This document shows, piece after piece, positions 1-64,000 of a stretch of 64,000 nucleotides of DNA (within the stretch, counting starts at the first letter, position 1; each line of letters starts with the position of its first letter). The notes beneath the pieces were generated by a model that saw nothing but the letters and a program-made list of their open reading frames with translations, made no database searches and was not told where the DNA came from. Location: assembly GCF_943181415.1 (NCBI RefSeq), contig NZ_CALPBZ010000001.1, forward strand, positions 558,001 to 622,000. The letters run 5' to 3'. Both the position numbers and the translations under genes were made by a program. The DNA comes from Microbacterium sp. Marseille-Q6648. GTDB taxonomy: Bacteria; Actinomycetota; Actinomycetes; Actinomycetales; Microbacteriaceae.

Positions 1-1
1 A

Positions 2-2337
2 GTCGCGCTCACCCAGACTCTCCCGCGGTACCACGCCCAGTTCGCGTCAGGCCGCATCACGCGCGCCGACCTGATCACCGCTCTGCGGGAGCGGATCGGG
101 GAACTCGCCGGGCTACCTGTCATCGAGCTCGGCGGGATGGCCTGGTCGGCAGAAGAGATCCTGGTCGCGGAATTGCTCCGTCCCGACACCCGCCCGCCGA
201 CTCCGAGGACATCGCCGCCGGCGGATCCGCTCGAGCAGCACATCACAAAGTGGGTGGCCGCATTCGTGGACCCCGACCCGCAGTGGCCGATACCCGGACG
301 GCAGCACGGGTTCTACCGCGCCTGGCACGCCCTGGCCGTCCACGACCCGCACCTGACCAGGCTGGCACGACGGCGGATCCGCTCCCTCCCCGACCGGGCT
401 CTGCCCGCGCTGACGGCAACCCTCACTCATCTCGGGGTCGGAGACACGACCACCGTGGAGACCCTCACAGCAGAGCTGGCTGCGCTTCCGGGGTGGACCA
501 GCTACCTGAAATGGCGGTCCGAGCACAACAGCGACATCGACTTGACCGAATATCTCGCCGTCCGCCTCGCCCTCCGCCATGCCCTCGACCTGCCCCTGTC
601 ACCCTCCGCGGCCCACCCCACACCGGCAGGCGAGGAGACCCCAGCCCCGGGGAGGGAATTGTGGGAGCGCGCCGAACAGATCTCCGCCACCCTGGCGACC
701 GCGCCCACCCGTGCCGAGGTGGCGATGGTGGCCCGGATCCTGATCCTGCATGCCCCTACCGATCATCCGTTCACCTGGCAAGCCGCCTACGACGGCCACT
801 ATCGGGCCGCATTGCTTCAGTCGATCACCCAGAGCAGCACCGCACCGGACCGGCCGGCGGTGCAGGTGGTGATGTGTATCGACCCGCGCTCCGAAGGGGT
901 ACGCCGTCACTTGGAAACGCAACCGGGGGTGGAGACGCTCGGCTTCGCCGGGTTCTTCGGCGTCCCCGTCCGGTTCACGTCCCACCAGGGCCGCGGGGCG
1001 GTGGACTCGCTTCCCGCCCTGTTGCGTCCCCGCCACGCCGTCACCGAATCACCCACGAGCCCCCAACGCGCCCACCGACGCGGCCAGGGGCTCCGATTCA
1101 TCGACGCCGCCGCACACGCCCTGCACACCACCGAGAACGCAACAGCGACCCCGTTCGCGCTGGCCGAAACCGCAGGCTGGTTCTACGGCGCCGCCACCTT
1201 CACCCGCACCCTCACCCCCGGCCTGCACCACACCCTCACCCGCACGTGGCGGACCCTCATCGCGCCGCCCTCCTCCAGCGAGGTCACCGTTTCGGATGCC
1301 TTCAGCCTCGAAGAGCGTGCGACGCTGGCCGAAGCTGCGGTCACGATGATGGGACTGCACCAGTTCGCGCCGCTCATCGTCCTCACCGGACACGGATCCA
1401 CCAGCACCAACAACCTCTACCAATCAGCGTTGGACTGCGGCGCCTGCGGCGGAAACCCAGGCGCAGTCAACGCCCGAGCAGCCGCAGCGATCTTCAACGA
1501 CCCCACCGTCCGGGCAGCGCTCGCCCCCCGCGGGATCACAATCCCGCAGGACACCATCTTCGTCGCCGCACTGCACAACACCGTCGCCGACACCATCACC
1601 GTGCTGGACCCGCACCTGGTCCCGAGCACCCACGCCGCCGAACTGGCCAAGTTCAGCACGCGCGCACGTGACGCCGCCGATCTCCTCGTCCGCGAGCGAG
1701 CCACTGGCCTCCCCGGCGCACACCCGCACCAGTCCCTGGCGCGGCTGAGAGCCCGCGCACACGACTGGGCAGAGGTCTACCCAGAGCTGGGACTGGCCGG
1801 CAACGCCGCCATGATCATCGGACCCCGGGAAATGACCGCCAGTGTGAACCTGCATCGCCGGGTGTTCCTGCATTCCTACCGCGCCGAGATGGACCCCGGC
1901 GGGACGGGGCTGGAAACCATCCTGACCGCCCCGATGATCGTGGCGCAGTGGATCAACCACCAGTACTACTTCTCCACCCTCAACCCCGACCTGCTCTCCG
2001 CCGGCACCAAAACCATCCACAACGCCATCGGCGGCATCGGCGTCCTCGCCGGCCACAGCGGCGACCTGCGCCGCGGACTGCCCTGGCAATCCGTCGCCGT
2101 CGGCGACAACTACCTGCACGAACCGTTGCGCCTGAGCGTGATCATCCAAGCCCCGCTGGAAAGGATCGGCGACATCATCTCCGGCAACCAGGTCCTGCGC
2201 GGCCTGTTCGACAACGACTGGATCACCCTCACTGCCCGCCCTCCCCCAACACCCCCTGGCACCGGTACACCCGCTACGGCTGGTCGAGCCCACCCGCCCA
2301 CACACACAACAAGGAGAACCGCTCATGCACGGACTGA
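2..2337 (+). CDS. dabA: DabA-type inorganic carbon transporter subunit (DUF2309/UPF0753), 5' cut by window edge, frameshifted near 3' end
   Basis: DabA is the zinc-binding, carbonic-anhydrase-like cytoplasmic subunit of the DabAB dissolved inorganic carbon uptake complex; its membrane partner DabB would lie left of the window. The frame is open from base 2, so the start is missing. Putative zinc ligands are visible: MCIDPRSEGVRRH (Cys and Asp, bases about 874-885), His in LTGHGST (1391) and Cys in SALDCGACGG (1436). The annotated frame stays open to 2629 but turns Arg/Pro/His-rich after about 2240. Shifting frame in the C5 run at about 2243-2247 restores a plausible C-terminus (SPNTPWHRYTRYGW) ending at 2337, just after the start of the next gene. 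The single-base loss could be a sequencing error or a real mutation. Family assignment is firm. Confidence 0.88.
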
Positions 2338-2642
2338 CCCAAATGACGAAGGTGGAGTTCGTCGTCCCCGGCCGCGACGCCCCCTCGGTCCGCGCCCTGA
2401 TCACCGCTGCCGGCGCCACCGGTTACACCGCCGTCTCCGGCGTCTCCGGCATCGGCCACCACGGCCAACACTCCGGTGCGCTGCTGTTCAACGACTACGA
2501 CACCCTCACCATGCTGATCACCGTCCTCCCCACCGACCGCGCCGAAGAGCTCATCACCGCAGCACGGGAATTGTTCACCAGCTGCAGCGGCGTCATGTTC
2601 GCCACCGACACCTACGTCAGCCGACCTGACTACTTCCAATGA
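2325..2642 (+). CDS. PII-like signalling protein
   Basis: 105 aa with a PII-like ferredoxin fold: a short beta strand (TKVEFVVPG), helix, a central loop rich in Gly and His (SGVSGIGHHGQHSG), then LTMLITVLPTDRAEELITAARELF. PII-like proteins (CPII/SbtB type) accompany bicarbonate and DAB transporters and are thought to sense adenine nucleotides or bicarbonate. The start is supported by AAGGAG in acaaggagaaccgctcATG. It overlaps the restored dabA end by 13 bp and the next gene by 4 bp (ATGA), so translation is probably coupled. The link to carbon uptake is inferred from position; the ligand cannot be read from sequence. Confidence 0.75.
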   Translation: MHGLTQMTKVEFVVPGRDAPSVRALITAAGATGYTAVSGVSGIGHHGQHSGALLFNDYDTLTMLITVLPTDRAEELITAARELFTSCSGVMFATDTYVSRPDYFQ

Positions 2643-3481
2643 CACCCACCCCGCACCCCTACCGCGGTGCCGTCATCGCGTTCGCCACCATGCACGGCAA
2701 AGAACATCTCGCCCGTGGCCCGTTCCACACAATCCTCGGCGCCACAGTTCTCGGCGTGGCCGGAATCGACACTGACCAGTTCGGAACCTTCGCCGGCGAC
2801 ATTCCTCGCACCCTCCCCCCACGAGAAACCGCGCGCGCCAAAGCGCGCCTCGGAATCCGCACCGCAGGCCTCACAGCAGGCTTGGCCAGCGAAGGCAGCT
2901 TCACCACCGAATACGGGTGGAGTACCCGACACAACGAACTCGTCCTCTTCCTCGACGAGGACCGCGGGATCGAGGTTGTCGAATCCCGCACCGCCAGCTT
3001 CCCCCTGCCCCCGGGCCGGCACATCCTCACCAGCGCGCAAGCCCTCTCCTACGCCACCAGCCTCGGCTTTCCCCACCAAGGCGTCATCGTGCAAGCCCAC
3101 CACGACCACGGATCCCACGCCCACAAAGACACCCACAGCCCGGCCGAACTTGAGATCACCGTCAACCGGCTCCTCGACCAGAACGTGCCCGTGTCGGTGC
3201 TGCCGGACTATCGTGCGCATCGCTCACCCGCCCGCGCCGACATCCTCCGAGATCTCTGCTCCCGCATGGCCAGGCGCCTCTCCACCCCTTGCCCCGGCTG
3301 CCGCAGCCCCGGATACGGGCGAGTAAAGACCATCCCCGGACTCCCCTGCGGCACGTGCGGTCAACCCACGCATCTGCCCGCCGCCGACATCCACGCCTGC
3401 AGCACCTGCGACACCACCCACACCCGACCACGCACCTCAACCCTCGCCGACCCGCAATGGTGCGAGACCTGCAATCCTTGA
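2639..3481 (+). CDS. DUF6671 family protein with C-terminal zinc ribbon
   Basis: 280 aa. The first about 200 residues match what I recall of DUF6671: AVIAFATMHGKEH near the N-terminus, GIDTDQFGTFAGDIPR, RETARAKARLGI and LASEGSF. The last about 70 residues hold four Cys pairs (CPGC, CGTC, CSTC, CETC), a typical double zinc ribbon. The biochemical function of the family is unknown to me. It starts inside the stop codon of the PII-like gene (ATGA), so it belongs to the dab operon. A His-rich stretch (QAHHDHGSHAHKD) could bind metal, which would suit a carbonic-anhydrase-like setting, but that is inference. Confidence 0.7.
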   Translation: MTPTPHPYRGAVIAFATMHGKEHLARGPFHTILGATVLGVAGIDTDQFGTFAGDIPRTLPPRETARAKARLGIRTAGLTAGLASEGSFTTEYGWSTRHNELVLFLDEDRGIEVVESRTASFPLPPGRHILTSAQALSYATSLGFPHQGVIVQAHHDHGSHAHKDTHSPAELEITVNRLLDQNVPVSVLPDYRAHRSPARADILRDLCSRMARRLSTPCPGCRSPGYGRVKTIPGLPCGTCGQPTHLPAADIHACSTCDTTHTRPRTSTLADPQWCETCNP

Positions 3482-3612
3482 CCACCTCGCAGCCCAACCT
3501 CGATCCCGCCGGCCGTGCTCGACCGGAACAGCTGGAGGCCCCGCCAACAGGACCTCCGGCCCTACGTGCGCCGGGCTGGCCCCCGGATAGTAGAAGAAGG
3601 AGGCAGAGACCC

Positions 3613-4098
3613 ATGAGCACTGCACACGGACAACCCCTCCGATCGCGTTCTGAAGATGGCTGTCCGACTCGTCCCATGGATGCCGGGGCCGTCGTGCTGT
3701 TGACCGGAGAGAGCGAACCGCCGGAGACCGTTCGGGACGCCTGGGCTGGCGCTGCTCGCACAAGCGGTGGCGTCCGTATCATTCGCGTCGTCGAAGACCG
3801 AGCATGGGAGACCATCGCCGAACGGAATTGCCACGCCTCCCAGGCCAGGGAGCAGCTTTGCCGGCTGGTCGGCGAGATTCGCGCGAAGGATCCGTCCACT
3901 CGTGTCTCGGGTCAGCTCCACAGAGGCCCGCTGCACACAGTGCTCCGCAGCCTCGGCGGCGCCCCGATTCTTCATTTCGACCGCGCAGCAGCCTCTTTGT
4001 CCAGCCCGGAGCCCGACGTGACGGAGGATGCGGCGTCGGGCCGATCTGCCGTTGACGCAGGGCTGAGAACCCGTTCGATGAGAAGGAGTGCAACATGA
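3613..4098 (+). CDS. Degenerate universal-stress-like protein
   Basis: 161 aa; ATG preceded by AAGGAGG 9 bp upstream. A weak Usp-like pattern is present: AVVLLTGES...VRIIRVVED (strand), a helix ending CRLVGEIRAKDPSTRVSGQLHRGPLHTVLRSLGGAPILHF, and a missing G-x2-G-x9-G(S/T) ATP loop. A longer open frame runs upstream but has no ribosome binding site. Its TGA overlaps the ATG of the next gene (ATGA), so it is probably co-translated with the Usp pair. It could be a non-nucleotide-binding Usp relative; the assignment is tentative. Confidence 0.55.
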   Translation: MSTAHGQPLRSRSEDGCPTRPMDAGAVVLLTGESEPPETVRDAWAGAARTSGGVRIIRVVEDRAWETIAERNCHASQAREQLCRLVGEIRAKDPSTRVSGQLHRGPLHTVLRSLGGAPILHFDRAAASLSSPEPDVTEDAASGRSAVDAGLRTRSMRRSAT

Positions 4099-4637
4099 AT
4101 GAGAAGTTGGTTGTCGGTGTGACGGATGCGTCTGCGTCTCGTCGGGCCGTGGACTGGGCCGTGGAGAGAGCTGCAGCGCGTGGTGACCGGCTCGAGCTGG
4201 TATCGATCATCGGCCGCGCGAAAGGTGTCCGCGGGGAGGGACCAGTCATCGAGGAGGCCCTCCAGCTCACACGAAGCCTTCTCGATCGGGAGGCTGAGCG
4301 CGTCCGAGCGCACGGCGTGCCCGTCGAGACGCGGATCGGGCGGGGCAAACCGGTGGAACAGCTCATCGACGCCTCCAAGGGAGCTGCTCTGCTGGTCATC
4401 GGAAGCGACTACCGCGGCCCAGAGACCGGGCCAGCGCGCGGCCCGCACGGGATCCGCATCACCGCCGGTGCACACTGTCCGGTCGCCGTCGTACCCGACC
4501 TGGACCTGACTGGCAGAACCGGGGTCGTCGTCGGCATCGACGGAGCAGATGTGTCCGAGGCCGCCATCGCGTTCGCCGCCGCCGAGGCGGACCGGTCCGC
4601 AGAGGTGCTCACCGCCGTCAGCGCTTGGTCGCCAGTC
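4081..4637 (+). repeat. 557-bp direct repeat, copy 1
   Basis: Identical by eye to 5057-5613 (offset 976 bp). It starts at the ribosome binding site (agaaggagtgcaac) and covers the first about 180 codons of the usp gene. Both flanks and the 3' halves differ. Confidence 0.9.
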
Positions 4638-4937
4638 GCCATCCCACTCGGGGTACGTTCCTACCCCGAGAACTACCTGACGAACATGCAACAGTTGACC
4701 GAAGAGTCCCTGGCCATATCGATCGCGGGCATCGCGCAAATGTACCCCGACCTGGACGTGCGACGGGTTGTGGAAAGCAGTCACGGTGCGGATCTGGTGA
4801 TAAATCGCATCGCATCACGTGCGCGGCTCACCGTCATCGGGTCACATGGTCGCGGTCGGGTCGCGCGTTTCATCCTCGGCTCCACAAGCCAGCAGGTCCT
4901 CAACCGACTCGCCACGACGACCGTGGTCGTGAGATGA
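4095..4937 (+). CDS. Tandem-domain universal stress protein (UspA family), copy 1
   Basis: 280 aa, two Usp domains (about 1-140 and 145-280). The second has a full nucleotide-binding loop, GSHGRGRVARFILGSTS (G-x2-G-x9-G-S), and ends in TTTVVVR, the usual last strand. The first domain has a changed loop (GSDYRGPETGPARGPHG). Such proteins are cytosolic and induced by stress or hypoxia in actinobacteria. AGAAGGAG lies 8 bp before the ATG. The N-terminal 180 residues are identical to the next gene while the C-terminal domains differ clearly, the signature of partial duplication or gene conversion. Confidence 0.88.
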   Translation: MNEKLVVGVTDASASRRAVDWAVERAAARGDRLELVSIIGRAKGVRGEGPVIEEALQLTRSLLDREAERVRAHGVPVETRIGRGKPVEQLIDASKGAALLVIGSDYRGPETGPARGPHGIRITAGAHCPVAVVPDLDLTGRTGVVVGIDGADVSEAAIAFAAAEADRSAEVLTAVSAWSPVAIPLGVRSYPENYLTNMQQLTEESLAISIAGIAQMYPDLDVRRVVESSHGADLVINRIASRARLTVIGSHGRGRVARFILGSTSQQVLNRLATTTVVVR

Positions 4938-5056
4938 CCAGTCCGATCAGTGATCGGGGCAGTCAAATCGCCCACCACAACCCTGACCAGACGGAGGGCC
5001 ACGGTGTCGTGGTCGTCACGTTCACCTTGCAGTTGGACGAGCGTTCGTCCTCGAGT

Positions 5057-5613
5057 AGAAGGAGTGCAACATGAATGAGAAGTTGGTTGTCGGTGTGACG
5101 GATGCGTCTGCGTCTCGTCGGGCCGTGGACTGGGCCGTGGAGAGAGCTGCAGCGCGTGGTGACCGGCTCGAGCTGGTATCGATCATCGGCCGCGCGAAAG
5201 GTGTCCGCGGGGAGGGACCAGTCATCGAGGAGGCCCTCCAGCTCACACGAAGCCTTCTCGATCGGGAGGCTGAGCGCGTCCGAGCGCACGGCGTGCCCGT
5301 CGAGACGCGGATCGGGCGGGGCAAACCGGTGGAACAGCTCATCGACGCCTCCAAGGGAGCTGCTCTGCTGGTCATCGGAAGCGACTACCGCGGCCCAGAG
5401 ACCGGGCCAGCGCGCGGCCCGCACGGGATCCGCATCACCGCCGGTGCACACTGTCCGGTCGCCGTCGTACCCGACCTGGACCTGACTGGCAGAACCGGGG
5501 TCGTCGTCGGCATCGACGGAGCAGATGTGTCCGAGGCCGCCATCGCGTTCGCCGCCGCCGAGGCGGACCGGTCCGCAGAGGTGCTCACCGCCGTCAGCGC
5601 TTGGTCGCCAGTC
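5057..5613 (+). repeat. 557-bp direct repeat, copy 2
   Basis: Second copy of the block at 4081-4637. It again begins at agaaggagtgcaac and ends at the same codon of the usp frame (SAWSPV). Confidence 0.9.
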
Positions 5614-5910
5614 ACGGTACCTCTCGGTCTCAGGTCCTACCCCGACGACTACCTGGGCATCATGCACCGCATGGCCGCGGAAACGCTAGCCGGCTCTGTT
5701 GGTGGGCTTCCCTCGAAGTACCCGGACTTGGGACTGGAACTGGTCGTTGAACGGGGCGAACCGGCCCTCCTCATCAACCGTGTCGCGGCGCACGCGCGCC
5801 TCACCATAGTCGGATCGCACCGCCGCGGGGCGATGGCACGGTTCCTCCTCGGCTCCACCAGTGAACAGGTTCTCGCCCGGCTCGCGACAACCACCATCGT
5901 CGTGCGATGA
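5071..5910 (+). CDS. Tandem-domain universal stress protein (UspA family), copy 2
   Basis: 279 aa, same layout as the preceding usp gene. Residues 1-180 are identical to it; from about residue 181 the second Usp domain diverges (VTVPLGLRSYPDDYLGIMHRM...) but keeps the ATP loop GSHRRGAMARFLLGSTSE and ends TTTIVVR. The 5' UTR is identical from the ribosome binding site onward. The paired copies may form heteromers with a common first domain; that is inference. Confidence 0.88.
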   Translation: MNEKLVVGVTDASASRRAVDWAVERAAARGDRLELVSIIGRAKGVRGEGPVIEEALQLTRSLLDREAERVRAHGVPVETRIGRGKPVEQLIDASKGAALLVIGSDYRGPETGPARGPHGIRITAGAHCPVAVVPDLDLTGRTGVVVGIDGADVSEAAIAFAAAEADRSAEVLTAVSAWSPVTVPLGLRSYPDDYLGIMHRMAAETLAGSVGGLPSKYPDLGLELVVERGEPALLINRVAAHARLTIVGSHRRGAMARFLLGSTSEQVLARLATTTIVVR

Positions 5911-6100
5911 GCGGGATCGCAAACGAGATGGCGAGGTGCTCGAGGCGCGCGAGCCGTCACGGCGGCTTGCGCAGCCTTGCCAAGAAGAGGTGGTCACGCT
6001 GTCTGTGACAACCTGAGTGGAGACCAGGGTGACGGTCTCATTCGGACCCACCTGATCGGCTGTCGGTGTGTTGTGACAACTACCTAATCTGGAGAACGAT

Positions 6101-6364
6101 CTAGACAGAACGGTCCGCGCGGTCGGACGGGTCAGAGCCCACAAGCCACACCGCTGTGACTCGGTCCGACCCGCGGATGTCGGCTGAAAGGGACCAGGCC
6201 TCACGAAAGTTCGCGCGCGCCCAGTCGATAGTCTCAACCAGGCTGGCGCCCTCCATCTCATACACTGCGACCGCGCCATCGCCATTCAGATGGCCCCACA
6301 CGCGGAACACCGCGTCATGGATCTCCTCCGTGACATCCCGCTCATCAATCAAAGTTGCGCGCAT
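6101..6364 (-). CDS. Conserved-looking small protein of unknown function
   Basis: 87 aa, acidic and mixed alpha/beta: MRATLIDERDVTEEIHDAV, then VWGHLNGDGAVAVYEMEGASLVETIDWARANFREAWSLSADI. It has no signal peptide or membrane segment and I do not recognise a family. It is convergent with the Usp genes. No strong ribosome binding site is seen before the ATG. Third-position GC is high, which supports coding. Confidence 0.5.
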   Translation of the reverse strand: MRATLIDERDVTEEIHDAVFRVWGHLNGDGAVAVYEMEGASLVETIDWARANFREAWSLSADIRGSDRVTAVWLVGSDPSDRADRSV

Positions 6365-6503
6365 GGGTTCAGGCTATGACGTCCAGAGCTGCTGAGCAGC
6401 CTTAGTGAGCTCTAGACAAGTCCTATTGCACCTGATCAGATGAGCGTTCTCGGTTTGACGAGCCGTCAGAATCTCACGTCGACCGGTGGATACAGGCTTA
6501 GCG

Positions 6504-9290
<2,787 letters not shown>

Positions 9291-9737
9291 CTGGCGTGCT
9301 CCTTGGCAGGGTGCGGTTACGCATGATCGCCCGTCCAGCGCACGCTGCGCTACCGCAGTGAGCGAGCGACTGCACTGCTGTCGGCCTCCAGCTCATTTTT
9401 GCTTTGTGACCTGTGCGCCGCCGACGCGATTGCAATCCCCTGATTGTAGACACCCGTTTCGATAATCACAATGCGTCCGTCAGAGGCAATTCGGTGCGTC
9501 ACGCAAAGAAGCGTGCTGGAGTGCAACGAGGTCGTCGCCAGCGCTCTGAATCCGGCGTTGCGGGCTTCCCGAGTGCATACGCACTTCGATCCGGTCTCGC
9601 GCGCCGCCAGTTCGGAACGCCGTCATCCTTGCGCGAGGTTGAGAAGTGAAGTCGCTGAACCCGTCGGTGGGCGGCGTCACTTTTTTGGCGGGTGAAACCG
9701 TGACGGGGTGCACTCCTCGGCGGGCGCGTGGTGTCGG
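9291..9737. other. 447-bp gap without a supported gene
   Basis: Separates two minus-strand genes. It must hold the ATPase promoter. An inverted repeat (cgtcac...gtgacg, about 9,675-9,700) next to a T6 run is too weak to call a terminator. Open frames here are short or are shadows. Confidence 0.4.
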
Positions 9738-11549
9738 TCAGAAGGGGAGGACGAGGGGCACCATGAACACGCTGACGAGGAGGACGACGATGGTGAAGGG
9801 TGCTCCGACTTTGAAGAAGTCGAGAAAGCTGTAGCGGCCGGGTTCGACCACGAGGGTGTTCACCGGCGAAGACACGGGTGTCATGAACGCGGCGGAAGCC
9901 GCCAGAGCGACAACCATCGCGAACGGATAGGGCGAGACCCCCAGCTGTGTTGCGATGCCGATCGCAATCGGACCCATCAGCACGGCCGTCGCAGTGTTCG
10001 ACACGAAGAGCCCGATGACGGCGGTCAGCACGAAGACGCCGCCAAGCAGGATCGTCGGGTTCGCGTCGCCGAGCCCGCCGAGCAGGCCATCGACGACGAG
10101 GTCCACGCCGCCGGTGCGCTGAAGGGCGAGCGCGAACGGCAGCATTCCGACGATGAGCAGGATCGTCGGCCAGTGGATCGATCGGTAGGCGCTGGGCATG
10201 TTGACACAGCGGAAGAGCCCCATCAGCAGGCACGCGATGAGCGCGGCGATCACGTTGGGGACGATGCCTGTCATCATCAGCGCAACCATCACGAGCACCG
10301 CGCCGATCGCAAAGGGGGCCTGGTTGGCGGCGGGGGCCACTTCCTTCACTTCGGCCGGGAGGTCGAGCATGATGAAATCCTGGCGCTGCGCCTGGAGCCG
10401 GTGGATGGAATCCCAGCCGCCGGCGACGAGCAGTGTGTCGCCGGCGGCGAGGCGGATCACGGGGAATGCCGGCCCGGCGGCCTCGCGCCGATGACGGACG
10501 CCAAGCACGACGAGATCGTGCTTCTCCCGGAACCGGATGCTCCGCACGCTGAGGCCGCGCGCGGACGAGTCTGGCGCGATCATGACCTCGGCCATACCCA
10601 CCTGACGTGAGTACGATTCGAAGAAGTCGGGTGTCAATGCCAGCTCTTCGAGCCGGAGACGACGTCTCTCCGCGCTGGGCACCTCCAGGTCCACCACCAC
10701 GATGTCGCCCTCCGTGAGGATCGTGTCGTCGTCGGAGGTGCGTACGGTCTTACGCCAAAGGCGGGTGCGCTCGAGCACCAGGACTCCGACCATCGCGCCG
10801 CCGCCGAACTCGGCATCCGCCAGTCGTTGGCCGATCAGCGGCGATCCTGCATTGATTCGATATCGGCGGGTGCGGGCGTCCACACCGTAGTCGAGGATCA
10901 GGCTCCCGAAGGAGGTGCGCGAACCGGCATCCGCGATCGCCTCCGCGCCGAGGAACCGACGAGCGACCAGCATGTAGCCGATGCCCAGGGCGAGGATGAC
11001 AAGCCCGAACGGGGTGGGGGCGAAGAAGCCGAAACCGCTCAGACCGTGCCGCCGCAGCTCAGCGTCGATCACTAGGTTCGGCGTCGTGGCGATCAGCGTA
11101 AGCATGCCACTGATGAGACCGGCGAAGCTGATCGGCATCAACAGCTGCCTGACCGAGATGCCCGTTCGGGATGCCACGCTCAACGCGACCGGAATGAAGA
11201 TCGCGACGACGCCCGTCGAGCTCATCACCGCGCCGAGCAGCGCGACGCAGAGCATGAGCAGCACGATCACCCGCGTCGCACTCGCACCCGCCGTACGCGC
11301 CAGCCAATCCCCGAGCCGGTACGTGACCCCCGTGCGGGAGAGCCCCTCACCCACGACAAAGAGCGCGGCGATCAGCACGACGTTCGGATCGGCGAAACCC
11401 GCGAGAGTCTCCGGGACGGAGAGAATGCCGGTCAACGGCAGCGCGACGATCATCAATAGCGCAACCACATCCATGCGCGGCCGGCCGATCGCGAACATCA
11501 CGATCGCCGCGATCAGAAGTGCGAGGACCACCGCCAGCTCCAGGTTCAC
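9738..11549 (-). CDS. SLC13-family permease with two TrkA-C domains
   Basis: 603 aa membrane transporter. An N-terminal half with about six TM helices (MNLELAVVLALLIAAIVMFAIGRPRMD...) carries ATTPNLV, then two soluble TrkA-C/RCK-C-like domains (about 205-390), then a second TM half ending in VEPGRYSFLDFFKVGAPF. This is the layout of SLC13/ArsB-like sodium:anion symporters (sulfate, dicarboxylates). The GTG start is preceded by GGAGGGAGGAC. The substrate is unknown. Confidence 0.82.
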   Translation of the reverse strand: MNLELAVVLALLIAAIVMFAIGRPRMDVVALLMIVALPLTGILSVPETLAGFADPNVVLIAALFVVGEGLSRTGVTYRLGDWLARTAGASATRVIVLLMLCVALLGAVMSSTGVVAIFIPVALSVASRTGISVRQLLMPISFAGLISGMLTLIATTPNLVIDAELRRHGLSGFGFFAPTPFGLVILALGIGYMLVARRFLGAEAIADAGSRTSFGSLILDYGVDARTRRYRINAGSPLIGQRLADAEFGGGAMVGVLVLERTRLWRKTVRTSDDDTILTEGDIVVVDLEVPSAERRRLRLEELALTPDFFESYSRQVGMAEVMIAPDSSARGLSVRSIRFREKHDLVVLGVRHRREAAGPAFPVIRLAAGDTLLVAGGWDSIHRLQAQRQDFIMLDLPAEVKEVAPAANQAPFAIGAVLVMVALMMTGIVPNVIAALIACLLMGLFRCVNMPSAYRSIHWPTILLIVGMLPFALALQRTGGVDLVVDGLLGGLGDANPTILLGGVFVLTAVIGLFVSNTATAVLMGPIAIGIATQLGVSPYPFAMVVALAASAAFMTPVSSPVNTLVVEPGRYSFLDFFKVGAPFTIVVLLVSVFMVPLVLPF

Positions 11550-11611
11550 GCCGTCCTCCCTCCCTCAGGAGACTCCTGAAGCGTACCCACCTTCGGCTGG
11601 CGATGATGATT

Positions 11612-11994
11612 CGGCTACCGTGCCAACGCCGCCGCACGGGTGATGGACATCCTGGCGCTGTAAGACGTCGCCGAACTCCTGCTGAAGCCGCTGTTCGGAT
11701 CCCTGTCGGATCGGATCGGGGCCAAACCCGTGATCGTCGGCGGTCTCCTCGCGTTTGCGGGACTGTCGCCGTTCGGGCTTGGCGCTGACAACACCATCAT
11801 GCTGGCGGTTGCACGACTGGGGGCAGGGCGCCGCCACCGCAGCGTTCTCGCCAGCGTCGTCTGCCACGGTTGCCCGCCTGGCCGGCGCTGGTCGCACGGG
11901 GCGCTACTTCGGTCGCTATGGGTCGTGGAAGAGCCTCGGCTACACGCTCGGACCATTGCTCGCTGGGCGACTAATCGGCGTTGGCGGGCTGCCT
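11612..11994 (+). pseudogene. Major facilitator transporter fragment, interrupted
   Basis: Reading plus-strand frames gives MFS sequence from TM2 to TM4: DVAELLLKPLFGSLSDRIG, then a frame change near 11,815-11,825, then QGAATAAFSPASSATVARL and GRYFGRYGSWKSLGYTLGPLLAG. An in-frame TAA sits at about 11,661 and one extra base at the RLG(Q)GAA junction breaks the frame. The 5' TM and the whole C-terminal half are missing. It abuts another broken gene on the opposite strand. Confidence 0.8.
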
Positions 11995-12600
11995 TCTAGG
12001 TTGGCGTCCTGGCGGTTCTGGCAGAAGCAAATGCGATCTGGGTCGCTGTCCCTCCACAAGCTCCACATAGGAGCCGAGCTGGCCGGCATACTCCGGCTTG
12101 AACTTACCTGCCTTGAGCTCCACTACGACGTAGCGCAGCTGTTCGAGATGGAAGAACAGCAGGTCGACGAAGAACTCATCGCCGTCCACGTCGAACGGGA
12201 CCTGCCGGCCGACGAAGCTGAATCCGCTGCCCAACTCTCCGAGGGTCTTTATGGCGCGTTCCACCAGCGCCTGCTCGAGTTCCCGCTCCGCGTGGCCCGG
12301 CTCGATGCGAAGGAAGTCGAAGACGTACGGATCCTTCGTGATCTGCTGCGCGAGCTCGGACGCACCCGGGTCCAGGATGCGATCGAAGTTCGTCGGCGCC
12401 CCGCCGAACCGCAGGTGAGCGGTGGTCTTGATGGGGTGCTCGAGCGTGGCACCGGTCCATCCGTGCGTCAGGGTTTGGCCGGCGTACCAGTCCCGCAGTT
12501 CGGGACCGAGGAGCTTGTCCAGGAGCACGGTGATGTTGCCCTACGGCAATTGCGCAACAGGCTGTTGCGCAATCTCGGTAGGTCCTGGCCCGGTCCGGGC
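11995..12600 (-). pseudogene. YhcG-type PDDEXK nuclease (DUF1016) remnant
   Basis: The open part (start about 12528) reads LRDWYAGQTLTHGW, KDPYVFDFL, ERELEQALVERAIKTLGELGSGFSFVGRQVPFDV, DEFFVDLLFFHLEQLRYVVVELKAGKFKPEYAGQL: the PDDEXK core of the YhcG family, with Asp and ELK in place. Upstream, the same frame continues as TEIAQQPVAQLP-stop-GNITVLLDKL; the family has Trp at the stop, so TGG became TAG at about 12,541. The frame is lost again after YVELVEG and the C-terminus is missing. The gene is therefore truncated at both ends and interrupted. Confidence 0.78.
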
Positions 12601-12644
12601 AAAAGAGGGCTACACCACGCTAAGGGGCACTACTCCAGCATCAG

Positions 12645-13598
12645 TCAGTTTGTAACCTCGGCGATAAGCCAGGCAGCAACAGTGGACCGCCAACGCTCTT
12701 GGTCAGAGTTCCACGTCATCGTGTGATCCGCGTCGAAGACTTCGAGATGAACGAGATCTGGACGCAGCGCTGCAAGCCTGCGAGAGACGGCTGGCGGCGC
12801 CGAGTCGTCATCCGCTCCGTGGCAGATCAGCGTAGGTACTGCCAGCTCCTGCGCGCGCGAGATCCAGTTGAGATCCCCGAGAGGGATACTGCCAGGCAGG
12901 CCGACTGCGCGTGCGAGCAAAGGCGATATGAGCCACGGGAGCGCAAGGAGCCCCGCCGCGGCAGGCAGCCCGGCGCGAGCGCAGTTCGCCTTGATCGTCG
13001 CTACCCAGTCGAGAACGGGCGACTCAAGGACGAGCCCGGCTATCAGCCTCCTGTAACGCGGCCCCGCAGCGAGTTGGAGCGCGACCTGTGCTCCCATCGA
13101 CCAACCGAAGAGAACGACCTGACGCGCGCCCTGATTGATGGCGTACCGGATCGCAGCGTCCACGTCGTCGACTTCGGTGGCGCCGAGGGTTGACCGACCA
13201 GTTCCGCGTCTCGGGCCCTCGCCATCGTTCCTGTAGCTGACGACGAGGGACGTGTAGCCCAGTTCGGTGGTGACTCGCACACCTCGCAGCGTTCCGGCTC
13301 GCGGGCTGCCGAGCCCATGGATGTGGATAGCCCACCTCGTTGACTGCGAGTCGCTGCCATCGATGCGCCACGCTGGCGCAGGCCCCGACGGAGTGGGGAT
13401 GGCGATGTCGTATGCGCTGAGGCCCGCATCGATGGGCGTCAGGAAGTAGATGCCGCTCCACGAGGCGCGCTCTTCGGCTAGCGGTGTGAAGCCCGGTGCG
13501 GTTGCCGTCACTCGACGCGCGATGCGCCCAGGCCTACGCGGCCGGGCCGGGTCGATTCCGCTTCGGGCAAGCGTATTCGTTGGGCGCGACAGTCGCAT
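12645..13598 (-). CDS. Alpha/beta hydrolase
   Basis: About 317 aa from ATG 13598 (the frame stays open to 13808 but would overlap the divergent gene). Motifs: HIHGLGSPRAGT (oxyanion region), GWSMGAQVALQL (nucleophile Ser), ICHGADDDSAPP (acid) and DADHTMTWN (catalytic His). This is a serine hydrolase of unknown substrate, probably cytosolic or peripheral. A second, truncated copy lies at 17,702-18,184 in the same orientation. Its start is only 42 bp from the RCC1-ankyrin gene, so the two must share a control region. Confidence 0.75.
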   Translation of the reverse strand: MRLSRPTNTLARSGIDPARPRRPGRIARRVTATAPGFTPLAEERASWSGIYFLTPIDAGLSAYDIAIPTPSGPAPAWRIDGSDSQSTRWAIHIHGLGSPRAGTLRGVRVTTELGYTSLVVSYRNDGEGPRRGTGRSTLGATEVDDVDAAIRYAINQGARQVVLFGWSMGAQVALQLAAGPRYRRLIAGLVLESPVLDWVATIKANCARAGLPAAAGLLALPWLISPLLARAVGLPGSIPLGDLNWISRAQELAVPTLICHGADDDSAPPAVSRRLAALRPDLVHLEVFDADHTMTWNSDQERWRSTVAAWLIAEVTN

Positions 13599-13640
13599 GA
13601 AAGGCCGGGGCAGCGTTAGCGGGATCGATATGCTCACCGC

Positions 13641-16283
13641 ATGGTTGATCGACCCGCGCGTCCTCCGAGAACCGTCACCGCGATTGCCCTCGGGGATCAG
13701 CATGGACTCGCGCTCCTTGATGACGGGACGATCAGGACCTGGGGAAACGCGTACAAGCCCAGGCATGATCTGGATGAGGTCGTTGCGATTTCCGCCGGTT
13801 CGGTGCACAGCCTCGCGCTATTGCGCGACGGCACTGTCGCGGGCTGGGGGCATAGCGGTGCTGGCCAAGCCGATGTGCCTGAAAGCCTCAGCGGTGTCGT
13901 CGCGATCGCCGCTGGCGGGCGCCACAGCCTGGCACTACGCCGCGACGGAACCGTTGTGGGCTGGGGTGCGAACGATGATGGCCAATCTGAGCCCCCATAC
14001 TTCCTGCGCGACGTAACAGCGATTGCGGCCGGGGGGTGGCACAGCCTTGCACTCCGCAGCGACGGAAGCGTCGTTGCGTGGGGACATCCCGACTCCGACC
14101 AACGCCACGTCCCGTTCGGCCTCAGCGGCGTCATCGCCATTTCGGCCGGATACGAGAACAGCTCCGCGATCCTCGCCGATGGCTGGGTCATCGACTGGGG
14201 AAATGACCATGCGTTTATTGGAGTCCCGGACAGCTTTCGCAATGTCAAATCGATCACCTACGGCTGGAAGCATCGACTCGCGATCCTGGACGACGGCACA
14301 GTCGTCTCCGACGGTGGCTGGGCGGGCGGATTCCCGGTTCCGGCCGACCTCGAAAACGTGGTTGCGATCGCCGGCGCCACGATGGAGGGGAGCCATAACT
14401 CCTTTGTTGCGTTGACTAGCAGCGGCACGATCGTTGTGCTCAAGAGCCCGAGTATCGATTACATGGCCCAGCAGAACTCCGAGATGGGTCTCTCTGCTCG
14501 GCGATGGCCTGCGCTCGAGGTGCCGGCCGATCTCACCGGAGCTGAGGCAAACGATCAACTCGACTCGCCGCAAGGCGAGACCACCTCGACGACGGAGTTC
14601 CGGGACGAAGGAGACCAGCGCGATGAGCCCGACGCGGCCATCACGGCGCGCTCACTCCTCCATTGGTCGGCAGTAGGCGACGAAGCCCAGGTTCGCTCCT
14701 TGCTTGACAACGGTGCCGACCTTGCCGCAGCAGCAGACGAAGACGGCGATGGCGTCCTGCGATATGCGATGGGCACCAAGAGCGCGGGACTGTTCAGTCT
14801 TCTCCTCGGTCGAGGCGCTGATGCCAATGCTCCCAGCACAGGCGCCGCGGGCGAGCCTGGGCTTACGATCCTCCATGCCGTTGCGGGCATCGACTGGGCC
14901 GAAGGGATACGACTGCTGGTCGCGAACGGCGCAGAAGTGGACTCGGCACGTGATATCGGTATCACGCCGATGATGCTCGCAGCCGGAGCAGGTTGTGACG
15001 CCAGCGTGGCCGCGCTTGCCGATCTCGGCGCGGACATTGATGCATGCGACGATGAGGGGGACTCCGTTCTCTTCTATGCCGCGTCCAAGGGTCGTCGGAC
15101 CACCGTTGAGGGACTGCTTGAGCTCGGCGCGGATTGCGACACGGATCCAGGCGACTCAGGCCATACGCCGCTGACAATCGCAGCCCAGATGGCATCACCG
15201 CTCGGACAGCGGATGCCCGATGTCCCGTCGAGCGAGTTCGCACGCATCGTTGTGCAACTGCTTCGTGCCGGCGCCGATCCAGGGCCGATGTATGACGCCG
15301 GCCTCGTGTTGGTAAGGGGTGGCGAGACAGCGCCTCGAAGCGAGGTCAGCAGTCTGGTCAAGAATCACGACCATTGGGCGATCGCCTACCTGACTCCCGA
15401 AGGCCGCGCTCGAGCACCGTGGTTGGAAGCCGGGCCTCGCCGGCGAGAGACCCCTGGATCCGTGACTCTGCGCGAAGACCAGCCGGACAGCTACACATTC
15501 GCGCCCAGAGGTGGCATTCCCTACCGCGCGGACGGGCGTTTGACCGAGATGAGCGCTTTGGTGCAAGCACTCCGCACCGAGTATGACTTTCGCGGCCCCC
15601 TATCGACATCGACGGAACGGTGCCCAGCGGACTGGGATAGCCAACTCGCGGAGGCCGTAGCCAGCAAGAGGCAAGGCAACTTCTTCGACTCCGCCGCGAG
15701 GTATGTCCAGCTGTCTCGGACTTCAGGGGTCGTCTACGTTCAGCTACTCCTCGGGCTATACAAGACTGTCGCCAGCGCGGGGGACGTTGTACTTGCGTAC
15801 CGACTGCTGAGTGACATCGAGCGGATCGTCGGCAACGAGTCACAGACCTCGGACCACGGCGCCCGAATGATCGACGCCGTCGAGAGCGAACACGCACTTG
15901 TTGGGTACCTCCGCGACATAAACGGGAACGCGTCGTACAAGTTGCCGCGCGCGTATCCCGAAATTCTCCGCGACTGGCGTGAGTACCAGCAGCTCGTCCG
16001 CGACACCATGGCAAAAATCAAGAAAATCGACCGTGGCGGCTGCTACATCGCAACCGCGGTCTACGGATCCTACGATGCGACCCCAGTCTTAACGCTTCGC
16101 CGATTCCGCGATCGCGTCCTCGCGCGGTCGCCGATCGGAAAGGTGGCTATCCGCATCTACTACGCAATCAGCCCACCGCTCGCTCGTCACTTTGCGGGTG
16201 CATCTGCGCTAAATCGCGGTGCGAGAACCGCTCTCGACGCGCTTGTCCGCCTGCTCGATCGGCGGGGCTACGGCTCGGAGTAA
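13641..16283 (+). CDS. RCC1 propeller - ankyrin repeat - CFI-box C-terminal protein
   Basis: 880 aa. Residues about 11-290 hold seven RCC1-like units of about 39 aa (pattern V-x-A-I-x-x-G-x-x-H-S-L-A-L-x-x-D-G-x-V-x-x-W-G), enough for a full seven-bladed propeller. An acidic linker follows (about 300-335), then about six ankyrin-like repeats (about 337-560; LLDNGADLA, LLGRGADAN, LVANGAEVD, LADLGADID, LLELGADCD, LLRAGADPG). The region 570-790 is unassigned and partly helical. The C-terminus (about 798-850) is a CFI-box-like domain: GGCYIATAVYGSYD...VLTLRRFRDRVL...IRIYYAISPPLARHFA, Cys about 801. No signal peptide is seen. The function is unknown; the build suggests a large protein-interaction scaffold. 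Confidence 0.8.
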   Translation: MVDRPARPPRTVTAIALGDQHGLALLDDGTIRTWGNAYKPRHDLDEVVAISAGSVHSLALLRDGTVAGWGHSGAGQADVPESLSGVVAIAAGGRHSLALRRDGTVVGWGANDDGQSEPPYFLRDVTAIAAGGWHSLALRSDGSVVAWGHPDSDQRHVPFGLSGVIAISAGYENSSAILADGWVIDWGNDHAFIGVPDSFRNVKSITYGWKHRLAILDDGTVVSDGGWAGGFPVPADLENVVAIAGATMEGSHNSFVALTSSGTIVVLKSPSIDYMAQQNSEMGLSARRWPALEVPADLTGAEANDQLDSPQGETTSTTEFRDEGDQRDEPDAAITARSLLHWSAVGDEAQVRSLLDNGADLAAAADEDGDGVLRYAMGTKSAGLFSLLLGRGADANAPSTGAAGEPGLTILHAVAGIDWAEGIRLLVANGAEVDSARDIGITPMMLAAGAGCDASVAALADLGADIDACDDEGDSVLFYAASKGRRTTVEGLLELGADCDTDPGDSGHTPLTIAAQMASPLGQRMPDVPSSEFARIVVQLLRAGADPGPMYDAGLVLVRGGETAPRSEVSSLVKNHDHWAIAYLTPEGRARAPWLEAGPRRRETPGSVTLREDQPDSYTFAPRGGIPYRADGRLTEMSALVQALRTEYDFRGPLSTSTERCPADWDSQLAEAVASKRQGNFFDSAARYVQLSRTSGVVYVQLLLGLYKTVASAGDVVLAYRLLSDIERIVGNESQTSDHGARMIDAVESEHALVGYLRDINGNASYKLPRAYPEILRDWREYQQLVRDTMAKIKKIDRGGCYIATAVYGSYDATPVLTLRRFRDRVLARSPIGKVAIRIYYAISPPLARHFAGASALNRGARTALDALVRLLDRRGYGSE

Positions 16284-16532
16284 TCTCACGACGTCAAGGT
16301 GCGGTCACCGTCCCCGCGGTACTCGACATGCGCACGACGGCCGGCGCCCGCAACTGGCAAGCCAGCATCCGCGTCGCTGAGCGCCGTCAGCTGCACCAAG
16401 CAGAACCCGCTCACTATTGGTCAGCTCCTCGCTGTTGGCGCGCGTTTGGCTCGCTGGACTAAGGACGCAGCGGATGACGACCGCAACAGTGACGTGGTAC
16501 TCGGAAATCTCTCGCCGATTGCCCGCTCTAGT
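16284..16532. other. Region left of IS481-family element, no gene seen
   Basis: 249 bp between the RCC1-ankyrin stop and the IS. All six frames give only short, unrecognised frames. It ends in the target duplication TCTAGT (16527-16532). Confidence 0.4.
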
Positions 16533-17609
16533 TGTACCCGGCAGTCAGGTTGGTGACACCCGGCTGAGTGGGGTGCCGCTGATGGCTGAGTGGTATCGCT
16601 GAGTGTTGTAGTGCTCGATCCAGGGCGCAAGTGCGGCGGCGCGTTGGTCGTTCGAGGTGAAGATCTGTCGGTATGCCCATTCGGTCTGCAGGGTGCGGTT
16701 GAGTCGTTCAACCTTGCCGTTCTGCCAGGGGCAGTGGGGGCGGATCAGCACGTGTTTGGCGCCGAGCGCGGTGAGCACGTCGCGGACATCGTTGGAGAGC
16801 CGGTAGCTGAAGTGGTTGTCGGTCATGACCCGCTCGATGCGAGTGATGCCACGATCTCGGAAGTATGCGGCGGCCCGCGCGAGGAACGCGGCGCAGGTCG
16901 CGCCCTTCTCGTCCGGGTGGATCTCGGAGTACGCCAGTCGGGAGTGATCATCGACGAGTGAGTGGACGTAGTCGAACCCGATCCGCGCCTTCTTGCGCGC
17001 GGCGGTGTCGCCGGCCGATCTGCCGTGCGCACGCCAGCCACCACCCTCAGGGATGCGGCCCAGCTTCTTCACGTCCATGTGGACCAACTCGCCCGGTCGG
17101 GCGCGTTCGTAGCGGACAGTGGTGGTCTTCGATGCGCGGATGACGACCCCGGTGAGCGGGTCGCACTCGACCAGACGCGGCACGTGATGCCGGCGCAAGA
17201 TCGCGGTGATCGTGCGCGCAGGAACACCTGTCATCACGGCGAGGCGATCGGGGCCCTGCCGCAGCTGGCGACGCACCGTGACCACCCGCAACTCCACCTC
17301 GAGCGGCGTCCGGCGCGGCATGGAATGCGGACGCGAGGACCGGTCACCGAGGCCGGCGACACCCTCAGCCCGGAACCTGTTGACCCAGCGGTGCGCGCAT
17401 TGACGCGACACCCCAAGCTCTTTGGCGACGTGAGAGACCGGACGATGCTGCACCAGCACCCGCTCGACGAGCAGAACTCGGCCACGGACATTCAGTCGGG
17501 CATTAGCGTGAGACACGAGACCTCCTGGCAGTGAAGAACTAGACAGCTCCACTAAGCCAGGAGGTCTCCTCATCTCACAAGAACGTCACCAACGTCCCTG
17601 CCGGGTACA
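16533..17609 (-). mobile_element. IS481-family insertion sequence (1,077 bp)
   Basis: Terminal inverted repeats TGTACCCGGCAG...GTTGGTGAC at both ends (16533 inward and 17609 inward). It is flanked by a 6-bp duplication TCTAGT (16527-16532 and 17610-17615), which fits the NCTAGN target of IS481. One intact transposase gene lies inside. Clean ends and intact gene indicate a recent insertion. Confidence 0.93.
16545..17516 (-). CDS. IS481-family transposase
   Basis: 323 aa from GTG 17516, chosen because AGGAGG lies 4 bp upstream and the product then begins MSHANARLNVRGR, the usual family start. Helix-turn-helix region (VSHVAKELGVSRQCAHRWVNRF), then an rve/DDE catalytic core: Asp in ELVHMDVKKLG, Asp in RVMTDNHFSY, Glu in WQNGKVERLNRTLQTEW. 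It appears intact and so potentially active. It has the same orientation as the IS. Confidence 0.93.
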   Translation of the reverse strand: MSHANARLNVRGRVLLVERVLVQHRPVSHVAKELGVSRQCAHRWVNRFRAEGVAGLGDRSSRPHSMPRRTPLEVELRVVTVRRQLRQGPDRLAVMTGVPARTITAILRRHHVPRLVECDPLTGVVIRASKTTTVRYERARPGELVHMDVKKLGRIPEGGGWRAHGRSAGDTAARKKARIGFDYVHSLVDDHSRLAYSEIHPDEKGATCAAFLARAAAYFRDRGITRIERVMTDNHFSYRLSNDVRDVLTALGAKHVLIRPHCPWQNGKVERLNRTLQTEWAYRQIFTSNDQRAAALAPWIEHYNTQRYHSAISGTPLSRVSPT

Positions 17610-17691
17610 TCTAGTGCGCGCAGTGGACAAGCTAAGCCGTCTGCTACAGCCGCGGCGCGCGTAGTGCATTCGAATTACAGCTGGATGGGGC

Positions 17692-18184
17692 TCAGGAGCG
17701 GCTGGATAGCCAGGCGGCGACAGTGGATCGCCAGCGCTCTTGGCCGGAGTTCCACGTCATCGTGTGATCCGCATCGAAGATTTCGAGCTGAACGAGATCT
17801 GGGCGCAGTGCTGCAAGTTTGCGAGAGACGGCAGGGGGCGCCGAGTCGTCATGCGCTCCGTGGAGGATCAGAGTAGGGACTGCCAGCTCTCGCGCGCGTG
17901 CGATCCAGTCGAGATCCCCGAGAGAGATGGCGCCAGGCAAGCCGACTGCGCGTGCGAGCAAAGGCGACATGAGCCACGGGAGGGCGAGGAGCCCCGCCGC
18001 GGCAGGCAACCCGGCGCGAGCGCAGTTCGCCTTGATCGTCGCGACCCAGTCGAGAACGGGCGACTCAAGCACGAGCCCAGCGATCAGCCGCCCGTAACGC
18101 GGCCGCGCAGCGAGCTGGAGCGCGACCTGTGCTCCCATCGACCAGCCGAAAAGAAAGACGCGACGCGCGCCTTGATCGATGGCG
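17692..18184 (-). pseudogene. Alpha/beta hydrolase, 5'-truncated second copy
   Basis: Reads IDQGARRVFLFGWSMGAQVALQLAARPRYGRL...LILHGAHDDSAPP...DADHTMTWN, very close to the hydrolase at 12,645-13,598. The nucleotide match runs about 17,702-18,184 against 12,662-13,144 and stops at the base where the IS3-family element begins. The nucleophile, acid and His motifs remain but the N-terminal half is gone, so it is not expected to be functional. Confidence 0.85.
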
Positions 18185-18216
18185 GGCGTGAGGAACGAAC
18201 TGGTGACAGTTTCGGT

Positions 18217-19092
18217 TTAGGCCGCGAGTGTGAGCGGCTCGGTTAGCTTGGCTTCGAACTCGATGGGCGTCAACCCGCCGAGGGTGTCCTGGGCTCGCTG
18301 GCGGTGATACTTCCGCTCGATCCAGACGACGATGGCGAGGCGAAGCTCCTGCCGCGTCGCCCACCGCTGCTGGTTGAGGACGTTCGTCTGCAACAGTGAC
18401 CAGAAGCTCTCCATCGCCGCGTTGTCCCCGGCCGCGCCGACGCGCCCCATCGATCCGACCATGTCGTGACGGCGCAGCTCGCGGGCCATCGCCCTGCTCC
18501 GGAACTGGCTGCCCCTGTCCGCGTGCAGGATGCAGCCGGCCACCTCACCGCGGCGGGTGACGGCGTTGCGCACGGCATCGACGGCGAGCTTCGCTGTCAT
18601 CCGATCCGAGATCGAGTAGCCGACGATCCGGTTCGAGAACACGTCCTTGATCGCGCAGCAGTAGAGCTTGCCTTCGCTCGTCCAATGTTCCGTGATGTCC
18701 GTGAGCCAGAGCCTGTTCGGCGCATTGGCACGGAATACCCGTTGCACGTGGTCGTCGAACACGGGAGGGCCGGCCTTCTTGCCCTTGCCCCGCCGGCGGC
18801 GTTGCGCGGACGAGAGGATCCCGGCCTGCGAGCACAGCTTCCACGCCGTCCGGCGACTCATCCGCCAGCCAGCCCGGCGCGCCTCGTCGGCCAGGTATCG
18901 GTAGCCGAACGTCGGGTCCTCGTGGTGCGCATCGTGCAGCGCATTGATCCGATAGGCGCGGAGCACATCCGCGTCCCGGATCGGGTCGCCTCTCCACCGG
19001 TAGTAGGGCTGGCGGGCGAGCTTAAGGACCCGGCACGACACCGACACGGGGATCCCCGCGTCGGCGAGCTCAGCAACGAGCGGGTATGTCAT
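18217..19092 (-). CDS. IS3-family transposase OrfB (integrase core)
   Basis: 291 aa. HTH_21-like N-terminus (GIPVSVSCRVLKLARQPYYRW), then the rve core with Asp in RLWLTDITEHW, Asp in ILHADRGSQFRS and Glu in NAAMESFWSLLQ; the DDE triad is complete. It starts 4 bp inside OrfA (ATGA). It may also be made as an OrfAB fusion by -1 frameshifting at CCCAAAA just before the OrfA stop. Confidence 0.93.
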   Translation of the reverse strand: MTYPLVAELADAGIPVSVSCRVLKLARQPYYRWRGDPIRDADVLRAYRINALHDAHHEDPTFGYRYLADEARRAGWRMSRRTAWKLCSQAGILSSAQRRRRGKGKKAGPPVFDDHVQRVFRANAPNRLWLTDITEHWTSEGKLYCCAIKDVFSNRIVGYSISDRMTAKLAVDAVRNAVTRRGEVAGCILHADRGSQFRSRAMARELRRHDMVGSMGRVGAAGDNAAMESFWSLLQTNVLNQQRWATRQELRLAIVVWIERKYHRQRAQDTLGGLTPIEFEAKLTEPLTLAA

Positions 19093-19394
19093 TTTGGGGA
19101 GCCACCGAGGCGCAGGTTCGCCTGCGACAGATACGCCGCCGCTCGCCTGAGGACCTCGTTCTCCTGCTCGAGCAACCGGATCCGCTTCTTCAACTCCCGC
19201 GCCTCCGCTGCGTCTGCAGCGGTCTGACCAGGACGGTTGCCGTATTCGACGTCGGCCTGACGGAGCCAGTTCTGCAACGTCGCTTCGCTGATGCCGAAGT
19301 CAGTGGCGATCTGCTTGATGGTGACGCCGCTCTCGCGGCTACGAGCGACCGCGACAACGTCCTCGCGGAACTCTCTGGGATAGGGACCAGGCAT
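19089..19394 (-). CDS. IS3-family transposase OrfA
   Basis: 101 aa from ATG 19394 (GAGGATG upstream). Helix-turn-helix (GVTIKQIATDFGISEATLQNWLRQ) and a C-terminal leucine-zipper-like segment (ARELKKRIRLLEQENEVLRRAAAYL) typical of IS3 OrfA. The last codons CCA AAA TGA contain a C-CCA-AAA slippery heptamer directly at the OrfB start. Confidence 0.9.
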   Translation of the reverse strand: MPGPYPREFREDVVAVARSRESGVTIKQIATDFGISEATLQNWLRQADVEYGNRPGQTAADAAEARELKKRIRLLEQENEVLRRAAAYLSQANLRLGGSPK

Positions 19395-19462
19395 GATGAC
19401 ATCCTCCCCGCCAGCGCCTCCCGGCACTAACGATCAGTTGTCACCAATTCCTTCCTCACGCC

Positions 19463-19713
19463 CATGCCACACCAACTTTGAGCATGCTCAACCAGGAGGT
19501 ACTCACCCAGCACTGATGATCGGAGTGGCCGGCACTCCACCCAGCCGCGCGAGGGCGCGCCCGAGTTTCATGGGGACGCCTGCTAGAGCCTCAACAGTTG
19601 TGCGACCGTCTCGGGTCGGTCGTTCGCGCGCTCGCCCGTCGGCTCCGGTGAGATCTCGCGTACCTCCCACAGGAAGCCGCTATGCCGGCTGTTCAGAAGG
19701 AGGTGCCCACACC
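19463..19713. other. Non-coding start of the conjugative module, with two dyad symmetries
   Basis: TTGAGCATGCTCAA (19478-19491) is a perfect palindrome. GGAGTG-5-CACTCC (19522-19538) is a perfect stem-loop. No reading frame is convincing. The segment precedes a long one-way gene run, so it could hold its promoter, an operator or an origin of transfer. Which of these it is cannot be told from sequence alone. Confidence 0.45.
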
Positions 19714-20814
19714 ATGACTCACCAATCCGCTGCCGTCGGTTCCACTGAGGCGAAGCTCGAACGGCTGCATGCTCAGCTGGCGGATGCCGTGGCCACGCTG
19801 GTGACGAGCGATGACTGGGTGCGAGCTCTTGAGTTCGCCGCGCGATTCCGCTCTCGTTCGTTCAACAACACCCTGCTGATCTGGATGCAACACCTCGCTG
19901 CGTTCGAGCAGGGCAGGGTGGCTGAGCCCGCACCAACGTACGTGGCGGGGTTCCGGCAGTGGCAGGCGCTCGGCAGGTCGGTCGACCGCGGACAGACCGG
20001 CTACATGATCTTCGCGCCGATCCTCGGGCGGTTTGCGTCCCAAACCCCACAGGTCGCCGAGTCATGGCGTCGTCTTGCGCCTCGCGAGAACCCGAGAGGT
20101 AATGACGAAGTGCGCACGCGAATGATCGGCGTGCGGCCTGCATACGTGTGGGATGCGTCGCAGACGAGCGGTGTCCCGATTCCCCACGCGCCGACTCCGC
20201 AGTTGCTCGCGGGCGAGGCGCCACAAGGCCTTTGGGACGGCCTGGCGTCCTTGGTACGCGGACACGGGTACACACTTCGCATTGTTGGGAGCGATCGCGA
20301 TCTCGGCGGAGCCAACGGCATCACTGACTACATCACGCGGAGCGTTGCCGTTCGGGGCGACATAGACCCCGCGGCTCGGACGAAGACCTTGGCGCACGAG
20401 CTGGCGCACGTGATGCTGCACGGCCCCGACAACGCGGATGCCGAACTCCATCGCGGGATCGGGGAGGTCGAGGCGGAGTCCGTTGCCCTGATGATCGGAG
20501 CGGCCCACGGCCTCGACACATCGGGTTTCACCATCCCGTACGTGGCGACCTGGGCAGCATCCGTCGACGGAAAGACGCCGGTGGAAGTCGTGCAAACGGC
20601 TGGTGAGCGAGTCCGGACGGCAACGGTCACGATCCTCAAGGGATTGCCGACGGTGCAAATCGGCTCAGGCGATCCGCCCGGTCTGACGAGGGAAGCGGGT
20701 CACGGTGCACTTCGGTCAGGCCTTGCTGGTTCGCTGGAACGGTTCGATGATGTCCGATCTGCGAGGAGTCGGAACTCGTTCGTCCAATCCGTAGCCTCGG
20801 CCCGGGATCTGTGA
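19714..20814 (+). CDS. ArdC-like protein with zinc metallopeptidase motif
   Basis: 366 aa from ATG 19714 (AAGGAGG 10 bp upstream). Residues about 10-115 resemble the ArdC N-terminal ssDNA-binding domain (FRSRSFNNTLLIWMQ...YVAGFRQWQALGRSVDRGQTGYMIFAPI). An ImmA/IrrE-like peptidase domain follows with HELAH at 228-232 and a downstream EVEAESVALM Glu as probable third ligand. ArdC-type proteins protect incoming DNA during conjugation. It is the first gene of the transfer module and its TGA overlaps the next start (GTGA). Confidence 0.8.
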   Translation: MTHQSAAVGSTEAKLERLHAQLADAVATLVTSDDWVRALEFAARFRSRSFNNTLLIWMQHLAAFEQGRVAEPAPTYVAGFRQWQALGRSVDRGQTGYMIFAPILGRFASQTPQVAESWRRLAPRENPRGNDEVRTRMIGVRPAYVWDASQTSGVPIPHAPTPQLLAGEAPQGLWDGLASLVRGHGYTLRIVGSDRDLGGANGITDYITRSVAVRGDIDPAARTKTLAHELAHVMLHGPDNADAELHRGIGEVEAESVALMIGAAHGLDTSGFTIPYVATWAASVDGKTPVEVVQTAGERVRTATVTILKGLPTVQIGSGDPPGLTREAGHGALRSGLAGSLERFDDVRSARSRNSFVQSVASARDL

Positions 20815-21701
20815 TGGACACCGTCGAGCTGTTCGCCGGAATGATTGGTCTCTCGCCGCGGGAAGGCGCCGCTCGATTTGCTGCGGCAGGAGTCCCGATC
20901 TTCCCCTGCCGGCCAGCGGAGAAGCGGCCGCTCACAGAGCACGGGTTCCACGACGCGACATCCGACGACCGCCAGATCGGCCGATGGTGGTCTCGATGGC
21001 CCGAAGCGAACATCGGAATGCCGACCGGGCGAGCTTCCGCCGTCGAGGTCGTAGACATCGATGTGCACGGGCGAGTGCGCGGTTTCGCTGCCTTCGAACT
21101 CGCTCGCCGGGAAGGTCTCGTGGATCGCTGGCAGGCGCTGGTGAAGACGGCATCCGGTGGGATGCACGCCTACTACCCCGCAGACCCTGATCGCGTTCAG
21201 GCATCGTGGCAGGCCGCCCGCGCCGGCATCGACTTCCGGGGTGAGGGCGGCTACGTGATCGTACCGCCGTCGCAAGTGCTGTTCGAAGGCAACAGATCGG
21301 CGTATGAGCTGATCGGCGCCGGACGCGGGGACGCCGTGTCTATCGACGGATCGGCGCTTCGACAGTTCCTTGACCCGAGGCCGGCCGCTGCTGCGATGCC
21401 CGCGCAGGCCCGCCGCGATGTCGACTCGGAGCGTCTCGCGGCGTGGCTGGCCGCACGTGCTGAGGGCGAGCGGAACCGCGCCCTTTACTGGGCCGCATGC
21501 CGGCTCGCCGAGAACGGCGTCACTGATCAGAGCGCGCGCAATGTGCTCGGACCGGCGGCGGAGCACGCGGGGCTGCATCAGGCCGAGATCCTGACGACCA
21601 TTCGATCTGCGTACCGAACGGTGGTGGGGCCGACGCCACCCTTTCGCATCAGTAGTGGCAGCCCAGCATCCCGCTCGCTCAGCAGGCAGGTGATCTCGTG
21701 A
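20811..21701 (+). CDS. Bifunctional primase/polymerase-type protein (Prim-Pol)
   Basis: 296 aa from GTG 20811 (ATG 20814 is an alternative). Prim-Pol motifs: VPIFPCRPAEKRPL near the N-terminus, catalytic VVDIDVHG (Asp 82, Asp 84), SGGMHAYY (His 119) and GIDFRGEGGYVIVPPS (Asp 141). The last third is a small helical region. It probably primes replication of the excised or incoming element. It overlaps the neighbours on both sides by 4 bp. Confidence 0.85.
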   Translation: MMDTVELFAGMIGLSPREGAARFAAAGVPIFPCRPAEKRPLTEHGFHDATSDDRQIGRWWSRWPEANIGMPTGRASAVEVVDIDVHGRVRGFAAFELARREGLVDRWQALVKTASGGMHAYYPADPDRVQASWQAARAGIDFRGEGGYVIVPPSQVLFEGNRSAYELIGAGRGDAVSIDGSALRQFLDPRPAAAAMPAQARRDVDSERLAAWLAARAEGERNRALYWAACRLAENGVTDQSARNVLGPAAEHAGLHQAEILTTIRSAYRTVVGPTPPFRISSGSPASRSLSRQVIS

Positions 21702-22354
21702 TCCTCGGCGCTACGGACCCGCGGTCAGGACGGATTGCCGTGTGGACCGCGGTTGTCGGCACAGTATTCATCGCTGTCGGTGCGTTCTGGTTGTCCTTCA
21801 CTTCACTCACGGACCTCGCTCGCAGTTCCGGTATCGCGCCGACGCAGGCGTGGGCGTGGCCACTCATCGTGGACGGGATCATCGTCGTCGGAACCGTTGC
21901 CGTCGTAGCGCTCGCCGGAGAGCGGGGCGCATGGTATCCGTGGATGCTGCTCATGATCGGTGCGGCCGTATCGGTCGCCGCCAACTCGATCCACGCCCTT
22001 GTCGCGGCCGACGCCGACGTTCTTCCCGTTCTGGCGGCGTCTGTGGCCGCAGTGCCTCCGTTGGTGCTTCTCGCGATCACACACCTGACGGTCGTTCTCA
22101 CCCAGCGATTCCGGTTTCAGGTCTCCTCCACAACCGAGTCGTCACCGGACCTATCCACAGAAGTCGTTCGACTTCGCCCGCTGCCCAATATTCCGGAGAA
22201 GGGTGCCCGCAGAGACGTTGCGGCGCTGATGCGTCAGCGCGGGATGTCGAACAAGGAGATCGCGAGCGCCACGGGAGTTCATCCGTCGACAGTCGGCCGA
22301 TGGTTCGCGGGGGCGATCGGCACACCTGAGGTACAGAAGGGAGCTACGTCATGA
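21698..22354 (+). CDS. DUF2637 membrane protein with C-terminal helix-turn-helix
   Basis: 218 aa. About four TM helices in residues 14-130 (VVGTVFIAVGAFWLSF, AWPLIVDGIIVVGTVAVVAL, WMLLMIGAAVSVAANS, VPPLVLLAITHLTVVL) follow the DUF2637 pattern of SpdB-type transfer proteins from actinobacterial mobile elements. Residues about 165-205 form an HTH (DVAALMRQRGMSNKEIASATGVHPSTVGRWF). A membrane-tethered DNA binder is likely. GTG start, overlapping the previous stop. Confidence 0.8.
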   Translation: MILGATDPRSGRIAVWTAVVGTVFIAVGAFWLSFTSLTDLARSSGIAPTQAWAWPLIVDGIIVVGTVAVVALAGERGAWYPWMLLMIGAAVSVAANSIHALVAADADVLPVLAASVAAVPPLVLLAITHLTVVLTQRFRFQVSSTTESSPDLSTEVVRLRPLPNIPEKGARRDVAALMRQRGMSNKEIASATGVHPSTVGRWFAGAIGTPEVQKGATS

Positions 22355-22767
22355 ACGAGTACGAGCGAGTCGATCAGTCTCGTCTGCCACTACGCCCTGG
22401 CACGTCGGAGCGGGAACGGGAACTCTCTGGCAAGCCGTCCCCCGAGGAGGTTTCCGAACTGGCGCGGCACGGCGATCCTTCACTCGCGAGGCAGCCACTA
22501 TCCCCCTCCGGCGCTGAGCCGGTTCGAAGTGAGGTCGTCTGGATGCGACCTACGGAACTCGTTCCCGCCGTCACGGGGCGCGTCGCGGGGCAGGGAATCG
22601 ACCTCGAGTCCTCGCTCGCGCGGCGAGCGCGCACCATCCCGACGCAGGGAGTCGCAGCAACTCGCCGAGCAATCCGTGAACGGGCGCTTCGCCTCCCGCC
22701 GGTCGGGGCGTTTGGGAACGGTCGCGCTCTTCACGGATCGGTCCGCCGATCTGGAATCGGTCGGTAG
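22351..22767 (+). CDS. Hypothetical mobile-element protein
   Basis: 138 aa, starts in the previous stop codon (ATGA). Hydrophilic; the central VVWMRPTELVPAVTGRVAGQGIDLESSLARRAR and RAIRERALRLPPVGAFG look like a conserved core. I do not recognise a family. Position within the run of overlapping genes is the main support. Confidence 0.6.
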   Translation: MNEYERVDQSRLPLRPGTSERERELSGKPSPEEVSELARHGDPSLARQPLSPSGAEPVRSEVVWMRPTELVPAVTGRVAGQGIDLESSLARRARTIPTQGVAATRRAIRERALRLPPVGAFGNGRALHGSVRRSGIGR

Positions 22768-22778
22768 CGAGGTTTGCC

Positions 22779-23678
22779 ATGTCGAACCAGGGTTTCCCGT
22801 CAGCTGGCGCAGCGTCGGCGCGCTCGACGCGGACGAACGACTCGTCGGAGTCAGCGAGCAAGCCCGCTGCGTTCGAGAGCTCGGAGGGTCTGCGTGAGCT
22901 GCTCGAACGTCTGGCCGCGCAAGATCACGGTGCCTGGCGCCGCGACGCCGAGGCGGCAGCCCTCATGGGGCACGTGGTTCGGCGATACGCCAAGCTCGCT
23001 CGCAAGCACGGGCTTGATCCATGGGATGCTGCCGCAGCGGCGTTCGATGCGATGCGCTCTGCGTCCGTGCGCAATGCCGACGATCCGTGGGCGGTAGTCA
23101 CGCGGGCGGTGCAGGTGACGCTGATCGCTGAGGAACGCGCGAACGGACTGCTGTGCTCCGTCTACCAGGCGCGCCGGCCGGAGTTCTCGTCGTTCCATGA
23201 CCCCGAGCGATTCAGCGACCGGGAGAACCCCCTGAGCGACTATCACCCGGCACTTCGTGTGCAGTCGATCGGGGACGTGCCCGATGATGGCCACACATCT
23301 GACGGCGCCGGGATAGGTGATGCAGTCGAGAATGCGATCGCCTTCATGACCCTGCTCGGCTGGCCGCGCACGCCGGCGCGCACGGCGATGGAGTACATCT
23401 GCGCACGGCTCAGCGAGGTCCCTTCGCGTGCGACGGCCTGGGAATCGCTCCGGCGCGACGTTCACGGAAGAACCCTCCTCGATCTGTCGTCCGCGTCGTG
23501 GAATGGATTGCTCCGCGCCGTCCTCGGTAACCCGGAACCGGAGGTCGCACGGACGACAGCTGGCCGCGGCATCCTGCTTCGCCTGCTGATCGGCGAACCG
23601 CTGCGTTCTCTCCTGACGGATGATGACCTCGTCCTCGCGGTCAGTCTCGCCGCACCCGCCGAGCGGTCGAGGCGGTGA
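22779..23678 (+). CDS. Hypothetical mobile-element protein
   Basis: 299 aa, ATG 22779. Ser-rich first 40 residues, then mostly helical (RELLERLAAQDHGAWRRDAEAAALMGHVVRRYAKLARKHGLDPWDAAAAAFDAM), with WAVVTRAVQVTLIAEERANGLL and ENAIAFMTLLGWPRTPARTAMEYICARL. It lies directly before parB with a GTGA overlap, which hints at a role in plasmid-like maintenance. No family recognised. Confidence 0.65.
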   Translation: MSNQGFPSAGAASARSTRTNDSSESASKPAAFESSEGLRELLERLAAQDHGAWRRDAEAAALMGHVVRRYAKLARKHGLDPWDAAAAAFDAMRSASVRNADDPWAVVTRAVQVTLIAEERANGLLCSVYQARRPEFSSFHDPERFSDRENPLSDYHPALRVQSIGDVPDDGHTSDGAGIGDAVENAIAFMTLLGWPRTPARTAMEYICARLSEVPSRATAWESLRRDVHGRTLLDLSSASWNGLLRAVLGNPEPEVARTTAGRGILLRLLIGEPLRSLLTDDDLVLAVSLAAPAERSRR

Positions 23679-24685
23679 CCGTGGGAACCAACACCGGCCA
23701 CATCGAGCTCGAACGATCGATCGAATCGATCGTCGTCGGGAAGCGACACCGCACCGAATACGGGGACATCGACGAGCTCGCCGACTCGATCACCCGCGAC
23801 GGCCTGCTGCAGCCGGTCACCGTGACCCCGGAAGGCGTCTTGGTGTGTGGCGCTCGTCGGCTCGAAGCGTTGAAGCGGCTGGGCGAGAAGACGATCAAGG
23901 TGTGGGTGCGGTCTGGCATCTCGGATCGGCTCGCCGAGCTGTTGGCAGAGCAGGCCGAGAACCTCCTGCACAAGCCGCTCACACCGACAGAGGCGGCAGC
24001 CCTGTACACCGAACTGAAGGATCACATCGCCGACGACGCGACTCGCCGTCAGGCCGCGACCCGCTTCGGCCGTCCCGATGCTCGGCATGGAAGTGACGGT
24101 GGTGCCACCGTGGCACCACCGCAGTTCAGGTCAGGCAAGAGTCGCACGCAGGCAGCCCAAATGGTCACCGGCAAGGCGTCGTACACCACGCTGGAGCGCA
24201 TCGCCGAACTGCAGCGCGTTGTCGCTGACCCTGGCGCTGACCCTGCGCTGAAGGAGAAGGCGAGCGAAGAGCTGCGGCTCATCGACGAGGGAGGAAGTGT
24301 CGCCGCGTCGCACGCGCGAATCCGGCAACTCCTTGAGCCGGAACCGCCACAACAATTCGAGGACTTCGAAGCGCCCGAAGACTTCGAGCCGCCTGACGAA
24401 CTCGAGCAATTGGCGAGCGCGGCGCTTGCGAGAGTCAAGCAAGCCAAGCGGAATCGGCGCACGACCCGGTCCCGCGCCGTCGCGACGCATGTCTTTCCCG
24501 TCCGGGCGTTCGTGCGTGTGTGGGAGGACCTCGACCTCTGGTGGACGCACTTCGATGTCGCAGCTGTGGCCTCCGAACTGACTGACGAGCAACTCGAGCA
24601 GTTCGAGTCGACTCTCGCGTCCACCGTGGAGTTCTTCTCGACGCTCCGCAGCGCGAGGGTGCAACTGAGGCGGGAGATCGCGTAA
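23675..24685 (+). CDS. ParB/Srx N-terminal domain protein
   Basis: 336 aa from GTG 23675. ParB/Srx domain in residues about 10-100: RSIESIVVGKRHRTEYGDIDELADSITRDGLLQPVTVT, VLVCGARRLEALKRLG and EQAENLLHKPLTPTEAAAL. HTH-like segment about 120-180. The C-terminal half is acidic then helical. ParB family proteins bind parS or act as regulators; no ParA is in the window, so a partition role is uncertain. Confidence 0.85.
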   Translation: MTVGTNTGHIELERSIESIVVGKRHRTEYGDIDELADSITRDGLLQPVTVTPEGVLVCGARRLEALKRLGEKTIKVWVRSGISDRLAELLAEQAENLLHKPLTPTEAAALYTELKDHIADDATRRQAATRFGRPDARHGSDGGATVAPPQFRSGKSRTQAAQMVTGKASYTTLERIAELQRVVADPGADPALKEKASEELRLIDEGGSVAASHARIRQLLEPEPPQQFEDFEAPEDFEPPDELEQLASAALARVKQAKRNRRTTRSRAVATHVFPVRAFVRVWEDLDLWWTHFDVAAVASELTDEQLEQFESTLASTVEFFSTLRSARVQLRREIA

Positions 24686-25365
24686 TGGTCGCCACGCTGC
24701 GGCCCCGGCGCCGCCTCGTACTTTTCCTCTCAATCGGATTCGGTGTGTTGGCCGCGCTCGTCGGCGTAGGGCTGTACGGCTTGGCCCTAGCGCCGACGCC
24801 AAGCACGCCGACGATTGCTGTCGATCCGGCAGCGCCGGCTACCCCACCCGGTGAGCCCGAACCGAGCGCCTCGAGCGCAGAGCTTCCGCCGATCCGCTCG
24901 ACATCGGATGCCGAGTCCTTCGCGCGCGACGCTGCCTCCGCGCTCATCAATTGGGACACCGCCACCGACTTCGATCCGGTCGACTACGCACAGGTGATCG
25001 TCGATGCAGGCGATCCCTCTGGAGCTGAGACCGCCGGCCTTGCCTCCGATGTACGCATCTACCTGCCGACGCCGGAAGCCTGGATGACGCTGCGCAGCTA
25101 CGGCACGCGCCAGTGGCTCACCATCGATGAAGCGTTCGTGCCGGCATCCTGGAACGACGCGATCGATCAAGCGACGCCTGGCCAAATCCTCCCCGGAACC
25201 ATCGCGTACACGATCACGGGAACACGCCACCGCGCGGGCATCGTAGGGACCCAGGCGCAGGAGACCTCTCGACCAATCGCATTCACCCTCTTCATCGCCT
25301 GCGAGCCGAGTTTCGACGAATGCCGCCTGCTCCGGCTGTCCGAGGTCGACAACCCGCTCCGCTGA
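24685..25365 (+). CDS. Single-pass membrane protein, VirB8/TcpC-like candidate
   Basis: 226 aa. N-terminal arginines then one TM helix (LVLFLSIGFGVLAALVGVGLYGLAL), a Pro/Ala-rich linker (about 40-70) and an extracytoplasmic mixed alpha/beta domain. This is the topology of VirB8/TcpC proteins, and it stands at the head of the membrane-complex genes. The match to VirB8 rests on topology and position only. ATG overlaps the parB stop by 1 bp (TAATG). Confidence 0.6.
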   Translation: MVATLRPRRRLVLFLSIGFGVLAALVGVGLYGLALAPTPSTPTIAVDPAAPATPPGEPEPSASSAELPPIRSTSDAESFARDAASALINWDTATDFDPVDYAQVIVDAGDPSGAETAGLASDVRIYLPTPEAWMTLRSYGTRQWLTIDEAFVPASWNDAIDQATPGQILPGTIAYTITGTRHRAGIVGTQAQETSRPIAFTLFIACEPSFDECRLLRLSEVDNPLR

Positions 25366-25377
25366 CGGGCGCCGAAC

Positions 25378-26547
25378 ATGAAGAAGCTCGTGATCGTCCT
25401 CGCGGTCGTTCTGTTCACGCTGCCGCTCGCCGGCTTGATCGCGCTCCCCCTCGTCCTCTCCCCCGCCGCGCTCGCTGCCTGCCAGGCATCCGGCCAGCTC
25501 GTGGTCACCGAGGTCCCGGAGAACTTGACTGCAACACGGAGCGACGGGGTGCCGGTAACCCTCGGGCACACACAACTCACTCGTGCCGCGACGATCATCA
25601 CGGTAGGCAGCGGTATTGAAGGTGTCGGGCGCCAGGGGGTGGTGATCGGGCTGATGGCTGCGCTCACCGAGTCGACCCTGCGGATGCTGGCGAACCCCGC
25701 CCATCCCGCGTCGCTCAGCATGCCCAACGACGGCGTCGGAAGCGACCACGACTCACTCGGCCTGTTTCAGATGCGCCCGACCTCTGGTTGGGGCACCGTC
25801 GACGAGCTCATGGATCCGGACTACCAGGTGCGCGCATTCTTCGGCGGAGCAGACGGACCCAACTTCCCCTCCCCTGCGGGGCTCCTCGACATCCCGGGTT
25901 GGCAGTCAGCTGATCCCGGCTCGGCTGCGCAAGCTGTCGAGCGCTCAGCTTTCCCCGACCGCTACCAGCGGTATCAGCCCGTCGCGGAAGCCATCCTCGT
26001 CGCGCTGACCCGGCCGCCCTCATCGTCGCCCGGAGGGGGCACATCTCTCGATTCCGTCCCTGAGACGACCCGCATCGTCTTTCCCCTCCCGAGCGACACG
26101 TGGGTGCGGGCAAGCGGCTACGGCGGGCGCACTGACCCAATGACCGGTCGACCCGCATTCCATGCAGGAACCGACTTCTCTGCGGCAGACGGCACGCCTA
26201 TCTTCGCGATCGCAGACGGGATCGTCAGCTGGGCTGGGCCGTATGGGGGCTACGGACAGCTGATCGTCATCGAGCACACGGTCAGGGGAGAGCGGGTGGC
26301 GTCGGCGTACGCGCACATGTGGCCAACGGGTGTCCACGTGACGGTCGGCGAGCGCGTCACCGCCGGCGCACACATCGGTGACGTCGGGTCATCCGGCAAG
26401 TCCACGGGATCGCACCTGCACTTCGAGATCCGTCCCGGCGGTGCGTTCGAACCGGCTACAGACGCAGACCCGTGGCTCGCCGAGCACGGGGCGGAAGGAT
26501 TGGACGCCGCTACCGCTGGCAGGACAGCGTGCGCGTCGGGCGCATGA
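25378..26547 (+). CDS. Bifunctional cell-wall hydrolase: lysozyme-like domain plus M23 peptidase
   Basis: 389 aa. Signal anchor at 1-30 (KKLVIVLAVVLFTLPLAGLIALPLVLSP). A lysozyme-like region about 60-200 (GRQGVVIGLMAALTESTL...HDSLGLFQMRPTSGWG) and an M23/LytM domain about 255-370 (HAGTDFSAADGTPI, VGSSGKSTGSHLHFEI; the HxxxD and HLH zinc ligands are present). It should open peptidoglycan for assembly of the secretion channel, as VirB1-type enzymes do. Confidence 0.85.
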   Translation: MKKLVIVLAVVLFTLPLAGLIALPLVLSPAALAACQASGQLVVTEVPENLTATRSDGVPVTLGHTQLTRAATIITVGSGIEGVGRQGVVIGLMAALTESTLRMLANPAHPASLSMPNDGVGSDHDSLGLFQMRPTSGWGTVDELMDPDYQVRAFFGGADGPNFPSPAGLLDIPGWQSADPGSAAQAVERSAFPDRYQRYQPVAEAILVALTRPPSSSPGGGTSLDSVPETTRIVFPLPSDTWVRASGYGGRTDPMTGRPAFHAGTDFSAADGTPIFAIADGIVSWAGPYGGYGQLIVIEHTVRGERVASAYAHMWPTGVHVTVGERVTAGAHIGDVGSSGKSTGSHLHFEIRPGGAFEPATDADPWLAEHGAEGLDAATAGRTACASGA

Positions 26548-26557
26548 GGTGAGCGAA

Positions 26558-26824
26558 ATGGACATCTTCCCGGACTTCGGAGCGGTTGGAGGAGCGGGTG
26601 ACCTCCGCGCGATCGTCGGCGCGCTCCTCATGTACGTCCTGATCTTCGGGGTACTCGCGATCCTCATCTGCGCCGCCACATGGGCGATCGCGTCTACGAG
26701 CGGGAACTACCAGTCGGCCATGCGAGCCCGTACCGGCCTCCTTGTTGCCGTCGGCGCAGCGGCACTTGCCGGCGCGGCGGTCGCCTGGATGAACTTCCTC
26801 ATTGGGGTCGGGCAACAGCTCTAG
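26558..26824 (+). CDS. DUF6112 small membrane protein, paralogue 1
   Basis: 88 aa from ATG 26558. Two TM helices (LRAIVGALLMYVLIFGVLAILICAATWAIA and LLVAVGAAALAGAAVAWMNFLIGVG) joined by a short loop. The size and two-helix topology resemble VirB2/TrbC pilins, and the gene sits before the VirB6-like gene. DUF6112 assignment is from memory of such element genes. Confidence 0.72.
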   Translation: MDIFPDFGAVGGAGDLRAIVGALLMYVLIFGVLAILICAATWAIASTSGNYQSAMRARTGLLVAVGAAALAGAAVAWMNFLIGVGQQL

Positions 26825-26922
26825 CCAGAGTGCGTGCACGGACTGGGCGAGTCGACGGATCTCGGGGACGCCGCACGCACCTTGTACGCAGGTTCGTTTC
26901 TGCGCAGACAAGGAGCACGACC

Positions 26923-27192
26923 GTGATTGACATTGTTCCCAACGGGTCGGGACTTCCCGGCATCGAGCAACTCCGCGTCATCGTCGGCGCAGTGATGACA
27001 GTCGGGCTCATTCTCGCCGTTCTCGCCCTCATCATTGCCGCTGTCGCGTGGGGGTATGGAGCCAACTCATCGAACCCCCATCTCGCCTCACGGGGCAAGC
27101 TCGGCGTCCTAGTAGCGTGCGGCGCGGCACTCATCTGCGGGGCGTCGGTCACGCTCGTGAACTTCTTCTGGGGTGTCGGCCAGTCCGTCTGA
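26923..27192 (+). CDS. DUF6112 small membrane protein, paralogue 2
   Basis: 89 aa from GTG 26923 (AAGGAG 7 bp upstream). Same build as the preceding gene: IEQLRVIVGAVMTVGLILAVLALIIAAVAWGYG, loop, LGVLVACGAALICGASVTLVNFFWGVGQSV. The shared ending (NF..GVGQ) shows the two are paralogues. They may form a two-component membrane or pilus element. Confidence 0.74.
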   Translation: MIDIVPNGSGLPGIEQLRVIVGAVMTVGLILAVLALIIAAVAWGYGANSSNPHLASRGKLGVLVACGAALICGASVTLVNFFWGVGQSV

Positions 27193-27225
27193 GCAAGACG
27201 CGGCCGATTGAGAGGAACGACGCGA

Positions 27226-28575
27226 GTGGGCGGGGTCTGCGATATCCCGGCGATCGCCGAGGTATGCCAGACCGTCGGGTCGGGTGTCACTTCGCTCGTT
27301 GCCGCGCCCTTCGATTGGCTCGCCCATACGCTCGCCGCAGCCGCCGCGTGGTTCTTCGAAGCCGTCTGGGCGGTGTTCGACACGACCACCCTCGTCGACG
27401 TCACCGGTGACCAGTACACCCAGGTGTACAACCTGCTCTTCGGCGTCGCGCTGTTCGTCATGCTCGTGTTCTTCTGCCTGCAACTGATCACCGGATTGGC
27501 GCATCGCGATCCAACCGCGCTCTCCCGGGCTGCTGTGGGGCTCGGCAAGTCCGTGCTCGGATCGTTCGTCGCGATCGCCCTGACGGGGACGCTGCTGGAG
27601 GTCACGGATCAGTTGGCCATCGGGATCGTCCGGGCAACCGGAAACACGATGGAGGGAATGGGCGACAGAATCGCCCTGATGGCCGCCGGGCTGGTCGCGA
27701 TCAACATCGCGAGCCCCGGCGTCGGCGCGATCATGACGATCTTCCTCGCAGGGCTCGCGATCGCAGCCACCGCGATTGTGTGGTTCTCGCTCCTCATCCG
27801 CAAAGCCCTGCTCCTCGTGGCGATCGTGTTCGCGCCCATCGCACTGGCCGGATTCTCCTGGGATGCTACCCGCGGCTGGTTCGGCAAGTGGGTGGCGTTC
27901 GTTGTGGCCCTCGTGTTCTCCAAGCTCGTGCTTGTCGTCCTCTTCCTCGTCGCGATCAACCAGACCGCGGCGCCGATCGACCTTGATCTCGCCTCCATCA
28001 GCGATCCTGTGGCCGGAGTTGTACTGATGCTCGTCGCAGCCTTCGCGCCATACATGACCTACAAGTTCATCTCGTTCGTCGGCGTCGATATGTACCACGC
28101 GATGTCGACCGAACAGGAGGCTAAGGGAGCGCTTAATCGGCCCGTCCCGGTGCCGGTTAGCCCCGCGAGTGCGAAGTCGGCGAAGTCGATCCTCGACGGA
28201 GGTGGCACCTCGAGCGAGTCGGCGCGCCCGGTGGCGACGAGCGCCGCTGCCAACACCGCTGGATCTGGTGCCAGCGCGGGTGCGTCTGGTGCAGCAGCGT
28301 CCGGCGCAGGAACTTCAGGCGCTGCGGCGGCCGCCGGCCCGGCCGCCGCAGTCATCGTCGGCGGTCAGGTGGTCGGCAAGGCAGCCTCCGCCGGACCCAA
28401 GCTCGGCAACGCCACCGGATCAGCAGCCATGGGACATACCGAGGGCGCCACTCCGACAGACATACCACCGTCACCGACGACCTCCCCGGCGGCCGGGCAA
28501 CCGATCCCACAGCCGCGCACACCGACTCCGCACCCGCGGCCGATCCCCACTCCGCCCGAAAGGACGACAGCATGA
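27226..28575 (+). CDS. TrbL/VirB6-like conjugal transfer membrane protein
   Basis: 449 aa from GTG 27226 (gagaggaac upstream; a TTG at 27208 is less likely). At least six TM helices between about 30 and 290, including LLFGVALFVMLVFFCLQLI and WFSLLIRKALLLVAIVFAPIALAGF, the conserved VirB6/TrbL segment. The C-terminal 150 residues are low-complexity Ala/Gly/Ser then Pro-rich (PIPQPRTPTPHPRPIPTPP). It is an inner-membrane channel part. Its stop overlaps the next start. Confidence 0.83.
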   Translation: MGGVCDIPAIAEVCQTVGSGVTSLVAAPFDWLAHTLAAAAAWFFEAVWAVFDTTTLVDVTGDQYTQVYNLLFGVALFVMLVFFCLQLITGLAHRDPTALSRAAVGLGKSVLGSFVAIALTGTLLEVTDQLAIGIVRATGNTMEGMGDRIALMAAGLVAINIASPGVGAIMTIFLAGLAIAATAIVWFSLLIRKALLLVAIVFAPIALAGFSWDATRGWFGKWVAFVVALVFSKLVLVVLFLVAINQTAAPIDLDLASISDPVAGVVLMLVAAFAPYMTYKFISFVGVDMYHAMSTEQEAKGALNRPVPVPVSPASAKSAKSILDGGGTSSESARPVATSAAANTAGSGASAGASGAAASGAGTSGAAAAAGPAAAVIVGGQVVGKAASAGPKLGNATGSAAMGHTEGATPTDIPPSPTTSPAAGQPIPQPRTPTPHPRPIPTPPERTTA

Positions 28576-30035
28576 CAGCGAACAACCCCCCGCGCTCGAA
28601 CCAGCTGCACCCGGTTCAGTTCTCCCGTCTGTCCAAGCGAGGCGTGATGCTCGGCCTCTCCCTGACACAGCTCGTGACACTCGCCATCGGGCTAGTCGCG
28701 TTCACCAGTGCGGTGTACCTGGGCGGCGGCATCCTCTTCGGCCTCACCTCACCGATCTGGGTGACGAGCGTCGCTCTTGCCTTCGTCCCCGTGGGTGGTC
28801 GGAAGCTCATTGAATGGGTGCCGATCTCAACGCGCTGGGTGTGGCGAAGCGTCGGCGGCCAGCTGCGATTCCGCGCGGACTTGGTCAAGCCGCGCCCCGC
28901 GGGCACGCTCGCACTCCCTGGCGACGCCGCCGCGCTCCGAGAGTGGGTCGACCCCGAGACGGGCGCCGCCATGATCCAAGATCCTCACGCTCAGACCCTG
29001 ACGGCGATCGCTGGCATCACCCATCCGGCTTTCGTTCTTCTCGACAGCGGCGAACAGGAGCGTCGGGTGGCCGGCTGGGGGCGAGTGCTCGCGACGGTCT
29101 GCCGGTCGGGCCGCATCGCGCGCGTGCAGATCTCCGAGCGCACAGTGCCCAGCTCCGGAAGCGGGCTCGCCGAATGGTGGGCCCGGCATGGCGTCGACGA
29201 TGACTCTTGGCCCGCGGTCACGTACAAGGAGCTCATTGAGCGCGCCGGCCCTGCCGGCGAACGGCATGAGACAACAATCGCCCTCGCGCTCGACATGCGC
29301 GCGGCGGCCCGCCAGATCCGCGTCGCCGGGGGTGGCATGAAGGGGGCCGCGAGCGTGCTGCGTCAGGAGATGACGACGTTCGTGGCAGCACTGCGGGCAG
29401 CCGACCTAACGCCCACAGGATGGCTGAGCCCAGGCGAGGTCGCGGTCGTGCTGCGCTCCGCATACGATCCCGCAGTCGCTCCCGCGCTCGAGAGACACGG
29501 GGACATCGGTCGATGTCTCGCAACGGCCGGCCCCATCGCAGTTTCCGAAACCTGGGACCGGCTGCGTACCGACTCGGCCCACCACGCGGTCCTCTGGATC
29601 TCGGAGTGGCCGAGGTCACAGGTGTACCCAGGCTTCCTCTCCCCCTTGCTGCTGACCTCGGGTATCCAACGCACATTCACTCTGACCTGCACGCCGGTCC
29701 GTGCCGACCTCGCCGCGAGGGACATCAGGAGAAAGAAGGTGGGGCTTCTCTCGGATGCCGCGCAGCGGGCGAAAGTCGGGCAGATCGAGGATGCCGCGCG
29801 CACCGCCGAATACAACGACGTCGTGCAGCAAGAGTCAGACCTCACGGCTGGTCACGGCGTGCTGCGTTTCACCGGGCTCGTGGCAGTGTCGGCGCCGAGC
29901 GTCGACGAGCTCGATGCCGCAGTCGCGGCGATCGAGCAGGCCGCCGTGCAAGCTGCCTGCGAAACACGGAGGCTCGTGGGTCAGCAGGCGCAAGCGTTCA
30001 CCGTCGCCGCGCTACCCCTGTGCCGGCCCGTATGA
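28572..30035 (+). CDS. SCO6880-type conjugation protein (PrgI-like membrane segment plus VirB4 N-terminal-like domain)
   Basis: 487 aa. Two TM helices near residues 27-75 (PrgI-like), followed by a large cytoplasmic domain (LRFRADLVKPRPAGTLALPGDAAALREWVD, LRTDSAHHAVLWISEWPRSQVYPGFLSPLLL, RKKVGLLSDAAQRAKVGQIEDAARTAEYNDVVQQESDL) with the VirB4 N-terminal pattern but no Walker motifs. The ATPase part is encoded separately two genes on, so a VirB4-type function appears split. SCO6880 family named from memory. Confidence 0.8.
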   Translation: MTANNPPRSNQLHPVQFSRLSKRGVMLGLSLTQLVTLAIGLVAFTSAVYLGGGILFGLTSPIWVTSVALAFVPVGGRKLIEWVPISTRWVWRSVGGQLRFRADLVKPRPAGTLALPGDAAALREWVDPETGAAMIQDPHAQTLTAIAGITHPAFVLLDSGEQERRVAGWGRVLATVCRSGRIARVQISERTVPSSGSGLAEWWARHGVDDDSWPAVTYKELIERAGPAGERHETTIALALDMRAAARQIRVAGGGMKGAASVLRQEMTTFVAALRAADLTPTGWLSPGEVAVVLRSAYDPAVAPALERHGDIGRCLATAGPIAVSETWDRLRTDSAHHAVLWISEWPRSQVYPGFLSPLLLTSGIQRTFTLTCTPVRADLAARDIRRKKVGLLSDAAQRAKVGQIEDAARTAEYNDVVQQESDLTAGHGVLRFTGLVAVSAPSVDELDAAVAAIEQAAVQAACETRRLVGQQAQAFTVAALPLCRPV

Positions 30036-30090
30036 CGCGCGGGGACACCTCGCGCACCTGACTGACGACTTCTGTTGCAAGGGACACGCA

Positions 30091-30573
30091 ATGCCTACAT
30101 TTCAGGATCCTGTCGTCGACGGCGAGGAAGCGTGTCACGCACTGCGCGCTCTCGCGCACGCCACGCGCACGTTCGATGACCCAGCACAGACGTACGAGGT
30201 CGTCGGGGACTTGCTGGGCGGCCTGAGGTCGCTCGAACAGGTACTCGATCAGCTCGCGTTCGCGCACACCAGCTCGGACGCGATCGCCCGAACTGACGAC
30301 GGCGATCATTGGGCCGGGGTGGAGGAAGCCCATGCAGCCGCCCTCGCGCTGCGCCGTGCGTCGACCCTTGTCGCTCGGGCCGGCCTGGCCCTGGATCGGG
30401 CATCTCAGCACTCCGGCCGAATTGCATGGGGATCCTCCGCCGCCGCCGCGCCGCCGGTCTCGGAATCGCTCGCGCCCCGCGTCAATCCGAACGACTCGTT
30501 TCAGCGCCCTGGACGCTTCACCCTCCAGGGGTCTGGTGCGAAAGTTCACCGCCGCAACGGGATGTCGCTGTGA
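30091..30573 (+). CDS. Hypothetical mobile-element protein
   Basis: 160 aa from ATG 30091 (AAGGGA upstream; the longer open frame has no good start). Helical N-terminal two thirds (DGEEACHALRALAHATRTF...LLGGLRSLEQVLDQLAFAH...AAALALRRASTLVARAGLALDRAS). It sits between the SCO6880-type and VirB4-like genes and shares GTGA with the latter. No family recognised. Confidence 0.65.
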   Translation: MPTFQDPVVDGEEACHALRALAHATRTFDDPAQTYEVVGDLLGGLRSLEQVLDQLAFAHTSSDAIARTDDGDHWAGVEEAHAAALALRRASTLVARAGLALDRASQHSGRIAWGSSAAAAPPVSESLAPRVNPNDSFQRPGRFTLQGSGAKVHRRNGMSL

Positions 30574-32063
30574 ACGCGCAGGGGGGCGAGCGTATACACA
30601 CCACAACGCTCGTGGACCCGGCAGGCGAACGCAGGAAGGAGCGTCGCGCCCGACGCAAGGCATTCCAGCGTCTCAGTGCCGCCACTCGCGCTGCCACCAC
30701 CGCATCCGACCGTGCCGAGGCCGAAGCACAGCGCGCGGATCTACGCGCGACCGCCTACCTGCCCGCGTCCGGCGAGTCGCGCCCCACGGCGCTCCGAACC
30801 CCCGGCCGCCTGCGGATACCGCGCCACCAGGACACCAGTGCGACGCTCGCCGGAGCCTACCCATTCCTCGCCGAAGGCGGACTCGGCTCGCAGGGCGTCT
30901 TCGTCGGCCAGGACCTCTACTCGGGTGCATCGTTCGTCTACGACCCGTGGGTGCTTTACTCACGCGGGATGATCACCGCGCCGAACATCGTCCTGGCAGG
31001 GATCGTGGGCTCCGGTAAGTCATCGCTCGTGAAGAGCCTCTACACGCGCTCGATCCCCTTCGGCCGCCGCGTCTACGTACCCGGCGACCCGAAGGGCGAA
31101 CACACTGCCGTCGCCGAAGCGGTCGGTGGGCAGGCAATCGTGCTCGGGCACGGCATGGCGAACCGACTCAATCCGCTCGACGAAGGACATCGCCCATCCG
31201 GCGTTTCCGACGAGAGCTGGGCTGGTCAGGTCGCCTCTCGTCGCCGCGACCTCATCGGCGCCCTGACCGAGACCGTGCTCGAACGACCACTGAGCCCACT
31301 GGAGCACACTGCGATCGACCTCGCTCTCGCGGACACTGTCCGCTCATGTGAGACCCCGATTCTGCCGATGGTCGTGGAACGCATCCTCTCCCCGGACGTA
31401 TCCCAGCGAGCCGACCGCCGCCTCGTCGAGGACGGCAGGGTCGTTGGGCACGCACTCCGTCGGCTGGTCGCCGGAGATCTCGCCGGACTGTTCGACGGTC
31501 CCAGCACCGTCACCTTCGACCCGAGCCTGCCGATGATCTCGCTCGACCTGTCGCGCGTTGCCGAGAATACGACGCTCGTCTCTGTCCTCATGACGTGCTC
31601 CTCCGCCTGGATGGAGTCCGCCCTCCTAGACCCTCACGGTGGGCAGCGCTGGGTCATCTACGACGAAGCCTGGCGCCTCATGTCGCATCCCGCCCTCCTG
31701 CGACGCATGGATGCGCAGTGGCGGCTCGCGCGCCACTACGGAATCGCGAACCTGCTCGTCTTCCACAAGCTCTCCGACCTGGACAACGTCGGCGACCAGG
31801 GTTCCGCCATGCGTGCGATCGCATCGTCGCTCCTCGCCAACGCGGAGACCCGAATCATCTACCGGCAGGAATCGGACCAACTCGGAGCGACTGCGACCGC
31901 GCTCGGCCTCACGGGCACTGAGCAGAGCCTGCTGCCCGGCTTGGCAACTGGTCAAGGTCTCTGGCGGATTAAGGATCGTAGCTTTGTGGTTCAGCACCAA
32001 CTGCATCCCGCCGAGCTTGCAGCATTCGACACGACGAGCCGGATGACGGAGGGCGTGAAATGA
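30570..32063 (+). CDS. VirB4-like conjugation ATPase
   Basis: 498 aa from GTG 30570. Walker A GIVGSGKSS at about 144-152, VPGDPKGEH strand/switch, Walker B QRWVIYDEAWRLM, and a C-terminal ATPase signature (LVFHKLSDLDNVGDQG...ANAETRIIYRQ). It powers the type IV secretion channel. It is shorter than VirB4 (about 800 aa) because the N-terminal part is a separate gene (28,572-30,035). Confidence 0.87.
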   Translation: MNAQGGERIHTTTLVDPAGERRKERRARRKAFQRLSAATRAATTASDRAEAEAQRADLRATAYLPASGESRPTALRTPGRLRIPRHQDTSATLAGAYPFLAEGGLGSQGVFVGQDLYSGASFVYDPWVLYSRGMITAPNIVLAGIVGSGKSSLVKSLYTRSIPFGRRVYVPGDPKGEHTAVAEAVGGQAIVLGHGMANRLNPLDEGHRPSGVSDESWAGQVASRRRDLIGALTETVLERPLSPLEHTAIDLALADTVRSCETPILPMVVERILSPDVSQRADRRLVEDGRVVGHALRRLVAGDLAGLFDGPSTVTFDPSLPMISLDLSRVAENTTLVSVLMTCSSAWMESALLDPHGGQRWVIYDEAWRLMSHPALLRRMDAQWRLARHYGIANLLVFHKLSDLDNVGDQGSAMRAIASSLLANAETRIIYRQESDQLGATATALGLTGTEQSLLPGLATGQGLWRIKDRSFVVQHQLHPAELAAFDTTSRMTEGVK

Positions 32064-32650
32064 CGACAGCGCACGCAATACGACGATCCATCGACGCGAT
32101 CCACGTGCCGGCGGTCCTTCCCGTGATCACCATGACGATCTCGGCCGACGGCACGATGACCGTCGCCGTCGACGGGACGCCGTTCGAACCGCCTCGATTC
32201 GGGGCACCCTGGGCCCGCGCGTCCTTTGCGGAAGTCATAGACACGGTCCTGCTCGCTCACGGGTCGCCGGTGCGGGTCGTCGTCCACGAGGCAGACGGCA
32301 CAGTCTTCACCGACCTCCTCACCCGGCCGCTGCAGGGCTCGGTCGCCCTGAGTGCGCCGCCGCATGTCCGGGACGGAGGGTCGAGCGCTCCGGCGGAGCC
32401 ACTGGCCGCACCCGCAGCACTCATCGATGCGACGCCCTTGATCGAGCGGCCTCGCGTGGTCTACGGCGAAGAGGGTTTCCTCCCGGGCGAAGAGGTAGCC
32501 CTAGCGATCATCGTGCGTCACATCAAGGCTTCTGCGGACGGGTCCGCTCGCGCGTTGCTGGAACCGGGGCTCTGCCGAGCGAGCGCCGAGGGCGAGGTCG
32601 TCCTCGTAGGGAGAGTCTCTGGCACGTGCATCTTCGGGATCGTCACATGA
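32060..32650 (+). CDS. Hypothetical mobile-element protein
   Basis: 196 aa, starts in the VirB4-like stop codon (ATGA) and its own stop overlaps the coupling-protein start. Strand-rich first 90 residues (VLPVITMTISADGTMTVAVDGTPFEPP; PVRVVVHEADGTVFTDLL), an Ala/Pro linker, then a second strand-rich part. No membrane segment. It may be an adaptor between the two ATPases; unproven. Confidence 0.65.
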   Translation: MTTAHAIRRSIDAIHVPAVLPVITMTISADGTMTVAVDGTPFEPPRFGAPWARASFAEVIDTVLLAHGSPVRVVVHEADGTVFTDLLTRPLQGSVALSAPPHVRDGGSSAPAEPLAAPAALIDATPLIERPRVVYGEEGFLPGEEVALAIIVRHIKASADGSARALLEPGLCRASAEGEVVLVGRVSGTCIFGIVT

Positions 32651-34419
32651 GCGGGACCCGCGGTGTCGATGTCTCCGGTCCCGACGGGCTGACCAATATC
32701 GCGTTGCTCGCTCTCGGTGGAGCCGCCGCGCTCGCCGGCATCCTGCGTGTGAGCGGCAATCTCGCCGCCTTTGTGTCAGGAGCGGAGCAGCCGACAGGTG
32801 GTCTGGCAGCGGGGCTCGGTGTCCTCGGCTCCCCCGCTGACCCGGGGGCGGCTCTGGGATCCCCTGGGCTTAACGCCGTTGCGTACTGGGCCGTCGTCGG
32901 AGCGTTCCTGGCGCTGCTCAGCGTTTCGGGGTGGCGGGTGTGGCGCGTCATCCGGAACCACACTCGTCACACCAGATCCGATCCGAACCGGATCGCTGGA
33001 ATCGCGACTACCTCTGAGGTGCGCCGCGCTGCCTCAGATCACGCGCTGCTGAAGCGCGCTACCCACCTTCGCGCGTCGGTCGATAAGCCACGATCCGAGG
33101 ATGTCGGCTATCTCGTGGGCGTGGCACGAGGAACGAAGGTGTGGACGTCGGTCGAGGACTCGATCCTCGTGATCGGCCCTCCCCGGTCGGGCAAGGGCGC
33201 CCACATCGTCATCAACGCGATCCTCGATGCACCTGGTGCCGTCGTCACGACCTCCACCAGGCCGGACAACCTCACGACCACCATTCGCTCGCGCATGAGA
33301 CGGGGGCCGGTCGCCGTGTTCGATCCGCAACATCTTGCTCCGGGCGTACCGGCGGGCTTGCGTTGGTCGCCGGTACGCGGATGCGAGCTCCCACTCACCG
33401 CCATGATTCGCGCCGCGGGACTCGCCGCCGGTACAGGCCTGTCGAGCGTCGGAGTGGAGAATGGCGGTTTCTGGGAGGGCAAGACCCGCACAGCCCTTCA
33501 GTCGCTGCTGCACGCCGCTGCGCTCGACGGCCGCTCACCGGGTGAGCTCTTTCGCTGGACGCTCGACCCGGCCGCGGCGAAGGACGCCGTCGCGATCCTC
33601 ACATCCAACCCGGCCGCCGCGACGGGATGGGCCGAGTCGCTTGAGGCGATGATCGACGCCGACCCGCGTACGCGCGACTCGATCTGGCAGGGCGTCTCGC
33701 TGGCGTTGGCCGCTCTGGCTGACCCTCGTGTTCTCGATGCAGTCAGCCCGAGCGAGGACGAGCAGTTCGATCCGGAGACCTTTCTCCGACGCAACGGCAC
33801 CCTGTACCTTCTCGCCACGGGCGCGGGTGCCGGCGCATCCTCCTCCCTCGTCGCCGCGCTGGTCGAAGACCTCGTAGAAACCGCGAGGCGCGTTGCCGCG
33901 AGATCCCCAGGCGCTCGCCTCGACCCGCCGCTGCTTCTCGCACTGGATGAAATCGGCAACCTCGCCCCCCTGCCGTCGCTGCCTGTCCTGATGGCCGAAG
34001 GCGGGGGCACAGGTGTCACCACGATGCCGGTGCTTCAGTCGCTCGCGCAGGCCCGTCAGCGGTGGGGCGACAACGCAGCCACGGCGATCTGGGACGCGAG
34101 CATCGCCAAGATCGTGCTCGGTGGCGCCTCAGGGTCTCGAGACCTCCAGGACATCGCCACCCTGATTGGCGACCGCGACGAGGCCACCGACTCGATCACT
34201 ATCGGTGAACGCGGCATGCGCTCCAACCAGCGATCAACACGCCGGGTTCCGATCATGCCGCCCGACGTCATTCGCACGCTGCCGTACGGCACGGCCCTCC
34301 TATTGCTGAGATCGGCGCCACCAATCGTCACGCGCATGCGCGAATGGACTGCCCGCCCCGACGCCGCGGACCTCCGTGCCGATCGGGCTCGCGTCGAGGA
34401 ACAACTGCGGCGGGGATAG
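32647..34419 (+). CDS. Type IV coupling protein (VirD4/TraG-like)
   Basis: 590 aa from ATG 32647. Two N-terminal TM helices (LTNIALLALGGAAALAGIL; VAYWAVVGAFLALLSVSGW), Walker A GPPRSGKG (177-184), Walker B LLLALDEIGN (Asp 434, Glu 435) and the TraM-recognition-type C-terminal region (GGTGVTTMPVLQSLAQARQRWGD). It brings the DNA-protein substrate to the channel. It is the last gene of the overlapping transfer run. Confidence 0.88.
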   Translation: MSGTRGVDVSGPDGLTNIALLALGGAAALAGILRVSGNLAAFVSGAEQPTGGLAAGLGVLGSPADPGAALGSPGLNAVAYWAVVGAFLALLSVSGWRVWRVIRNHTRHTRSDPNRIAGIATTSEVRRAASDHALLKRATHLRASVDKPRSEDVGYLVGVARGTKVWTSVEDSILVIGPPRSGKGAHIVINAILDAPGAVVTTSTRPDNLTTTIRSRMRRGPVAVFDPQHLAPGVPAGLRWSPVRGCELPLTAMIRAAGLAAGTGLSSVGVENGGFWEGKTRTALQSLLHAAALDGRSPGELFRWTLDPAAAKDAVAILTSNPAAATGWAESLEAMIDADPRTRDSIWQGVSLALAALADPRVLDAVSPSEDEQFDPETFLRRNGTLYLLATGAGAGASSSLVAALVEDLVETARRVAARSPGARLDPPLLLALDEIGNLAPLPSLPVLMAEGGGTGVTTMPVLQSLAQARQRWGDNAATAIWDASIAKIVLGGASGSRDLQDIATLIGDRDEATDSITIGERGMRSNQRSTRRVPIMPPDVIRTLPYGTALLLLRSAPPIVTRMREWTARPDAADLRADRARVEEQLRRG

Positions 34420-34473
34420 GGGACGCACCTACCAGGTGATGGCCGACCTGCGGCCCTTTGGTAGGAGCATCCG

Positions 34474-34902
34474 ATGACTATCCACACCCAGCAGTCTCTC
34501 TCCGGGTTCATCGCGTCGCAGCCGCAACTCGCGTTCAACGCGAAAGGCGAAGCCCGGTTCTGGGTGCGCATCGGGCAGGAGCACTTCGAACGCAATGAAG
34601 ACGGCACATTCACCCAGACTGAGACCACGTACCACGACCTCGTGATGTTCCGCCGCAACGCGGAGCGGGCTTACGCGATGTTCAACAAGGGCGACGTATT
34701 CATCGCCGAGGGATACACGCACACCTCGACGCGGGAACGCGACGGCGAGACGGTCGAGACCGAGGAGTTCGTCGCGAAGCGCCTCGGCCACGACTCCGCG
34801 CGCACAAACTACATCCTGCAACGCCGCCGGAACGCGCTTCCGTCTGTGGCGGCATCCGCCCCGTCGACGGCAAAGCCGGCGGTCCGTCCCTTGGCCATCT
34901 GA
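34474..34902 (+). CDS. ssb: Single-stranded DNA-binding protein
   Basis: 142 aa; TAGGAG upstream of ATG 34474. OB-fold pattern: GFIASQPQLAFNAKGEARFWVRIGQEHF, YHDLVMFRRNAERAYAMFNKGDVFIAEGYTHTSTRERDGETVETEEFVAKRLGHD. It lacks the acidic DDIPF tail of the chromosomal SSB, so it is an element-borne SSB that probably coats transferred strands. Confidence 0.85.
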   Translation: MTIHTQQSLSGFIASQPQLAFNAKGEARFWVRIGQEHFERNEDGTFTQTETTYHDLVMFRRNAERAYAMFNKGDVFIAEGYTHTSTRERDGETVETEEFVAKRLGHDSARTNYILQRRRNALPSVAASAPSTAKPAVRPLAI

Positions 34903-34909
34903 GCGCCTG

Positions 34910-35485
34910 ATGACCACCGACGAGCCCCTGCACTTTCCCGGGTACGAGTTCGAGCCACCGACGCCGGACGGCCCCGAAGGTGAGGCCGATGGCCTGCCGA
35001 GCGTGCCCCGCCCGGTGAACTGGAACGTGCTCACCTCGGATCGAGCGGCATTCGAGTGGGTCGAGCTCGATAGGTGGGTGAACTGGCTACGCCGCACCTA
35101 CGGGCTCGGACCGTCGATCATCCCGCCGCTGTGGCATCGCCACTCCGAACTCGTCTGGGAGCTCTCCGCTCTCCACCTGCACTGGCTCTGCGCCTACGAC
35201 GAGGAGCAGCATGGCTCCGCTCCCCTCGGCTGGCACCAGGACTTCGCCGAGGCCCGAGAGCGCCTGCACGACTGGGTCGCCGCCTGCGGTTCGCGCCTCG
35301 ACCGCGACAGAGCTACACGTCAGACGGCTTGGCCCGGGGAGGAGCCGGTGCCGTCGGTCGAAGAGATCCCCATCGAGGATCGTTCAGCTGACTTCCGCAG
35401 GTTCGTCGTCGAAGACGTCGCGCGCAGGCGGGCCGTCGAGGATGCGTTCATCGCGGAAGCCGGGGACTCGAGTTATCACGCATGA
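34910..35485 (+). CDS. DUF4913-like protein
   Basis: 191 aa, ATG 34910. The core WVELDRWVNWLRRTYGLG...LWHRHSELVWELSALHLHWLCAYDEEQ...DFAEARERLHDWV has the Trp-rich helical pattern of DUF4913, a family common on actinobacterial plasmids and integrative elements. The function is unknown. It is the last plus-strand gene of the module. Confidence 0.65.
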   Translation: MTTDEPLHFPGYEFEPPTPDGPEGEADGLPSVPRPVNWNVLTSDRAAFEWVELDRWVNWLRRTYGLGPSIIPPLWHRHSELVWELSALHLHWLCAYDEEQHGSAPLGWHQDFAEARERLHDWVAACGSRLDRDRATRQTAWPGEEPVPSVEEIPIEDRSADFRRFVVEDVARRRAVEDAFIAEAGDSSYHA

Positions 35486-35699
35486 ACCCGCTCGGGTGAG
35501 GTTAGCGAGTACTGCCCGTTCGACCGAGGATCACCGCGCATGTCGGCGTGCTGGTCATACGATCGAAGTTGGAATCGCTGACCGAGGCTTTGTAAACATC
35601 GCGCGCCTGGTCCAACTCATCATCGGGCTCGGCCCGCTGATCGACCCGCAATCGGGCTCGGAATCACCATGAGCCACAGTTCGGGCGGAGAATGGGGCG

Positions 35700-36011
35700 A
35701 TGAACATCGAGGTACTACACATCGAGGAGTGCCCGAGTTGGATCGAAGCCGGGAACCGTCTCCGCGAAGCACTGCATGAAACCGGGCTCGGTGTGACGGC
35801 AATCACGTTCCGGTTGATCAGCACGCCCGAAGACGCAGCCCAGGTTCCCTTCGCGGGTTCGCCCACCATCACGATCGACGGCCAGGATCTCTTCCCGAGC
35901 GGTGGGCGCACTACCGACCTCGCCTGCAGGGTCTATCCGACTCCGACCGGTTTGGCCGGCCTCCCCACAACCGCACAGCTCGTCGACGCGATCGCCGCCT
36001 ATGGACACTGA
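35700..36011 (+). CDS. Thioredoxin-like protein with CPSW site
   Basis: 103 aa. MNIEVLHIEECPSWIEAGNRLREAL gives the first strand, a CxxW site and helix; SPTITIDGQDLFP carries the cis-Pro (SPT) of the thioredoxin fold. Only one Cys is in the active-site position (CPSW), so it is unlikely to be a normal disulfide reductase. It is next to heavy-metal genes, so a metal-handling role is plausible. No convincing promoter is seen in the 214 bp upstream. Confidence 0.72.
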   Translation: MNIEVLHIEECPSWIEAGNRLREALHETGLGVTAITFRLISTPEDAAQVPFAGSPTITIDGQDLFPSGGRTTDLACRVYPTPTGLAGLPTTAQLVDAIAAYGH

Positions 36012-36150
36012 CACGGCGGTCCGGTGTTCCTGCTGCGGCCGAACCCTACCCCGGCGCCGAGTGCACGCATTGCACGGCACCGCCGCCTACGTATGCCGAC
36101 GCTGCGGTCTCTGGATCGCGTTGCGGCCGCACAACGACAAACGCGGATGA
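36001..36150 (+). CDS. 49-aa zinc-binding protein
   Basis: Starts inside the thioredoxin-like gene (11-bp overlap). Two CxxC knuckles, CSCCGR and CRRCG, about 20 residues apart, form a zinc ribbon; the rest is basic (RTLPRRRVHALHG, RPHNDKRG). The overlap suggests co-translation with the redox protein. It could be a metal buffer or a small regulator. Confidence 0.55.
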   Translation: MDTDTAVRCSCCGRTLPRRRVHALHGTAAYVCRRCGLWIALRPHNDKRG

Positions 36151-36306
36151 CCGAGCACTGACATTGAGCGATAACCGAACGCCGCCACCAAGCGCCAAGC
36201 TCCACAGGCCGGGGCCGGCGAGACCCAGCCTGCGATCGCCCGGCCAATTCCATGAGACGTCGCAAAAGGCAAGGGTTACGAGGCAGGAGGCTGGTGGTGG
36301 TGGCGC

Positions 36307-36948
36307 CTATTCGTCCTTCATCTCGGTGAGCACTTCGAAGGGTGATTCGACGTCGCCGCGCCATGCTTCGATGCCTTCACGGACGGCAAGGGTGGCGACG
36401 ATGAGGGCGGCGACGGAGTCTGCCCACCACCATCCGAAGAGGCTGTTGAGGATTAGGCCCACGAATACGGCTCCGGACAGGTAGACGCAGAGCAGCAGTT
36501 GGCGCGCGTCGGCGAGAACACTCTTGGATCCGAGTTCGCGGCCAGTGCGGGTCTCAAACCAGGCGAGCAAAGGCATCACGAGCAGGCTGAGGGCCGTGAT
36601 TCCGATCCCTAGCGGGCTGTGCTCTGGGCCTTCTTGCGAGATGAGACTGACGATGGCGTCGATGCTGACGTAGGCGGCAAGGGCGAAGAACGCGAGTCCA
36701 ATCGCCCGGACGGTCGCCTTCTCCCAACGCTCTGGGTCCTTTCGCGTGAACTGCCAGGCGACCGCGACTGCGGAGAGGACCTCTACGACGGAGTCCAGGC
36801 CGAAACCGATCAGTGCCGCCGAGGATGCCAGCACACCCGCGGTGATCGCGACGACTGCTTCGATCACGTTGTAGGTGATGGTGAACGCCACGATGAAACG
36901 GACGCGGCGGTGCAGCCGCTCCCGGCGTTCGGTCGTCAAGGCGGTCAC
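36307..36948 (-). CDS. Cation diffusion facilitator family transporter
   Basis: 213 aa, GTG start overlapping the cmtR stop (GTGA). About six TM helices; GFGLDSVVEVLSAVAVAW carries the D-x3-E pair on TM2, and GWWWADSVAALIVATLAVREG carries the second Asp site on TM5. It is short, without the cytoplasmic C-terminal domain of YiiP. It probably exports a divalent metal, Cd2+/Zn2+ by context with the CmtR-type sensor. Confidence 0.85.
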   Translation of the reverse strand: MTALTTERRERLHRRVRFIVAFTITYNVIEAVVAITAGVLASSAALIGFGLDSVVEVLSAVAVAWQFTRKDPERWEKATVRAIGLAFFALAAYVSIDAIVSLISQEGPEHSPLGIGITALSLLVMPLLAWFETRTGRELGSKSVLADARQLLLCVYLSGAVFVGLILNSLFGWWWADSVAALIVATLAVREGIEAWRGDVESPFEVLTEMKDE

Positions 36949-37298
36949 GATGCAACCTCACAGCAACCGGGAACGGTGCACGCGGCGTCCAGGCACGGGG
37001 CATCCTCATCGACGGCCAGGGCGACATCAACGAGCGCAGTGAGGGCAGCAGTGAGATGCGGGTCGGAGATCTCGTAGCGGGTCTGACGGCCTTCCGGTTC
37101 CGCAACAACGATCCCGCAATCGCGAAGGCATGTCAGATGATTCGAGACATTCGAGCGAGTCAGGTCGAGATCGCGAGCCAGCACGGCCGGGTAACTTGGC
37201 CCCTCCAGCAGGGTCATCAGAATCCGTGATCGGGACGCGTCGGCCATGGCGCGGCCGAGGCGGTTCATCGCGTCCAGACGAGTCGTTATGGTCAGCAT
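36945..37298 (-). CDS. cmtR: CmtR-type ArsR/SmtB metal sensor
   Basis: 117 aa winged-helix repressor. Cys57 and Cys61 in LTCLRDCGIVV and Cys102 in DEDAPC are at the same positions as the Cd(II)/Pb(II) ligands of Mycobacterium tuberculosis CmtR, and the DNA-reading helix LTRSNVSNHL matches. An extra Cys-rich tail (CTVPGCC) follows. It represses its own operon with the downstream exporter until metal binds. A palindrome overlaps the predicted promoter. Confidence 0.88.
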   Translation of the reverse strand: MLTITTRLDAMNRLGRAMADASRSRILMTLLEGPSYPAVLARDLDLTRSNVSNHLTCLRDCGIVVAEPEGRQTRYEISDPHLTAALTALVDVALAVDEDAPCLDAACTVPGCCEVAS

Positions 37299-37302
37299 TC
37301 GC

Positions 37303-37326
37303 TGATCATACAGTCTCCGCTGTATG
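37303..37326 (-). promoter_or_regulatory. Putative CmtR operator and leaderless promoter
   Basis: CATACAG-6-CTGTATG (37307-37326) is a perfect inverted repeat. On the minus strand TATGAT (37308-37303) fits a -10 box whose start point would fall at or next to the cmtR ATG (37298), suggesting a leaderless message. The overlap of dyad and -10 fits repression by steric block. Confidence 0.65.
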
Positions 37327-37420
37327 GACGGGCGGGGAGATGCTCCCTACTCCGAGCACAGCTCGCTGGAGGATCGGCGGTGACACAGCGTGCCTCATCC
37401 GCACCTCGCCTCAGCTCGTT

Positions 37421-38083
37421 CTAGACCGCACGACCGCGGTCGTCGACAGGCTCGACGTCGACGTCCCAATACGCAACGAATCGCGGCTGGCGCCGCCTCC
37501 TTGATTGCGCTGTGAATCGGTCGGCGCGCTCGTGATCGAAATCAGGGACGGGCCAACCGGCGATCGTGGCAGGGCTTGCGTGTCGATACTCGGAGGTGAG
37601 CCCCTCGGCAAGCGGTTTGATCAGCTCAGCCACAAGGGCGCTCATCCGGTCGGCAGTCTCCGCGATGCGACGAGCTGCGGTCCGTGGAAGATTGTGGCGG
37701 ATCGTGATCGGCACTACCTGGCGGACAGTGCCTTCTGTGGTGAGCCAGGCAAGCGGCAATGACATCGAGAGTTCCGACTGCGAATGCGCGATGGTCGTGT
37801 TCCGGTAGCCGCGAATCATGTCGTGCGTTTCAACCAGATCGTCAGGGACGGGAACGTGTGCGAGGAGGCCGGACCGGACGTTGGAGTGCGCAAACGCGCG
37901 CATGTAGGCGATCACGGCGTAGCTTGTCAGCGGCTGCCAAAGCGGCGATTCGTGTCCTGCTTCCAACGCCTGCTCGATCGCGTCACTCGCCTCGGACAGG
38001 TCGTCCGAGTAGGAACTCAACTCGGCGAGCAGCCGCGAATCGGGAGTATCGGGAAGCATCGCGACGGTCGAACTCAGCGGCAT
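37421..38083 (-). CDS. HEPN-like protein (AbiU2-like candidate)
   Basis: 220 aa, all-helical N-terminal two thirds. SYAVIAYMRAFAHSNVRSG, then DLVETHDMIRGYRNTTIAHS: Arg94-Asn95-x4-His100 matches the R(N/D/H)x4H catalytic motif of HEPN ribonucleases and the RN..(I/L)AHS pattern of AbiU2-like proteins. The C-terminal 60 residues are Arg-rich. No partner nucleotidyltransferase is adjacent. A role in defence or RNA cutting is inference; the motif is seen directly. Confidence 0.6.
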   Translation of the reverse strand: MPLSSTVAMLPDTPDSRLLAELSSYSDDLSEASDAIEQALEAGHESPLWQPLTSYAVIAYMRAFAHSNVRSGLLAHVPVPDDLVETHDMIRGYRNTTIAHSQSELSMSLPLAWLTTEGTVRQVVPITIRHNLPRTAARRIAETADRMSALVAELIKPLAEGLTSEYRHASPATIAGWPVPDFDHERADRFTAQSRRRRQPRFVAYWDVDVEPVDDRGRAV

Positions 38084-38099
38084 GAGTCAATCATGCGAC

Positions 38100-38903
38100 C
38101 TATCCGCCAAGGAGCGTTGCGTATGCGTTGATGGCGAGAGCCGCGGCCACCACCATTCCGCCAAACAGACCGGCCGTTCCCCACAGCATCCGCACGCGCC
38201 GCGCGACGCCCACTTCGCGGCGAAGAGCGGCGAACGCTGTCAGGTCCGGTTCCGGGGAGGCGCCGGATGACGTAGCCCATGTCTCCGGGCGCGTCAGCAT
38301 CTCAGCGAGGCGGTCGCGCGCATCAGCCGTGAGCGTAACTGCGCGGCGGGTGAGCCAGCGGACCAGCTCGGTGTCGCGGAGCACCGTCACGTCCACGGGT
38401 CGCTCACGGATAGTGACGCTGCGGGCTCCGACGAGAACGAGCGCCGGGTAGACGTCGATCGGCTCCCCCACGACCGCCATCAGCTTCCTGGCGATCCGCT
38501 GCGCCTCGTAGCGGGAGTTGCGCAAGTGGTCGGTCTTCTGGCCGTTGACCAGAAGCCGCGTGCTTCCGACCCAGATCCGGGCGTCGTCGTGGAACTTCGT
38601 GTTGATCGTGAACACTCCGGCAGGACCGACAACGACGTGGTCGACGTCACTCCTTCGATAGCCGATGGGGACGGAATGCAGCACCGTCCAGTCGGGCCCG
38701 AGCTTCGCCAGGCGCGCCGCGACCTGTAGCTCACCGAGTGCGCCGAGATACCAGGGCCGCGAGTCGACCGACAGCGGGGACCGACCGAACACGCGCGACA
38801 CCCGGGATCGGGCAGGAAAACCGGCCTGAGCGTTAAGGCACGCTGAGATCACTGCCGCAGCGGGGACAGAGCCGACCGCGTCCGCAGGCGCAGTCGCCGT
38901 CAT
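38100..38903 (-). CDS. NERD (nuclease-related) domain protein with C-terminal TM helix
   Basis: 267 aa from ATG 38903, chosen because it overlaps the upstream small gene by ATGA (an in-frame ATG at 39008 is less likely). NERD core about 55-170: GALGELQVAARLAKLGPDWTVLHSVPIGYRRSDVDHVVVGPAGVFTINTKF gives the Glu, Asp and T-K residues of a PD-(D/E)xK fold. A TM helix is near the C-terminus (LFGGMVVAAALAINAYATLL). Nuclease activity is likely from the fold but the target is unknown. Confidence 0.8.
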   Translation of the reverse strand: MTATAPADAVGSVPAAAVISACLNAQAGFPARSRVSRVFGRSPLSVDSRPWYLGALGELQVAARLAKLGPDWTVLHSVPIGYRRSDVDHVVVGPAGVFTINTKFHDDARIWVGSTRLLVNGQKTDHLRNSRYEAQRIARKLMAVVGEPIDVYPALVLVGARSVTIRERPVDVTVLRDTELVRWLTRRAVTLTADARDRLAEMLTRPETWATSSGASPEPDLTAFAALRREVGVARRVRMLWGTAGLFGGMVVAAALAINAYATLLGG

Positions 38904-39064
38904 CGGCGGCGACGCCTTCGGGGCGGTGTCAGTTGTATCCAAAGTGCGCCCACGATAACCGCTACGAACAAGATCACCGTCCACGGGTTCGCCGTGATCC
39001 CGGCCCACAGCATTCCGAACCCTGCGGCAATGCCGTCCCCAACGGCTTCCCCATAGTCGACCAT
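38900..39064 (-). CDS. 54-aa single-pass membrane protein upstream of the NERD gene
   Basis: Below the usual ORF length cutoff. Reads MVDYGEAVGDGIAAGFGMLW, then a TM helix (NPWTVILFVAVIVGALWIQL), then a basic end TPPRRRRR. Its TGA overlaps the NERD ATG (ATGA), so it was probably made in a fixed ratio with it. No strong ribosome binding site is visible upstream. Confidence 0.6.
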   Translation of the reverse strand: MVDYGEAVGDGIAAGFGMLWAGITANPWTVILFVAVIVGALWIQLTPPRRRRRR

Positions 39065-39141
39065 TCGCTCAGCCTAGAGGTGCGCGGCGACGCCATTCGC
39101 GAAGCGCTCGGCTCTCCCGAGCATTCCCGAATGCGGATCGA

Positions 39142-40110
39142 TCAAAGCGTGATGTCGGGTCGCCGTTGGGCGTACTCGGTCGTGAGCCAGCGAAAGATCG
39201 TCAGCGATGATGTCGGGGAGGCGGCGTTGGCGCGCAGATAGCCCCGGCTTGCGAACTCGAGAGCGTGACGGCGTGGCTCCGTGTAAACGTCGAGCGGCAG
39301 CATGCCGCCCCGGAAACGCGCGCGGGATACCTCGGCGACCCTCGCCCGCAACTCGACCTCATGATCGGCGAAGTACTCGTCAGCGATCGCTAGGATCTCG
39401 CGCACCACACGCCGGGTCTCCGAACGCTCCTGCCACGCGTGCACCAGATCGGGAGGAGTCGGCGCGTCCTGATCTCTGATTCGGGCGATGTCCTCACCGC
39501 TGCGCTTCTGCGCGAAGAAGGCGTCGGCCGCGGCATCGTTGTGACGTCGCTCTGGCGCTAGTACCCGGTGGAGCTGTCGCTCGGGCAACCCGGCGCGCGC
39601 GCGGCGCCGCTGCAGGCGCCTTGCTTCGTTCTCGCGCTCACGATAGGTCGCGCGTTGGTCAGGAGTGGGCGACCATGCTGGGTCGCGGCCGGCGGCCCGG
39701 GCACGGTCGACCGCGCGACGTCGCGCCTCGTTCGCCTTCCCTGGGTCAGCGGCCTCACGCGCACGCCGGCGCTCAGCGATCGCGTCGCGATTGCGGTGGT
39801 AGTAGTCGCGCTGCGCCTGCTTGTACGTCTCCGGGTGCTTCTGCTTGTACCGCTCGCGTGCCTGCTGGCGTTCCTCGGGGTGTTCCTTAGCCCAGGCCTT
39901 CGCGCGATCGATCCCCTTCTGGCGGCGCGCCTTCTCCGCACGCTCACGCTGAGCACGCTCACGCTCACGCTCACGGTTCTTCCGGCGGATGTCTTCACGG
40001 TTCCGCTCACGGTACTCGGCGTAGTAGGACGGGTGGGCCTCGTTCCATGCCTTCCGCTGTGCGGCGAGGCGCGCAGCACGCTCGTCGTCGCTCGGATGTG
40101 CGTCACTCAT
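39142..40110 (-). CDS. Highly charged coiled-coil protein of unknown function
   Basis: 322 aa. Residues 10-190 are almost all Arg/Glu/Ala/Lys helix with heptad-like repeats (YYAEYRERNREDIRRKNRERER, YKQAQRDYYHRNRDAIAERRRAR), like the basic repeats of some HNH-type mobile genes but without an HNH motif. The C-terminal 100 residues look globular (RRVVREILAIADEYFADHEVELRARV). It starts in the stop codon of the upstream 90-aa gene. It could be a DNA-binding scaffold. Confidence 0.65.
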   Translation of the reverse strand: MSDAHPSDDERAARLAAQRKAWNEAHPSYYAEYRERNREDIRRKNRERERERAQRERAEKARRQKGIDRAKAWAKEHPEERQQARERYKQKHPETYKQAQRDYYHRNRDAIAERRRAREAADPGKANEARRRAVDRARAAGRDPAWSPTPDQRATYRERENEARRLQRRRARAGLPERQLHRVLAPERRHNDAAADAFFAQKRSGEDIARIRDQDAPTPPDLVHAWQERSETRRVVREILAIADEYFADHEVELRARVAEVSRARFRGGMLPLDVYTEPRRHALEFASRGYLRANAASPTSSLTIFRWLTTEYAQRRPDITL

Positions 40111-40379
40111 ATCGGATCCACCAGGAGCGCGCCGTCGAGCTCAGAGAGAGCTGTGAACAACTCCTCGCGCGCCGCGGTCGGGTCGGTGATCGCTCTTGCG
40201 AAGAGCGCACGCATCCGTTCGCGCGCGACGTCGGACACATCACCGAGCCGGGCGAGACACCAGTCGATGTCGTCGGTGAGGCTGTAGCTCGGATCATCCA
40301 CCTCGATGCCGGGGTAGTACAGGAACGCGAGCACAGCCACGTGCTCCAGGACAGCGTCAGCCCGCTCACGATCGCTCAT
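40107..40379 (-). CDS. Small helical protein of unknown function
   Basis: 90 aa from ATG 40379 (the longer frame lacks a start with support). Acidic, helical: DRERADAVLEHVAVLAFLYY...DDIDWCLARLGDVSDVARERMRALFARAITDPTAAREELFTALSELDG. It is the first gene of the minus-strand cluster running to 37,421; its TGA overlaps the coiled-coil gene. No family recognised. Confidence 0.6.
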   Translation of the reverse strand: MSDRERADAVLEHVAVLAFLYYPGIEVDDPSYSLTDDIDWCLARLGDVSDVARERMRALFARAITDPTAAREELFTALSELDGALLVDPI

Positions 40380-40474
40380 GGCAGGAAGGTGCGCATCCCG
40401 CGCCCAACAGCTCGCGTGGCGATGTCTGTTGGTGGGGCTACTCTCGTGCTTGTTCGGCCGGAGGAGGATGCACA

Positions 40475-40765
40475 ATGGCCGAACCGCACCGGTGGCACCC
40501 GCTTCTCGCAGCGCAGGAAGGTCCCACTGGCACGTGGAGCTTGGTCGACGGCTTCGACCGGGTGTACGGCACCATCGAGCTCCGCCGGCTGAACGCCACT
40601 GAAGTTCGCTACCAGGCCAGCTTCCGGGGCGAGGTCATCGGCTGGTCATCAACCCTCCGCCTCGCGTGCGAGCGGGTACACGGCGAGTTCCTGCGGAACC
40701 ACGGCCCGAACGGCGGGCCAATCGCGAGTTGGGGCACGAACGATCGAGGGCAACCGATCGAGTAG
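40475..40765 (+). CDS. Small protein of unknown function
   Basis: 96 aa; GGAGGATG 6 bp before the ATG. MAEPHRWHPLLAAQEGPTGTW, LVDGFDRVYGTIELRRLN, VIGWSSTLRLACERVHGEFLRNHGP suggest a compact mixed alpha/beta fold. It is divergent from the 90-aa gene and convergent with the integrase (3-bp gap). No family recognised. Confidence 0.65.
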   Translation: MAEPHRWHPLLAAQEGPTGTWSLVDGFDRVYGTIELRRLNATEVRYQASFRGEVIGWSSTLRLACERVHGEFLRNHGPNGGPIASWGTNDRGQPIE

Positions 40766-40768
40766 CTG

Positions 40769-42040
40769 CTAGGCCGCTTCGATGTCTTCCTCGTCGAGGA
40801 AGTCCAGCGCCGGATCATCGCCCGCTCCGTCATCGTTCGAGAGCAGCGAGGTATCGGGGTTCACGCGTCGTAGGGTCCGCTCGAGGATTCCTGCCGGCCC
40901 CCGATCCACGCTGCGGTCGGGCTCGATGTAGTGCCCTTCTGTGATCGCAGTCGATCCGTGGCCGAGGAAGGTCGCGGCAGCGTCGGCGCTCGCCCCGCGC
41001 GCGATGACGGTTGCGCCCGTGCGCCGGTACCAGCGAAGGGTGATCCCCTCCCCCGCGAGATCCGCCAGCTCGAGGAACGCTCGGAAGGTACGTCGCACAT
41101 TGAACGGGCTCAGTGGCTTGCCCGCACGATTGGCGAAGATGGTCCGTTGAGGGTCGGTTGCCGGGATGCCAGCGAGCCGTGCTCGAAGGACGTTCGCTGC
41201 GAAGTCGGGGACCGCGATCCGGCGGATAGAGTGCTCGGTCTTCGGGTGGTCTTGACGCACGGCGCCACTGCCCGTGCGCAACACGACCGTCCCATTCACC
41301 GAGATCGTCATCCCGCTGGGACCGTCCTCGACATCGCACACGCGGAGTGCGAGGCACTCACCGATGCGCAAAGCGGTTCCGAGGAGCACCTCGATGATGT
41401 CGCGCACCTGACCATCGGGCTTTGGCCCCTTGATGTCGGGGCCGGTCCGCCAGCGACCCGCGGCATCACGGATCGCGTTGATCTGCTCGACGGTCAACGC
41501 CTGACGCTCGCCCTTTTGTCGGCGCAATGGACTCGTTCCCTGCACCGGATTCCGCGGGATCGCGTCGTGCCGAAGAGCAAAACCGAAGAGCTGGTTGAGA
41601 ACCGTCCGCGAGTGGTGGGCGCGTGAGGGTGACACCGCATTCTCAGAGCGCAGGAACCATTCCACGCGGCCCGTCGTGATCTCACCGAGTGCGAAGTGCT
41701 CGAACTGCGGCCGCACGCGGAGGCGGAGATCATCACGGTAGTTCTTCTTCGTCCCATCGGACAGCTCGCGCAGCTCCAGATCCTCGAGCCACAGATCAGC
41801 GAGGTCACGGAAGGAGCTGCTGAGATCGAGCAGGCCTCCGGACCCGAACCCCGGTCTGTCCAGGAGTCGCTCCTTCAAACGGGCTCGAGCGGCCGACTCC
41901 GTACGCGCAGCACCCGTCACTCTGCGCAGGCGCCCGTCGGCGTCGCGAATGCGCGCCAACGCCACGTACGACGATCCCCGCCTGCTGACGCTGATAGCTC
42001 CGTATGAGCCAATCAGCGTGCGCGGCCGCCCGCCGTTCAC
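40769..42040 (-). CDS. int: Tyrosine-type site-specific integrase
   Basis: 423 aa from GTG 42040 (overlaps the xis stop, GTGA). N-terminal arm and SAM-like core-binding domain (DLADLWLEDLELRELSDGTKKNYRDDLRLR), catalytic domain with Arg in LGTALRIGECLALR, Lys in DHPKTEHSIRR, TLRWYRRTGAT, FLGHGS and Tyr in EGHYIEPDRS. The His usually found in the H-x-x-R box is Arg here (41,033-41,035). It integrates at the adjacent tRNA-Ala gene by position. Confidence 0.9.
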   Translation of the reverse strand: MNGGRPRTLIGSYGAISVSRRGSSYVALARIRDADGRLRRVTGAARTESAARARLKERLLDRPGFGSGGLLDLSSSFRDLADLWLEDLELRELSDGTKKNYRDDLRLRVRPQFEHFALGEITTGRVEWFLRSENAVSPSRAHHSRTVLNQLFGFALRHDAIPRNPVQGTSPLRRQKGERQALTVEQINAIRDAAGRWRTGPDIKGPKPDGQVRDIIEVLLGTALRIGECLALRVCDVEDGPSGMTISVNGTVVLRTGSGAVRQDHPKTEHSIRRIAVPDFAANVLRARLAGIPATDPQRTIFANRAGKPLSPFNVRRTFRAFLELADLAGEGITLRWYRRTGATVIARGASADAAATFLGHGSTAITEGHYIEPDRSVDRGPAGILERTLRRVNPDTSLLSNDDGAGDDPALDFLDEEDIEAA

Positions 42041-42378
42041 GACGCACCGCCGGCGTGGCGCTGCTCGTCGGCCAGCTCCATGCGCTGCACCCACGCGTCG
42101 ATCTCGCTCTCGCGAAACCTCAACTGCGTGCCGACGCGGAATCCACGGGGTCCACGGCCCTTGCTCCGCAGATCGTAGATCGTCTGCACGGAGACTTTGA
42201 GTTGCGCGGCAAGCTCAGCCAGCGACACGTAGTTCCCGTGTCCCGACTCTGAGGTGCCAACGACGTCCATATAGCGAAGGTGCGCGGGCGATGCCGCGTA
42301 CCTTCCAGATACTTCGAGAAGGTCCGAGAGCGCACTGCGGCTACCCGGCGAAGTGTCCAGTAAACGACTACCAAACAT
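42037..42378 (-). CDS. xis: Excisionase-type helix-turn-helix protein
   Basis: 113 aa from ATG 42378 (AGGGAG 6 bp upstream; internal ATG 42270 has no binding site). The C-terminal MerR-like HTH_17 domain reads YVSLAELAAQLKVSVQTIYDLRSKGRGPRGFRVGTQLRFRESEIDAWV. It is a DNA-bending directionality factor, translationally coupled to int. Confidence 0.85.
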   Translation of the reverse strand: MFGSRLLDTSPGSRSALSDLLEVSGRYAASPAHLRYMDVVGTSESGHGNYVSLAELAAQLKVSVQTIYDLRSKGRGPRGFRVGTQLRFRESEIDAWVQRMELADEQRHAGGAS

Positions 42379-42383
42379 TCGAG

Positions 42384-42399
42384 CTCCCTGATCAGGGAG
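42384..42399. promoter_or_regulatory. 16-bp perfect palindrome over the xis ribosome binding site
   Basis: CTCCCTGATCAGGGAG reads the same on both strands. It covers the AGGGAG that serves xis and lies 29 bp from the tRNA 3' end. It could be an operator, an RNA hairpin hiding the ribosome binding site, or part of the attachment site. Confidence 0.55.
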
Positions 42400-42427
42400 T
42401 GAAGATTCAGTGCTTTACCGGGAGTTT

Positions 42428-42503
42428 TGGTGGACCTGAGGGGACTCGAACCCCTGACCCCCTGCATGCCATGCAGGTGCGCTACCAGCTGCGCCACAGG
42501 CCC
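42428..42503 (-). tRNA. tRNA-Ala (anticodon GGC)
   Basis: 76 nt with encoded CCA. Acceptor GGGCCTG pairs with CAGGTCC and includes the G3-U70 pair that marks alanine. D arm GCGC, anticodon stem CCTGC-loop ATGGCAT-GCAGG (anticodon GGC), T arm AGGGG-TTCGAGT-CCCCT. Its 3' end faces the int/xis genes, so it is the attachment site of the element. Confidence 0.97.
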
Positions 42504-42583
42504 TCACTGTCACCCGCGCGGGGCAACCCCACTAGATTACTACATCCGCGGGCGTGCTCCGAACCACGACAGCACCCGCGTCG

Positions 42584-42961
42584 TCACTCCAGCGGGGTGT
42601 GGGCCGGCAGCTCGAACGGCACGACAGGGCAGTCCTTCCACAGCCGCTCGAGGCCGTAATACATGCGCTCCTGCTCATGGAAGACGTGGACGACCAGGTC
42701 GCCGAAGTCCAGCAGGATCCACCGAGATTCCTGACGCCCTTCGCGCCGAAGACGCTTGTGTCCCTCCTGCAGGAGTCGGTCCTCGACCTCGTCGGCGATG
42801 GCTGCCACGTTCCGCTCGTTGCGGCCGGTGACAAGGAGGAAGACGTCGACCAGCGGCAACGGACCCGACACGTCCAGCGCGACGAGGTCCTCCCCGCCCT
42901 TGGCATCAGCGGCCTCTGCCGCGATCTGCAGCATCCGGTGGGCCTGCTCGGTGGCGGTCAT
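42584..42961 (-). CDS. rsfS: Ribosome silencing factor RsfS
   Basis: 125 aa. Family motifs: AAEAADAKGGEDLVALDVS, LPLVDVFLLVTGRNERNVAAIADEVEDRL, and ESRWILLDFGDLVVHVFHEQERMYYGLERLWKDCP. It binds L14 on the large subunit and blocks joining under starvation. It overlaps the upstream gene by 4 bp and is the last gene of the nadD operon before the tRNA. Confidence 0.95.
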   Translation of the reverse strand: MTATEQAHRMLQIAAEAADAKGGEDLVALDVSGPLPLVDVFLLVTGRNERNVAAIADEVEDRLLQEGHKRLRREGRQESRWILLDFGDLVVHVFHEQERMYYGLERLWKDCPVVPFELPAHTPLE

Positions 42962-44025
42962 GCGAATACTCCAGTCACGAAGGCGAGGATGAGCACGCCC
43001 ACGAGCGCGAGGGCCAGCGCACCGGCGGTGATCGCGAGGGTGAGCATGAGGCGGCTGCCCTTCTCGGGCGCAGGGGGCTTGATGATGTCGCCCGCAGACT
43101 TGGACGTGCTGATCGCCGCGCTCGCAGCGATCGGGGTCGGCGACGAGTGGGCGGGCAGCTCACCGTCGACCAGGACCGCGTCCACCTCTTTGCCGTCGGC
43201 TGTGCCCAGCGCGTGACCGGTGGACCCCAGCCCCTCCGGGAGGTTGAACGTCCCGGTGATGAGCACGTCGCCGGTCGAGGTGATCGGTGCAACGAGGGGT
43301 GCCGCGGCGGGAGCCTGCGACACGATGAGGGCGTTCGGAGTGCTGGTCGATCCCGCCGATGACCGCGAGAGGAGCTGATCGAACGAGGGCGGCAGCTCCA
43401 CCGGTGCGGCGTCGCCGGCGAGCAGGTCGGCGCCGAGCGCGGGGTTCACGACGCGCTCGGCCTCAGGCTCCTCCGCCGCACGGTCGTCGTCCTCGCGCGG
43501 AGCAGGCGCCCCGCCTTCGCCGAGCCAGGTCTCCTCCGCTTCGACCTTCTGGTCGTCGGCCTCGGTGGTCACGTCCTCGGACGGCCGATCGGCGGGGCGC
43601 TCGGACTCGAGGACGGCGCGAGCCGCCGTCTTCTGCGCGGCGCCCGAGGCGGAGGCGTGCGCAGCGACGAGGTCCGGGGTGATCACCGGGACGGACGCGG
43701 TGCGGATCCGCTCCTGCTGTCGCGCCTGACGGCGGGTCAGCGGCGATGCTCCGAGGTCGACGGAGGCATCGGGCGCGGGGCGCTCGGCGACGACGGCGGG
43801 CTCGGCCGCACGTGGCAGCGGAGCGACGGGCGTCGGTTCGGCTGTCTCGGCCGTGGTGTCGTCCGAGGGCGCGGGCTCTTCGACCGCGACTGCCTCCTGC
43901 TGGCCGCCGGCGGTAGCCGCATCGATCGCGGCGGTCGTGACGATCGGATTGGCCCCGGTGTTGCGGATCTCCCGCAGCTGCTTGCGGGTGAGCGGTGGGG
44001 TGGCCGGCTGCTCGGGTTCAGTCAT
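42958..44025 (-). CDS. Large, low-complexity protein with C-terminal TM helix
   Basis: 355 aa from ATG 44025, overlapping the nadD stop (the longer frame to 44124 runs into nadD). [16 protein letters not shown] near the N-terminus is repeated as [17 protein letters not shown] (about residue 100), then an acidic Ala/Glu/Pro region, and a TM helix at the very end ([25 protein letters not shown]). The cytoplasmic part is exposed. A protein in this place is common in Microbacteriaceae; its function is unknown. Confidence 0.72.
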
Positions 44026-44618
44026 TCCTTGCTCCGGTAGAGGTGGTGCTTCGCAATGTATTGGACGACGCCGTCGGGAACGAGATACCACACCGGGTTC
44101 CCGCTCTCCACCCGCTCGCGGCAATCCGTGGACGAGATGGCGAGGGCGGGGATCTCGAGCTGGCTGACGTCTTCGGTCGGCAGGCCCTCGGTGCTCAGAA
44201 CGTGGCCAGGGCGCGAGACGGCCACGAAATGGGCGAGGTCCCAGAGTTCATCATGGTCCCTCCAACTGAGAATCTGCGCCAAGGCGTCCGCCCCGGTGAT
44301 GAAGAACAGGTCCGCGTCGGGGCGAAGTACCTTCAGATCGCGGAGGGTGTCGATCGTGTACGTGGGCCCGCCGCGGTCGATGTCGACGCGACTCACGGTG
44401 AAGCGCGGGTTGGACGCCGTCGCGATCACGGTCATGAGGTAGCGGTGCTCGCTCGGCGACACATCGATCTTCTGCCAGGGACGCCCGGTGGGCACGAAGA
44501 CCACCTCGTCCAGATCGAACGACTGCGCGACCTCGCTCGCTGCGACGAGGTGTCCGTGATGGATGGGATCGAAGGTCCCACCCATCACCCCGATCCTCGG
44601 GGATCTCGTCGCCGACAT
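44022..44618 (-). CDS. nadD: Nicotinate-nucleotide adenylyltransferase
   Basis: 198 aa. [20 protein letters not shown] (HxGH nucleotidyl-transferase motif) at 10-29 and [10 protein letters not shown] near the C-terminus (ISST-x-x-R). It makes deamido-NAD+ from NaMN and ATP. It is followed, with 4-bp overlaps, by the membrane gene and rsfS. Confidence 0.95.
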
Positions 44619-44628
44619 TCAGGCGGCC

Positions 44629-44853
44629 CTAGTGGCCGTGCCCCGCCCGCTGGACGTCGTTGGCGTGGGCACGCGCGTAGGCATCGGCCTTGTGCGAGTG
44701 GCGGTTGGCCACGTTGCGGTACGAGACGGTGACCAGCGCAAGCGCCCCGAACACGACGAGGGCGACGGCGCCGTACCAGAAGGTCTCGAGCGCGACGTTG
44801 CCGTGGTGCTCGGCCTCTTCCGCGGCGAGGGCGATCATCGTGGCGAAGGTCAT
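44629..44853 (-). CDS. Small single-TM protein between proA and nadD
   Basis: 74 aa. Short N-terminus, one TM helix (FWYGAVALVVFGALALVTVSY), then a His-rich hydrophilic tail (RHSHKADAYARAHANDVQRAGHGH). High coding-like third-position GC and a fixed place in the block support it. No known function. Confidence 0.68.
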   Translation of the reverse strand: MTFATMIALAAEEAEHHGNVALETFWYGAVALVVFGALALVTVSYRNVANRHSHKADAYARAHANDVQRAGHGH

Positions 44854-44904
44854 TCGTACTCCGTTCCGTCCGCCCCGGACACGGGGCGGATCCAGTTTAT
44901 GCCG

Positions 44905-46160
44905 TCAGGCCCGGACCTGCCCGGCGCCGCGCGCGAGCCACTTGGTGCTGGTGAGCTCGGCGAGCCCCATGGGACCGCGAGCGTGGAGCTTCTGGGTGGA
45001 GATCCCCACTTCGGCACCGAAGCCGAACTCTCCCCCGTCGGTGAAGCGCGTGGAGGCGTTGACCGCGACGACTGCGGAGTCCACCTCGGCGAGGAAGCGC
45101 TGGGCGCTGGCGTCGTCTCGGGTGATGATGGCCTCGGTGTGATGGGTGGAGTACTGCCGGATGTGGTCGAGGGCCTCATCCAGGTCGTCCACGACGCGCA
45201 TCGCCAGATCGAGACCGAGGTACTCGGTCGACCAGTCGTCTGCTGTGGCGGGGACGGTCCCGGCGGCGATCGCCGCGACCGCGGCGTCGCCGTGAACCGT
45301 CACACCCTGAGCCTGCAGCGCCTCCACCACAGGACCGACGAGCCGGTCTGCTGCCTCGCGGTGCACGAGGACCGTCTCCACCGCGTTGCACACGCTCGGC
45401 CGCTGGACCTTGGCGTTGACGACGATGTCGGTCGCCCAGTCTACAGGCGCCGTCGCATCGAGCAGGATGTGCACGACGCCCGCGCCGGTCTCGATCACCG
45501 GCACCTGCGACTCGGTGACCACCGTCTCGATGAGCTGGGCGCTGCCCCGGGGAACCAGGACGTCCACGATTCCGCGCGCCCGCATGAGCTCGCGGGCGCC
45601 CTCGCGGCCGAACTCGTCGACGCTCTGCACGGCTTCGGGGTCGATTCCGCAGTCCGCCAGCGCTCCGCGGATCGCCGTCACGAGCGCGGCGTTCGTGCGC
45701 TCTGCCGCCGAACCGCCGCGCAGCACCACCGCGTTGCCGGAACGCAGAGCGAGGGCGGCGATGTCGACGGTCACATTCGGACGCGCCTCGTAGATGGAGC
45801 CCACCACGCCGAACGGGACAGAGATCTTGGTCAGACGCAGCCCGTTGTCCAGCACCCGCTCGTCCAGCACGCGACCGACCGGGTCGGGCAGTGCGGCGAT
45901 GTCGCGGACCGCGCCGGCCAGTGCGCGCACTCGCGGCGCGTCCAGGCGCAGGCGATCACGAAGGGCGACGGACAGACCGGTCGCCTCGCCGCGCCGCAGG
46001 TCGTCGACGTTCGCGGCCACGATCCGGTCGGTCGCCGCTTCGATACCGGCCGCGATCGCCTCGAGCGCCAGGCGCTTGGCATCGTCGGAGAGCAGAGCGA
46101 TCGATCGCGACGCGTCCTTGGCCCGCAGCATCCGCTCTCGGGCGCTCGTGAGGGTCGTGG

Positions 46161-46164
<4 letters not shown>
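44905..46164 (-). CDS. proA: Gamma-glutamyl phosphate reductase
   Basis: 419 aa, full length. Catalytic Cys in VQRPSVCNAVETVLVH, NADPH-binding region RSGNAVVLRGGSAAERTN, C-terminal FGAEVGISTQKLHARGPMGL. Second step of proline synthesis. It overlaps proB by 4 bp, so the two are coupled. Confidence 0.96.
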
Positions 46165-48860
<2,696 letters not shown>

Positions 48861-48878
48861 CTCTGCGTCTCCTGTGGC

Positions 48879-49187
48879 TTACTTGATGCCGGTGACCTTG
48901 ACGCGCGTGAGGTCCTGACGGTGCCCCTGGCGCTTCTTGTAACCGGTCTTGTTCTTGAACTTCTGGATCACGATCTTCGGGCCGCGCTCCTCGCCGAGGA
49001 CCTCGGCGGTGACGGTCACCTTGGCGAGCTTGTCGGCGTCGGTCGTGACGGCGTCGCCGTCGACGAGCAGGACGGCGGGCAGCTCGATGTTGTCGCCGAT
49101 CTTGGCGGCCTGGCGATCCAGGACGACGATCGTGCCGACCTCGACCTTCTCCTGACGGCCGCCGGCGCGCACTACTGCGTAAACCAC
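48879..49187 (-). CDS. rplU: Ribosomal protein bL21
   Basis: 102 aa from GTG 49187, preceded by AGGTG; the product then starts [18 protein letters not shown]. End: [28 protein letters not shown]. First gene of the rplU-rpmA-obgE-proBA block; its promoter should lie in 49,188-49,280 (TAAAGT-like hexamer near 49,275). Confidence 0.96.
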
Positions 49188-49344
49188 TTCACACCTGTTT
49201 TTCTTCTGGGAGCGCACGCGCTCGGATGTCAGACAAAGACGCGGTGCGGATTTCTCGACGCACCAAAGGGATACTTTACCGGATGCCGCGACCACAGGCA
49301 AAAGCCGCGGGCCGCGTGTCCGGCCCTGCCCTTAGGATCGGCCC

Positions 49345-49611
49345 GTGGCGATTCTGATCGACGACCCTCGCTGGCCCGCGCACGGCCGATTGTGGGCTCA
49401 CCTGGTCAGCGATTCCGACCTCGGAGAACTGCACGCGTTCGCCGCGGCCCACGGCATTCCTCGCCGCGGCTTCGACCTCGACCACTACGACGTCCCCGAG
49501 GACGCGCACGCGCGTCTCGTCGCCGCGGGAGCGCAGCACGTCACCGGCCACGAGCTGGTCCGCCGGCTCATCGCCTCGGGGCTGCGGGTCCGCGCGCGGG
49601 ACCGCCGCTGA
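49345..49611 (+). CDS. DUF4031 family protein
   Basis: 88 aa, GTG start. MAILIDDPRWPAHGRLWAHLVSD, ELHAFAAAHGIPRRGFDLDHYDVPED and GAQHVTGHELVRRL are the DUF4031 pattern. No known function. It stands alone, divergent from rplU and convergent with the ribonuclease gene. Confidence 0.85.
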   Translation: MAILIDDPRWPAHGRLWAHLVSDSDLGELHAFAAAHGIPRRGFDLDHYDVPEDAHARLVAAGAQHVTGHELVRRLIASGLRVRARDRR

Positions 49612-49635
49612 GCTCGCGCCCAGCGGCGGTGAGGA

Positions 49636-52218
49636 TCAGCCCTCGTCCGGCGTGTGGGCGACCGGAGTGCCCGTCAGCGCGGCCGTGGTCACGCGGCGTC
49701 GACCGCGTCCCTGGCCGGGCGCCTTCGGCTCGGGAAGCGCGTTGAGCACCGAGTCGAGCAGAAGGTCGGCCTCCGTCTTCGGAGCGCGCGAGCCGGCATC
49801 CTGTCGCTTCTTGCGCTTCTTCGGACGCTCGGCGCTCCGCGGCTCCTCGGCCGGCTCGGCCGCCGCCTCGGGTACGGGGGCGACCTCCGCCGCAGGAACC
49901 TCGTCGTGATGGTGGATCGTCGAGGCCGCGATCTGGGCGAGCGCGGACTTCACGCCCTCGGTGATCACGTGGGTGCCGCCGCCGTTTCCGTTGCCGTTGG
50001 ACGGCGCGGGGCTCCCGCCACCGCGGGGGCGACGACCAGAAGGCGCCGAACCGCCGCTGGAGCGGTGCTTGACCACGGGATCGTGGTGCACGATGACGCC
50101 GCGGCCGGCGCACACGTCGCAGGCCTCGCTGAAGGTCTCCAGCAGGCCCAGTCCCAGCTTCTTGCGTGTCATCTGCACGAGTCCGAGCGAGGTGACCTCG
50201 GCGACCTGGTGCTTGGTGCGGTCGCGGCTGAGGCACTCGACGAGACGCCGCAGGACGAGATCGCGATTGGACTCCAGGACCATGTCGATGAAGTCGACGA
50301 CGATGATGCCGCCGATGTCCCGCAGCCGCAGCTGACGGACGATCTCCTCGGCCGCCTCGAGGTTGTTCTTGGTGACGGTCTCTTCGAGGTTTCCGCCGGA
50401 ACCGACGAACTTGCCCGTGTTGACGTCGATGACCGTCATCGCCTCGGTCCGGTCGATGACCAGCGATCCGCCGGACGGCAGCCAGACCTTGCGGTCGAGG
50501 GCCTTCTCGATCTGCTCGGTGATGCGGAACTCGTCGAACGGATCGTGGTCGCCCTCGTAGGCCTGGACACGCTCGAGAAGATCCGGCGCGACGGACTCGA
50601 GGTACTTCGAGATCGTGTGGTGCGCGTCCTCGCCCTGGATGAGCATCCTCGTGAAGTCCTCGTTGAAGACATCACGCACGATCTTCACGAGAAGATCCGG
50701 CTCGGAGTGCAGGAGCGCAGGTGCCTGGATGCTCTCGACCTGAGTGCCGATGTGCTCCCACTGGGTGGTGAGGCGCTGGACGTCGCGCGTCAGCTGCTCC
50801 TCGGTCGCGCCCTCGGCCGCCGTGCGGACGATGACGCCGCTGGACTCCGGGAGCACCTCCTTGAGGATCTTCTTCAGGCGTGCTCGTTCGGTGTCGGGAA
50901 GCTTGCGGGAGATGCCGTTCATGGCGCCTCCGGGCACGTAGACCAGGTACCGCCCGGGCAACGAGATCTGGCTCGTCAGGCGCGCGCCCTTGTGTCCGAC
51001 CGGATCCTTCGTCACCTGCACGAGCACCTTGTCGCCGCTCTTGAGGGCGAGCTCGATGCGTCGCGGCTGGTTGCCGGTCTCGACGGCGTCCCAGTCCACC
51101 TCGCCCGAGTACAGGACGGCGTTGCGTCCGCGTCCGATGTCGACGAACGCCGCCTCCATGCTGGGCAGGACGTTCTGCACGCGGCCGAGGTAGACGTTGC
51201 CGATCAGCGACGCGTCCTGGCTGCGGGCGACGTAGTGCTCGACGAGGACGTTGTCTTCGAGGACGGCGATCTGCACGCGGCCGTTCTTCGAGCGGACGAC
51301 CATCTCGCGGTCGACGGCCTCGCGGCGCGCGAGGAACTCGGCCTCGGTCACCACCGCCCGGCGACGCCCGGCCTCGCGGCCGTCGCGACGTCGCTGCTTC
51401 TTCGCCTCCAGGCGTGTCGAGCCCTTGATGCGCTGCGGCTCGGTGATCAGTTCGACGGCGCGCTTGCGCGGCTCGCGCTCAACGGCCTCGGGGGTCTCGT
51501 CGCCGCCGGATCCGCCGCGGCGGCGACCGCGTCGGCGGGAGCTCGACCCGCTCCCGGCCGCGCCGGACTGCGGCTCGTCGTCCTGCGCGCGATCCTGTCC
51601 GCGGTCCTGGCCCCGGTCCTGGCCCGGACGCGCGGGCAGCGGCGTGATCTCGGGGGCGTAGAACACGAGCTGCGTGGACACCGCCGACACGAACGTCTCG
51701 GGAAGCAGTCCCAAGCTCACCGCGGTGGGCGAGCCGGACTCAGGGGCGGGTTCCGCGTCCGTCGGCTCGGCGTGCGCGGGGATCGCCGTGGACGGCTCCG
51801 ATGCGGTCGCCTCAGTGGAAGCGGGCTCGGCAGGGGCCGGCTCAGCGGCAGCCGGCTCAGCAGCGGCCTGCTCAGCAGCGGCCTGCTCAGCGGCAGTCAG
51901 CTCGGCGGCGGCCTGCTCCGAGGGTGCGTCCGTCGAGCTCTCGTCGGAGGGTGCGTCCGTGAGGCTCGCCTCGGGCTCAGCGGTCTCGCCGTCTGCCGCG
52001 GCCGTTTCAGGAGCGGCGGGGGCGGCGTCCGTGTCGGCGACGCCCGGCTCCGTCCCGACGTCGGCGGCAACCGCCGGCGCCTCGCCAGCAGCGGCGATCA
52101 GGTCGGATCCCCCGCTCGTCGGGGATTCCCCGGGGGCCGCCGAAGCGGCATCCGTCATCGGTTCCGGCGTCGCCTCAGCGTCGTGGTTGTGGTCTCGGTC
52201 GGTTGTCTCATCGGCCAT
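49636..52218 (-). CDS. rne: Rne/Rng family ribonuclease (RNase E/G)
   Basis: About 860 aa from ATG 52218 (a GTG lies directly before it; the frame stays open to 52416 without a binding site). A long acidic Ala/Pro/Glu-rich N-terminal arm (about 1-230, with AEQAAAEQAAAEP repeats), then the S1 domain (GNVYLGRVQNVLPSMEAAFVDIGRGRNAVLYSGEV), the catalytic DNase-I-like site (MTVIDVNTGKFVG, VVDFIDMV), the zinc-link CDVCAGRG and a basic tail. The N-terminal arm is typical for actinobacterial RNase E. Confidence 0.94.
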   Translation of the reverse strand: MADETTDRDHNHDAEATPEPMTDAASAAPGESPTSGGSDLIAAAGEAPAVAADVGTEPGVADTDAAPAAPETAAADGETAEPEASLTDAPSDESSTDAPSEQAAAELTAAEQAAAEQAAAEPAAAEPAPAEPASTEATASEPSTAIPAHAEPTDAEPAPESGSPTAVSLGLLPETFVSAVSTQLVFYAPEITPLPARPGQDRGQDRGQDRAQDDEPQSGAAGSGSSSRRRGRRRGGSGGDETPEAVEREPRKRAVELITEPQRIKGSTRLEAKKQRRRDGREAGRRRAVVTEAEFLARREAVDREMVVRSKNGRVQIAVLEDNVLVEHYVARSQDASLIGNVYLGRVQNVLPSMEAAFVDIGRGRNAVLYSGEVDWDAVETGNQPRRIELALKSGDKVLVQVTKDPVGHKGARLTSQISLPGRYLVYVPGGAMNGISRKLPDTERARLKKILKEVLPESSGVIVRTAAEGATEEQLTRDVQRLTTQWEHIGTQVESIQAPALLHSEPDLLVKIVRDVFNEDFTRMLIQGEDAHHTISKYLESVAPDLLERVQAYEGDHDPFDEFRITEQIEKALDRKVWLPSGGSLVIDRTEAMTVIDVNTGKFVGSGGNLEETVTKNNLEAAEEIVRQLRLRDIGGIIVVDFIDMVLESNRDLVLRRLVECLSRDRTKHQVAEVTSLGLVQMTRKKLGLGLLETFSEACDVCAGRGVIVHHDPVVKHRSSGGSAPSGRRPRGGGSPAPSNGNGNGGGTHVITEGVKSALAQIAASTIHHHDEVPAAEVAPVPEAAAEPAEEPRSAERPKKRKKRQDAGSRAPKTEADLLLDSVLNALPEPKAPGQGRGRRRVTTAALTGTPVAHTPDEG

Positions 52219-52616
52219 CACTGGCTTACTCCTTGCGGGCGCACCGCGCGTCGCCCGGCGAAATCTCGTGCGGCGCCGCACCTGCGGTGCCGCGAACTCA
52301 CTCGGTGTGGAGGCGATCCCGGCGCGTGTCGCGGGGATGCTCCCTGCAAGGGCGGTCGTCGCCCTGAAGTCTTCGGTGATGCGGTGGCGGCGCGGCCGCG
52401 ACCGATCAGCCCCCATTATCGCACTATCCCGCCCGAATTGCGTGCCGACGCGTCCCCTCGCCCGTCCGGATCGCGTGATCGGGGCGAAAACACCCGCTCC
52501 GCCCGCACGCAGCCCGTCATCTCGGCGAGGTCACGTGATCCGGACGACACACACGGGCGGGAAGCCAGTCGGGAGTCGGCAGGAGGGGCACAGCACGCGA
52601 TGCCATAATCCGAGGC
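52219..52616. promoter_or_regulatory. Divergent control region of rne and the VKOR gene
   Basis: On the minus strand GATAAT (52420-52415) fits a -10 box and would give rne a leader of about 190 nt. On the plus strand CATAAT (52604-52609) lies 7 bp before the VKOR ATG, so that message would be leaderless. No reading frame in the region is convincing. Confidence 0.5.
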
Positions 52617-53219
52617 ATGCCGAACGCCCGCACGCACACCCGCCCCGCAGCGCTCGCCGTCTGGCTGATCATCGCGGGGGCCGTGGGCTGGTGGGCGGCG
52701 TTCTCGCTGACCATGGAGCGCTTCCACCTCCTGCAGGATCCGGACGCGATCGCGTCGTGCGACTTCAGCGTCCTCGTCCAGTGCACGAAGAACCTCGAGG
52801 CGTGGCAGGGCAGCGTGTTCGGCTTCCCCAACCCGGTGATCGGGCTGGCGGGGTGGGTGGCACCCATCGTGGTCGGGATGGCGATCCTCGCCGGCGCTCG
52901 ATTCGCCCGCTGGTTCTGGTGGCTGTTCGCCGCCGGGATGACGTTCGCCTTCGGCTTCGTGCTCTGGCTCATCAGCCAGAGCATCTACGTGCTGGGCACG
53001 CTCTGTCCGTGGTGCATGGTGACCTGGGCGGTGACGATTCCGACGTTCTACGCGGTCCTGCTGCACCTCGTGAGGTCGGGACTGGTCCCGGCGCCCGCGC
53101 CGATCCGGCGGGGCGCCGAGACGCTCATGGGGTGGATGCCGCTGCTGGCGGTCATCTCCTACGCGATCGTCGCCGTGCTCGCACAGCTGCAGCTGGACGT
53201 CCTGGGCTCGCTGTTCTGA
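52617..53219 (+). CDS. Vitamin K epoxide reductase family membrane protein
   Basis: 200 aa, five TM helices. Cys pair in ASCDFSVLVQCTKNLEAW and the redox site CPWC in LGTLCPWCMVTWAV, with a conserved Ser/Thr region before. VKOR proteins reoxidise extracytoplasmic thiol oxidases in actinobacteria. It is monocistronic by position. Confidence 0.9.
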   Translation: MPNARTHTRPAALAVWLIIAGAVGWWAAFSLTMERFHLLQDPDAIASCDFSVLVQCTKNLEAWQGSVFGFPNPVIGLAGWVAPIVVGMAILAGARFARWFWWLFAAGMTFAFGFVLWLISQSIYVLGTLCPWCMVTWAVTIPTFYAVLLHLVRSGLVPAPAPIRRGAETLMGWMPLLAVISYAIVAVLAQLQLDVLGSLF

Positions 53220-53237
53220 CCGACGACGGCCCGAAGA

Positions 53238-53654
53238 TCAGCCGAACCAGATCTGAAGCTCTCGGGCTGCGGATTCGGGGCTGTCGGAGCCGTGGACGAG
53301 ATTCTGCTGAACCTTCAGCCCCCAGTCCCTGCCGAGGTCGCCGCGGATCGTCCCGGGAGCGGCCGTGGTCGGGTCGGTCGTGCCGGCGAGAGAGCGGAAC
53401 CCCTCGATCACACGGTTGCCCGCGAGGCGGATCGCCACCGACGGGCCCGACATCATGAACTCCACCAGCGGCTCGTAGAACGGCTTGCCGGCGTGCTCGG
53501 CGTAATGCTGCTCCAGACGGGCGCGATCGGGTTCCACCAGGCGCAGGTCGACGAGCGAGTAGCCCTTCGCCTCGACGCGGGCGAGGATCGCCCCGGTCAG
53601 TCCTCGGGCGACCCCGTCGGGCTTGATGAGGACGAGGGTCTCTTCGGTGGCCAT
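53238..53654 (-). CDS. ndk: Nucleoside diphosphate kinase
   Basis: 138 aa from ATG 53654 (MATEETLVLIKPDGVARGL; longer open frames add no family sequence). The active-site His is in NLVHGSDSPESAARELQIWF. It is the last gene of the ileS-folC-DUF4233-ndk block, 1 bp from its upstream neighbour. Confidence 0.96.
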   Translation of the reverse strand: MATEETLVLIKPDGVARGLTGAILARVEAKGYSLVDLRLVEPDRARLEQHYAEHAGKPFYEPLVEFMMSGPSVAIRLAGNRVIEGFRSLAGTTDPTTAAPGTIRGDLGRDWGLKVQQNLVHGSDSPESAARELQIWFG

Positions 53655-53655
53655 G

Positions 53656-54057
53656 TCAGTCTCCGTTCGGCTGGTCTGCGGCGAGCCCGGCATTGCGCCG
53701 GTCGAGCGCGCCTCCCTTGATCGTCGCATACGCGTACATGCCCCCGAAAATGAGGGCGACCAGCAGCAGGGCCGGCACGAGCAGCCCGCCGAGGGCGACG
53801 ATCACCTGAAGCACCCAGCCGACGGCGATCCCCCACGGGTACCGCACCAGGCGGCCGGTGACGATCATCAGCGCCGCGAGCACCACTCCCCCGACGATGC
53901 CCCACCAGGGCTCGATGCCCTCGGGCAGGGCACGCAGGCCGTAGACGGTCATGCCGCCGAGGAAGACGATCACCGACTCGAAGGCCAGCACGATGGACGC
54001 CAGCGACTCCCGGGCTCCGCGACGGCGACGCGGGAGGCGTTCGGCCGGGGCGGTCAC
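53656..54057 (-). CDS. DUF4233 membrane protein
   Basis: 133 aa from GTG 54057, inside the folC stop (GTGA). Four TM helices (ASIVLAFESVIVFLGGMTVYGL; GIVGGVVLAALMIVTGRLV; GWVLQVIVALGGLLVPALLLVALIFGGMYAYA). It is always near folC and ndk in actinobacteria; function unknown. Confidence 0.85.
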   Translation of the reverse strand: MTAPAERLPRRRRGARESLASIVLAFESVIVFLGGMTVYGLRALPEGIEPWWGIVGGVVLAALMIVTGRLVRYPWGIAVGWVLQVIVALGGLLVPALLLVALIFGGMYAYATIKGGALDRRNAGLAADQPNGD

Positions 54058-55406
54058 GACGTCCACCCCGCCTTCCAGTCCTCGGATTCGGCGAGCGACA
54101 GGGCTTCGCCGGCCAGGACCACCGATCCGGCGATGACGACGGCCCGGCGATCGGATGCCGCAGCCCACGCGCGCGCCTCATCCGCGGCATCCGCAAGAGA
54201 GGTGTGCACGGTGACCCGGCCGCCGCGGGCCTCCACGAGGTCGGCGAGGAGTTCCGCGTCGGCCGCGCGGTCCGAGTCGGGCACGGTGGCGAACACGTGC
54301 GTCGCGACAGGGGCGAGGGCGTCCACGATCCCGGCTGCGTCCTTGTCTCCGAGGACCCCGAGCACCACGCCCCACTCGTCGAAGTCGAAGGATTCCCGCA
54401 GCGCGACGACGAGGGCGCGGGCACCGTGCGGATTGTGCGCGGCATCCACCAGGACGGTGGGGGCGGCGCCCACGAGCTGAAGCCGGCCGGGCGAGGTCGC
54501 CTGACCGAGCCCCTCTGCCAGCACGTCGCCGGCGATCGGACGCTGAGCACCCAGGAGCGACTCGACGGCGGCGATCGCCAGCGCCGCGTTGAAACCCTGG
54601 TGTCCGCCGTACACCGGCAGGTACTCGTCGGCGTACGAGCCCCCGAGTCCCTGCACGGTGATCAGCTGACCACCCACGGCGAGCCGCTGCTCCGCAAGCC
54701 GGAAATCCTCGCCCTCGAAGGCGATGGTGGCGCCGTGTCGCGCCGCCGCGTCCCTGAGCACCTGCGCGGCGGCGGCGTCCTGACGTGCCGAGACGACGGC
54801 TGCTCCGTCTTTGATGATGCCCGCCTTCACGCCGGCGATCTCGGTGATCGTGGATCCGAGCCGGTCGACGTGGTCGATGTCGATCGGCGCGAAGACGGCC
54901 ACATCGCCGTCCGCGGTGTTGGTGGAGTCCCACGCACCGCCCATGCCCACCTCGAGCACGAGAACGTCGATCGGAGCATCGGCGAACGCGACGAACGCCA
55001 GGACGGTGAGCAGCTCGAAGAAGGTGAGCGCGGCGTCCCCGGCGGCTGCCAGCTCCGCGTCGACCAGGTCGACGAACGGCGCGATCTCATCCCACGCGTC
55101 GGCGATCCCGGCATCCGAGATCGGCTCGCCGTCGATCATGACGCGTTCGGTGAACCGCTCCAGGTGGGGGCTGGTGAACAGCCCGGTGCGCAGACCGTGC
55201 GCCCGCACCAGGCTCTCGATGATGCGGCTGGTCGAGGTCTTGCCGTTGGTCCCCGTGACGTGGATGACGCGATACGTCCGCTGCGGGTCGTCGAGCAGCT
55301 CCAGCAGACGACGCGTGCGCTCCACGCGCGGCTGCACCCAGCGCTCCCCCTGGCGCTCGAGCAGGGCCTCGTACACGCGGTCGGCGCGCGCCCGATCGTC
55401 GCTCAT
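54054..55406 (-). CDS. folC: Dihydrofolate/folylpolyglutamate synthase
   Basis: 450 aa from ATG 55406, overlapping the ileS stop (ATGA). P-loop [40 protein letters not shown] and [10 protein letters not shown]; full length. It adds glutamate to dihydropteroate and folates. Confidence 0.95.
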
Positions 55407-58400
55407 CGGGCAGCCTCCGTCGCGCGCTCGACGGTCACGGTGAAGGCGCCCTGGTTCGCGAACGCTCCGGCGGAGAAGGTCGCGGCGTGCCCCGGGGTGG
55501 CGTCCGGCCGCGCCCCGACGACGACGGCGTGCGTGGTGGCGAGCGTCTCGCCCGCCACGTCGGCGACGTCGAAGGCCGACGAGACCGCGGCCGCGTCGGC
55601 CTGGTCGTCGAAGCGCAGCTCCAGGCGGATGCGATCGCTGACGTCGAATCCGGCGGCCTTCCGGGTGTCCTGAACGGCTCGGATGACATCGCGTGCGAGA
55701 CCCTCGGCTTCGAGCTCGGACGTGGTGGCGGTGTCCAGCAGGACGAAGCCGCCGCCGGGCAGGAGCGCGAGCGCCTCCCCCTCGGGTCGGCCCGTCGTCT
55801 CGAGCACGAGGTCGTACTCGCCCGGTTCCAGCGGGATGCCGCCTGCGGTCACCACCCCGTCGGCCTCCGACCACTCGCCGCTCTTCGCAGCGCGGATCGC
55901 CACCTGCACCTGCTTGCCGAGCCGGGGACCCGCCGCGCGGGCGTTCACCGACAGCCGGTGGCTGATGCCGTACTGCGCCGCCGTGCCCGGCCCCTGGTCC
56001 ACCAGCTCCACCGCCTTGACGTTCAGCTCGTCGCGGAGGATGTCATCGAACTGGGCGAGGGATGCTGCTGCGGGCCGCACCACGGTGAGCCGCGCGAGGG
56101 GCAGACGAACCCGCTTGCCCTCTTTCTTGCGCAGCGCGTTGGCGACGCTGGAGACCTCGCGGACAGCATCCATCGCCGAACGGATGTCGTCGGCGGCAGG
56201 GAACGCGGCGGCGTCGGGCCAGTCGGCGAGGTGCACGCTGCGCCCGCCGGTCAACCCCTGCCACACCCGCTCCGAGACCAGCGGCAGCAGCGGAGCCGCC
56301 ACCCGCGTCAGCGTCTCGAGCACGGTGTAGAGCGTGTCGAACGCCTCGCGGCTGGCGGGGTCGTCCGACACCCCCACCCAGAACCGGTCGCGGGAACGGC
56401 GGATGAACCAGTTGGTCAGCGCCTCGGCGAAGTCGCGCAGCTTCGCCGCGGCCATCGTCGAATCCAGGCCCTCGAGGTCTTCGGCGACGCCGCGGACGAG
56501 ATCGCCCAGCAGCGCCAGGATGTACCGGTCGAGCACGTTCGTCGAGTCGGTGCGCCACGTCGCCGCATAGCCCGAACCGTCCGGCCCGCCCGCGGCGTTG
56601 GCGTACGTGGCGAAGAAGTACCACGCGTTCCACAGCGGGAGCATGAATTCGCGGACGCCCGCGCGGATCCCGTCCTCGGTGACGACAAGGTTGCCGCCGC
56701 GAAGGACCGACGACGACATGAGGAACCATCGCATCGCGTCGGATCCGTCGCGGTCGAACACTTCGCTCACATCGGGGTAGTTGCGCAGCGACTTCGACAT
56801 CTTCTGGCCGTCGCTGCCGAGGACGATGCCGTGGCAGGACACACCGGTGAACGCCGGCCGGTCGAACAGCGCCGTCGACAGGACGTGCATCACGTAGAAC
56901 CAGCCGCGCGTCTGGCCGATGTACTCCACGATGAAATCCGCCGGAGCGTGGGTGTCGAACCACTCGCGGTTCTCGAACGGATAGTGGACCTGTGCGTAGG
57001 GCATCGAGGCGGAGTCGAACCACACGTCGAGCACGTCCTCGATGCGGCGCATCGTGCTCGTGCCGGTCGGGTCGTCGGGGTTGGGGCGGGTGAGCCCGTC
57101 GATGAACGGGCGGTGCAGGTCGACCTGACCGGCCTCGTCGACGGGCAGACGTCCGAAGTCGCGCTCGAGCTCTTCGAGGGAGCCGTACACGTCCACTCGC
57201 GGGTACGCGGGGTCGTCGCTCTTCCACACCGGGATCGGCGACCCCCAGTAGCGGTTGCGGCTGATCGACCAGTCCCGCGCGCCCTCGAGCCACTTGCCGA
57301 ACTGTCCGTGCTTGACGTTGTCGGGAACCCAGGTGATCTGCTCGTTGTTCTCGAGCAGCCGGTCCTTGAGGTCGGTCACGCGCACGAACCAGCTCGAGAC
57401 CGCCTTGTAGATGAGCGGATTCCGGCAGCGCCAGCAGTGCGGATACGAGTGGTCGTAACTGGCCAGCCGCAGCAGCCGCCCGTTCTGCCGGAGCAGTCGG
57501 ATGAGCGGCGTGTTCGCGTCCATCCACAGCTGACCGGCGACGTCGGCGACCTGCGGGAGGAAGCGGCCGCCGTCGTCGAGACTCATGATGAGCGGGATGC
57601 CGGCCGCTTCGGTGATCCGCTGGTCGTCCTCGCCGTATGCGGGAGCCTGATGCACGATGCCCGTCCCGTCCGCCGTCGAGACATAGTCGTCGACGAGGAT
57701 CCGCCATGCGTCGCGCGTCCCCCAGACATCGGCATCCGCGTAGTAATCGAACAGGCGGTCGTACGACACGTCGGCCAGCTCCGACCCCAGGACCGTCTGC
57801 ACGACGGCCTCACGAGCCGCCTCGGCCGAGTCGTAGCCCAGATCCTTCGCGTAGCCGGCCAGGAGCTCCTCGGCCAGCAGGTACCGGTGCGCGTACGCTT
57901 CGGCCGGCTCGTCGGCGTGGCCGTCGGGGGCGTGGTGCACGTCGGCCGCGCCGGCGGGACCGCCGGGGACCACCACGTAGCGGATGTCGGGACCGACGGC
58001 CAGCGCGAGGTTGGTCGGCAGGGTCCAGGGCGTCGTCGTCCACGCCAGCGCCCGCACACCGGTCAGCCCGAGCGCCTCGGCCTTGAGCCCGACGAGCGGG
58101 AAGGTGACGGTGACGGACGGGTCCTGCCGCATCTTGTAGACGTCGTCGTCCATGCGCAGCTCGTGGCTCGACAGCGGCGTCTCGTCGCGCCAGCAATACG
58201 GCAGAACGCGATGACCCTCATAGGCCAGACCCTTGTCGTGCAGAGACTTGAAGGCCCACAGCACCGACTCCATGTACGTGGTGTCGAGGGTCTTGTACCC
58301 CCGTTCGAAGTCGACCCAGCGGGCCTGCCGGGTGACGTAGTCCTCCCACTCCCGGGTGTACTCCAACACCGACGCGCGGGCCTTCGCGTTGAAGGTGGCC

Positions 58401-58768
58401 ACGCCCATGCGCTCGATCTCGTCCTTCTCGGTGATCCCGAGCTGCTTCATCGCCTCGAGCTCGGCAGGGAGCCCGTGGGTGTCCCAGCCGAACACGCGGT
58501 CGACCTTCTTGCCGCGCATCGTCTGGAACCGGGGGAAGACGTCCTTCGCGTACCCGGTGAGCAGATGACCGTAATGGGGCAGGCCGTTGGCGAACGGCGG
58601 GCCGTCGTAGAAGACCCACTCGGGTGAGCCCTCGCGCTGGGCGATCGAGGCGCGGAAGGTGTCGTCGGCCTCCCAGAACGCCAGAGTGTCGCTCTCGATG
58701 GCGGGGAACCGGGGGCTCGGCACGACGGAGTCGGCCGCGGGGCCGAACGAGGACTTCGGGTAGGTCAT
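55403..58768 (-). CDS. ileS: Isoleucyl-tRNA synthetase, type-2-like
   Basis: 1121 aa from ATG 58768 (SD CTGGAG; longer open frame is the T-box leader). Class I motifs: GLPHYGH (HIGH-type) near residue 60 and [10 protein letters not shown] (KMSKS). The P-H-Y-G-H form and the absence of the E. coli C-terminal Cys-zinc knuckles match eukaryote-like IleRS2, as in mycobacteria. The editing CP1 domain is present. It is controlled by the T-box leader. Confidence 0.95.
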
Positions 58769-59001
58769 GTCACTCCAGCAGGTTGCGATGCTTCCTGCGA
58801 GGACGACTCTTCGAAGCCGCGGTACCACCCCGCATTGACCCTCCCGCACCCTGATGCCGCCGGCAGCGCCATCTCGAGAAGCAGGAGTGCCCTCTCTCAC
58901 TGCGGCTGTGACGGGCCTGCCCCGCTCGGTTCTAGTGGTCGAGGGTGTCGGCCCCGATGTTCTTCCGAGTGCTCCCCGGTGATGGCCGGATCGATGCGTG
59001 T
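58769..59001 (-). promoter_or_regulatory. Translational T-box riboswitch of ileS (specifier AUC)
   Basis: The conserved T-box sequence GGGGTGGTACCGCGG lies at 58831-58817 on the minus strand. Upstream, GAACATCGG carries AUC (58958-58956), an Ile codon, as probable specifier. Downstream, CTCGCAGG (58801-58794) can pair with CCTGCTGGAG (58782-58773), which contains the SD, so control is probably by hiding the ribosome binding site. Uncharged tRNA-Ile binding should free it. Confidence 0.88.
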
Positions 59002-59003
59002 GC

Positions 59004-59036
59004 GTCGATTCTAACGCCCCGGCGGATAGAATCGAC
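59004..59036. promoter_or_regulatory. Symmetric divergent promoter of ileS and valS
   Basis: GTCGATTCTA (59004-59013) and TAGAATCGAC (59027-59036) are perfect inverted copies 13 bp apart. Each strand thus offers TAGAAT as -10 and GTCGAT near -35, overlapping the other strand's elements. The implied starts (about 59,001 for ileS, about 59,039 for valS) fit the 230-nt T-box leader and a 56-nt valS leader. Confidence 0.7.
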
Positions 59037-59094
59037 CGTCACCCACACTCAGGCACGCTCACACAGTGCCGCACATATCGCGCGAGGAGAACCC

Positions 59095-61671
59095 ATGGCC
59101 GCCATTCCCGACAAGCCGGCGCTCGAAGGCCTGGAGGCCGCATGGGACGCGCGCTGGAACGAGCAGGGCACGTACCTCTTCGACCGTGACCGCGCACGCC
59201 AGGTCGGGCGCAACGGCATCTACTCGGTCGACACGCCGCCGCCGACCGCTTCGGGGAGTCTCCACATCGGACACGTGTTCAGCTACACCCACACCGATGT
59301 GAAGGTCCGCTTCGAGCGGATGCGCGGCAAGACCGTCTTCTACCCGATGGGATGGGACGACAACGGGCTGCCGACCGAGCGCCGCGTGCAGAACTACTAC
59401 GGCGTCCGCTGCGACCCGGCGCTCCCCTACGACCCCGATTTCGCTCCCCCGTACGAGGGCGGCGACAACAAGAGCAGCCGCGCGGCTGATCAGATCCCGA
59501 TCAGCCGCCGCAACTTCATCGAGCTGTGCGAGCGCCTGACCGTCGAGGACGAGAAGCACTTCGAGAACCTGTGGCGGTCCCTGGGCCTCAGCGTCGACTG
59601 GACGCAGACGTACCGGACGATCTCGGACGACACCATGCGCAGCAGCCAGCAGGCCTTCCTGCGCAACCTCGAGCGCGGCGAGGCGTACCAGGCGCTCGCG
59701 CCCACCCTGTGGGACATCGACTTCCGCTCGGCGATCGCGCAGGCCGAGCTCGAGGATCGCGAGCAGCCGGCGGCGTACCACCGCGTGTCGTTCGCCTTCT
59801 CGGACGGCTCCGGCGACATCCAGATCGAGACGACCCGTCCCGAGCTCCTCCCCGCTTGCGTCGCTCTGGTCGCCCATCCCGACGACGAGCGGTACCGCGC
59901 CCACTTCGGCTCGACCGTGCGCACGCCGCTGTTCGACGTCGAGGTGCCCATCCTGGCCCACCCCCTGGCCCAGCAGGACAAGGGATCCGGCATCGCGATG
60001 ATCTGCACCTTCGGCGATGTGACCGACATCATCTGGTGGCGTGAGCTCGACCTTCCCAACCGCACGATCCTGGGTCAGGACGGCCGCGTGATGCCCGAGG
60101 CCCCCGACGTGATCGTCTCCGAGCGCGGTCGCCAGGCCTACGCCCAGCTTGCGGGGAAGACGGTCTTCAGCGCGAAGAAGCAGATCGTCGAGCTGCTGCG
60201 CGACTCTGGGGATCTGATCGGCGAGCCCCGTTCCTTCACCCACCCTGTGAAGTTCTACGAGAAGGGCGATCGGCCGCTCGAGATCGTGTCGACCCGCCAG
60301 TGGTACGTCCGCAACGGCGCGCGGGACGAGCAGCTCCGCGAGCGGCTGATCGGTCTCGGTCGTGAGATGCGATGGTTCCCCGACTTCATGCGGGTCCGAT
60401 TCGAGAACTGGACCAACGGCCTCACCGGCGACTGGCTGGTCTCGCGTCAGCGGTTCTTCGGGGTGCCGATTCCCGTCTGGTACGGCCTCGACGCCGACGG
60501 GGAACGGGACTACGACCGAGTAATCGTGCCCGATGCCGCGCAGCTTCCGGTGGATCCCACCACGGGCGTTCCGCCCGGTTTCAGCGCGGACCAGCGCGGC
60601 GTCCCCGGCGGGTTCGAGGGCGAGAGCGACATCTTCGACACCTGGGCGACCTCTTCGCTCACTCCGCAGCTGGCGGGCGGATGGCAGCGCGACGAGGAAC
60701 TGTGGCAGCTGGTGTCACCCTTCGACCTGCGCCCGCAGGGTCAGGACATCATCCGCACGTGGCTCTTCTCGACGATGCTGCGCAGCGCCCTGGAGGATGC
60801 TCGCGCGCCGTGGCGGGATGCCGCCATCTCCGGCTTCATCGTCGACCCCGACCGCAAGAAGATGTCGAAGTCCAAAGGCAACGTCGTCACGCCCGCGGAC
60901 ATCCTGACCCAGCACGGTTCGGACGCTGTCCGCTACTGGGCGGCGTCGAGCCGCCTCGGAACCGACGCCGCGTTCGATCCGCAGAACCCGACGCAGATCA
61001 AGATCGGCCGGCGCCTGGCGATCAAGGTGCTGAACGCCGCCAAGTTCGTCTTGTCGTTCCCCGCCGCCGACGCCGCCGAAGTGACCCATCCTCTCGATGC
61101 GTCCATGCTCGCGACGCTCGACGGCGTCGTCCGTGAGGCCACGAAGGCCATGGAAGGCTACGACCACGCGCGGGCGCTCGAAGTCACCGAGTCGTTCTTC
61201 TGGACGTTCTGCGACGACTACCTCGAGCTGGTGAAGGAGCGCGCCTACGACCAGGCCGATCCGGGACAGGCATCCGCCGCCCTCGCGCTCCGCAGCGCGA
61301 TGTCGACCATGCTCCGGCTGTTCGCCCCCGTGCTCGCGTTCGCGTCCGAGGAAGCCTGGTCGTGGTTCAACGACGGCTCGATCCACTCGTCCGCGTGGCC
61401 CGAGCCGCTGGGTATCGACGGAGACGCCGCCATCCTCTCCACCGCGAGCGAAGCGCTCATCGGCGTCCGCCGCGCCAAGACCGAGGCCAAGGCATCGCAG
61501 AAGACCCCCGTCGCCGCGCTCACGCTGCGCGCGGACGACCGCAGGATCGAGGCCCTGCGTCTGGCCGTCGACGATCTCAAGGCGGTCGGCCGGATCGCGT
61601 CACTGGAGCTCGTGCCGGGCGGTGACGGCCTCGCCGTCGACCACATCGAACTCGCACCACAGGAGGTCTGA
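59095..61671 (+). CDS. valS: Valyl-tRNA synthetase
   Basis: 858 aa from ATG 59095 (GAGGAG 6 bp upstream; the frame stays open upstream to 58945 but that is T-box DNA). HIGH motif SGSLHIGHVFSYTHTD, KMSKSKGNVVTP, CP1 editing domain, anticodon-binding domain. It lacks the long coiled-coil arm of the E. coli enzyme. Confidence 0.95.
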   Translation: MAAIPDKPALEGLEAAWDARWNEQGTYLFDRDRARQVGRNGIYSVDTPPPTASGSLHIGHVFSYTHTDVKVRFERMRGKTVFYPMGWDDNGLPTERRVQNYYGVRCDPALPYDPDFAPPYEGGDNKSSRAADQIPISRRNFIELCERLTVEDEKHFENLWRSLGLSVDWTQTYRTISDDTMRSSQQAFLRNLERGEAYQALAPTLWDIDFRSAIAQAELEDREQPAAYHRVSFAFSDGSGDIQIETTRPELLPACVALVAHPDDERYRAHFGSTVRTPLFDVEVPILAHPLAQQDKGSGIAMICTFGDVTDIIWWRELDLPNRTILGQDGRVMPEAPDVIVSERGRQAYAQLAGKTVFSAKKQIVELLRDSGDLIGEPRSFTHPVKFYEKGDRPLEIVSTRQWYVRNGARDEQLRERLIGLGREMRWFPDFMRVRFENWTNGLTGDWLVSRQRFFGVPIPVWYGLDADGERDYDRVIVPDAAQLPVDPTTGVPPGFSADQRGVPGGFEGESDIFDTWATSSLTPQLAGGWQRDEELWQLVSPFDLRPQGQDIIRTWLFSTMLRSALEDARAPWRDAAISGFIVDPDRKKMSKSKGNVVTPADILTQHGSDAVRYWAASSRLGTDAAFDPQNPTQIKIGRRLAIKVLNAAKFVLSFPAADAAEVTHPLDASMLATLDGVVREATKAMEGYDHARALEVTESFFWTFCDDYLELVKERAYDQADPGQASAALALRSAMSTMLRLFAPVLAFASEEAWSWFNDGSIHSSAWPEPLGIDGDAAILSTASEALIGVRRAKTEAKASQKTPVAALTLRADDRRIEALRLAVDDLKAVGRIASLELVPGGDGLAVDHIELAPQEV

Positions 61672-61672
61672 C

Positions 61673-61924
61673 ATGCAACTCGGAACCCGATGGACGTCCG
61701 GAGACGAACCGCCGCGCGCGGTGCCGGACAGCCTTGCTCGCGGCATCCGCGATGTGGACTCCGTCATCCCCGGCGACCAGCTGGGGCAGCCGCGCCCGCG
61801 CTGGACGCTCACCTGGCTCGAGGGCAAGCCCATCGCCGAGCTGGACAGCGGCGTGCTGGTGTCACTCGACGACGACGGCAACGCGGTCGTCTCGCACGTC
61901 GGGGACGAGTCCCCGCTCAGCTGA
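61673..61924 (+). CDS. Small protein of unknown function downstream of valS
   Basis: 83 aa, ATG 1 bp after the valS stop codon. [54 protein letters not shown]; mixed beta strands, no TM. Its 3' end overlaps the convergent MFS gene by 8 bp. Probably co-transcribed with valS. Confidence 0.7.
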
Positions 61925-63215
61925 CGGTCGCCGGCGCGGTGGCCCCGTGCTCCGTCTGCTGCGACGCCTGAAGCAGCAGACGGGCGGCGACGACGACGGC
62001 TGTCAACGTCACGATCGCGGCGATCAGGTAGGGCAGCCGAAGATCCGTGCGGGCGACGAGCCCGCCCAGGAGTGTCGCGAAGGGGAAGACACCCCACGTG
62101 ACGGTGCGGATCGTCCCGAGCACGCGACCGAACATCTGCGGCGGCACGAGGGCCTGGCGCAGCGACGCCCACGGAACGTTCCAGCACGACACCGCGCAGG
62201 CCATCACCGCGTACGAGACGATTCCCGCGGCGATTCCGGGCGCCGCCCACACCCCTGCGAGGCCGATCGCCGCGACGACGTTGGCGCCGAGCATGACCGG
62301 GCCACGGCCGAAGCGCGCCACCAGCCGCGGGGCGATGAGCGACCCGCCGAGCGCGCCCAGACCGATTCCGGCCGTGACCAGTCCGATCGCAGCCGGCGCC
62401 ACCGCGAGCTCGTCGAGGAAGTACAGCACGGTGGGCGCCTGCGCGAAGGCGAACGCCGAGCCGACGACCGCGGTGAAGCCCACGAGCGAGCGCAGGAATC
62501 GGTGGCGGCGGAGATAGTCCAGTGCCTCCCGGGTGGTCGGCTGTCGTTCCCGATCGCCCCGCGCGCCGCCGTCAGCACCCAGGTGAGCCTGCAGCGCCCG
62601 TGACGCGCTCAGTGGCAGCAGCACAGCCAGGACGACCGGCACGAGGTATCCGCCGGCCCCGACCCACAGCGGAAGGGCGAGCGAGACGGCGAAGAGCACG
62701 CCCCCGATCGGCGTCGCGATGAAGCTGTCGATCGTCACCTGTGCGGCCTGCATCCACCCGTTGGCCCGGTCCAGCGAGCGGCGCTCCACGATCGCGGGCA
62801 CGATCGCATTCGTGGCGTTGTCGAAGAGCGTTTCGCCCAGACCGAAGACCAGGACCGCCAGGAACAGCCACCAGATCGTCAAGGTGCCGCTGACGGTCAG
62901 AACGGCGAGCACCAGAGCCACACCCGCGCGCAGGACGTTGGCGACCGCCATCATCCGGCGCCGATCGAACCGGTCCACGAGCATGCCCGCGGGAAGGCCG
63001 AACACGAGCCAGGGGACGAACGCGAGCGCCCCGATGGCGGCGATGGCGACCGGATCCCGCGTCAACGTCGTCGCGATCAGCGGGACCGCGGTACGGCCGA
63101 TGCCGTCTGCGAGGTTGCTGAAGGCGGCGGCGGTCCAGAGCTTGCGGAAGTCGCGGCCGAGCGGCGATCGCACCGTGTCGTCTCGGACCGTGCCGGAGGC
63201 GACCGCTCCGGTCAT
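61917..63215 (-). CDS. Major facilitator exporter (drug efflux type)
   Basis: 432 aa from ATG 63215 (overlaps the upstream small gene, ATGA). Twelve TM helices; the [13 protein letters not shown] loop between TM2 and TM3 and [18 protein letters not shown] give the MFS signature. Homologues export drugs or macrolides; substrate unknown. It is the last gene of an operon headed by a winged-helix regulator. Confidence 0.88.
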
Positions 63216-63421
63216 CGTGGAAGCATCCCGAGGGCACCGAGCGCCTGCGCGCGACGCCGTGCGTCGTCGGCGCGCTCCCACGCGGGGGCGGCGTCGATCG
63301 CGTCCACTCGGCGGACGATGCGGGCGGCGACGAGCCGGTCGATTCCGGATGCCGCCCGCAGGAGCATCCGATCGAGCGAGGTCGTGCCGAGGACGGTGTG
63401 GGTTGCGGTGAGCGTGCTCAT
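63212..63421 (-). CDS. Small protein between regulator and exporter
   Basis: 69 aa. ATG 63421 overlaps the regulator stop and its TGA overlaps the MFS ATG; the triple ATGA overlaps are good evidence for translation. [38 protein letters not shown], then a charged Ala/Arg helix. No TM or family seen. Confidence 0.65.
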
Positions 63422-63984
63422 GACGCGTCTCCTAGTTGGGGAAGGGGGAAGACGTCCGCGCGGATGGTGACGGGGCGGACGTCTTCCCCCGTCTGGTCGC
63501 GATACCGGTCGACGGTCTCGTCGATGATCGCCATGATGCGGTGCGTGAGCTCGTTGCTCTGCTCGGGCGTGAGCCGCGCGGTCGCGGTGGACACCATGCT
63601 GCCCTCGTGCCAGTCGCCGCCCTCCTCGGCCATACCCGAGCGCAGGAACCGCATCAACTGCTCCTGTCGATTGCGCAGGAACTCGCTCATGATCAACTGC
63701 GTGGCGGAGCGGCCGGCGGGCGTCTTCATGGCCTCGGGGTTCGCGAACGACACCCCGCCCACGGGCCGCTCCCACCAGCGCTCCCGAGCGGTGCCGCGCC
63801 CCTCGACCTCCCTGATGAGATCGTGCTTGGCGAGCGCCCGCAGGTGGTAGCTGGTCGAGCCGCTTGACTCTCCCAACCGCTCTGCGAGGGAACTGGCCGT
63901 CTGCGGTCCGTACTGGCTGAGGATGTCGTAGATCTGCACGCGCAGTGGGTGCGCCAGAGCGCGCAGAGCGCCGGTATCGAGCAC
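63418..63984 (-). CDS. ArsR-like winged-helix transcriptional regulator
   Basis: 188 aa from GTG 63984; the frame is still open to the right edge of the window, so a slightly earlier start is possible. [64 protein letters not shown]. The C-terminal half (about 90-188) is helical and could sense a ligand. It probably controls the MFS exporter it is translated with. Confidence 0.82.
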
Positions 63985-64000
63985 GCGGTCGCCACGGTGA

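Follow-up and report, generated by a model that had tools for sequence, protein, structure and literature searches.

An RCC1-type propeller, an ankyrin array and a CFI-box in one protein carried by an ICE-like element of Microbacterium

What does a bacterial protein do that joins an RCC1-type propeller, an ankyrin array and a CFI-box in one chain? The question is raised by a gene of Microbacterium sp. Marseille-Q6648, located within the 64,000-nucleotide stretch of DNA analysed here (the window). The gene is one open reading frame (ORF) of 880 residues with an ATG start and no internal stop, and it occurs in one copy in its 3.49-Mb genome. A first-pass annotation, made from the sequence letters, had named the three parts, knew of no described protein that combines them and pointed to a hydrolase next to the gene in a mobile region. 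The features of the gene and its surroundings are collected in Table 1.

Table 1. Features of the RCC1-ankyrin-CFI-box gene and of the element around it (window positions)
Feature	Position	Strand	Basis
RCC1-ankyrin-helical-CFI-box protein, 880 aa	13641..16283	+	ORF list, Pfam, NCBIfam
Seven RCC1/BLIP-II-type propeller units, residues 12-284	13674..14492	+	Pfam, PDB matches; unit boundaries by eye
Propeller units: residues 12-46, 47-85, 86-124, 125-163, 164-201, 202-239, 240-284			Boundaries by eye
Ankyrin array, about residues 339-550	14655..15290	+	Pfam, PDB matches; unit count by eye
Helical segment, residues 633-795, perhaps TPR-like	15537..16025	+	Homology to segments of other CFI-box proteins
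CFI-box with Cys801, residues 800-880	16038..16280	+	NCBIfam, alignments
Inferred cargo unit: gene, 106 bp upstream and 10 bp downstream	13535..16293	+	Homology breaks
Alpha/beta hydrolase, 5'-truncated remnant	12648..13534	-	Pfam, DNA comparison, hydropathy
C-terminal fragment of a second hydrolase copy, 89.6% identical in DNA to the first copy (481 bp)	17703..18184	-	
IS481-type insertion sequence; inverted repeats 16511-16557 / 17585-17631, 79% complementary	16511..17631	-	
Insertion sequence, presumably of IS3 type from its two-ORF layout; inverted repeats 18184-18208 / 19439-19463; located where the second hydrolase copy breaks off	18184..19463	-	
ICE-like backbone: ArdC-like, Prim-Pol, ParB-like, M23 peptidase, TraG-type coupling protein, tyrosine integrase	19472..42094		
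tRNA-Ala near the tyrosine integrase	42428-42503		

Domains of the 880-residue protein

Every named domain scored over its curated cut-off in Pfam or NCBIfam, which bears out the earlier RCC1, ankyrin and CFI-box calls. RCC1_2 (PF13540) was matched with E 5.1e-39 and 131.5 bits against a cut-off of 22, and Ank_2 (PF12796) with E 1.3e-17 and 64.5 bits against 27.3. CFI_box_CTERM (NF041770) was matched with E 4.7e-21 and 74.4 bits against 40, residues 801-869 aligning with positions 1-69 of the 69-position model. Pfam scored five RCC1_2 stretches separately, and the whole-propeller model WD40_RLD reached 107.2 bits against a cut-off of 150. All seven RCC1 units proposed earlier can nevertheless be written out by eye; they are 35-45 residues long, and units 6 and 7 are degenerate. 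The ankyrin array holds about six units by eye and three Ank_2 stretches in Pfam.

The top PDB matches of the propeller are BLIP-II proteins (E 2.5e-38 to 4.3e-38) and those of the ankyrin array are ankyrins and DARPins, so that among the best 60 of 359 matches the counterparts of both repeat types are binding proteins. PMC9218822 treats RCC1 and BLIP-II propellers as a group and describes BLIP-II as a secreted binder. The window propeller resembles BLIP-II (PDB 1jtd, 3qhy) in unit sequence and in having seven units. However, BLIP-II is a secreted inhibitor, whereas the window protein has additional ankyrin and CFI parts and shows no export signal by hydropathy. Neither a signal peptide nor a membrane segment was recognized in the hydropathy profile, the highest 19-residue mean being 1.37, and 1.12 within the first 60 positions.

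The CFI-box was expected, from the family name and the alignments, to be C-terminal and to carry a conserved Cys, and the window protein shows both features (residues 801-869 of 880, Cys present). The conserved Cys noted at about position 801 was confirmed. All 13 of 13 rows of a first alignment (A1) and all 17 of 17 of another (A3) carry the Cys at position 801, the latter count being partly built in, as the other rows of A3 came from pattern scans that require the Cys. A profile search without this requirement gave 15 distinct matches over the cut-off, and the Cys is present in 14 of them (in L049 by eye); no Cys motif was found in the fifteenth, L192. Invariant residues of the CFI-box include C, T, R, D and Y. 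Comparison of the CFI-box profile with the PDB gave nothing significant (best E 0.4), and Pfam had no match at E 10. We found no literature naming CFI-box, CFIATA, CFI-box-CTERM or CFI_box.

The region between the ankyrins and the CFI-box had been described as helical and unassigned. A helical segment is indeed present, but it is not without kin. Homologous segments of residues 633-795 occur in other actinobacterial CFI-box proteins, namely L027 (31% over 148 residues), L061 (37.5% over 88), L043 and L028. Its profile retrieved three PDB sequences, two from the TPR region of OGT and one from SRP72, which we take to be TPR proteins, with non-significant E values of 0.19-0.63. The segment is perhaps TPR-like, judging from these alignments.

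Relatives of the CFI-box and of the whole architecture

The CFI-box is sparsely distributed. Matches over the cut-off were detected in 8 of 295 genus genomes, 4 of 396 order genomes and 5 of 396 phylum genomes (the source genome being counted in each), or in 9, 5 and 11 when matches at E 0.001 under the cut-off were included. None of the 14 control genomes had a match over the cut-off; weaker matches occurred in Bacillus subtilis and Lactococcus lactis. Broad housekeeping presence was thus not seen, and the count in the genus speaks against a housekeeping role. By their record titles, CFI-box loci come from actinobacteria, clostridia, bacteroidetes, spirochaetes and further groups.

Within the searches made here, the combination of all three modules was seen in this protein alone. 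A collection of 84,980 species was scanned with the motif GC[YF][IV]ATAVY, which leaves more divergent CFI-boxes outside its reach. By simple patterns, no second RCC1-ankyrin-CFI protein was found among the best 80 of 335 relatives (79 loci). Likewise, no second ORF with RCC1 and ankyrin repeats was found among the matches listed for 398 family genomes (E 1e-10, at most three candidates scored per genome). The full combination is present in 1 of 99 genus genomes, and no place in the plasmid and phage collections covers 80% of the query. Our literature search found nothing on point for it. The search for the same architecture therefore yielded no other example within this scope, and the earlier remark that no such protein has been described held up. 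The combination is new to these searches, and the modules themselves are known.

Partial versions of the architecture were found in several forms. A propeller joined to a CFI-box without ankyrins is encoded by Microbacterium aoyamense (L051, the same locus as L024), Microbacterium sp. CBA3102 (L052, with L044 nearly identical) and A20 (L059), and G047 (L030). Three of these (L051, L052 and L059, among the best 80 of 335) match the query from residue 3 to residues 875-877 and lack ankyrins, as judged by pattern plus Pfam or alignment. In L032, L036/L114, L071 and L076, an ankyrin array precedes the CFI-box as in the window protein, and no propeller was seen. The TPR protein L027 and the helical proteins L028, L043 and L061 have a helical segment before the CFI-box, again with no propeller seen. 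The window protein resembles other CFI-box-CTERM proteins (NF041770) in its C-terminal domain and Cys motif, whereas none of them has RCC1 and ankyrin repeats together by simple patterns among the best 80 of 335. The architectures of the scanned loci rest on such patterns, a subset being checked by Pfam.

Enzymatic or other N-termini also occur. In L031 (5178-10029) and, with the same layout, in L046, an operon comprises an unassigned gene, a kinase gene whose product ends in a CFI-box and, behind it, VWA and PP2C genes. The genes flanking the L031 kinase on both sides are common to L046. A PIN match in L031 was under the cut-off (23.0 against 32 bits), and its zinc ribbons were recognized by eye. 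The CFI-box is C-terminal here as in the window protein, but the enzymatic N-terminus and the operon partners differ. L042 (7265-10903) combines an eCIS_core (PF13699) N-terminus (70.9 bits against 22) and a CFI-box in one ORF; its ending is uncertain because about 300 residues continue past the CFI-box in the ORF as read. Across 94 ORFs from 92 scan loci, the CFI-box starts 72-128 residues before the ORF end, and five of the 94 ORFs have a hydrophobic segment, some short ORFs having possibly misplaced starts. By eye, L202 (G1296) has a hydrophobic N-terminus and, unlike the window protein, a hydrophobic tail past the CFI-box. L110 was considered as a J-domain protein and rejected, Pfam giving TPR only.

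A tree of 27 CFI-boxes (82 columns) was weakly resolved, with one of its 23 inner branches starred and L042 on a long branch. It nevertheless rejects a single RCC1-CFI clade (p-AU 0.0105), and the M. aoyamense and window CFI-boxes sit in different, weakly supported parts. The N-terminal types require 12 changes on the tree, a number reached by 0 of 200 shuffles (average 17.0), and the five RCC1 rows require three against 4.7 (as low in 9 of 500). This clustering suggests that part of the combinations is inherited and not freshly shuffled. The window CFI-box is closest to that of L027 (71% over 80 residues) among the 26 other CFI-box proteins compared, and the C-terminal module as a whole has its nearest relatives among TPR/helical CFI-box proteins. 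For the propeller, the genus search gave as top match an RCC1 protein that has no CFI-box. At the level of sequence comparison, a mosaic origin of the protein is apparent, its nearest relatives varying from domain to domain.

The neighbouring hydrolase and the mobile element

The hydrolase beside the gene had been put forward as a possible partner, and this did not survive comparison with its relatives. Intact relatives in L173, L174 and L175 have 384-400 aa and 86-90% DNA identity. In all three, homology to the window hydrolase stops at 13534, about 87 codons into the L173 gene. About 87 N-terminal residues, including a hydrophobic anchor, have accordingly been lost from the window copy; the L173 and L174 hydrolases, both measured, start with a hydrophobic segment of mean 2.11. 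A possible new start is the GTG at 13511, giving 288 aa without a hydrophobic start. As the Pfam-matched core is retained, residual activity may be possible. The second copy, also a fragment, terminates at the IS3-type element. At 14 related hydrolase loci (8-11.5 kb each, E 1e-3), no RCC1, ankyrin, helical or CFI match was found. Because the hydrolase is truncated and its relatives stand without these domains, it is no credible partner. In the related elements of L173, L174 and L175, the hydrolase is preceded by a DUF6545-like gene (22.1 bits, under the cut-off of 24.4, as scored for L173 only), ahead of which L173 has an ImmA-like gene with an HEFAH motif by eye and no Pfam match.

A second RCC1-CFI gene also adjoins a hydrolase of the same superfamily. 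In M. aoyamense, the RCC1-CFI ORF has such a hydrolase about 80 bp upstream of it (43.5% identity over 269 aa). The window hydrolase is a remnant of a second family and no member of this one, for which every one of 99 genus genomes has a match (E 0.001 or better). At 29 other loci examined for it, sufE follows within about 100 bp in 16 and after a larger gap in 6; no sufE lies in the stretch examined in the remaining 7. The interval between hydrolase and sufE is thus common, and the M. aoyamense RCC1-CFI gene is one extra gene within it. A partnership argued through M. aoyamense is weakened by this genus-wide presence beside sufE, and the other RCC1-CFI loci (L030, L044, L059) gave no hydrolase match. 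L024 (6143-9762) shows a lone RCC1-CFI gene between the widespread hydrolase and sufE, the latter recognized by eye, with a GC3 of 0.72 against 0.898 for the hydrolase.

The mobile setting itself was supported, as the ICE-like element around the gene also encodes an integrase, a coupling protein and a Prim-Pol. Homology to related elements picks up again at 19472. A search for an attachment-site repeat over about 40 kb left of the window and its first 13 kb gave only a 14-bp match (E 0.064). The 3' flank of the L174 hydrolase matches window positions 16294-16369 (76 bp, 86.8%), a stretch that immediately follows the CFI-box gene. Together with the homology end at 13534, this makes the gene and its 106 bp upstream probably a foreign unit, the left border resting on three relatives and the right one on the single 76-bp match to L174. 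GC3 is 0.706 in the CFI-box gene. It is 0.762-0.766 in the integrase and two transfer-region ORFs, reaches 0.816 and 0.849 in two transporter ORFs to the left, and is 0.889 in a large ORF beyond the tRNA (58945-61671), assumed to be chromosomal. The value of the CFI-box gene would fit a foreign origin, short of proof.

Other genes of the window were noted in passing. Positions 11974-12528 (minus strand) encode a YhcG-type PDDEXK nuclease that matches part of its family profile and is a PADLOC candidate (PDC-S02). Two tandem near-identical genes (4095-5910, 97.7% over 605 bp) are of universal-stress type by eye, and a DabA-type inorganic carbon transporter subunit is encoded at 137-2626 (plus strand).

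Possible roles and candidate partners

We tentatively favour, with somewhat less than even confidence, a horizontally acquired cytosolic adaptor that is probably non-enzymatic, has several binding surfaces and is the single-gene cargo of the ICE-like element. Recognition of partner macromolecules would fall to the propeller and the ankyrin array, and the helical segment and CFI-box would tie it to a common cell component, also used by other CFI-box proteins. On this reading the protein would act by binding, and the CFI-box would be a shared docking or assembly module. Since the CFI-box has neither a Pfam match nor a significant PDB match, this docking role is a guess, and its invariant C, T, R, D and Y could alternatively point to catalysis. 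The selective setting would be biological conflict or element maintenance; an effector, decoy or defence role, as first suggested, may be possible.

Three main rivals have to be weighed against the adaptor. The gene might be a passenger, without function or only transient, that arose as a chance fusion through recombination in a cargo region rich in IS elements and gene fragments. Its occurrence in one genome agrees with this, as do the two truncated hydrolase copies, the partial nuclease and the two IS elements nearby. Nevertheless, 880 codons are open, all domains score over their cut-offs and the invariant CFI-box positions are kept, and we consider a passenger unlikely. The element-borne position, the repeat arrays and the patchy distribution would also suit anti-phage defence, in which the repeats would detect some phage product, leaving it to the C-terminal module to trigger a response. 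This is less likely again, as no known effector domain was found and PADLOC gave two matches, both inside the ankyrin stretch (PDC-M72A, 344-519; Ankyrin, 422-517), with no match to a known anti-phage system outside the repeats. Slightly more doubtful still is a component of a stress or conflict system of TerY-P type (a kinase-VWA-PP2C layout), which would work with a kinase, a VWA protein and a phosphatase encoded elsewhere in the genome. The kinase of L031, with its terminal CFI-box, its VWA and PP2C neighbours and the flanking genes common to L046, is the argument for it; however, no such genes are among the annotated window ORFs, and on the tree the window CFI-box does not join the kinase CFI-boxes in their weakly supported clade.

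Export figures in two further explanations, both very improbable. RCC1 and ankyrin repeats are eukaryote-like, and the protein could be an effector delivered to eukaryotic cells, like the RCC1-type Ran activator of Legionella described in PMC3777869. NCBIfam did list Dot/Icm ankyrin effector models, although the best reached 34.4 bits against a cut-off of 600. The best 60 of 359 PDB matches include BLIP-II and no RCC1 chains for the propeller, and the lack of a hydropathy export signal makes an exported effector less likely. The same BLIP-II matches would favour a secreted BLIP-II-like inhibitor or surface binder. Against this stand the missing N-terminal hydrophobic segment and the ankyrin and CFI parts that follow the propeller.

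Beyond the adaptor reading of this one protein, the CFI-box may be a module that spans phyla and links one shared cell process to many different front ends, enzymatic or for recognition (propellers, ankyrins, TPRs, kinases, perhaps eCIS_core). Mobile elements would repeatedly add front ends, three of which stand in this chain. We regard this generalization as conceivable and rather doubtful. With nearest relatives that differ from part to part, the window protein is a good illustration of such modularity. The CFI-box itself is most worth following: if it is a shared docking or output module, a partner found for one protein would explain a multi-phylum domain.

Candidate partners were sought among the neighbours of CFI-box genes. 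No neighbour gene was common to the 22 loci compared, 21 of them with a CFI-box, in a comparison based on a crude ORF choice that included some antisense frames. Apart from CFI-box/RCC1 proteins and a transposase (three loci), neighbour genes were common to at most two loci. When the loci were filtered for small proteins that combine a charged tail and one or two hydrophobic segments, 3 of the 22 were marked, with none in the window; similar proteins were seen by eye in L030 and L043. Such a protein is a possible partner. Near CFI-box genes, small proteins of this kind, hydrophobic at the N-terminus and charged at the tail, are encoded in L028 (9141-9977), L043 (8297-9001), L030 (5647-6282) and L058 (11366-12157). 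Those of L030 and L058 are related, and that of L028 matches DUF4241.
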